Shown here: piece after piece, positions 1 to 33,865 of the stretch | How positions within the stretch are numbered: the first letter of the stretch is position 1 | Layout of the letters: each line of letters begins with the position of its first letter | Source: a virus | Virus record (IMG/VR): IMGVR_UViG_3300020201_000067 | Span: 1 to 33,865 of that record | Direction: 5' to 3' (one strand) | DNA: 33,865 bases | Notes under the pieces: generated by a model | Database searches by the model: none | Seen by the model: the letters and a program-made list of their open reading frames with translations, nothing else | Told to the model about the DNA's origin: nothing | Made by a program: the position numbers and the translations under genes

Positions 1-1
1 A

Positions 2-214
2 ATAAAGTCTTCTAATTTTATTTCTATATATCGACATATAAAGGGTGACTCTTATAACAAGATAGGCATTTATAATATTCAAAAAGATAAAATGGATTAT
101 AAATCATGCTCAAAAAATGAAAATACTAAAATTTTAAAAGAAGATAAATTAATAATTTTAAATCAATTTGAAATTTTAGTTAATGAAATTATAATTCAGG
201 ATATAATTGTTTAA
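2..214 (+). CDS. Small protein of unknown function, 5' end outside window, tail-bearing
   Basis: An open frame enters from the left edge and ends at a TAA, giving the last 70 residues of a protein whose start is not in the window. I recognise no fold. The piece is rich in I, K, N and Y. It ends in NEIIIQDIIV, the first of ten copies of a C-terminal tail shared by genes in the first 12 kb. The stop codon lies inside a 31-bp tandem duplication that also supplies the start of the next gene. The role is unknown; by position it belongs with the four small genes that follow. Confidence 0.6.
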   Translation: MKSSNFISIYRHIKGDSYNKIGIYNIQKDKMDYKSCSKNENTKILKEDKLIILNQFEILVNEIIIQDIIV

Positions 215-267
215 AAAAATAAGCTCAGCATATGATATTGTTTAAAAAAATAAGCTTAGCATCTGAT
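206..267 (+). repeat. 31-bp imperfect tandem duplication
   Basis: Bases 206-236 and 237-267 match at 29 of 31 positions; each copy starts ATTGTTTAAAAAAATAAGC. The differences are C225 versus T256 and A232 versus C263. Copy 1 holds the stop of the upstream gene (212-214) and the ATG of the next gene (232). In copy 2 that ATG is CTG. The period is not a multiple of three, so the two copies are read in different frames. The duplication therefore sits exactly on a gene junction. Confidence 0.9.
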
Positions 268-564
268 AAAGAAATATCTGGATATTTTAAGGTGGATAAG
301 TATCTTTATAATATTACAGGTTTCGTTTATTGTAAACGCATAGATTTTATTATTGCTTGTCGAAACCCCGATCTTGATATTTCAACTTTTTGCGGATATG
401 ATCCGGTTACTGAAATGTTTTATGATAGTTCTTTTAATAATATACTAAATATAAAAAAAATAAAAGACCCAGCATTATTAACGCTATTTAAAAATACAAA
501 ACTGTTAAATGAAACTTTAAAAAAAGCTGAAGATTATTTTATAATAGAAAATATAGTTAAATGA
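232..564 (+). CDS. Small protein of unknown function, tail-bearing
   Basis: A 110-residue protein I do not recognise. The N-terminal two thirds alternate aromatic and hydrophobic residues as expected for beta strands (YLYNITGFVYCKRIDFIIAC), followed by a probable helix and the tail IIENIVK. The ATG lies in the first copy of a 31-bp duplication, and no Shine-Dalgarno sequence precedes it. The stop overlaps the next start as ATGA, which suggests translation by termination and re-initiation. No signal peptide or membrane segment is apparent. Size, position in a run of similar small genes and shared tail suggest an early phage-host interaction protein, but that is inference. Confidence 0.7.
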   Translation: MILFKKISLASDKEISGYFKVDKYLYNITGFVYCKRIDFIIACRNPDLDISTFCGYDPVTEMFYDSSFNNILNIKKIKDPALLTLFKNTKLLNETLKKAEDYFIIENIVK

Positions 565-872
565 ATGATAAATTTTTGAGCAAATTAAACCAAAAAGCAC
601 ATGATGAGATAATCTTGTCTTTAAATGATGAAGCAAAGTTAGCCATTATAGACATTTCAGAAACTGGAAAATTTGGAAGTAAAGATTTCAAAAGTATACG
701 TAATGCTATGCGTTCTTTTCATACTTTATGTAAAGTAGGGCTCGTTAGTGCTGGTAGAAATGGTGGCATTATTATCAATAAAGAATGCGAAGATGCTTTT
801 CAATTATTAAAATCAACAAATGATTATGAAAGATTGATTAAAGAACGTATTATCAAAAAAATTATAGAATGA
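561..872 (+). CDS. Small protein, possible winged-helix fold, tail-bearing
   Basis: A 103-residue protein that differs from its neighbours in composition: mostly helical, with a stretch (about residues 45-75) that looks like a recognition helix followed by a wing hairpin, FHTLCKVGLVSAGRNGG. A winged-helix DNA-binding role is plausible but not proven. It ends in RIIKKIIE, the same tail as the beta-rich small proteins around it, which argues that the tail is a separate module. It starts in an ATGA overlap with the previous gene, ends in an ATGA overlap with the next, and has no Shine-Dalgarno sequence. Confidence 0.7.
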   Translation: MNDKFLSKLNQKAHDEIILSLNDEAKLAIIDISETGKFGSKDFKSIRNAMRSFHTLCKVGLVSAGRNGGIIINKECEDAFQLLKSTNDYERLIKERIIKKIIE

Positions 873-1225
873 ATAGTTTTTATAAAGTACAAGACCAGTT
901 GACAATAAATGGTTTTATTTATTTATTTATTTTAAGTTTTTATAAACCAAATATTAATTCCATATATAATGTTGACTCAATATATGTTTCATATATCGGC
1001 ACAAAAGATAGATATGAGTATGCTCATCTTGGCATATACGATTTTGAAAATAAAACTCTTATAGATAATACTGGCAATATGTATTTTCGAACTGATTCTC
1101 AAGTAAATTGCGTTAAAAAACTATTCAAGTCTAATATTTTTGATACAAACTTATTACATGATATTATTGAAGATTTAGTTAAAAAATATAAAAATGAACT
1201 TATGATTATGGATATCATACAATGA
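869..1225 (+). CDS. Small protein of unknown function, tail-bearing
   Basis: A 118-residue protein of unknown function. The N-terminal part is rich in aromatic and branched residues in an alternating pattern (predicted beta); the last 40 residues look helical and end in NELMIMDIIQ, another copy of the shared tail. An early hydrophobic run, about residues 14-26 (INGFIYLFILSFY), is short for a membrane span and fits a core strand better. ATGA overlaps link it to the genes on both sides, and there is no recognisable ribosome binding site. Confidence 0.7.
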   Translation: MNSFYKVQDQLTINGFIYLFILSFYKPNINSIYNVDSIYVSYIGTKDRYEYAHLGIYDFENKTLIDNTGNMYFRTDSQVNCVKKLFKSNIFDTNLLHDIIEDLVKKYKNELMIMDIIQ

Positions 1226-1575
1226 TTTTTAAATTTATATTAGATAATATTTTTGTAAGCAGAAAATGGTACGAAAATTATAGCGATATTAGCAAAAGTG
1301 GATGGTATTTTGTGTATTATCCAGGCAAACATAACAAGCATCTGTTAGCAAATAGTGCTATTTATGTTATTGTTGATGAGTTTTTAGGATCAAATGTTCA
1401 CACGGCATGCAGCACTCATGCGACAAACAATAATATTTATATTGGCTATAATCGTGAGAGTGACCACTGCATTTATTATGGACCAATTAAAGTAAATAAA
1501 CAAAATATTAAACCGCCGAAGAAAATGGTCGAGAAGATTCGAAATGAAAATATAATAAAACACATTGTAGAGTAA
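1222..1575 (+). CDS. Small protein of unknown function, tail-bearing
   Basis: A 117-residue protein, last of the run of small genes before the recombinase. It contains a W/Y-rich beta-like region (SGWYFVYYPGKHNKHLLANS) and several His and Cys residues around 50-85, but no clear metal motif. It ends in RNENIIKHIVE, matching the shared C-terminal tail. It starts in an ATGA overlap with the gene before. The downstream gene, by contrast, has its own strong ribosome binding site. Function unknown. Confidence 0.7.
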   Translation: MIFKFILDNIFVSRKWYENYSDISKSGWYFVYYPGKHNKHLLANSAIYVIVDEFLGSNVHTACSTHATNNNIYIGYNRESDHCIYYGPIKVNKQNIKPPKKMVEKIRNENIIKHIVE

Positions 1576-1594
1576 TTTAAAAGGAGAAATAATT

Positions 1595-2557
1595 ATGAGT
1601 ATTGATTTAGATAAAATTGTTGTAACTGTTAAGAAAAGTTTTGGAAAAGATAAGGGTTTGGCTGATAAGGTTAGTCGAGGAGATATGATTCACAGGCCAA
1701 CCGGTGATGAAGATTTTGTTCATTGGAAAGGATCCCCTTTTGAGCAGCTTACTGGAGTGAAAGGATTACCTTTTGGTAAGGTTGTACAAATAGCTGGAAA
1801 ACCAGATTCTGGTAAATCTACACACGCCGCTCAATTTATGAAATTAGCCCAAGATCAAGACTGCACTGTAATCCTGTTTGATTCAGAAAATAAATTTAGT
1901 GCTAATCGGTTTGATAAATACTTTGGAGGCAAAAGTGACGATCTTTTGGTGATTACATCAAAGATGATCCTAGAGGGCGCAGAAATGTGTGTGCGTTATA
2001 TTAAAGCAATTAAAGAGCAAGATAGGGCACGCAAAATATTATTGGTTTGGGACAGTATCGGTGGTTCATTACCCAAAAATGAAGGAGATGGACACTCTAT
2101 GGATGCTTCTAAGCAAATGGCAGCAGCAGCCAAAGAAAATGGTGCGGCATTACGAGGTATTCTTAGAGAAATTGAAGCTTGGAGAGATCCTAAAACTGGA
2201 AAAGAAACCATAGCAGTATTATTAATTAATCAAAGTTATAGTAATATTGGTTCTCCTGGTCAAACAGAGGCTGGAGGTAATAAGATTTTTTATTATAGCT
2301 CGATAATTTTGCAGTTAACACGTAAAAAAGACCTTATTGTTACTCGCAATAAAATTAAGCGCAAAATAGGAATTGTATCAAGAGCTAAAGTAAAAAAGAA
2401 TCATTTGTTTGATGGAGAGGATTCTATTTCCGAACTGGACTTAGCAATTAGGGCCGGTGGTATTACATCAATGCTTGATTCTGTCGCTGCAGAAAAAGAA
2501 GGCTGGGATGTTGGTGGAGAGGATGACAATGATACGGAGGGCGAATCAGAAGATTAA
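1595..2557 (+). CDS. uvsX: RecA/UvsX-like recombinase
   Basis: A 320-residue RecA-fold ATPase that would form filaments on single-stranded DNA and drive strand exchange in recombination-dependent phage replication. Visible motifs are Walker A GKPDSGKST (68-76), Walker B KILLVWDS (147-154), and the strand plus DNA-binding loop region VLLINQSYSNIGSPGQTEAGG just past residue 200. The C-terminus is acidic (GGEDDNDTEGESED), as in RecA and UvsX proteins. It is shorter than E. coli RecA or T4 UvsX. A strong Shine-Dalgarno (AAAAGGAG) precedes the ATG. SSB and a RuvC-like resolvase nearby fit a recombination module. The last 29 bases overlap an HNH endonuclease gene. Confidence 0.93.
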   Translation: MSIDLDKIVVTVKKSFGKDKGLADKVSRGDMIHRPTGDEDFVHWKGSPFEQLTGVKGLPFGKVVQIAGKPDSGKSTHAAQFMKLAQDQDCTVILFDSENKFSANRFDKYFGGKSDDLLVITSKMILEGAEMCVRYIKAIKEQDRARKILLVWDSIGGSLPKNEGDGHSMDASKQMAAAAKENGAALRGILREIEAWRDPKTGKETIAVLLINQSYSNIGSPGQTEAGGNKIFYYSSIILQLTRKKDLIVTRNKIKRKIGIVSRAKVKKNHLFDGEDSISELDLAIRAGGITSMLDSVAAEKEGWDVGGEDDNDTEGESED

Positions 2558-3476
2558 TTATAATATAGGCTGTATTTTTGAATATACTAATAGAAAAATA
2601 TGTAATAATTGTAAAATAATAAAATTATTTACAGAATATTCATTTTATAATAAATCTAAAAATATATTAAAAAATTCTTGTAAATCTTGTTTAAATCAAG
2701 AATCTAAAGAATACATGCTTAGAAAGATTGGGCGTAAAATTGTTGACAGGCCAAAAATATTAATTAATGGTAAAACTTTTGCTCAAATGAATGATATAGA
2801 GAAGAAACTTTATTTCATAGAATATAGAAAAATAAACTCAGCTAGAATTAAAAAGCAAAGAGAAAATTATAGAACAAACAATAAAGAAAAAATTGATGCC
2901 TTACTTAAAATAAGAAAAGCAAAATATAAAGGCTCTAAAATGGAGGCGCGAGATAAGCAGGCAACAAAACAATGGAGAAAAGATAAACGCGAAAAAGATC
3001 CGTTTTTTAGATTATTAGAGAGTGTATCTTCTAATATAAGAATATCTTTAAAATCATCAAATATAAAAAAAAATAAATCATCAGCTAAATTGCTAGGACT
3101 TGTGATCGAAGATTTTTTTAAAAATTTAGAAAATCAATTCGAACCGTGGATGACTTGGGAAAATAGAGGAATTATTAGCAATAACTACAATAAAGATGAT
3201 ATTTCAACTTTCACTTGGCAACCAGATCATATAATCCCACAATGTGCTTATATATTATCTAAAGATGGCAACACTATTTGGGAAGATTCTATACGGGATC
3301 TTTGGTCAAGCAAAAATTTGAGACCACTAGAATCAAAGGCCAATAATATAAAAAGAGGTTTAGTAGTACAAAAAGCCATCGATATTATACAGATTCATCC
3401 GCACATAACCCAATACTTAACCCCTGAATACCTCAAAAAAGTCGAAGAATTTAGGAAAACCAAAACCAACGCATAA
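2529..3476 (+). CDS. HNH homing endonuclease
   Basis: A 315-residue free-standing HNH nuclease. An N-terminal zinc finger uses C25/C28 and C51/C54. A basic, lysine-rich middle follows, and the HNH core includes WQPDHIIPQ (D233, H234) and NLRPLESKANN (from N263). Such proteins cut DNA at a target site and spread their own gene by repair. I chose the ATG at 2529 because GGAGAGG at 2516-2522 lies six bases upstream; an upstream in-frame ATG at 2457 would reach deep into the recombinase gene without a ribosome site. It overlaps the end of the recombinase gene by 29 bases, so it probably arrived by insertion at this junction. Codon use is more A/T-rich than in the recombinase. Confidence 0.88.
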   Translation: MIRRANQKINYNIGCIFEYTNRKICNNCKIIKLFTEYSFYNKSKNILKNSCKSCLNQESKEYMLRKIGRKIVDRPKILINGKTFAQMNDIEKKLYFIEYRKINSARIKKQRENYRTNNKEKIDALLKIRKAKYKGSKMEARDKQATKQWRKDKREKDPFFRLLESVSSNIRISLKSSNIKKNKSSAKLLGLVIEDFFKNLENQFEPWMTWENRGIISNNYNKDDISTFTWQPDHIIPQCAYILSKDGNTIWEDSIRDLWSSKNLRPLESKANNIKRGLVVQKAIDIIQIHPHITQYLTPEYLKKVEEFRKTKTNA

Positions 3477-3484
3477 GGCAATAT

Positions 3485-3826
3485 ATGTTACAAGAAGCAA
3501 CTGCCAATCAGCAGGCACTCAGTAAAATTAAACAAGGAGGCTCAACATTACCTCTCCAAAAGATACTAATAGCTGGATTGAAACCAAATGAAATTATTTA
3601 TTATTATGCGCTTACCTTAAAGGAGGGCCCATTATATTTAGAAATTATTGGTTTCGAATGTCCACCAGAGGTAAATCACATAAAATCCAAAAAAAATGTT
3701 ACAAAAATAATAACATACAATGATGCACAAAATTACGCCAGAGAAAACAAAGACACTATTATTAGTAAAAAAATAAGCTGGCAAAGAATAATCGAGATAC
3801 AAAACTTAAGCTACATATTAAAGTAA
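3485..3826 (+). CDS. Hypothetical protein
   Basis: A 113-residue protein I cannot assign. It begins eight bases after the HNH gene and ends 48 bases before SSB. The middle reads like alternating beta strands (NEIIYYYALTLKEGPLYLEI) and the C-terminal part like a helix ending NLSYILK, which only weakly resembles the shared tail of its neighbours and is not counted with it. There are no cysteine clusters, signal peptide or membrane segment. Its place between recombinase and SSB suggests a role in DNA metabolism, on position only. Confidence 0.6.
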   Translation: MLQEATANQQALSKIKQGGSTLPLQKILIAGLKPNEIIYYYALTLKEGPLYLEIIGFECPPEVNHIKSKKNVTKIITYNDAQNYARENKDTIISKKISWQRIIEIQNLSYILK

Positions 3827-3874
3827 GCTTAAGAAAATAAGTTAAATAAAACATAAAATACAAAAGGATAAAAT

Positions 3875-4594
3875 ATGAGTACATTTGGAGCAACAAGTTG
3901 GGATACAGAGCCATCAAATGGTGGTCAAAATCGTAAAGGTTCTGATACATTCTTGAAATTAGAGTCTGGCGATAACGTAATGCGTATTGTCACGAAGCCT
4001 CATGAATATTTAGTACATGACTTTAAGCCTATTAAAGATGCGCCTGGTTATGGCACTAAGCTTAAATCATCAATGTATCATGGTGCGGATCCATTATGTG
4101 AGGCGCCATGGAACCTTAAACCAAAACAACGTTGGTATCTTGGCGTAATTGATCGGAAAACTCAGAGTTATAAAATTCTAGATATTTCGTCATCAGTTTT
4201 TAAAGGTATACAAGTACTAGTTCGTGATGAAGATTGGGGGGATCCATCTCAATATGATGTTAACGTGAAAGTTAATAAACAGGGCGGTGCCGCAGGATAT
4301 TACATGGTGACACCAAAATCAAAAAAACCATTAAGCGCTTCTGATTTAGATATTCGCAATAATATTAATCCGGAAGATCTGAAACGCAGGTGTACTCCTC
4401 CAACATACGAAGATGTAAAAAAACGTATGGACGAGGTAATTACAAAGGCAAACATTTCAGGCGATAATGTTACCGCTTCAGTGCCTGTTGTAAAAAGTGA
4501 TGTTGTGGCAAAGGTAGAAACAGTGGAAACACCTCAAACAGTGGAAACAGATACCAATGTTGACGATTTTGATTTTCCAGCTGCTGATGAATAA
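3875..4594 (+). CDS. ssb: Single-stranded DNA-binding protein
   Basis: A 239-residue protein of the gp32-like phage SSB type. The N-terminal core has the pattern FLKLESGDNVMRIVTKPHEY, followed by basic and aromatic beta strands (KQRWYLGVIDRKTQSYKILD) suited to binding single-stranded DNA. The last 50 residues are low-complexity, ending in the acidic DDFDFPAADE, the kind of tail SSBs use to recruit partner proteins. It would coat ssDNA during replication and cooperate with the recombinase upstream. AAAGGAT precedes the ATG. A rho-independent terminator follows the stop, so it probably closes a transcription unit. Confidence 0.85.
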   Translation: MSTFGATSWDTEPSNGGQNRKGSDTFLKLESGDNVMRIVTKPHEYLVHDFKPIKDAPGYGTKLKSSMYHGADPLCEAPWNLKPKQRWYLGVIDRKTQSYKILDISSSVFKGIQVLVRDEDWGDPSQYDVNVKVNKQGGAAGYYMVTPKSKKPLSASDLDIRNNINPEDLKRRCTPPTYEDVKKRMDEVITKANISGDNVTASVPVVKSDVVAKVETVETPQTVETDTNVDDFDFPAADE

Positions 4595-4615
4595 TAGATA
4601 AATAACAGATTAATT

Positions 4616-4641
4616 AAGGCAATCTTCGGGTTGCCTTTTTT
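4616..4641 (+). terminator. Rho-independent terminator after ssb
   Basis: A perfect 7-bp stem, AAGGCAA (4616-4622) with TTGCCTT (4631-4637), has the loop TCTTCGGG and continues into a run of T. It lies 21 bases after the SSB stop and 29 bases before the RuvC-like start. It is the clearest terminator in the window. Confidence 0.88.
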
Positions 4642-4669
4642 ATTATATTACTACTGTCATATATACAGT

Positions 4670-5233
4670 ATGAAAACTAAAATATTAGGCTTAGATATAT
4701 CGTCATCAACTATTGGCGTATCATTAATTGAACAAAACGATAAGAATTTGAAATTAAAACTTTTACATTACGAATATTATAAACCTCCAAAAGAGGGCTC
4801 TATATTTGAAAGATTATCTGCAATTAAAAGTTATATTTTAGAAATATTGTCCAAACATAAGCCTGATGAAGTAGTAATTGAAGATTACATACAATTCATG
4901 TCTGGAGGTTCCGGGGCAAAGACGATTCAATTATTAGCAATTATTAATAGAACAGTAGGCTTGACAGTGTATGAAAAAATTGGTAAAGTTCCCCATCTAC
5001 TTGGTGTTCCTACGATTAGAAAATTAATTAAGCCTGAGGGATATGAAGGCAAGGTAGGCAAAGAAGAAGTGCCAGAGATTGTTGCCGAAATTTTAGGAAT
5101 TAAGTTTCCTTGGGAATATAATAAAAAAGCTCGTGCGATAATTGAAAATTATGATATTGCTGATGGTATTGCTGTAGGAATAGCTTGGACAAAGTTTCGA
5201 CGTGAACAAATGATAAAGGATATAGTAGAGTGA
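4670..5233 (+). CDS. ruvC: RuvC-like Holliday junction resolvase, tail-bearing
   Basis: A 187-residue RuvC-superfamily nuclease with an RNase H-like fold. Acidic residues at the expected places are D9 in LGLDISSSTIG, E71 in VVIEDYIQF, and D162/D165 in NYDIADGIAVGIAW. It would cut branched recombination or replication intermediates, probably before packaging. The ATG at 4670 is preferred over a TTG inside the upstream terminator (4631), because MKTKILGLD is the natural start of the fold. No Shine-Dalgarno is visible. The C-terminus, RREQMIKDIVE, carries the tail seen on the small unknown genes; this is the only tail-bearing protein here with a recognised function. Confidence 0.87.
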   Translation: MKTKILGLDISSSTIGVSLIEQNDKNLKLKLLHYEYYKPPKEGSIFERLSAIKSYILEILSKHKPDEVVIEDYIQFMSGGSGAKTIQLLAIINRTVGLTVYEKIGKVPHLLGVPTIRKLIKPEGYEGKVGKEEVPEIVAEILGIKFPWEYNKKARAIIENYDIADGIAVGIAWTKFRREQMIKDIVE

Positions 5234-5260
5234 GTGTTTAAGGCCATACTCTGCCAAACA

Positions 5261-5293
5261 AAATATTATTGATGGAGATAGAAAATAATATTT
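5261..5293 (+). other. Perfect 10-bp inverted repeat in the largest gene gap
   Basis: AAATATTATT (5261-5270) pairs exactly with AATAATATTT (5284-5293) around a 13-base loop containing GGAGA. It lies in the 140-base gap 5234-5373 after the resolvase. All pairs are A-T and no T-run follows, so it is not a standard terminator; an operator or mRNA structure is possible. The rest of the gap holds a TATAAC that could be a -10 box (near 5331) without a convincing -35. I saw nothing else there. Confidence 0.5.
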
Positions 5294-5373
5294 AGTATTG
5301 ATTTGTTTCTGATATTCTCACTGTTTTAATTATAACATGAGATTATTTTAATTATTTACAATTATAAAAAAAA

Positions 5374-5643
5374 ATGACTAAAAATATAATAAATTGGTTA
5401 AATGTTGAAGAAATAACACAGCTTGGTATTTATTATTGTTATAATACTAATAATACTAAAAATACTAAAAATTCAAAACTCATGGTTAATTATCCTTATG
5501 ATATTGAATATTTAAAAGGCAGTGTGTGGGCAAAACGTACTTTATTTTTTCATTCTTCTTCAGGAATTGATCCCGGCCCTCCATCAAAAAATGTAATAAA
5601 GAACTTTAAAATAAAATTAATGATTAAGGAAATAATAGAATGA
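5374..5643 (+). CDS. Small protein of unknown function, tail-bearing
   Basis: An 89-residue unknown protein. It contains a short repeat, [12 protein letters not shown] (about residues 25-36), encoded by AATACT-type repeats, then aromatic-rich segments, and ends in KLMIKEIIE, the shared tail. No Shine-Dalgarno precedes its ATG, only an A-rich stretch. Its stop overlaps the dnaJ start as ATGA, and the tail codons include AAGGAAA, which can serve as the ribosome site for dnaJ. The two genes are therefore probably translationally linked. Confidence 0.65.
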
Positions 5644-6614
5644 ATTTACAAGAAGCATATAAATTACTAGATGTAAAAGAAGGATCAACAGAAGACGAGG
5701 TAAATAAAGCTTTTCGTAAGTTGGCAATTAAATATCACCCTGACAAAAATAAAGATGACCCCATTGGTGCTGAAAAGAAATTTAAAGAAATTAATGAGGC
5801 ATTTCAAACAATTAATAATCCTGAAAAATTTAGAGATAGCGGGGTTGGTTTTCAGCAACAGCATAATCATGGTGGATTTGATATGTCAGATATTTTTCGA
5901 CATGTTATGCACCAACAGCAAGTTCCACGTAATCAAAAACCAACTGCTCAGGCATCCGTAAAAATAACTTTTGCTCAGTCAGTATTGGGTTGTGCCAAAG
6001 ATATTACTTTTAAGCGTTATGAAAAGTGTAGTGGGTGTAACGGTAATGGCGGTAAAACAACTGTAGATAATTGTATTAGTTGTGGAGGAACAGGCCAAAA
6101 ACAAATGGTTAGTGGTAATGTCAGAATGGTGCGAGGATGTGAGGTTTGTAATGGTTCTGGTAAAAAGTTTGATGCTTGTAAGTCTTGTGTTGGTATAGGT
6201 TCTAAGACAGAATCGTTTACATGTAATGTGAATTTACCTGGAGGATTAGAAAATCAACAAAGAATCAGGTTGGAGGGAGCTGGTAATTTTGAAGTATCTT
6301 CGCCTCACGGAGATATGAGATCGCCTGTTATTATTGCTATTGAAGTTGAAAAAGATTTTGATATGATTTTGGTAGAAGAAAATGTAGTATCAAATATTAC
6401 AATTAATCTTTTAGAAGCACTTCAGGGTACTAATAAAAAAGTTAGAACGGTTAAGGGTGATTTGACACTAAAAGTTCGAGCTAAGACGAAAAACAAAGAT
6501 ATACTAAAGGTTGGAGGATATGGTGTAGCAGGAGCCGGTGCGCACCTATTTAACATTAACGTTGATTATCCGGATAACGTTGATGATTTGATAAACATTT
6601 TAGAGAAAGAATAA
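5640..6614 (+). CDS. dnaJ: DnaJ (Hsp40) co-chaperone
   Basis: A 324-residue DnaJ with J domain (about 1-65, HPD at 33-35) and four CxxCxGxG-type zinc repeats at C130/C133, C145/C148, C167/C170 and C180/C183, followed by the substrate-binding C-terminal domains. The fourth repeat is slightly altered (CKSCVGIG). The Gly/Phe linker is short and contains few glycines, with a Q/H-rich stretch (QQQHNHGG) instead. DnaJ stimulates the ATPase of DnaK; no dnaK is in the window, so it may recruit the host chaperone for replication or capsid assembly. It overlaps the preceding gene by four bases and is followed one base later by a zinc-ribbon gene. Chaperone genes of this completeness are uncommon in phages. 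Confidence 0.95.
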
Positions 6615-6615
6615 T

Positions 6616-6942
6616 ATGGGGTTTTTAATTAATTGTACAACTAAAGGCTGTCGTCAGGAAGTTGAACCAATGTATGATTCAGTTACCAATGTTGCTAGTT
6701 GCCCGATTTGTTTAAATGAAATAACAAATATAACTCAATTTGCTAAAAATCAAATGAAATCTTTAGGCCATGCAAAAAGAGAAGATGTGAAAACAGCTTT
6801 CTCTGTTAAGTGTGTAAATTGTGGCAAAATTGATAAGCCTGATGTAAAGGGCAATAAGGGCTTTTGTAAAAGTTGCAAATGTGATATGAAGTTAACGGGA
6901 CCATTCTTACAAATGATGAAAGTAAATAAATTTTCCGAATGA
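6616..6942 (+). CDS. Zinc-ribbon protein, possible primase partner
   Basis: A 108-residue protein with two cysteine clusters: C7/C12 with C29/C32, and C66/C69 with C84/C87 (plus C89). These would form two zinc ribbons. It starts one base after dnaJ and overlaps the primase gene by four bases (ATGA). DnaG-type primases normally carry an N-terminal zinc domain, and the next gene lacks one, so this protein may supply the template-reading zinc module in trans. That is inference from position; a transcription or assembly role is also possible. Confidence 0.7.
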   Translation: MGFLINCTTKGCRQEVEPMYDSVTNVASCPICLNEITNITQFAKNQMKSLGHAKREDVKTAFSVKCVNCGKIDKPDVKGNKGFCKSCKCDMKLTGPFLQMMKVNKFSE

Positions 6943-7730
6943 GTATTACTGATTTTTCAAAACAAATTCAAGATCGCTCCAAAGCCTATAACCAAGTTTT
7001 ATCTGCTTGTTCCATTTTGTTAAAAAATCATCCATCAGCGAATCAAGCAAAAAAATATCTTGATAGCCGATGTTCTCAGTATGATCAGGAAAAATTTAAT
7101 TTTGGTTACTTTCCGTCAAATGAACACCTTAATGATTTGTTTGACATTATGGATCGCTCCGTGATAGAGTCTTTAGGTTTAATATATAATAAAACTGTTC
7201 AAGATTCCAATGTTCTTAGAGATATGCCTTTTGGTTTATTAAATACAAATAATTTAATTATGCCATTTAAAAATCTTTATGGTGATACATTAGCTCTGGT
7301 TGGAAGAACATTGCTGGATAAATCTGATTGCACAAATCAGAATATACAAAAATATAAATATACTAAAAATTTTAATAAAAGATTTCATTTATTTGGTTTA
7401 AATTTTGCAAAACACAGTATATTAAGCAATGATTATGTAATTTTAGTTGAAGGTCAGTTTGATTGCATATCTGCTCAGTCAAATGGCTTTCACAATGTTG
7501 TTGCAATTGGTGGTGCAAGTCTGTCAACTCATCAGTTTAATATTCTCAACAGACTAACTAATAATTTTTATTTCCTATTAGATAATGATGCTGCTGGAGA
7601 AAAGGGATTTCTTTCGGCTCAAAGTAAATATTGTTCAAAAATTAACATTAAAAAAATAGAACTGCCAAAAGAATATAAAGATGTTGATGAATACTTGAAA
7701 AAAAGTATTAACTATAATATATTTATCTAA
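6939..7730 (+). CDS. DnaG-type primase core (TOPRIM), no zinc domain
   Basis: A 263-residue primase catalytic core. The region IMPFKNLYGDTLALVGRTL (107-125) matches the N-terminal part of the DnaG RNA-polymerase domain. The TOPRIM domain has EGQFD (E171) and LLDNDAAGEKG (D215, D217), the metal-binding acidic residues. It would make RNA primers for phage replication. The usual N-terminal zinc finger and any helicase domain are absent; the adjacent zinc-ribbon gene overlaps it by four bases and may substitute. The helicase must lie elsewhere. A TOPRIM protein with another role is possible but less likely. Confidence 0.82.
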   Translation: MSITDFSKQIQDRSKAYNQVLSACSILLKNHPSANQAKKYLDSRCSQYDQEKFNFGYFPSNEHLNDLFDIMDRSVIESLGLIYNKTVQDSNVLRDMPFGLLNTNNLIMPFKNLYGDTLALVGRTLLDKSDCTNQNIQKYKYTKNFNKRFHLFGLNFAKHSILSNDYVILVEGQFDCISAQSNGFHNVVAIGGASLSTHQFNILNRLTNNFYFLLDNDAAGEKGFLSAQSKYCSKINIKKIELPKEYKDVDEYLKKSINYNIFI

Positions 7731-7737
7731 AACTTAC

Positions 7738-7836
7738 ATGATAATTCTTCCTGAACTAAAGGTAAAATATCAGCTATTACATAGGTTTTGTGATAATTTG
7801 TATAAAAATTTTATAATTGAATATATTATAAAATGA
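7738..7836 (+). CDS. 32-residue micro-ORF consisting largely of the shared tail
   Basis: A 32-codon frame runs from ATG 7738 to TGA 7834-7836 and reads through YKNFIIEYIIK to the stop, a close match to the C-terminal tail of its neighbours. Its stop overlaps the next start as ATGA, the arrangement seen at other tail genes. No Shine-Dalgarno is seen. It is either a genuine microprotein carrying little besides the tail, or the remnant of a larger tail-bearing gene. Expression cannot be judged from sequence. Confidence 0.45.
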   Translation: MIILPELKVKYQLLHRFCDNLYKNFIIEYIIK

Positions 7837-8102
7837 AAATAATAAAAATTAAACATGAAGAATTCTGCTTAAAGGAACTTTCACCATCATTAGATATTAT
7901 TGTTTATAATTATAATGGCGCAGATGAATTGAATTATGGTGACCCATATCAATTTAAAAATATATATGCAATTTTTAATAAATCTAATGATGCATTTACC
8001 ACATATAATGGTCATAAATTAAACACACCATTAATAGAATTTTTTAAAAATGAAATGAACATTTATTTAAATGAGTTAATAATACAAAATATTATCGAAT
8101 AA
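7833..8102 (+). CDS. Small protein of unknown function, tail-bearing
   Basis: An 89-residue unknown protein with a beta-like N-terminal region (SPSLDIIVYNYNGADELNYG) and a C-terminal helix ending in NELIIQNIIE, one of the best copies of the shared tail. It starts in an ATGA overlap with a 32-codon frame that ends in a similar tail. There is no Shine-Dalgarno. The stop is TAA with no overlap, followed by an 86-base gap (8103-8188) in which I see no clear signal before the LAGLIDADG gene. Confidence 0.65.
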   Translation: MKIIKIKHEEFCLKELSPSLDIIVYNYNGADELNYGDPYQFKNIYAIFNKSNDAFTTYNGHKLNTPLIEFFKNEMNIYLNELIIQNIIE

Positions 8103-8188
8103 CTAATAATAATCACTTTCAGTATCGTGCCATCAAACTTAGGATATATACTTCTTTAAGATTGGTGGTTTTTCTATTTGAAGGTTAT

Positions 8189-8899
8189 ATGATTCGTAAT
8201 AATGATACTACAAATTATGATTTTTTCTCAAAAGATACAGAAGAGTCATTTTACTGGGCAGGATTTATTGCTGCTGATGGGTGCGTTTATTCTAAAAAAT
8301 CTAAATATTCAATTTTAAAAACATTAGATATTAATCTTTCAATAAATGACAGAGATCATTTAGAAAAGTTTAAATTAGCATTAAATTCATCAAAAAAGTT
8401 ATATATCAAAAATCAAGGAAAAAATATTAGTTTTTATATAGCTAAAAAATTTAATCCAATTTATGATGATTTATTAAGATTTGGTATAACAGAAAGGAAA
8501 ACACATACATATAATATGCCTCAATGGCTAATCAACCATCCATTAGTACGTCATTTTATCAGAGGAACATTTGATGGTGATGGTGGTTTTTATTTAAATA
8601 ATAAAGAAAAATATTTACAAATGCGATCTCGCATGACAGGCACAATGCCATTTTTAATTAATTTTAAATATATATTAGAAAAAAATTGCAATTATTCTTC
8701 TGCATCTAAGCCATACATGTATAATGGTACAGGATCTTTAAATTTTTCTGGTAACTTAAGATGCGCACTAATAGGAAGTTACATGTATGACAATTCTAAT
8801 GTTTTTATGATGCGAAAATTTAATCAATATTTAAAAGCTAAAGATTTAGTTAAACCAAAGTATTTAGGGCTAGTAAAGGAAAAACATGGCAAAAAATAA
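8189..8899 (+). CDS. LAGLIDADG homing endonuclease
   Basis: A 236-residue protein with two LAGLIDADG helices: WAGFIAADG (23-31) and IRGTFDGDGG (124-133), each ending in the acidic residue that binds the catalytic metal. Two motifs in one chain mean it can act as a monomer on an asymmetric site. The ATG at 8189 is chosen because GAAGG lies just upstream; a TTG at 8162 would add nine residues that match nothing. The last 14 bases overlap the start of the next gene and contain that gene's ribosome site, so the insertion sits precisely between genes. No intron or intein boundary is visible around it. Confidence 0.9.
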   Translation: MIRNNDTTNYDFFSKDTEESFYWAGFIAADGCVYSKKSKYSILKTLDINLSINDRDHLEKFKLALNSSKKLYIKNQGKNISFYIAKKFNPIYDDLLRFGITERKTHTYNMPQWLINHPLVRHFIRGTFDGDGGFYLNNKEKYLQMRSRMTGTMPFLINFKYILEKNCNYSSASKPYMYNGTGSLNFSGNLRCALIGSYMYDNSNVFMMRKFNQYLKAKDLVKPKYLGLVKEKHGKK

Positions 8900-9368
8900 A
8901 AATAATGGCGATAATGATGATACATATGGGCGGGTTGATAGGACTAAAAACAGATCAGATTCATACCAACATGTTCTCTTAGAACAGCCGTGCTCACCGG
9001 AAATGATGACCGAAGTAGCTGACTCTAAAGGGATTTCTGCACAGCTTAATCCTTTTGGCTATAATGAGGAAATCTTGGAACTGCAGGACCAGCTGAAGGC
9101 GGCATTCTGGAGACTTGTTGATACTGGCCTGACTAAGAGGCAGGCTGAGGTGGTAAAGCTTTATAGTCAAGGCAGGACGCAAACAGAGATTGCTAAATTA
9201 TTAAGTGTGAATCAAAGTTCTATAACTAAAAGTCTAAACGGAAATGTTAGCTACGAAGATAAAACACATAAGAAGTCATATGGCGGTAGTTTGAAAAAGC
9301 TAAAAAAACTTGCGCAAAAAGATGTGGAAATTCTTGACATTATAGATCAGATCGCCGAATTATCTTAA
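8886..9368 (+). CDS. Helix-turn-helix protein, sigma region 4-like
   Basis: A 160-residue protein. Residues 82-120 form a helix-turn-helix of the sigma-70 region 4/LuxR type: LTKRQAEVVKLYSQGRTQTE then IAKLLSVNQSSITKSLNGN. The N-terminal 60 residues are polar and probably unstructured; the C-terminus is lysine-rich and helical. It may be a transcription regulator or a reduced sigma-like factor for phage promoters, or a small-terminase-like DNA-binding protein. AAGGAAA precedes the ATG, inside the end of the LAGLIDADG gene. Its base composition is less A/T-rich than that of the endonucleases on both sides, which supports their being later insertions. Confidence 0.72.
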   Translation: MAKNKNNGDNDDTYGRVDRTKNRSDSYQHVLLEQPCSPEMMTEVADSKGISAQLNPFGYNEEILELQDQLKAAFWRLVDTGLTKRQAEVVKLYSQGRTQTEIAKLLSVNQSSITKSLNGNVSYEDKTHKKSYGGSLKKLKKLAQKDVEILDIIDQIAELS

Positions 9369-9403
9369 CTAATAATTACGTTATGAACTTTTAAAATGAA
9401 ATT

Positions 9404-10519
9404 ATGCCCATTTCAAGATCTGTTCCGGTAATTGTAAAAAATGATGAAAAATATTGCTTTGGGTGCTCTACTATAAAGAAGAAGTTTGCATTTAATAAAG
9501 ATAAAAAATCAAAAGATGGCTTAACTTTTAAATGTGCTGGATGTATTTACTTAATACGTGATCAAAAAGTTTCTAAATTTATTATAGTTACACCTAACAT
9601 TATTACCTGTAAAACATGTAATAAAGATAAAAGTTATTTAGAGTTTGGAATAAGAAAAGTTTCTGAAACTGGTAGAAATGATCATTGTCAATCTTGCTTT
9701 GCTAAAACATATGATTATGAACAGGCTCGCCAAGATCGCAGGTTTAGAGTGAATTGGTTAAGATCTTTAAAAGAAAAAGATCCTTGCGTCGATTGTGGAA
9801 AGTATTTCCCAGGAGAATTAATGGATTTCGATCATTTAGGAGATAAGAAATATAATATCTCATATATGGTATTGCATAATCTTTCTAAAAAAGAAATCAA
9901 AAACGAGATATCTAAATGTGAAATTGTTTGTTGTTACTGCCATGGTAACCGTACAAGAAAAATGCATGATAAAAAGTATCCTAATGCTATTGAAAATTTG
10001 CGTAATGCTCAAAAGCACAGGAAAATTAAAGATAAATTAATTTTTGAGGCTAGAAATAAACCTTGCGCTGTATGTAATATACCGTATCCAATTCATAATA
10101 TGCAATTAGACCATACTAATCATAATAATAAAATTATGGCACTTAGTGTTAGCGGAAATTATTCGCTAGTTGCTGTAAAATTAGAAATTGATAAATGTCA
10201 ACCTATTTGTGTTGGATGCCACCGAACAAAATCACTGAAGGAACAGCTAGATAGGGATTACACTATAAAAGTCACAAAAAAAGATATTAAATCTAAAAAA
10301 GATGCTAGATATGCTTTTACACAGAGTTTTTTAGATACCGAAAATCAATTGAAAAAATGTTTGGGCTGTTTTATTATCAAACCGTTTTCAGAAATGAAAC
10401 AACCTCAAAGGCAAGCTAAATTTAACAAATGTATTAATAAATATTGTATTGATTGTGATAAAATTTACACACAAGAAATAGAGAATTTTAATTCCGGTCC
10501 AGAATATCCTTATCTATAG
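9404..10519 (+). CDS. Double-HNH homing endonuclease with extra zinc fingers
   Basis: A 371-residue protein made of five cysteine modules. Two N-terminal CxxC-CxxC fingers (C18/C21 with C44/C47; C69/C72 with C95/C98) are followed by two HNH domains in tandem: C128/C131, D143-H144 and CYCHGNR; then C221/C224, D236-H237 and CVGCHRTKS. A last finger uses C319/C322 with C348/C351. HNH domains cut DNA with a single metal; the fingers presumably read the target site. The two HNH copies differ, so this is an old internal duplication or fusion. It ends in TAG, the only TAG stop I confirmed. It sits directly after the HTH gene. Confidence 0.85.
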   Translation: MPISRSVPVIVKNDEKYCFGCSTIKKKFAFNKDKKSKDGLTFKCAGCIYLIRDQKVSKFIIVTPNIITCKTCNKDKSYLEFGIRKVSETGRNDHCQSCFAKTYDYEQARQDRRFRVNWLRSLKEKDPCVDCGKYFPGELMDFDHLGDKKYNISYMVLHNLSKKEIKNEISKCEIVCCYCHGNRTRKMHDKKYPNAIENLRNAQKHRKIKDKLIFEARNKPCAVCNIPYPIHNMQLDHTNHNNKIMALSVSGNYSLVAVKLEIDKCQPICVGCHRTKSLKEQLDRDYTIKVTKKDIKSKKDARYAFTQSFLDTENQLKKCLGCFIIKPFSEMKQPQRQAKFNKCINKYCIDCDKIYTQEIENFNSGPEYPYL

Positions 10520-10567
10520 CTTAACACACTCTTTCCACACAAACGCACCATAACTTTGCATTGCCTT

Positions 10568-11464
10568 ATGTATAATAAACTACTTTCCATGGCTACAGCT
10601 TATCTCAAGGCTTCACTTCGCAATAGTTTTAATCTTACTGAATTCAAAAATATGGAACCAGAAAAGGCATATTACTATGCTGACGAAACATTGCCTATAA
10701 TCAGCTCTGGGTCGTCACGAGTAGCGTATATATTGTCTAGTACTAAGGTGTTAAAGTTAGCATTAAATGTAAAAGGTATAGCTCAAAATGAAACGGAGTA
10801 TATTATGTTTCAAAAATATAAGAGCACAAACTTAATAACTAAGGTATACGAAACTGACAACGATTCTCACTGGATGATTTCGGAATTAGTTCGTCCGGCT
10901 ACAAATAGTGACTTCGATAATATACTTGGAGTATCATTTGATGATTTCACGGAGTTAATCAGTTTAACTTGTTATGATGAAGAGATATATGATCATTTAG
11001 ATGAAAAATCAAAGCAATTTATTAAAAATGTATATGATTTAAAAACTGATGCTAACTTAGTTGATGCTGACCAGTTAACATCTTGGGGTAAAACAGTAGA
11101 TGGAATGCTAGTATTATTAGATACTGGTGCTGATAGAGAAATAATTCAGCAATATTACCAATTTGATCGTGGTTTTAATACTTATGAGCCATTTTATAAA
11201 ACTATTAATTCATCTGAAGCATTTAATAAATTAAAATCTATGATTGAAAGTGATTATGTGACAGATGATGCTGAAGTTGCATATTTAAGTCATTCTTTAA
11301 TTAAAAATAAAAATTTAGCTGAGGCATTTTTAGAATTAAAAAATAATAGGCATTATGATAATCAATCTTTTGATCGGATAGTTAGTATATTTGCTGAAAA
11401 TGATGATTGGAACACTTTATTATTTGGCCAAGATTATGATGCAGATGATTACGACAATGCTTGA
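10568..11464 (+). CDS. Protein kinase-fold-like protein, paralogue A
   Basis: A 298-residue protein with features of a reduced kinase fold: a glycine/serine loop ISSGSSRVAYIL (45-56), a lysine in VLKLA (K63) at the place of the ATP-binding lysine, and LVLLDTG (181-187) at the place of the DFG metal-binding motif, preceded by SWGKTVDG. No clear HRD-type catalytic loop is visible, so activity is uncertain. It is clearly related to the gene at 14081, both beginning M-[YF]-N-x-[LI] and sharing the loop, lysine and LLD-x-G. The ATG at 10568 is chosen by that match rather than TTG 10556. The last 75 residues are absent from the paralogue. Confidence 0.6.
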   Translation: MYNKLLSMATAYLKASLRNSFNLTEFKNMEPEKAYYYADETLPIISSGSSRVAYILSSTKVLKLALNVKGIAQNETEYIMFQKYKSTNLITKVYETDNDSHWMISELVRPATNSDFDNILGVSFDDFTELISLTCYDEEIYDHLDEKSKQFIKNVYDLKTDANLVDADQLTSWGKTVDGMLVLLDTGADREIIQQYYQFDRGFNTYEPFYKTINSSEAFNKLKSMIESDYVTDDAEVAYLSHSLIKNKNLAEAFLELKNNRHYDNQSFDRIVSIFAENDDWNTLLFGQDYDADDYDNA

Positions 11465-11488
11465 CAAGCGTTGATAAAATGTTATAGT
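11461..11488 (+). promoter_or_regulatory. Sigma-70-type promoter with extended -10
   Basis: TTGACA (11461-11466), a 16-base spacer, then TATAGT (11483-11488), with TGT directly before the -10 box (extended -10). The -35 is the perfect host consensus and overlaps the stop of the upstream gene. Transcription would begin near 11494-11497, on or beside the ATG at 11495. Confidence 0.6.
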
Positions 11489-11494
11489 GAGCCT

Positions 11495-11869
11495 ATGTCA
11501 ATTGTAGATGCTAAATTCAATATGTATTTTTCATTCATTACTAATAGTGGTGAAAATTTAGTTTATATTACCTCAGGATCTTTTTATAGCAGAAATCGTC
11601 AAGATTTTACTTCATTACAGCTAGAACTGTCTGAGTTTTTAAAAACAGATTGTTTTAAATTATTTTTATCTAATAACAAAACAAAAATAGTTAATACTTT
11701 AAAATTTAATTTAATTAGAGATGAAAAGAAATTTTTATCTATTTTAGATATGTCAAATAAAGAATTGTTAGAAAGAAAAAATTCAATTTTGTTATTTGAT
11801 GGTGATTTATTAAGAGAACTTACTCATATAGCTATTAATGAATTATTGATTGAAAATATTATTATATAA
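11495..11869 (+). CDS. Small protein of unknown function, tail-bearing
   Basis: A 124-residue unknown protein from ATG 11495; a TTG at 11471 would lie within the promoter just upstream and is rejected. The first half looks beta-rich (FNMYFSFITNSGENLVYITS), the second helical, ending in NELLIENIII, the last copy of the shared tail in the window. Its own near-consensus sigma-70 promoter would start RNA almost at the ATG, so the message may be leaderless, or translation may begin at the in-frame ATG 11522. It lies between the kinase-like gene and the zinc-cluster gene. An early, host-polymerase-driven role is likely but unproven. Confidence 0.65.
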   Translation: MSIVDAKFNMYFSFITNSGENLVYITSGSFYSRNRQDFTSLQLELSEFLKTDCFKLFLSNNKTKIVNTLKFNLIRDEKKFLSILDMSNKELLERKNSILLFDGDLLRELTHIAINELLIENIII

Positions 11870-11895
11870 ACTGCATAATAGTTCTGCATTGATAT

Positions 11896-14088
11896 ATGCG
11901 CTTTAATGCTGATTGGCAATTATATAATGAAATTGATAAAAAAGCTGGGGCTTTCTTTAAGAAAGCTCAACAGTTTAATATGCCTTTTAGCTTTCCTGAA
12001 GAGTCATCTTTGGTTAATCCTGAAGTTGATTCATTAGGTTTATATTGGTTATGTTTTGAGTGTAAAAAAAGAATTAATCAAGAAGACATAAGGGAGATAG
12101 AGAATTTTAAAAAAATTAAGATAAAAGAGTTTATTGACAGTGAAACTACACCTTTAACAAAAGAAAAGCTTGATGTTTTAATCAGTAAAATTGTCCAAGA
12201 AATAAATAAATTTGATGTAATTATTGAAGATCGCTTTGGAAGACAGGTTTATGACTTTTATGATGCACTAAAAGAAGTGTTAAAATCAATGCTCGATTCA
12301 ATATCTTTCGATGAATTAACACAAATAATAAGAGAATATGAAAAGACTATTGTAAATTATGGTAAAGTTGTAAATATTTATAATAAATTAAAATTATTAT
12401 TTAATTATCATGAATTTGTTCATACATATACTGGAACTGATGATCCAGAAGGCGTAAAAAAACAGTTGTTTGGTTTAGAACATAAAGCTTTATCAATAAT
12501 TAATGAAATTAATAATGAGTTGCAATTAATTGTTGGTAAATCGCCACAAGAAGAAATTACAATTACAAAAGAAGCTCCTATCTGTGGAGATCATGATATG
12601 AATTATTATTGTGATTTTCCTACATGTGACAACTTTACACTAGATAATCATAAAATATTCTTAGTAGAGAGTTTTGAGTCGAAGTTATTAGAGAAAATAA
12701 TTAAAACAGAAAAGAGTTATCAATATTGTGAAAATCATGCCGCAAGATGTGAATCTTGCGGGGACGACTTAGCTATATATGATGCTGTTGACGAAAATAG
12801 TCAGAAACCAGTATTTCATGAAGAAAAATGGTATCACTCAAAATGTTATAATGATAATTTCACATCGTGTGATGAGTGCAACAGTATAGTAGATAGGGAA
12901 TCTGCACTTTGGAAAGAAAGTACTCAACAATCTTTATGTCAAGATTGTTATGTTAATGACGAAGAAGACAGTATAGATAAGGAGCCAGATTTTAATGAAG
13001 CAAAAAAGTTAGTTCATGAAATTAAAAAGCATCAAGGTTCACTTTATCCACTTGATGCATCTATTATTATTGGAAATATTCTTCCAACTTTAATATCAGC
13101 TCACAAAAAATTTGGCAATATCGCTTTCGATCCAGATAGTAGCCAAAAAGAATCTGAAAATAAAGCTCTGCAATCAATATTATCACGTATACAGAAACCT
13201 GAAGCAAAGGCAGCTGTTGAGACTGAGTTACAAACTAATGGTATTGAAGGTGCTATTAAAACATTTCAAAATAATATTATATATCAAACTAGCATGAAAG
13301 AGAAATATCCGACATTAAAGGGTTATCGCCCTTTGCCTGTAAATGTGGCCATTGAAAGTAGTGATAGTCACTCCGGTATGGTAGTTGCTCTTTATCCTTC
13401 TGACGAAATGTTGGCCTGGGCTAATAAGAGTTTGCCAGGAGCAGCTAATTTTTATCAAAATGTATTAGCTGGTATGGGTCATCATAGTGGTGCTCTTGGT
13501 TATGCTCGTTTAAGTGAAAGTAACGGCAATCTTTTAATTGATAATTTGCAAACAGATATTGATAAGCAATCTAAGGCTATCAGTAATTATGAAAAAAGAT
13601 TAATAGAAAAAGTTGATTCTTTTGAAAGAGAAATAACTAGGATTAATTACTTAGTACAATATTTAAATGTAGAGCACGACAACGAGATAATAAAACAACA
13701 CAAAGTAGATATAAAATCTTGGCAAGAAAAATCAGATCAGGCAGAAAAAATTCTAACTAACTATAATGCTTATGTTGTATTTTGGACAAACGCTGTTGAT
13801 AAATTTTGGGCACCATATCTTTTAGATACAATTAAACAATATGCTAAAGCCGCTGGTAAAAAAGCATATCTTACCAGTTATGATATGCAGGTAGAAAAAT
13901 GGCCAAACCTTCCAAAACGAAATAAAGATGTTTACGATCGTCTCCCTGACATGATGGGTATGGCTCAAGACAAAGTTTATGTTAAGCCTGAGAGTTTAAG
14001 TGGTAAAGAATGGTTATTAAAACGAGTTGCTAATTATTGCGATAAGTTTTACAAATTAGCTATTAAAAGGAAACAATTTTATGTTTAA
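11896..14088 (+). CDS. Large zinc-cluster protein of unknown function
   Basis: A 730-residue protein in three parts. A mostly helical N-terminus has an isolated C53/C56 pair. A cysteine/histidine-rich centre (about 230-351: C230, C239, C244, C278, C285, C288, C317, C325, C328, C348, C351, with H281 and H314) resembles LIM or treble-clef zinc modules. The C-terminal region has LGYARLSESNGNLLIDNLQ (534-552), a coiled-coil-like insert (556-625), and LLDTIKQYAKAAGKKAYLT (642-660), a layout that recalls GNAT-like or phage polyvalent-protein domains; this is tentative. The first residues contain FFKKAQQ, a motif repeated in virion-type proteins here. No Shine-Dalgarno is evident. It overlaps the next gene by eight bases. 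Confidence 0.6.
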   Translation: MRFNADWQLYNEIDKKAGAFFKKAQQFNMPFSFPEESSLVNPEVDSLGLYWLCFECKKRINQEDIREIENFKKIKIKEFIDSETTPLTKEKLDVLISKIVQEINKFDVIIEDRFGRQVYDFYDALKEVLKSMLDSISFDELTQIIREYEKTIVNYGKVVNIYNKLKLLFNYHEFVHTYTGTDDPEGVKKQLFGLEHKALSIINEINNELQLIVGKSPQEEITITKEAPICGDHDMNYYCDFPTCDNFTLDNHKIFLVESFESKLLEKIIKTEKSYQYCENHAARCESCGDDLAIYDAVDENSQKPVFHEEKWYHSKCYNDNFTSCDECNSIVDRESALWKESTQQSLCQDCYVNDEEDSIDKEPDFNEAKKLVHEIKKHQGSLYPLDASIIIGNILPTLISAHKKFGNIAFDPDSSQKESENKALQSILSRIQKPEAKAAVETELQTNGIEGAIKTFQNNIIYQTSMKEKYPTLKGYRPLPVNVAIESSDSHSGMVVALYPSDEMLAWANKSLPGAANFYQNVLAGMGHHSGALGYARLSESNGNLLIDNLQTDIDKQSKAISNYEKRLIEKVDSFEREITRINYLVQYLNVEHDNEIIKQHKVDIKSWQEKSDQAEKILTNYNAYVVFWTNAVDKFWAPYLLDTIKQYAKAAGKKAYLTSYDMQVEKWPNLPKRNKDVYDRLPDMMGMAQDKVYVKPESLSGKEWLLKRVANYCDKFYKLAIKRKQFYV

Positions 14089-14764
14089 TCAAATTTATAA
14101 ATTAGCAAGCATATATCTTTCTAAAATATCATCTACTCGTGGTAATTTTAGCTTGCAATATTTCAGCTCTCTTCCTCATGCTGCTGGTTTTAATTATGCT
14201 CAAGACAATTTAGAAATATTAGGTCACGGCTCATCTCGGGCAGCATTTATTTTGACTTCCAAGAAAGTTTTAAAGATATCAAAAAACCAAGCCGGTTTTG
14301 TGCAAAATAATAAAGAAAAAGAATTATATGAAAGATTTAAAAATACAGATTTATTGACTAAAGTTTTTGCATCAGATCCTAATGGTTCGTGGATTATTGC
14401 CCAATTAGTTCAACCGATTGAAACCGCCGCACAATTTAAAAAACTATCTGGTATTGGGTTTGCAGAATTAAAAAGTTATTTAAACGTAGACCCCGATGAT
14501 TATGAAGATTTAGAATTTGAGCTAGAAATGATGGGCATTGGCAAACAGGGTCAAGAGTTTTTAATGAAGGCTACAAGGTTAGCAAGAGAAGCCGATTTAA
14601 TTAAAGGTGATTTTGCTAAGCCCGATTCCTGGGGAAAATCAGCTGATGGAAATTTAGTTTTGTTAGATTATGGTTTAAATAATGAATTGTATAATAAGCA
14701 TTATCAAAGTGGTTTTGTTAAGAAACCTGATGATGATAACAAACAAACCAGAAGAAACGCTTAA
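14081..14764 (+). CDS. Protein kinase-fold-like protein, paralogue B
   Basis: A 227-residue protein related to the gene at 10568. It has GHGSSRAAFIL (48-58) as a phosphate-loop-like turn, K65 in VLKIS, and NLVLLDYG (191-198, D196) as the DFG counterpart, with DSWGKSADG just before in place of a catalytic loop. The overall order fits a small kinase-like fold; whether it phosphorylates anything is not clear. It ends soon after the DFG-like motif, so the usual C-lobe is largely missing. AAAGGAAA precedes the ATG. Both paralogues flank the zinc-cluster gene, which may be their partner or substrate. Confidence 0.6.
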   Translation: MFNQIYKLASIYLSKISSTRGNFSLQYFSSLPHAAGFNYAQDNLEILGHGSSRAAFILTSKKVLKISKNQAGFVQNNKEKELYERFKNTDLLTKVFASDPNGSWIIAQLVQPIETAAQFKKLSGIGFAELKSYLNVDPDDYEDLEFELEMMGIGKQGQEFLMKATRLAREADLIKGDFAKPDSWGKSADGNLVLLDYGLNNELYNKHYQSGFVKKPDDDNKQTRRNA

Positions 14765-14860
14765 AGTAGTGATATATTAACAACATGAACCTAAAATAAC
14801 TACTATTTATTAGATATTAATTTAGTAAAGTGCTGTACAAATGTTTTATTGGGAGATTTA

Positions 14861-15355
14861 ATGAACAAATATTCTGTTGACTATTCAGATTTAGACCAAG
14901 AGCTTTCTGTAGATAAGTTCTATCACTATGCAGAAGTTAAAAATTCTTTGGTCAAGGTAGCGTTTGATATTGTTAAATTCAAAGATTCTGAAGGGATCGA
15001 TGGTCTTTGGCAAATTAAAGCAACAGATGATGGTGAGGTGATTGTTGCTATGTATTCAGATGATGATATTAAAATAGCCAGTTCAGCTTCTACTTTCAAA
15101 ACAGCTTCTTTAAAATCGCCTTGGTCTGTTTTACCAGACCACAGAAACAGCACAGTACATCTTTTTTATAAAGATGAGCCTGTTACCAAGTTTGCAGCAA
15201 AAGATTTTGGTATTACTGATATTGATTTTGTTTCAACAATTTTACCAACTAAATTGGCTGAAAATGATTCTTTTAGAATCGCCATGTTAAACCAGATAGC
15301 ACCTGAAGACAAATCAGAACTGCTGTCCAAATTCCCAGAACTCGGAGCACTCTAA
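14861..15355 (+). CDS. Hypothetical virion-type protein
   Basis: A 164-residue protein of unknown function that opens the virion-type gene run. The ATG at 14861 follows GGGAG by five bases and is preferred to TTG 14849. It contains a central beta-like core and several copies of a hydrophobic-K-x-A motif (VKVA at 31-34, IKIAS at 70-74, FKTAS at 79-83, TKFAA at 109-113), which recurs in the genes that follow. The stop overlaps the next ATG by one base (TAATG). The 96-base gap before it (14765-14860) shows only a weak AGTAGT/ACTACT inverted repeat. Confidence 0.65.
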   Translation: MNKYSVDYSDLDQELSVDKFYHYAEVKNSLVKVAFDIVKFKDSEGIDGLWQIKATDDGEVIVAMYSDDDIKIASSASTFKTASLKSPWSVLPDHRNSTVHLFYKDEPVTKFAAKDFGITDIDFVSTILPTKLAENDSFRIAMLNQIAPEDKSELLSKFPELGAL

Positions 15356-16962
15356 TGAATCCAAGCGATGTAAACAGCTTAAAAAAAGCTTTAGGCACAA
15401 TTTTAGAATCATTTTCTTCAAAAGAAAAGTTTTTAACAGGACAATTAGCATCTAAAATGAGTCTTGCGTCTCAAGAAAATCCAGGTGATCAGACAATCAT
15501 TGGGTTAGCTGCTTACCTCGGTAAACGAGCTGATAAAGAACATTTTATTTCACGAGCTGAGCTTAATGATGTTTATAATAAACTATATACTAATAGCTCT
15601 CGTTGTGAACTTTATCTCGAAAAAGAATTGGGTAAAGTTTATGCTGAACCAAAAGTTGCTAAAATGCATCACGATCTAAATGAGAATGAAGATTTTTATC
15701 GTAAAAACGCCGATCAGAATTTAGTATCTGCTCTTGAAGGCGCTTTTAATAAAGAATCAGTTATAAAAGAATATTCTGATGAGCTTGCTTCAAAAGCAGC
15801 TACGGTTTGCTTGCGAGAGCTAAATAAACTATCATTTAAACCAACCAAAGTTTCAACACTAGCTGGTAATGAATTTGCTATTATCTGCCAAGCTTCTTAC
15901 GAAACACCAAAAGGTGAGTGTGGCGTTTTGATTCCTGTAGAAATTATGCAAGGCAAAGCAACTATACCTTCATTATTCGTTTCCGCTGGAACATTTGAGA
16001 ATATTTCTGAAGATGCAGTTAAATCTTATATTCTCCGTACTGCTGGTGTTAAAATTCAAGCAAACGTTCAAAATATTTTGAATTTAATCAAAGTTGCTAA
16101 AAAAGGTTATGAGCCAGCTGATGAATTAGAGCAAATTGTTGTTCGTGCATCTGCTCGAAAAGGTACTCCATCTGAGTATGATTCAAATGCTATATTTCTG
16201 ACATTACAGCCAGAAGATAGGATAATTGAAACTAAAGCTAATTCTGAAGAGGTTTCATTATTTGCCACTAAACTAGCTTCAGAGGGTGGCCAGGCTGAAT
16301 TTATTTTTGGCAAACAAGCCTTGGATATAAGTAAGGCTCTTATTTTAAAGACAGCAAAATTGGCCGGAATGATTAATCCTCAGGTGAAAATTTCTAGTTT
16401 TGATTCCACAAAAGTTTATTTTATTGCCACAGCTTCAAATGGTTGTGTTAAAGTTCCAGTGAAAATTGAAAATGGCAAAGCTGAATACCCATCAATTGCT
16501 ATGGCTTCTGGTGAGATAGAGTCTTTTGATCGTGAAGGTATCGCAAAACTAATTAGTAATGAAGATTTAAGTATGGCAGCTAACGCTTCTTCCTTAAATT
16601 CTGTTAAACCAAGCCAGTTAATCAACGTTGTTATAAAAGCTGCTCAAGCAGGTGACTATGCTGCCGTTGAAGAAGCACTTAATGTTTTAGACCAAAGTGG
16701 TGATAAGGTGGCTTTTGCATCAGCAGTCGATTCTTATCAAGATGTTTTAAAGGGAAATATTAAAACAGCATCTATTCATAAATGCAGCATGGAGCGAGTT
16801 AGCCCAAACAGTATACATCCCGTTTGTGGCCACACAAATTTGCCCATAACACAAGTTTATCAAGATGAATCAGGTCAGTGTCGTGCAAAAAGCAGACAGC
16901 ATGAAAATCACAGCAATGATGGTGGTTCGTTTATGCACTCATCTGTTTACATCAAAAGCTAA
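15355..16962 (+). CDS. Virion-type protein with an internal duplication
   Basis: A 535-residue protein of unknown function. Two stretches, about 143-226 and 323-400, align with each other: each has a strand, then G-x-x-x-[IV]-PV-[EK]-I-x-x-GKA-x-x-PS and a following SG/AG-x-[IF]-E segment, so the protein contains two copies of one domain. The C-terminal 60 residues are rich in Cys and His (C477, C491, H493, C509), possibly a small zinc site. Four hydrophobic-K-x-A motifs occur (LIKVAKK, LKTAK, VIKAAQ, IKTAS). It overlaps the previous gene by one base and is followed by AAGGAAA and the next gene. It may be a head or internal virion protein. Confidence 0.6.
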   Translation: MNPSDVNSLKKALGTILESFSSKEKFLTGQLASKMSLASQENPGDQTIIGLAAYLGKRADKEHFISRAELNDVYNKLYTNSSRCELYLEKELGKVYAEPKVAKMHHDLNENEDFYRKNADQNLVSALEGAFNKESVIKEYSDELASKAATVCLRELNKLSFKPTKVSTLAGNEFAIICQASYETPKGECGVLIPVEIMQGKATIPSLFVSAGTFENISEDAVKSYILRTAGVKIQANVQNILNLIKVAKKGYEPADELEQIVVRASARKGTPSEYDSNAIFLTLQPEDRIIETKANSEEVSLFATKLASEGGQAEFIFGKQALDISKALILKTAKLAGMINPQVKISSFDSTKVYFIATASNGCVKVPVKIENGKAEYPSIAMASGEIESFDREGIAKLISNEDLSMAANASSLNSVKPSQLINVVIKAAQAGDYAAVEEALNVLDQSGDKVAFASAVDSYQDVLKGNIKTASIHKCSMERVSPNSIHPVCGHTNLPITQVYQDESGQCRAKSRQHENHSNDGGSFMHSSVYIKS

Positions 16963-16970
16963 GGAAAATA

Positions 16971-17720
16971 ATGCTTGTTTCTGAATTATTAAAAGATTTA
17001 TCTCAAAACATGAGTGACCCAAATAATGAGGTTTTAATTGCGGCTGAGTGGAATGATGAGCTTTTGGATCTGGTAGCCGATGCTCTTGTCGCTTGTTCTG
17101 AAATATTAAACTCAACTATCAAAAAAGCTTTAGATGTCGAATCCGTAATGATTGTTGATGTGCCAGACCAAGATTTAATTAGCGTTTTACAAACTGCCGC
17201 TTCTGCAATTACAGATTTAGATGGTAGTAACGATGAACAAAAAATTAAACTAGCTTCTGTTTTTGATGAATTATTATTAACTGTTTGTTCAAATAAATCT
17301 GAAATTGAAAACATCAAAAAAGCTCAAGCAGATGAATTAGAAAAACTTCGTATGAAATATAGAGTTGAAACTGGTGAAAAACTTTACCCAACAGCTCAAA
17401 TATCACCTGATTCAAAACAAATTGGCGAAACAGTTGAAGCAATTAAAAAAGCCATCAAGCCTTATCGTCCAATGGAACATGCATTAAGTACACGTTATAG
17501 TCCTGATATGCCAGGTGTCTCCATGATAAGAATTGGTGATAATATCTACCAGTGCCCAGTGACTAAAAAAATATATGACTTTAAAGAGGGTTATACACTA
17601 GATAATGGTGATAAAGTTCCGGGTTCAGACGTATCACTACAAACAGATATTTTTAATTCAAATACTCCAAATCAACAAGCTTTTTCAACTCGTGAGGATG
17701 CGTTAAATCTTGATCGATAA
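16971..17720 (+). CDS. Hypothetical virion-type protein
   Basis: A 249-residue protein I do not recognise. The N-terminal 120 residues are helical and acidic; about 115-135 could be a short coiled coil (IENIKKAQADELEKLRMKYR). The C-terminal third contains IGDNIYQCPVTKKIYDF and a glycine-rich turn, suggesting a small beta domain. There are two hydrophobic-K-x-A motifs (IKLAS, IKKAQ). AAGGAAA lies before the ATG and the next gene starts eight bases after the stop. It lies directly before the candidate small terminase, so a head or packaging role is likely by position. Confidence 0.55.
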   Translation: MLVSELLKDLSQNMSDPNNEVLIAAEWNDELLDLVADALVACSEILNSTIKKALDVESVMIVDVPDQDLISVLQTAASAITDLDGSNDEQKIKLASVFDELLLTVCSNKSEIENIKKAQADELEKLRMKYRVETGEKLYPTAQISPDSKQIGETVEAIKKAIKPYRPMEHALSTRYSPDMPGVSMIRIGDNIYQCPVTKKIYDFKEGYTLDNGDKVPGSDVSLQTDIFNSNTPNQQAFSTREDALNLDR

Positions 17721-17728
17721 GGAAAAGA

Positions 17729-18460
17729 ATGGATTTCTCAAGAATTATAGACCATCCTGTTGCAGAAGAAATTGTTGATAAGTTAGTACACGGTACCACG
17801 CCAAAAGATGTTTCTGATTGGCTAAAGCTTAAATACGCAGGTAAAGACCAAGCTCATCTTAGGTTAGCTGCTCCATTTTTACAAGATTTCGTAAACGGAA
17901 ACTTAAATCTTTATGAAACTTTGCGTAAAGATATAGTTAATAGTAAAGTTTCTCTTGCTCAAGAAAAAAAAGTATCAGCATCTTTATTAAACAATAAATC
18001 TTATCAAGAAAGATTGGTTGAGTTAGCTGAAGAAGAAGTTGATCTTAAAACTATGCTTGGCGATCTTTTAAAAGTAACCCGATCAAGACTTGAACAGGTT
18101 TTTGATTCTATTCAAGAAGATCCTTATGGTAAAGGAAAAGATCTATACTTAGATAGATATATAAATACTTTAGCTATGCTTACAGACAAATATGATAAAA
18201 TTGTCAATAAATCTCCAGATCAGATAATTCAACATAATGTTACCGTTCAGGTTATGGATCAATATATGGGCGTTCTTCAAGAGTCAGTTAGAGAAATACT
18301 TGCTGATATGGAACCTGATTTAGCATTTTCTTTTATGGATAAATTAAATGCTAAACTTGAAAAAGTGCAACTTCCTGATGAAGTTAAATCCTTAGCTCAA
18401 AGTGATCGTTTGAAAGAAGCTAAATTACTATCTTTAAAATTGGCCGAACCTTATGAATGA
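17729..18460 (+). CDS. terS: Probable small terminase subunit
   Basis: A 243-residue, mainly helical protein. The N-terminus, HPVAEEIVDKLVHGTTPKDV followed by SDWLKLKY, has the look of a small-terminase DNA-binding HTH, and the rest is long helices suited to ring assembly. It would recognise phage DNA and hand it to the large terminase at 25771, which lies about 7 kb away rather than adjacent. AAGGAAA precedes the ATG, and the last eight bases overlap the next gene. The assignment rests on the N-terminal pattern and the packaging context; another DNA-binding virion protein is possible. Confidence 0.55.
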   Translation: MDFSRIIDHPVAEEIVDKLVHGTTPKDVSDWLKLKYAGKDQAHLRLAAPFLQDFVNGNLNLYETLRKDIVNSKVSLAQEKKVSASLLNNKSYQERLVELAEEEVDLKTMLGDLLKVTRSRLEQVFDSIQEDPYGKGKDLYLDRYINTLAMLTDKYDKIVNKSPDQIIQHNVTVQVMDQYMGVLQESVREILADMEPDLAFSFMDKLNAKLEKVQLPDEVKSLAQSDRLKEAKLLSLKLAEPYE

Positions 18461-20474
18461 TTATATTAAAAATCTATTATTATCTAGACTTGATTTAGTT
18501 GAAAATAAGGATGGCTTAATTAAAACTTGTCACCTAATGAATCAGTTTGGTGTAAATTCAGATAATGATTTAAAAGATTATTTTTATATAACAAATAATA
18601 TAAGAAAAATTGCTAAAAATGTTTTTCAGAAAACATTAGATGATAAAGATTTTTTAAAAGTTTCTTTAAGTATTTTTAATAATAGAGAATGCTATCCTAT
18701 TAATAATATTTTTAATTTTTATAAAGCGTCTGAGGTTTCTTTAAATAAATCAGGCATTTCTATTACGAAAATAGCATACCCTCAGGGGTTCGATTCTTAT
18801 AATGCTGATTCTCCCCATGATATTAATAAGTGGAAAAAAGCAGCTTATGCTATTGGTTTTCATATAAACCAAGGGCAAAATGAAAATTCAGCCATTCAGT
18901 TGGTAACAAAAAATTGGGACAAAATGGAACAAAATGATTTTAAAAGCTGGATAAGGTTTTATCAAGAAGGTGCTGATAAAAAATATAACCAACATAAAAC
19001 TGCTCAAAATCGTTTTATGGAACTTGGTCAAGGTGCATTTTTACCAATCAAAAATTTGCAACCAGGATTCACTGCTCAGCGTGATTTTAATAATTCAGAT
19101 GATTTAATCCATCAGTTTGAAATGAATCAAAAACAAAATCAAGAAGATGAGTCAATGAAACAAATTCGAGCATTAATTGGTCGGTTAAATTCTGCGGAAC
19201 GCCTCGCTACAACATCAGGCATAGAAAAAGCTCTCGGTAACAAATATGAACCGTGGCTTCGAGCATTATATGATCTTAAACGAGAAATCCAAGTGTCAAT
19301 GTTGAAAAGCAAAAGAGCTTCCCTCGTACCCGATATGGTAATACGTAAAGCTAATCAATTACTTGCTGCCGGTCATGCCGAACCAGCACGCTTAATGATG
19401 AAAATTGCTCAGGTTTCTCCTCCACCAGTAACACCCGAATTGTTAGATGAAAACTTGCCAGAAAGTGAATCTGGTGATGCGCCCATGCCTGAATTTGTAC
19501 CAGATTCTGAAATCATGGACGAACCATTAATAGGCGAAGAATTGCCCGAAGAAGAATCTGATGACGCATGGGTAGAAGAATTTTTAAACGGGTTAGCAGG
19601 TAAAACAGAAACATATGAAGATACCGAAAATCAAGATCAAAATGATTCTGATGACTTTATCACAGTAAGCGAAGATGAAATTATTGGTCTCAAAACTTAT
19701 GCTCAACTCAGTGAACAAACACCTCTCGCTGCTAAACCATTTTCTCAAAATGTACCAACTTCAGAGTCAAAACAAAATCGACCGCCACAATCTTCAGCAC
19801 CAAATAATCAACAAATATTAACAAACTTAGATGCTAAACCATCTCAAACACCAGGTAATAATAACCCCCAAAATCAAATCGTTACCCTTAATAAACCAGT
19901 AAATGCACCAGCTACACAAGCTCCGCAAAATACGGATACACCAGCAAATCAAGGCCTGGATGCTGCTCTGAAAAGTATTACGGTTAAAGATATCGTTGAT
20001 AGATTAGAAAAACTTCAAACCGTTTTTCAAACCAGAGAAATCAGCAATCAACTATCACTTAGTGATGCAGGGCTGAGTGCTCTTGGTTTATCTAGCTATT
20101 TTCCAGAAATTGGTGAAGCCACTGCGAAATCTCTTGATGCTAATCAATATTGCCTAACTCGTATAGAAGATGTTCTATCTAAACTTCGCGGTAGTGATAT
20201 TACTCACGAGCAATCTTTTGACCTAGAAGGTAAAGAAAAAACTCAGGCTAAAGAAAATGGAGCAGCTCTGGTTTCAAAATTAAATGCCGAAAAAAATAAA
20301 GAAGATGAACGCAAAAAAGCTAAAGAAATTGCTCAAAATGCCAAAGAAGACATCGCTATTGATGCAATCAATGAGCCAGAACTTCCAGTCTTACAATCTC
20401 CGGAAATTTCACCATCTGAACAAATTTCAAACAAACCCGTTAGAATTGTACCTCCAACAGCAGCTAAAGTATAA
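18453..20474 (+). CDS. Large virion-type protein with disordered acidic and Pro/Gln-rich region
   Basis: A 673-residue protein of unknown function. Roughly the first 330 residues are folded and helical. A long low-complexity part follows, first acidic (PESESGDAPMPE and similar), then rich in P, Q, N and T (about 430-500), then a further helical region and a lysine-rich coiled coil near 600. It carries four hydrophobic-K-x-A motifs (IRKIAK, ITKIAY, HKTAQ, MKIAQ). Such organisation fits a scaffold-like or internal virion protein. It overlaps the small-terminase candidate by eight bases and its TAA overlaps the next ATG. Confidence 0.55.
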   Translation: MNDYIKNLLLSRLDLVENKDGLIKTCHLMNQFGVNSDNDLKDYFYITNNIRKIAKNVFQKTLDDKDFLKVSLSIFNNRECYPINNIFNFYKASEVSLNKSGISITKIAYPQGFDSYNADSPHDINKWKKAAYAIGFHINQGQNENSAIQLVTKNWDKMEQNDFKSWIRFYQEGADKKYNQHKTAQNRFMELGQGAFLPIKNLQPGFTAQRDFNNSDDLIHQFEMNQKQNQEDESMKQIRALIGRLNSAERLATTSGIEKALGNKYEPWLRALYDLKREIQVSMLKSKRASLVPDMVIRKANQLLAAGHAEPARLMMKIAQVSPPPVTPELLDENLPESESGDAPMPEFVPDSEIMDEPLIGEELPEEESDDAWVEEFLNGLAGKTETYEDTENQDQNDSDDFITVSEDEIIGLKTYAQLSEQTPLAAKPFSQNVPTSESKQNRPPQSSAPNNQQILTNLDAKPSQTPGNNNPQNQIVTLNKPVNAPATQAPQNTDTPANQGLDAALKSITVKDIVDRLEKLQTVFQTREISNQLSLSDAGLSALGLSSYFPEIGEATAKSLDANQYCLTRIEDVLSKLRGSDITHEQSFDLEGKEKTQAKENGAALVSKLNAEKNKEDERKKAKEIAQNAKEDIAIDAINEPELPVLQSPEISPSEQISNKPVRIVPPTAAKV

Positions 20475-21478
20475 TGGATTTAAAACAAATTCTCTCGTTA
20501 ATTAGTGAAATTGCTAATGAGTTTGGTATTTCTACACCTTATATTACTGGCGGTGCTGCTAGGGATAAGATTGCTAAACGTCTAAATAGATTAGAAGATA
20601 TTGATGTAACGACAGGCGACCCATCTATTCAAAACTTAGCAAAAGAATTAGATATGCGTTTACAGAAAATGAATGTACCGCATACATTTCAGATAATGTC
20701 AGATCATTCTAAAATTAAATTTCCAAACGAATTAAAAATTGATTTTTCTTCTAATTATAATACTCCAGGAATTAAAGAAATATTAGAAAAATCTAATATT
20801 AATCCTACACCTATGAATCGCGAATTATTTTCGCGTGATTTTAGTATTAACTCCTTATTAATGGATATTAATTTACAAGATATTCATGACCCGACAGGAT
20901 TTGGCATAAAAGATATTGAAAATAAATTAATACGAACTAATTTAAGACCAGAAATTACTTTGGGCCAAGATGCACGAAGAATAGTTAGAGTTATTTATTT
21001 AGCTGCAAAATTAGGATTTGAAATTGATGAACCAATTAAAGAATGGATAAAAAATAACCCAGGTGATTTTTCCAAACCACCAGCTAGTTATACTTCGGGT
21101 AAGTTAGTAAAAGCTTTTGAGTATAATGCAAATTTAACAATGAAACTTTTAGCTGAGCTAAATTTGCTTCCTTATGTACCATCAACTCAAGAAATTTTAC
21201 CATATTTAACCGGAAGTCTGAAAAAATCTCAAACTAATGATATATTAATTAAAAACTCTCAAGATTTTTTTTCGAACTATGATTACAGTTCTCCTGCTAT
21301 AAACGGATCTGAGCCTCCTCCTGGCGGAGGATTATATTCAAACATGGATCAATTTTCCAGCACAGAAGATTTTATTAAAAACAAACGTAAAGCCAGAAAG
21401 AAACAATTAAAAAAGATTAGAAAACAGAATAAAACGGCAGAAAAATTAAGGTTATTGAATATAATAAACAGGGCGTAA
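20474..21478 (+). CDS. Poly(A) polymerase/CCA-adding-type nucleotidyltransferase
   Basis: A 334-residue class II nucleotidyltransferase. The signature is ITGGAARDKIAK (24-35) with EDIDVTTGD (41-49, metal-binding D42 and D44), followed by NRELFSRDFSINSLLMDI and DARRIVRVIYLAAKLGFEID, the conserved neck region of bacterial poly(A) polymerase and CCA-adding enzymes. It would add nucleotides to RNA 3' ends. The C-terminus is a very basic helix (KNKRKARKKQLKKIRKQ), likely for RNA binding. It overlaps the previous gene by one base and sits among virion-type genes, an odd place for an RNA-modifying enzyme. Whether it adds CCA or poly(A) cannot be told; no tRNA genes are in the window. Confidence 0.85.
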   Translation: MDLKQILSLISEIANEFGISTPYITGGAARDKIAKRLNRLEDIDVTTGDPSIQNLAKELDMRLQKMNVPHTFQIMSDHSKIKFPNELKIDFSSNYNTPGIKEILEKSNINPTPMNRELFSRDFSINSLLMDINLQDIHDPTGFGIKDIENKLIRTNLRPEITLGQDARRIVRVIYLAAKLGFEIDEPIKEWIKNNPGDFSKPPASYTSGKLVKAFEYNANLTMKLLAELNLLPYVPSTQEILPYLTGSLKKSQTNDILIKNSQDFFSNYDYSSPAINGSEPPPGGGLYSNMDQFSSTEDFIKNKRKARKKQLKKIRKQNKTAEKLRLLNIINRA

Positions 21479-22534
21479 GTGAAGTATATTTATAAAATAG
21501 TAAATCAAATTAATGGTAAAGTTTATATAGGACAAACCAAAGATTTAAAAAAAAGATTTGATAGTTATAAGTATATTTCTAATAGAGGATCAAAAAATCC
21601 ATCAGTAAAAGGGTATCATTATATTCATAAAGCATTTAATAAATATGGTATGGATAATTTTATTGTTTATGTGATCAATTCTGCAAATACACAAAAAAGA
21701 ATAGATGAATTGGAAATAGCATACATAGCTTATTATAATTCTACAAACCATATAAATGGCTATAATTATCAAGCTGGTGGCCAATGTATTGTCAAATATA
21801 ATTGGACAGATGAGCAAATTAAAATGGTAAATGAAGTTAAAAGACTTTATTTAAAAGAAAATTTACCTTATGCTAAAATTGAAAAAAAAGTTAATTTAAA
21901 AAGAACAGCAATATCTAAAATTATTCTTGGTCAAACATTTAAAGATATCATAACAATATATGATGAAGAAATTAAAGAGAGTATTAAAAATAGAAAATAT
22001 GATCCTAAATCAAAATTATCAAAAACTGATATACAGTTAATATTTAAACAATATTTTAAATTTAATTTGCGTTTTTCTCAAATAGCTAAAAATTTAAATA
22101 TTAGTGTTGCTAATGTTGGTCGAATTATAAATGGTGAAATGTGGAAAAATGAAGTGAATCCTTTTTTTAATAATAAAAAAAGTTCGTTTTTTAGAAAATT
22201 AACAATTAATAATATACCTGATATAAAAAGATTATATTTTAAAGATAAAAAAACTTGTGAAGAAATAAGTAAGTTATTTAATGTTAATAAAGTTATTATT
22301 AATTCAGTAATTTCTGGAAAAAAATGGAGCCATATTTATAATGAATTTGAACCAGGCTTGCCTCAAAAAGAAAATACTCGTGCATCTAAGTTGCATAATG
22401 AAGATATTATAAAAATAAGAAAAATGTATTTTGAAGATAAATTATCATATGTTGTTATTGCTAACAAATTTGCTGTAAATAGAAATTCAATTTCTAATAT
22501 AATTAAAGGAATAACATGGAAACATATACCATGA
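21479..22534 (+). CDS. GIY-YIG homing endonuclease with four HTH repeats
   Basis: A 351-residue endonuclease. The GIY-YIG nuclease is at the N-terminus (YIYKIVNQINGKVYIGQT). Four tandem DNA-binding repeats follow, each a helix, an HTH and a W/F-[KS]-[NDH]-x ending: around TFKDI, MWKNE, KWSHI and TWKHI. It begins with GTG immediately after the TAA of the nucleotidyltransferase, and its TGA overlaps the ATG of the next gene, so it fits the junction exactly. Its nuclease domain is close to that of the gene at 24806, so the two are paralogues. Base composition is more A/T-rich than the flanking genes. Confidence 0.92.
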   Translation: MKYIYKIVNQINGKVYIGQTKDLKKRFDSYKYISNRGSKNPSVKGYHYIHKAFNKYGMDNFIVYVINSANTQKRIDELEIAYIAYYNSTNHINGYNYQAGGQCIVKYNWTDEQIKMVNEVKRLYLKENLPYAKIEKKVNLKRTAISKIILGQTFKDIITIYDEEIKESIKNRKYDPKSKLSKTDIQLIFKQYFKFNLRFSQIAKNLNISVANVGRIINGEMWKNEVNPFFNNKKSSFFRKLTINNIPDIKRLYFKDKKTCEEISKLFNVNKVIINSVISGKKWSHIYNEFEPGLPQKENTRASKLHNEDIIKIRKMYFEDKLSYVVIANKFAVNRNSISNIIKGITWKHIP

Positions 22535-23157
22535 TTAAATTATCTATCATTCGTGATAATACAGGGAATCCTTGCCCTTTTGGTTTATCAATTCCTTTTG
22601 CTTGTAAAAATGCCGGTAATATAGTTGATCATATGGTTCCTCTAACTGTTCTAGGACAAGAAGCAAATGAAGAAGAAATCAAAATGTTATCTCAGGCTAA
22701 TCAACAACTTTTTGATTTTCAACACAAATCTGAAAAATGTAAGTTTTCTAACATGATTATGGGTAAAGCCGTCGATTGTACTTTTGATACCGAAACTCAA
22801 GGAGTTCAATCTAATAATGCTCCTATTGGTTCTCCATTTTACGCAAAACCCTACGGTAACGTATCTCTTGATGGCTTAAATGTTCTTCCTATCGGGGAGA
22901 ATCGTGACAGTAACATGTCTCGTAATTTATATTATGGTATATTCTCCCTCCTCAGATCTGCCAAAAAATCCGAAACAATAAAGTTTTCAAACTATATATC
23001 CTATCTCAACAACAACTTTATCTCACTTTCATCAACAGAACAAGCTTTATTACGTGAGTTTGCAGCCACTTATAGTAATAATAAGGAATTAATTAAGACG
23101 GCTTCAGATGAGCATATTGATAGAATTTTCGAAATATTAAATTCTTGGAAGGATTAA
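22531..23157 (+). CDS. Hypothetical virion-type protein with Cys residues
   Basis: A 208-residue unknown protein. The ATG at 22531 is used because it forms an ATGA overlap with the stop of the upstream endonuclease; an ATG at 22516 lies inside that gene. Near the N-terminus are cysteines in NPCPFGLSIPFACKN and a second group in KCKFSNM and VDCTFD, possibly binding a metal. The C-terminal half is helical and includes LIKTASDEH, one of the hydrophobic-K-x-A motifs of this cluster. An alternative is an accessory packaging protein. Function unknown. Confidence 0.6.
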   Translation: MIKLSIIRDNTGNPCPFGLSIPFACKNAGNIVDHMVPLTVLGQEANEEEIKMLSQANQQLFDFQHKSEKCKFSNMIMGKAVDCTFDTETQGVQSNNAPIGSPFYAKPYGNVSLDGLNVLPIGENRDSNMSRNLYYGIFSLLRSAKKSETIKFSNYISYLNNNFISLSSTEQALLREFAATYSNNKELIKTASDEHIDRIFEILNSWKD

Positions 23158-23161
23158 AATT

Positions 23162-24139
23162 ATGAGTCTTGCACCAATTTTTAAAAAAGCACAACAAACT
23201 CCATTCACTGATCTCCTTGGTGGACCAGATTCTAATCCAGCCTTTGATATGGCTTATGATATCGAGGTTTCCGAAGATCAAGAAGTGAAACTCGAACCGG
23301 AAAGTATCGTCACAGTATTAGTAACAGATCCTGAAGATGAAGAAGAAATTATGGAGACTGTTGAGGAAATAGTTGATGAGGACCATGAGTCAGCATTTTC
23401 TTTTACCCTTCCACATCTCCCAGGTTCAGATTTTAACGTTTCTGATGAAGAAGAAATTGTTGTCGACGAAACTGAAATAGAAGATGTTGAAGTGCAAGAA
23501 ATTGATAAATGGGATTGGAAAGGTCACGGTCTTGCCAATTATCCAGGTTGGTTGCAAAATATGAGTGATAACTGCCCTCGTCACACAGGTAAAGATCTTT
23601 CAGGTATTGAGCGCTGTATTGCTTATTTTAAAGAGGTTTTAACAACAGTATCTAAAGCCATGAGATCTGATATTAAAGGTGAACTTACACCCCAAGCCAT
23701 AGCTCAAGTTGAAGTTATCCGTGATGAAATGCATAAAGCTGTTGAGCGCTTGGAAGAACGAGCCGATAAAATTGAATCAAATAAATACAAAAAAAATAAA
23801 AGTAAAGCTAAAAAATCTGATTATGATGAGTCAAGTATCGTAAAAACTGCTCAGAAAATTACAGGAATTGAAGGATTATATGTTTCGGTGCCTCTCTTGA
23901 TTTATAGCTTGGCTCGCACATGTATTAACGGTTCTGTTTCTGCTGGTCACGATATTGATGACATGTTTATCAGATTATCAAAAAAATTCAAACTTACAGA
24001 ACGTGAAAAATACGAATTAATATCAACAATTGAAAATATGGGTTGGGCTGTTCGCAGAGATAGTGGTTCATTTGCCGGTGAAGACATAGAGGCTGGCTCG
24101 GAAGATAATTTCTCCTTTTCTTCTCAATATAATGCTTAA
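23162..24139 (+). CDS. Hypothetical acidic virion-type protein
   Basis: A 325-residue protein. It begins MSLAPIFKKAQQTPF, similar to the opening of several neighbours. Residues about 35-115 are strongly acidic (runs such as DPEDEEEIMETVEEIVDEDH) and probably disordered. A central part with KWDWKGHGLANYPGWLQNM and two Cys is followed by a helical region, a lysine-rich linker (KYKKNKSKAKK) and a second motif, IVKTAQK. The C-terminal domain looks helical. This layout resembles scaffold-like or internal virion proteins. It starts four bases after the previous gene. Function unknown. Confidence 0.55.
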   Translation: MSLAPIFKKAQQTPFTDLLGGPDSNPAFDMAYDIEVSEDQEVKLEPESIVTVLVTDPEDEEEIMETVEEIVDEDHESAFSFTLPHLPGSDFNVSDEEEIVVDETEIEDVEVQEIDKWDWKGHGLANYPGWLQNMSDNCPRHTGKDLSGIERCIAYFKEVLTTVSKAMRSDIKGELTPQAIAQVEVIRDEMHKAVERLEERADKIESNKYKKNKSKAKKSDYDESSIVKTAQKITGIEGLYVSVPLLIYSLARTCINGSVSAGHDIDDMFIRLSKKFKLTEREKYELISTIENMGWAVRRDSGSFAGEDIEAGSEDNFSFSSQYNA

Positions 24140-24154
24140 TTTTTAGGATAAATA

Positions 24155-24793
24155 ATGTCATTCAAAATTACTAGACACTCAGGTGAATATGAAAAAGATT
24201 CTAATCTTGCTGGTTGGTTAAAAAGTTTCGTTAAAGATATTGAAACGGTGGCTGCTGCAAGCCCCTCCACACCTGTCACAGCTATTGATAGGGCGAGAGA
24301 GCGTGAGCGTGAACAAGAGGCTTATTATGCTTCAGCTCGCGGAGTGTTAGGGCAAACAAAACGTTTTAGCAGTGTGGAAGATGCCGTAAAAGACATGCAA
24401 GAAAGAACTGGTTTAAATATATATCTGGGTAAACTTTCTAGTAAAGAAGAGAGTAATGTTAAAAAAGCATCAATGGAAGTTAGTATTCCTGCAGTATTAC
24501 AAGAGTACGGATCATTAGCTGACAACGTAGATATTTTTCTAAATAATATTATAAAAACTTATCAAAATGCTTCAGTGATTCAATTACAAGATGAATTATT
24601 AACAAATTTTCGGAAACTAGATTTGAAGGCGATATATAATGATGAGACGGTAAAGTACTTAAGTGATAAGATTTTACAAAATAAAAAGCCGGGACAAGTT
24701 CAGTATAATTCTGGGTTAGGTTTAGATTACTCTGCTGATTTAGTCGGTGAAAACAGCGATTGGATGGCTGGATTAAGGCCTGGAGGCAAGTAA
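24155..24793 (+). CDS. Hypothetical virion-type protein
   Basis: A 212-residue protein of unknown role. The N-terminal third contains a charged helix (DRAREREREQEAYYASARG), the middle a short segment with VKKASMEVS, and the rest is helical with a glycine-rich end (WMAGLRPGGK). No cysteine cluster, signal peptide or membrane span is seen. A GGATAAATA stretch precedes the ATG. It is the last gene before the second GIY-YIG endonuclease and would otherwise be next to the large terminase, so a head or packaging role is likely by position. Confidence 0.55.
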   Translation: MSFKITRHSGEYEKDSNLAGWLKSFVKDIETVAAASPSTPVTAIDRAREREREQEAYYASARGVLGQTKRFSSVEDAVKDMQERTGLNIYLGKLSSKEESNVKKASMEVSIPAVLQEYGSLADNVDIFLNNIIKTYQNASVIQLQDELLTNFRKLDLKAIYNDETVKYLSDKILQNKKPGQVQYNSGLGLDYSADLVGENSDWMAGLRPGGK

Positions 24794-24805
24794 GGGTAAA
24801 AGTGA

Positions 24806-25654
24806 ATGGAAGATATGGGAGAGGTAAAAGATAAAAAATGTAAAGATATAATTTATTACATATATAAAATTGTAAACCAAATTAATGGTAAGATGTATAT
24901 TGGGTATACGAATGATATAAAAAGAAGAGTTGCTGAGCACATAAAAAGTTCTCGCCTTCATATATCAAACACAAACTGTCAATATATACATAAAGCTATT
25001 AAGAAATATGGTTTTAAAAATTTTACTCTAAATATCATTAATTGTGCTAATACTAAAAAACGCATTATAGAATTAGAAATGGCTTATATAAAATATTATG
25101 AATCTTTTGGATTACAAGGATATAATTTAACTAAAGGTGGAGATGGAAGATCTGGTCCATGCAGTAAAGAAACAATAGAGAAATTAAAAAAATATAAAGC
25201 TTCAGATGAAGTTAGAAAAAAAATTAGCGAAACTCATAAAAAAAATAAAAATAACGCTGGTGCAAATTCTTTCAGTGCAAAACTGACAGATTCGGACATT
25301 CATGAAATCAGAAACTTGCATTATAATGAAAATTTATCAAATGTAGAAATTGCAAAAAAATACAATGTTAAACCTTGTAGTATTGGTAAAATTATTAACG
25401 GTTTAACATGGAAAAATGTTTCAATTAATCCTTCCATACAAAAAAAAGTTGATCAAATTAATAAATATCCTGCCAAAATAAGAAGAAGCATTAATAGCCA
25501 TAAAACAAAATTAAATGTTGATGATGTTATAAAGATAAGAAAATTTTATGATGAAGAAAAATTATCTTTAACTAAAATACACCAATTGTATCCAGAACTT
25601 TCTTATTCAACTATTTGTTATGTTGCCAGAAGAATTTCTTGGAAACATGTATGA
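24806..25654 (+). CDS. GIY-YIG homing endonuclease, paralogue of the gene at 21479
   Basis: A 282-residue endonuclease with the GIY-YIG domain at the N-terminus (YIYKIVNQINGKMYIGYT), a linker with KETIEKLKKYK that resembles a NUMOD-type DNA-binding segment, and two HTH repeats ending LTWKNV and ISWKHV. The related gene at 21479 has four repeats. The ATG at 24806 follows AAGGG at a rather long distance; GTG 24802 is an alternative start. Directly after the stop, in another frame, lies a piece of a further HTH repeat ending LSWKHVK, so this gene has lost or gained part of its C-terminus. It lies just before the large terminase. Confidence 0.9.
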   Translation: MEDMGEVKDKKCKDIIYYIYKIVNQINGKMYIGYTNDIKRRVAEHIKSSRLHISNTNCQYIHKAIKKYGFKNFTLNIINCANTKKRIIELEMAYIKYYESFGLQGYNLTKGGDGRSGPCSKETIEKLKKYKASDEVRKKISETHKKNKNNAGANSFSAKLTDSDIHEIRNLHYNENLSNVEIAKKYNVKPCSIGKIINGLTWKNVSINPSIQKKVDQINKYPAKIRRSINSHKTKLNVDDVIKIRKFYDEEKLSLTKIHQLYPELSYSTICYVARRISWKHV

Positions 25655-25769
25655 AAGATATATTTTTTTGGGAATAGCTAATGTTAAAGAATTATCTGAT
25701 ATATATAAGGTTACACGGGCTACAATAAGAATGTCAATTGCTGGTCTAAGCTGGAAGCATGTAAAATAA
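25647..25769 (+). pseudogene. Out-of-frame HTH-repeat remnant of a GIY-YIG endonuclease
   Basis: A 40-codon frame (ATG 25647, TAA 25767-25769) encodes ELSDIYKVTRATIRMSIAGL followed by SWKHVK. This matches the second half of the HTH repeats in the neighbouring endonuclease, down to the WKHV end. It is shifted relative to that gene and overlaps its last eight bases, so it is best read as a third repeat cut off by a frameshift or partial duplication. It stops one base before the terminase ATG. Confidence 0.65.
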
Positions 25770-25770
25770 T

Positions 25771-27603
25771 ATGACAAATAATAATGATACTTTTAAAAAA
25801 TTTAAAGAAAGTCTATTAACCATAGACCCTGTTACTTTTTGCGAAAAACACTTCTTATTAGATGGTGAAGGTTTTAAGTTGCGAGGAAATGGTTTTAAGC
25901 CGTTTTGCGACATATATAGATATATTGGCATCAAGGCATTAGAAAAAGATAGCAAACCAGTCGTATTAACTAAAGGAAGACAAGTCGGGGCCACCAGTAT
26001 GGCCGCCAATCTTGCACTTTATTTTATGACATCTGGCCTATTTGGTTTTGGAAGGCCACCAATTCGTTTAATACATTGTTTTCCAACACTAGTTCACGTA
26101 TTTCGTTATGTTAAGACCAAACTTTCAACAACCATTGCTAGTTCCATTTCTGACGATATGACTCCGGCCAAACCTGGGAAAAAGAAACTGTCTTTTGTTC
26201 AGGAAAAAATTGATAAATCTTCACAATCAAATGACGCTCAGCAGTTCAAGCAATTTCTTGGCGGTAATTTTCTTATGTGTGAAAGTACAGGAGCTGATGC
26301 GGACAGGCTTCGAGGTGGCACTGTAGACGTAATTTTATATGATGAGATTCAGGATATTCCAAAGTTAGCGATTCAAAACGGTAATAAAATTCTTACTCAG
26401 GCAAAATACGGACCAACTGGCAAGGGTGTTCAGGTTTATTTGGGCACACCGAAATTAAAGGGCTCGTACTACTGGGAGATTTGGAATAATTCTACTCAGC
26501 AATATTATCATTTAGGTTGTGAGCAATGTGAAGAATATTTTCCTCTTTACACTCCTGGGTCAGATCTTTGGGAGAAGATTTGGTTGACAGGATTTATTGT
26601 AAAGTGTCCTCATTGTGGATGTGAGCAAGACAAGAGAGATGCCGCTGAGAGGGGGAAGTGGATAACGGATCGACAAAGCGATGATTACAAGTACATTGGT
26701 TTTCATATTAACCAGTTATATCTTCCTATATTTACTAAGGAAGATATAATAGCGATGAAGCCTGAAAACGATCAGGAGATGGGTGAAATCACTTATCAGA
26801 ATGAAGTTTTGGGAGAGTTTTATTCTGGTGATGCTTCTCCAATTACGGCGGAAGAGATTAGGGACAAGTGTGGTGATGCTGGGAGGAAGATGACTACTCA
26901 AGTTTTACCTAGCGATAAGATAAATATTTACGCTGGTTTCGATTGGGGTAAAAAGGCAAGTCTTTCTGGGGATAAGGGTCAGTCATATAGTTCATGTGTT
27001 GTACTTGCAGAGCAAGCTGGAAAGTTATCAATAATTTACACGACTTTATTAAAGAGAAATAATTTTGAAGAGAAGCAGCAAGTTGTAGAAAAGATTATGC
27101 GTCAATATTCTGTAAAGTGGGCAGTTGGAGATATTGGTTATGCGAATGATCTTACGGAAGTTTTATCAAACAAGTATCAAAATTTTATGGCATCAAGAGC
27201 TGTTGGAACATTAAATGCAAAAATTCGTTGTGTTGACACTGGCGATAATGGCACAAAAGAAATTCAATTTGCTCGTGACTATCATTTACAAGAAGTATTT
27301 GATTTGATGAAAAGAGGTTTAATTAGGTTTCCGATGGGCGATTATGAAAAAATAGCATGGTTAATTTCGCATTGTTCTAGCATGGAGTTAAAAGTTACAA
27401 AATCTGCGGTGAATGAGCCGATAACTCGTTTTTGTAAGGGAAGCACTCCTAACGATGGTTTAGCAGCTTTAGTTAACGCTTATTTGGCTTATAAGTTTGA
27501 TAAATCGGGCGGTTTTGAAAGCAGCAAGGGTAATTTTTTAACCAATACAGATAAAGATGACGGTAAAATTTTAGCAATCACAGCCTACTTACCACATATC
27601 TAA
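25771..27603 (+). CDS. terL: Large terminase subunit
   Basis: A 610-residue packaging motor. The ATPase has a deviant Walker A, KGRQVGATS (68-76), with Ala where most have Lys, and Walker B VDVILYDE (185-192, D191 E192). A zinc site inserted between the domains uses C250/C253 and C279/C282 (KCPHCGCEQ). The RNase H-like nuclease has FDWGKK (D391), VGDIGYANDL (D454, D460) and NDGLAAL (D562). It pumps DNA into the prohead through the portal encoded next. The start is the ATG one base after the HTH remnant, with no strong Shine-Dalgarno, so its original leader may have been changed by the endonuclease insertion. The small-subunit candidate is 7 kb upstream. Confidence 0.95.
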   Translation: MTNNNDTFKKFKESLLTIDPVTFCEKHFLLDGEGFKLRGNGFKPFCDIYRYIGIKALEKDSKPVVLTKGRQVGATSMAANLALYFMTSGLFGFGRPPIRLIHCFPTLVHVFRYVKTKLSTTIASSISDDMTPAKPGKKKLSFVQEKIDKSSQSNDAQQFKQFLGGNFLMCESTGADADRLRGGTVDVILYDEIQDIPKLAIQNGNKILTQAKYGPTGKGVQVYLGTPKLKGSYYWEIWNNSTQQYYHLGCEQCEEYFPLYTPGSDLWEKIWLTGFIVKCPHCGCEQDKRDAAERGKWITDRQSDDYKYIGFHINQLYLPIFTKEDIIAMKPENDQEMGEITYQNEVLGEFYSGDASPITAEEIRDKCGDAGRKMTTQVLPSDKINIYAGFDWGKKASLSGDKGQSYSSCVVLAEQAGKLSIIYTTLLKRNNFEEKQQVVEKIMRQYSVKWAVGDIGYANDLTEVLSNKYQNFMASRAVGTLNAKIRCVDTGDNGTKEIQFARDYHLQEVFDLMKRGLIRFPMGDYEKIAWLISHCSSMELKVTKSAVNEPITRFCKGSTPNDGLAALVNAYLAYKFDKSGGFESSKGNFLTNTDKDDGKILAITAYLPHI

Positions 27604-27617
27604 AATTCAAGGTTTTT

Positions 27618-29354
27618 ATGTCAAAAAGTGAAACGTTTCTTAATTCCAGAAATTTACCACCAGCAATCTCTGCAAACATGTGGAAGCAGGTCTCGGGCAC
27701 TCGTAGGGAGGGTTTAGAGCAAGAGGTAATGAATGGGACTTTTAGAGAGTCGGTAACAACAAACACTCATTATATAAATCAAAATTTAACATCTACATCG
27801 GCTGGTAATGTTATTGGTATGAAGATGAAGAAATCAGCATCAACATTTGGTGGGGGGTCTGGTGGTGGTGCATCGAGTTCAGGCTGGGGCGGTTCTGGCG
27901 GTTCTGCAATGCAGACAACGGAGGTTTATTCTCCTTTATGGCTGATGTCAAATTTAAATCTTCCAAGAGATTTAGCGACATTAAATGCGTGGTCAAGATC
28001 ATTTTTTGCTTTAAACCCAATTGTACAAAACGCAATTTCTTTACATGCTACATATCCAATTTCCAAGTTAAATATTAAATGCAGTCACCCTGATGTTCAG
28101 AAATTTTTTGAAGAAATGATTGAGGAGATTGGTTTACTAGACATCTGTATTCAAATTGCTCAAGAATATTGGGTTCTTGGTGAGGCATTTGTTTATGCTG
28201 ATTGGAATGAGAAAACATTAAAGTGGGATCATTTATTACTACAAAATCCTGATTATATGACAGTACAACGTTCGGCCGTTGCAAATCAGCCTTTAATCAG
28301 TATGCGTCCTGACGAGAATTTAAAAAGAATTTGCAAAAGTAATAAGCCTTCTGATAAAAAACAGCGTGAATTTTTGAGTAAAGACATTGTTGATAAGGTT
28401 CAAAAGGGTCAAAATATACCATTTAGTAATTTTAACATGTCACATTTGGCTCGAAGGATATCGCCTTATGAAACACGAGGGACAAGTTTAATTGTTAGTT
28501 CGTTTCGAAGTTTGATGTTATTTGATAAAATTCGTGAATCCAAATTTGCTCAAGCGGATAATTTAATTAATCCATTAACATTAATTAAAGTTGGTGGTGG
28601 AACTGAAGGTTACAAGCCGATGCCTGCTGATTTACAAAAATGGCAAGAAATATTTGAAGATTTACAGTATAACAAAGATAAAAAGTTAATCACACATGAC
28701 GGTGTTACTGTTGAATCAGTTGGTTTAGGTGGTGGTATATATGATACATCAGGAGATATAACTCAACTAATGAAAGAGATTTATATTGGTTTAATGGTAC
28801 CAAGTGTAATTATGGATGGTGGTGGCGATATCACTTACGCTAACGGTGGTGTGGCATTAGATGTATTGCGACAGAGGTATTTTTCTTTTCGAGAGATGTT
28901 ATCAGCGTGGTTGCGTGAAAAAATATTTAAGCCGGTATCTTTAGCTAATGGTTTTGTTTCTTATGAAAACTCAAAAGAGACATTAATTGTTCCCGAGGTA
29001 GAGTGGAACCATATGAGTTTGTTTGATGTTGAATCTCATGTTGGAACGTTAAAAGACTTATCTACATCAGATAATCCAGCAGTATCACTACACACTTTAT
29101 TCACATCTTTAGGTTTAGACTATGATGATGAACAGAGAAAAATACGTCAAGAATTAATTGACAAAACAATTGTATTAAAAGAAAAAGAAGTTCTTGGCGG
29201 CATGAACTTATCAGAACTTAGAGGATTAAGTGCTCAAGATGAAATTACAGAACCTGAACGAGGTGAGCAAACAGAAGAGCCACCATTACCTGGTGAAGAA
29301 TCTGGTATGGATTTAGGCGGTCTAGGAGATTCTGAAGTCATGCCTCAATTATAA
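27618..29354 (+). CDS. Portal protein
   Basis: A 578-residue portal that would form the twelve-fold ring through which DNA enters the head. It directly follows the large terminase, and its sequence has the expected wing and stem character: LPRDLATLNAWSRSFFALNP, then IQIAQEYWVLGEAFVYADWN, and IYIGLMVPSVIMDGGGDITY near the clip and crown. A glycine/serine-rich linker (about residues 75-96) near the N-terminus is probably flexible. The C-terminus is acidic. The gap to the next gene is 51 bases and ends in a strong ribosome site. Confidence 0.9.
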   Translation: MSKSETFLNSRNLPPAISANMWKQVSGTRREGLEQEVMNGTFRESVTTNTHYINQNLTSTSAGNVIGMKMKKSASTFGGGSGGGASSSGWGGSGGSAMQTTEVYSPLWLMSNLNLPRDLATLNAWSRSFFALNPIVQNAISLHATYPISKLNIKCSHPDVQKFFEEMIEEIGLLDICIQIAQEYWVLGEAFVYADWNEKTLKWDHLLLQNPDYMTVQRSAVANQPLISMRPDENLKRICKSNKPSDKKQREFLSKDIVDKVQKGQNIPFSNFNMSHLARRISPYETRGTSLIVSSFRSLMLFDKIRESKFAQADNLINPLTLIKVGGGTEGYKPMPADLQKWQEIFEDLQYNKDKKLITHDGVTVESVGLGGGIYDTSGDITQLMKEIYIGLMVPSVIMDGGGDITYANGGVALDVLRQRYFSFREMLSAWLREKIFKPVSLANGFVSYENSKETLIVPEVEWNHMSLFDVESHVGTLKDLSTSDNPAVSLHTLFTSLGLDYDDEQRKIRQELIDKTIVLKEKEVLGGMNLSELRGLSAQDEITEPERGEQTEEPPLPGEESGMDLGGLGDSEVMPQL

Positions 29355-29405
29355 CAGTAAACTGAGCATAATAAGCCATTATATTATATTAATTGGAGGT
29401 TTTCT

Positions 29406-31814
29406 TTGTCAAACAATAATTACAACGATTTTAACAAATTAGCTCAACAATATGGCTTAAAACACAAGGTAAAGCAATACTTAACTCCTAGTGGTTGGGG
29501 TCGAGGAATTGCTGAACATAGTAATTCATCTTATAAAGATAAGATGGATATTTTGCGCACACAAGATCAGTTAATGCGAGACATTGTGTTAGGTAACAAT
29601 GGAGACCAATCGTTTAAGTCTTTATTAGGATCTGCAAATATTGCATTTAAAGAGGATCGTTATTTAGATGTAACTCATTGGCTTTACACATTAAGCGGTT
29701 CTGTTAAAAAAATGATTGAAGCCGGTGCAGAAGTTCATGATTTATCACCTGAACAATTAGGTGAAGCTTATAGTGATTACACAGATGCTGATTTAGATAA
29801 AGATTTTTTTCAAGATGCTAATGATGGATTTATTTCTAATGCTGGTGTAATGGATTATTTGGGCAAAATGTTTGGCGGAAGTCAAATAGAAAAAATGTAT
29901 TGGAAAAAAATACGAGAAAGAAAAATAGCTGTTCAAGCATTGTTAAGAAGTGCTGATACTTTTTTTGGAATTGTAAATCAAACTTTAGATGTGATGGGAA
30001 CAGCTCGTGCTCAAGGTAGTATCGCCTCGTGGTTAACTGGCTATCAAAGAATAGTAAAAGAATATAATAAATTTTATTCAGGCTTTAAATCAATTTTTGA
30101 AACACATTTAAAAGAGCTTGTTGATTTGGCTAAAAAGAAAAAAGATGCTGAAAAGCAGCTTGCTGATCAAAACAATAAAAAAAGACAAGATGAACGTACT
30201 AAAATTCAACCAAGCAGCACAACTGTTCCTGCCAATTTTGTTTCTCAAGATATTGATGAACAACCAGATGTAGTTGAAGTAGGTGGTGATGTAAGCTCTC
30301 CTAATTCTGGTATTCTTAATACTATTGAACAAGTTCCTGATGAAATCATTATAAATGAAGATGATTTTAAAAAACAAGAATTCAAATCACGTCCACCAAC
30401 TGAAAAAGAATTAGAAGAATCAGCTCGTCGCCAGAAGTTAGTTGCAGATGAAGAAGAGGAGAAGCTTGTTAATAAATTAGTTTCGCTAATAAAAGCTCAC
30501 CCTGAAAAAAGAGATGAATACATAGCGATGTATGAGGCTGGTGATTTTTCATTTTTAGAAGATGAAAAAAATGAAGTGATTGTTGATAAAAATATTAAGC
30601 CTGCTATTGAAAAAAGTATTACAAATCAAAATGTTATTGAAACAGTGCAGCAAGAAGTTTTAGATCAAAAAGAAACTAATAAAGTTGAAGAACCAATGAG
30701 TGTTGATCAGGTTTTAAATGATGAGCCTTTAGAAGTAGCTCCGGAAGAAATTCCAGAAATTATCCCTGAAGTTAAAGAAAAATTAAAAGAGTCGCCTAGA
30801 GATTTGGCTCAAGAAATTGTGAACGAAACAAGTAATGATTTTGATGATGCCTCCGAGGAAGACTCTGAAGAAGATCAGATGTCAAATAAAAATAATTCTG
30901 ACATTACACCAAGTTTTGACAAAAAAATTACTTTAGTTATGCTGCCGAAGCATGGTCTAGATAATATGGAAGAAGAAAAAGTTAAATTAGAAAAACAGCT
31001 TGGTACAGAGGTTGCTTTTGTAACCGAAAAAAGCGCAGAGATGGTTGGTGGAAATTATCTTAATGATAATTACGACGTTGATGTTAAATCATATACGGAA
31101 TTAACAAAAACGAACAAAGATCTTGAAAAAAACGTAGCTAATCTTGATGACCCTGATTTTATAAAGTCATTACCTAGGCTTGGTAATGGCAAGATTTGGG
31201 TTGGTAAAATTATGGATGAAATGTTTAATCATCTTAGTAAAAAAGAGCGGGGTGATGTTAAAAATAAGTTAGTTAAATTAAATGAATCTATACCTGAAAC
31301 AAGTACTCAAACACAGCCAGATCCAGTTACCACTAAAACAAACCCTATTGCGGCTTTTCAAGATGATGCATTAAAAGTTGAAAATCACACCAAAGCTTTA
31401 GAGTCTTTATATGATAAACCATTTTCTGAAATAAAAGAAAATGTTTTTAATTTATTAAAGGATCCTAGTTATATCGAATTACTTCCAACTAATAAAGACG
31501 GGTTGTTTGATTTTAACTTAATTAATAAATTTCCAGAAGCAATTTATGGTGGAAATTTTTTCATTACTTCATTAAGTGCGTACAAAAATAAAAAAGATCT
31601 TTTAGATCAAATGAAACCTTTAAACACAAAAAGTTCATTTTATTTACAAATATTAAAAATTGCAAATAATAAATTTTTCGATGATTTAAAAAATGTTTCA
31701 AGTAAAAAAGAAATGATAACAAAATTATGTGCTCATTCTGAGCTTATTGATACAGTTGATCCTCAACTCAGCATTAGATTACTTCAACAAGCAGTAAAGT
31801 TAAATAATGATTAA
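29406..31814 (+). CDS. Large acidic virion-type protein, TTG start
   Basis: An 802-residue protein of unknown function. It begins with TTG; GGAGG at 29395-29399, six bases upstream, makes this start convincing. The first 230 residues are folded and mainly helical, opening NDFNKLAQQYGLKHK, similar to other proteins in the cluster. A charged coiled coil (VDLAKKKKDAEKQLADQNNK) leads into about 300 acidic, low-complexity residues, then smaller folded segments to the C-terminus. Position after the portal and its composition suggest a scaffold-like, head or internal virion protein. It overlaps the next gene by eight bases. Confidence 0.6.
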   Translation: MSNNNYNDFNKLAQQYGLKHKVKQYLTPSGWGRGIAEHSNSSYKDKMDILRTQDQLMRDIVLGNNGDQSFKSLLGSANIAFKEDRYLDVTHWLYTLSGSVKKMIEAGAEVHDLSPEQLGEAYSDYTDADLDKDFFQDANDGFISNAGVMDYLGKMFGGSQIEKMYWKKIRERKIAVQALLRSADTFFGIVNQTLDVMGTARAQGSIASWLTGYQRIVKEYNKFYSGFKSIFETHLKELVDLAKKKKDAEKQLADQNNKKRQDERTKIQPSSTTVPANFVSQDIDEQPDVVEVGGDVSSPNSGILNTIEQVPDEIIINEDDFKKQEFKSRPPTEKELEESARRQKLVADEEEEKLVNKLVSLIKAHPEKRDEYIAMYEAGDFSFLEDEKNEVIVDKNIKPAIEKSITNQNVIETVQQEVLDQKETNKVEEPMSVDQVLNDEPLEVAPEEIPEIIPEVKEKLKESPRDLAQEIVNETSNDFDDASEEDSEEDQMSNKNNSDITPSFDKKITLVMLPKHGLDNMEEEKVKLEKQLGTEVAFVTEKSAEMVGGNYLNDNYDVDVKSYTELTKTNKDLEKNVANLDDPDFIKSLPRLGNGKIWVGKIMDEMFNHLSKKERGDVKNKLVKLNESIPETSTQTQPDPVTTKTNPIAAFQDDALKVENHTKALESLYDKPFSEIKENVFNLLKDPSYIELLPTNKDGLFDFNLINKFPEAIYGGNFFITSLSAYKNKKDLLDQMKPLNTKSSFYLQILKIANNKFFDDLKNVSSKKEMITKLCAHSELIDTVDPQLSIRLLQQAVKLNND

Positions 31815-33865
31815 TTTTCAAATTCTTAAAGAGGCTTCCGAGGTTGATTCATCTTCGGTAATAAAAGTTGCCGGAGTAACCAATCGTTTACTAAATTGGT
31901 TTCAAAGATTAACTTCCAAAGATTACAGAGATAAAGTTAAAGATTTAAAAAACGAATCTGCTGCTGTTAATTCGTTGTTGCCAGAATTAGGCAAGCATGT
32001 CAAAAAATTACAGATAGCCATTTCTGAAGCTGACGTTTATGATTATGAAAAACAATTAAAAGAAGTTAAGTACTTTTCAGAATTATTAAACAGAGAGCTA
32101 GAGCAATTAAACTTAGCTGCTAATTTTTTATTAGAACCAAAAGCTATCCAGCAAATTGAGGAAAGTGTACAGATTTCTGAGGATATCCCTAACTATATAA
32201 CTCCTAAAAAAATTCAAAATAAAATTCCCGATATTTCCGAGGAACCATCTGCTATTAAAGAGGATGTTCCAAGAACGTTTGGAAAATTTATGAAACCTTA
32301 CAGAAATATTGATTATCTCAATATTTTACCTTTTGTGTTTTCTCAGAATTCTAAAATTAAAGTTAAAACCCAGCTAGAGATAATGTTAGCTAATGATAAT
32401 GACGCAGGTTCTCAGTTGTTAAAAACAAATTCTGAAGCTCAAAAAAACTTTGTTGTGTTTTTAGAAGAATCTATTAAAAATGGTATTGTTGATAGTATTT
32501 ATCCAATGACTAAAGAGGGAAGATCTAATCAGAATTATATAGAAGTAATCTCGGCACCTTTTAGTATACCTAAAGTTGCTTTAAAATTTAAAGCTGTTGT
32601 TTTATTAAATGAAATACCTAGCAAATCGGTAAGTTTTATTCGTTTAAAAAAACTTTCTCATGAACCAATTAAAACATCTGGTAGAAAAGGCATTTTGAAT
32701 AAAATTGCTAAATTTGAATCGGTTGTGGCTATTCCTGGTTTAGGAAATAAATCATCAGATTTTGTAAATAAACTTGTAGATATTGGTAACAGATTAAATA
32801 TAGATCCTTCCTATTTGGCAGCCGTTATGTCTGCTGAGAGTGGTTTTAATCACCAAGCGGTTAATTCAAAAGGAGGAGCTACTGGTTTAATTCAATTCAT
32901 GCCACGAAGCGCCAAGTCTTTAGGAACATCTACCGAAGAGTTAAGAACAATGTCAGACGTTCAACAATTAGATTATGTTGAGAAATTTTTTAAACCATGG
33001 GCTGGCAAAATAAAATCTGCTGGCGATCTTTACATGGCTACATTTTTACCAGTATTTGTTGGAAAATCAGAGGATACAGTAATTGCTCAAAAAGATAATC
33101 ATAATTTAATATCTTCGGAACCAGGATTAACTTTTGATAAGGTTTATAGATATAATTATGGCTTAGATATAAATAAAGATGGTACAATTACAGTTGGTGA
33201 TGTGCAATCTAAAGCAAATAACATTTATTCCAAAGCATTAAAAGCAGGATCTATTACAGCACAAACCTCTTCATTAGAAAATGTTGACTCAGAAGAGTTT
33301 GATCCTGAAGAAATGAACAAATTGGTTTCATTTTTAAATGTTGCTAATACAAGTTCACTTGGCGATATTGTTAAAAACGCAATATTAAAAGAAATATTAC
33401 CTCAACAAAAGTTTATTATCAATATATTCTCTTCATTTGATAAATGTGTTAAAATTAAATATGCATCAGTTATTCAAAAAGAGTTAAATAATTTATTAAT
33501 AGAATCAGATTTAAAAACTAATGATGATGATCAAATCGTTGTTATTTGCACAGCTTTTGGAGATTATAAAAATAATAAAAATGTAATTAAGTCAATCTGT
33601 CTACTAGCATCTGATTGTCTAAAATATAAATATAATATAAAGATTAATTCTCTCGTCGAAATTTATAAAAATAATTCTTTTAATAAAATATCATCTTCAA
33701 CTATTAATATAAGTGAAACACAATTTATAAAAATTGCAGCTAAAATAGACGATATTAAAACAAGATATCCGGATTATAAAGAACAAATTGATTTCTTTTC
33801 AAAAAACGATCAAAGTGGAACCAATAAATATCTTGAGTGGCAACTCAAGATATTTATTTCCAGAC
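31807..33865 (+). CDS. Lytic transglycosylase-containing virion protein, 3' end outside window
   Basis: At least 686 codons, open to the right edge. It starts MINFQILKEASEV at an eight-base overlap with the previous gene. The SLT-type domain has catalytic E344 in MSAESGFN and GGATGLIQFMP (from G356), the pattern of soluble lytic transglycosylases that cut peptidoglycan. Further on is a loop DINKDGTITVGD (454-465) with the D-x-N-x-D-G spacing of a calcium-binding EF-hand or dockerin repeat. A virion-borne enzyme that opens the cell wall during DNA entry is the likely role. N-terminal coiled coils and four hydrophobic-K-x-A motifs are present. The last bases code through a strong palindrome. 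Confidence 0.85.
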   Translation, partial: MINFQILKEASEVDSSSVIKVAGVTNRLLNWFQRLTSKDYRDKVKDLKNESAAVNSLLPELGKHVKKLQIAISEADVYDYEKQLKEVKYFSELLNRELEQLNLAANFLLEPKAIQQIEESVQISEDIPNYITPKKIQNKIPDISEEPSAIKEDVPRTFGKFMKPYRNIDYLNILPFVFSQNSKIKVKTQLEIMLANDNDAGSQLLKTNSEAQKNFVVFLEESIKNGIVDSIYPMTKEGRSNQNYIEVISAPFSIPKVALKFKAVVLLNEIPSKSVSFIRLKKLSHEPIKTSGRKGILNKIAKFESVVAIPGLGNKSSDFVNKLVDIGNRLNIDPSYLAAVMSAESGFNHQAVNSKGGATGLIQFMPRSAKSLGTSTEELRTMSDVQQLDYVEKFFKPWAGKIKSAGDLYMATFLPVFVGKSEDTVIAQKDNHNLISSEPGLTFDKVYRYNYGLDINKDGTITVGDVQSKANNIYSKALKAGSITAQTSSLENVDSEEFDPEEMNKLVSFLNVANTSSLGDIVKNAILKEILPQQKFIINIFSSFDKCVKIKYASVIQKELNNLLIESDLKTNDDDQIVVICTAFGDYKNNKNVIKSICLLASDCLKYKYNIKINSLVEIYKNNSFNKISSSTINISETQFIKIAAKIDDIKTRYPDYKEQIDFFSKNDQSGTNKYLEWQLKIFISR
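33823..33858 (+). repeat. Perfect 16-bp inverted repeat at the window end
   Basis: AATAAATATCTTGAGT (33823-33838) and ACTCAAGATATTTATT (33843-33858) are exact reverse complements around the loop GGCA. The similarity continues outward as TGGA on one side and TCCA on the other, with a three-base bulge. It lies seven bases from the right edge and inside an open reading frame that stays open through it. It could be a transcript hairpin, a protein-binding palindrome or a fold-back sequencing artefact. Confidence 0.85.

Follow-up and report, generated by a model that had tools for sequence, protein, structure and literature searches.

In bacteriophage T4, the capsid targeting sequence is a short N-terminal peptide common to several unrelated small proteins, which it sends to a single structure of the phage; the prohead protease cuts it off. 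Encapsulin cargo-loading and microcompartment encapsulation peptides are short terminal peptides that unrelated cargo proteins have in common and that a single shell recognises, those of microcompartments being amphipathic helices. The ankyrin-repeat proteins of poxviruses, a large virus-encoded family, combine a variable repeat body with a constant C-terminal F-box/PRANC docking element, and the tmRNA (ssrA) tag is a C-terminal peptide found on unrelated proteins. Among cultured huge phages, Bacillus phage G displays tandem small zinc proteins with a conserved C-terminal helix, WKENDRYLAKIL. The portion of the published account considered here describes an expansion of about 35 zinc-ribbon copies, proposed to be transcription factors or DNA-binding proteins, and that portion does not mention a tail on them (Iyer et al. 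2021, PMC7824862).

Here we analyze a tail of another kind, termed tail A, in a viral DNA stretch of 33,865 nucleotides (IMG/VR record IMGVR_UViG_3300020201_000067, hereafter the window), which is a fragment of a huge-phage lineage. If the tail served for virion loading, a parallel could be drawn with the T4 sequence; it differs from the latter in being exactly C-terminal and borne by up to about 100 proteins. Like the encapsulin and microcompartment peptides it is short, terminal and attached to unrelated proteins, but its sequence resembles none of the known ones and differs from one sister phage to another. It shares with the poxvirus proteins the architecture of a variable body and a constant C-terminal element, although this element is reduced to about 10 residues, with no ubiquitin system and no homology. 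Unlike the tmRNA tag, the tail is encoded within each gene, and the tmRNA of a huge-phage relative (G001) encodes an unrelated tag, ANDNADLTAAAA; a tmRNA origin is thus ruled out. The phage G helix, in the stretches examined, has another sequence, lies at varying distances from the stop and belongs to one zinc family only, and the tail-A pattern has no match in that phage. We found no published description of the tail, in line with the sequence-only reading that had first noticed it and knew of no such phage system.

All ten alike C-termini pointed out by that reading are present, each at the end of a plus-strand gene, with the consensus E-x-[IM]-I-x-x-I-[IV]-x-stop. The first gene (2..214, 70 aa; tail NEIIIQDIIV at 182-214 including the stop; profile score 18.6, see below) has an incomplete body because its 5' end is truncated by the window edge. 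It is followed by 232..564 (110 aa; DYFIIENIVK, 532-564; 7.1), 561..872 (103 aa; KERIIKKIIE, 840-872; 20.9), whose end forms an ATGA overlap with the next start, 869..1225 (118 aa; NELMIMDIIQ, 1193-1225; 21.9) and 1222..1575 (117 aa; NENIIKHIVE, 1543-1575; 12.9), with a UvsX-like gene directly downstream. Further on lie a RuvC-like Holliday junction resolvase (4670..5233, 187 aa; REQMIKDIVE, 5201-5233; 20.7), a gene in ATGA overlap with a DnaJ-like gene (5374..5643, 89 aa; 10-residue tail, 5611-5643; 18.1), a micro-ORF (7738..7836, 32 aa; KNFIIEYIIK, 7804-7836; 11.9) and the gene whose tail is nearest to the clade consensus (7833..8102, 89 aa; NELIIQNIIE, 8070-8102; 23.2). The last one (11495..11869; NELLIENIII, 11837-11869; 12.2) encodes about 124 aa from its ATG; an alternative TTG start at 11471 would give 132 aa. 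Tailed genes are interspersed among conserved replication and recombination genes on the same strand (1595..9368), identified with PHROGs as UvsX-like, SSB-like, DnaJ-like, primase and sigma-like, whose orthologues in the relatives G001, G002, G004 and G006 are 38-67% identical. The small tailed bodies of the window gave no significant match in Pfam or PHROGs.

Since the tail is rich in isoleucine and the genomes are AT-rich, one could assume that such ends simply arise by chance in genes of this composition. The pattern [ILMVF]I..[IL][IVL].$ matches 10 of the 41 called ORFs of the window, however, when 0.02 would be expected from the internal 7-mers of the same proteins, only 0.05-0.14% of which match. 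A 9-position tail profile, trained on G001, G002, G004 and G005 with the window left out, places exactly the same ten genes above a threshold of 6 (0.02 expected; binomial p ~1e-24), the lowest being 232-564 (7.1) and the remaining nine ranging from 11.9 to 23.2. With this profile, none of the 2,584 C-termini of four sister huge phages exceeds the threshold, and the sister G012, which is equally AT-rich (31% GC), shows no tail A on 816 C-termini. The sequence-only reading would have been abandoned had random AT-rich C-termini matched as often; neither the internal 7-mers nor the sister-phage C-termini do so. The internal 7-mer rates and the AT-rich G012 refute composition as the source of the tail, and we give this explanation practically no chance.

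A second possibility is that the conserved element is the DNA or RNA, for instance a signal for ribosome binding or coupling that serves the next gene, the peptide being a by-product. Consistent with this, an ATGA overlap with the next gene is frequent (52 of the 97 tailed genes of G001), and the tail stretches of G001 and G002 show a modest excess of the lysine codon AAG together with a modest surplus of Shine-Dalgarno-like 4-mers ahead of the overlapping next genes, so that the tail DNA does double duty to some extent. On the other hand, the isoleucine codons of the tail in the large phages have an entropy of about 0 bits at positions 1 and 2 and of 1.0-1.7 bits at position 3. First and second positions being nearly fixed and the third variable, selection acts on the peptide, as had been proposed from codon variation in the window. 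Moreover, AAA and AAG are used about equally for lysine, many tailed genes lack a nearby start downstream, and in G012, which bears another tail (tail B, see below), Shine-Dalgarno-like 4-mers are equally rare ahead of overlapping and non-overlapping genes. Codon positions and the G012 4-mers largely refute a nucleic-acid element, which we regard as very improbable.

Tail A is confined to one huge-phage clade. Two relatives of 435 and 459 kb encode about 97 and 73 tailed proteins (G001 and G002, respectively), often in tandem arrays, and smaller numbers are found in G004 (49), G005 (20), G007 (8), G006 (7) and G003 (6); the tail-A phages form one supported clade in the tree. A strict DNA pattern of the tail found nothing in 257 Gb of prokaryote genomes, all its viral matches falling within seven IMG/VR contigs, and a looser pattern had none in 22 terminase relatives and phage G. 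As probes, the window RuvC retrieved no relatives, the terminase alone only two near-identical short contigs, and terminase plus SSB, against isolates, only distant Bacillus phages and phage G. Sister lineages bear other tails: tail B, K-[LM]-K-A-F-x with mostly L, I, T or W as final residue, in G012 (38 pattern matches, none in the control) and less often in G017, and tail C, C-x-R-L-x-V-M-x, on about a dozen proteins of the single genome G021. One sister lineage has no tail. Some body types are common to tail A and the sister-lineage tails. With different versions in sister lineages, the tail looks like a virus-specific address label.

The bodies behind tail A are unlike each other, as the sequence-only reading had stated. 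They comprise H-C-C-C zinc proteins, DUF4116 repeats, HRxDGPA repeats, small beta proteins and RuvC, and the roughly 270 tailed proteins fall into 138 BLAST components (E<=1e-3), so that they do not form a single family of mutually homologous bodies. The gene at 4670..5233 is assigned to RuvC by PF02075 (E=1.7e-6) and phrog_159 (E=2.9e-15), and a Foldseek search with its model returned Thermus thermophilus RuvC as top match (E=6e-12). Its orthologues in four relatives are tailless, an outcome that had been named as fatal to the idea; that part of the prediction did go against it, but between 7 and about 97 other proteins of these phages bear the tail, which is thus a modular element and not a spurious one. 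RuvC shows that the tail can come or go while the body stays. Of 22 HRxDGPA proteins in G004, 20 bear tail A, and most of the nine in G012 bear tail B, while one from the isolate Agrobacterium phage Atu_ph07 is tailless and ends in LTEQEFLRKKRARNLS.

Common descent explains part of this sharing, for the tandem arrays imply that some tailed proteins are certainly paralogues. One would thus wonder whether most of them derive from one tandemly duplicated small ancestor that kept its last helix for folding, in which case the tail would be a family signature and not a docking tag. Supporting this idea, tailed genes are strongly clustered, G001 having 53 adjacent pairs where shuffles give 12.9, the small beta-type bodies of the G001 arrays are similar in layout, and in the zinc class a cysteine at -11, lying in the helix, is invariant along with the other three ligands, so that the tail helix is there also part of the fold. 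A fold search with a zinc-protein model found no PDB relative. Against it, RuvC, DUF4116 and HRxDGPA are separate families with untagged homologues elsewhere, the tail is kept in cysteine-free proteins, the same body type bears a different tail in G012, and the tail of the RuvC model is of low confidence and looks unpacked. We therefore consider a diverged remnant rather unlikely.

Structure prediction suggests that the tail is probably a short helix. AlphaFold2 models it as such in a zinc protein of G002 (pLDDT 88); in the window RuvC, the predicted final helix spans residues 159-185, with a pLDDT of 52 over the last 7 residues. A capping box S/T-x-x-E and the spacing of the zinc cysteine also enter into this prediction: the last cysteine stands at -11, and further classes at -14 and -18 keep to whole helical turns. 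The mean helical hydrophobic moment is only slightly higher than in other C-termini (0.38 versus 0.30). The final residue of tail A is mostly Glu (76 of 97 in G001) and its mean net charge is -1.8 to -3.1; given this acidity, a membrane anchor was dropped.

Taken together, we think it likely that the tail works as a C-terminal docking helix specific to its lineage, serving as an address tag by which many small, fast-evolving proteins with different bodies would all be brought to one same partner. An alternative role would be that of a degron, marking early proteins for timely removal by a phage or host protease, either ClpP-type or AAA+/metallopeptidase. The constant distance to the carboxyl end would fit a C-degron, a ClpP-like protein is present in each of the six large phages examined, and in G001 one tailed array lies between a MoxR-like AAA+ gene and an HExxH/VWA-type gene. 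Known ClpXP-type C-degrons expose hydrophobic or uncharged residues at their C-terminus, and the LAA to LDD change in the ssrA tag is known to block degradation; tail A, acidic and mostly Glu-ended, seems unlike these degrons and is unrelated to the tmRNA tag of G001. ClpP-like and AAA+/VWA genes are also found in the untagged G009. Such a role thus appears improbable.

The partner of a docking helix would most likely be phage-encoded, offer many equivalent sites (for about 100 different clients per genome) and co-evolve with the tag. That the tail is clade-confined and swapped in sister lineages favours a co-evolving partner of this kind over a conserved host hub, for example the clamp or RNA polymerase, and we consider a multivalent phage structure somewhat more likely than such a hub. 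This structure could be a prohead or virion core co-injecting the proteins, or a phage-built intracellular compartment; the next candidate would be a phage AAA+ machine using tailed proteins as adaptors. A gene-content comparison for a receptor present in tagged and absent from untagged phages returned house-keeping-like genes, with no clear candidate, and the AAA+/VWA pair of G001 was rejected as receptor on account of its presence in G009. A broader hypothesis, which we regard as nearly as likely as not, is that of an address code: each lineage of this clade would append its own C-terminal helix to a modular, rapidly changing set of many small effectors, and a co-evolving phage partner would gather them all, for example for virion loading and co-injection or as interchangeable adaptors on a common machine.

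Huge phages encode hundreds of small genes of unknown function. With a common tag, about a tenth of one such genome and a larger share of some fragments can be grouped into one functional set, and this needs no knowledge of any body. Different tags on similar bodies in sister phages also give a direct handle on the phage partner, since the partner that recognises helix A in one lineage is expected to recognise helix B in the next. Should the tailed proteins be effectors, loaded into the virion or acting as adaptors, the tag would allow a phage's arsenal to be read from its genome and would also provide a ready-made targeting peptide.

We confirmed that ten of the 41 ORFs called in the window end in the C-terminal peptide described by the sequence-only reading (approximately E-x-[IM]-I-x-x-I-[IV]-x-stop, hereafter tail A), each at the position where that reading had placed it. 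For an independent test, a nine-position profile was trained without the window, using C-termini from four other phage contigs; it retrieved exactly these ten at a threshold of 6, a score reached by none of the 2,584 C-termini of four sister huge phages (ORFs of all contigs were called mechanically). Such a number is beyond chance, since 0.05% of the internal 7-mers of the same window proteins match, so that 0.02 would be expected against the 10 seen. The claim that selection acts on the peptide was also borne out: across the tailed genes, the Ile codons are almost invariant at positions 1 and 2 but do vary at position 3 (1.0-1.7 bits in the large phages). AAG is over-used in the tail stretch and SD-like 4-mers are commoner before overlapping ATGA starts; this excess is a secondary effect.

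The window is a complete 33.9 kb IMG/VR record. When all IMG/VR contigs were scanned, a strict DNA pattern for the tail gave two matches, both on one 435 kb contig, and a related pattern gave 21 stretches on seven contigs; the latter had no match across 257 Gb of prokaryote genomes. These contigs come from metagenomes and may not be complete. By regex matching of ORF ends, two false matches being taken out, tailed ORFs amount to about 97 of 769 in G001 (435 kb), 73 of 813 in G002 (459 kb), 49 of 241 in G004, 20 of 88 in G005, 8 of 33 in G007, 7 of 15 in G006 and 6 of 42 in G003, with fewer than one expected for every contig. The window shares synteny with G001, G002 and G004, and orthologues of its UvsX-like, SSB-like, RuvC, DnaJ-like, primase, sigma-like, terminase and portal genes are about 38-67% identical. 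In the terminase tree these four form one supported clade (100/99), sister to a clade of fifteen contigs that include G012, G017, G009 and G021. The tail-A pattern was found neither in 22 other terminase relatives nor in Bacillus phage G.

Several other features of these genomes were observed. ORFs judged by eye to be HNH-, LAGLIDADG- or GIY-YIG-like (window 2457-3476, 8162-8899, 9404-10519, 21479-22534 and 24806-25654) sit between conserved genes and are possible homing endonucleases. Two window paralogues (10556-11464, which matches phrog_4301 of unknown function, and 14081-14764) share the motif GSSR[VA]A[YF]ILxSxKVLK and look kinase-like by eye. A 974 aa ORF of G001 (327888-330812) matches a 213 aa window protein (22516-23157) over only 145 aa and could contain an intein or other insertion. 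G001 also encodes many tRNAs and a tmRNA (tag ANDNADLTAAAA, L062:17812-18149 (-)). Phage tRNAs whose anticodons read stop codons, with CTA for G001 (L065:8687-8760) and G012 (L210:12881-13035) and a predicted TTA for G002 (L120:11588-11662), make stop-codon suppression or recoding possible; among the G001 tail-pattern matches listed, only 1 of 30 ends in TAG.

The bodies carrying the tail do differ, as had been proposed. After removal of the last 13 residues, about 270 tailed proteins fell into 138 BLAST components, 111 of them singletons. Recognisable bodies are H-C-C-C zinc proteins, DUF4116 repeats (E down to 4e-25), HRxDGPA repeats, small beta-rich proteins and RuvC, the last tailed in the window only. 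The check on orthologues that the earlier reading had asked for gave a split outcome: the RuvC orthologues of G001, G002, G004 and G006 lack the tail, but these phages carry it on 7 to about 97 other proteins. Tailed genes lie in clusters: in G001, 53 pairs are adjacent, versus 12.9 in shuffles.

In the relatives, the full consensus reads [ST]-x-[DN]-E-[hydrophobic]-[IM]-I-[KR]-[DNE]-I-I-E-COOH, and S/T-x-x-E is a helix capping box. Alignment of 34 zinc proteins of G002 showed invariant H6, C23, C26 and C63 together with one tail Ile. Their last Cys lies mostly 11 residues from the end and otherwise often 14 or 18, corresponding to one or two extra helical turns. AlphaFold2 predicted a G002 zinc protein (pLDDT 87.8) with the tail as a helix at 63-72. 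The window RuvC, whose body matches solved RuvC structures, was modelled at pLDDT 87.7 with a last helix (159-185) spanning the tail; confidence drops to pLDDT 52 over the tail's last residues, as would be expected of an extension that is not packed on the body.

Our literature search yielded no publication on the tail; the sequence-only reading, too, knew of no described phage system that has it. In print, the closest remark concerns the expanded zinc ribbons of Bacillus phage G (PMC7824862), which share a C-terminal helix different from the tail. This phage has about 28 zinc proteins (NC_023719.1, 26-33 kb and 353-371 kb; L280, L310) with a conserved near-terminal helix, Y-W-K-E-N-D-R-Y-L-A-K-I-L, and offers a cultured parallel to the tailed phages.

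An unbiased scan of C-terminal residue triples revealed other tags in the sister phages. G012 (448 kb) bears K-x-x-K-[LM]-K-A-F-x (tail B) on about 70-80 proteins, and a short DNA pattern for it gave 38 matches and no control match. Tail B is also found on about a dozen proteins of G017 (400 kb covered), and a third, thinly attested motif, C-x-[RK]-L-x-V-M-x (tail C), on about a dozen of G021 (400 kb covered). The scan gave no tail in G009 (340 kb covered). Body types recur under different tags: HRxDGPA proteins bear tail A in 20 of the 22 listed for G004, the other two being short fragments, and tail B in most of the nine of G012. Once aligned, both sets begin the helix with [ST]-x-E-E-[WF] and then diverge into a lineage-specific ending, that of tail B being one helical turn longer. 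An HRxDGPA protein from Agrobacterium phage Atu_ph07 opens its helix in this way but is untagged.

Where could such a helix dock? In G001 (417643-422234), eight tailed genes lie between a gene of HExxH/VWA type and one for a MoxR-like AAA+ protein, and the AAA+ protein is 60% identical in G002 and only 21-25% to its best sister-phage matches. We consider this pair and a ClpP-like protein as leads to candidate partners; all are also present in the untagged G009. Because it occupies a fixed place on unrelated bodies, with one type per lineage, the tail is best read from these sequences as an address helix for one common partner. Since related phages with similar bodies have switched tag, this partner is probably phage-encoded and co-evolving, and, as about 100 clients share the tail, it probably offers many sites.
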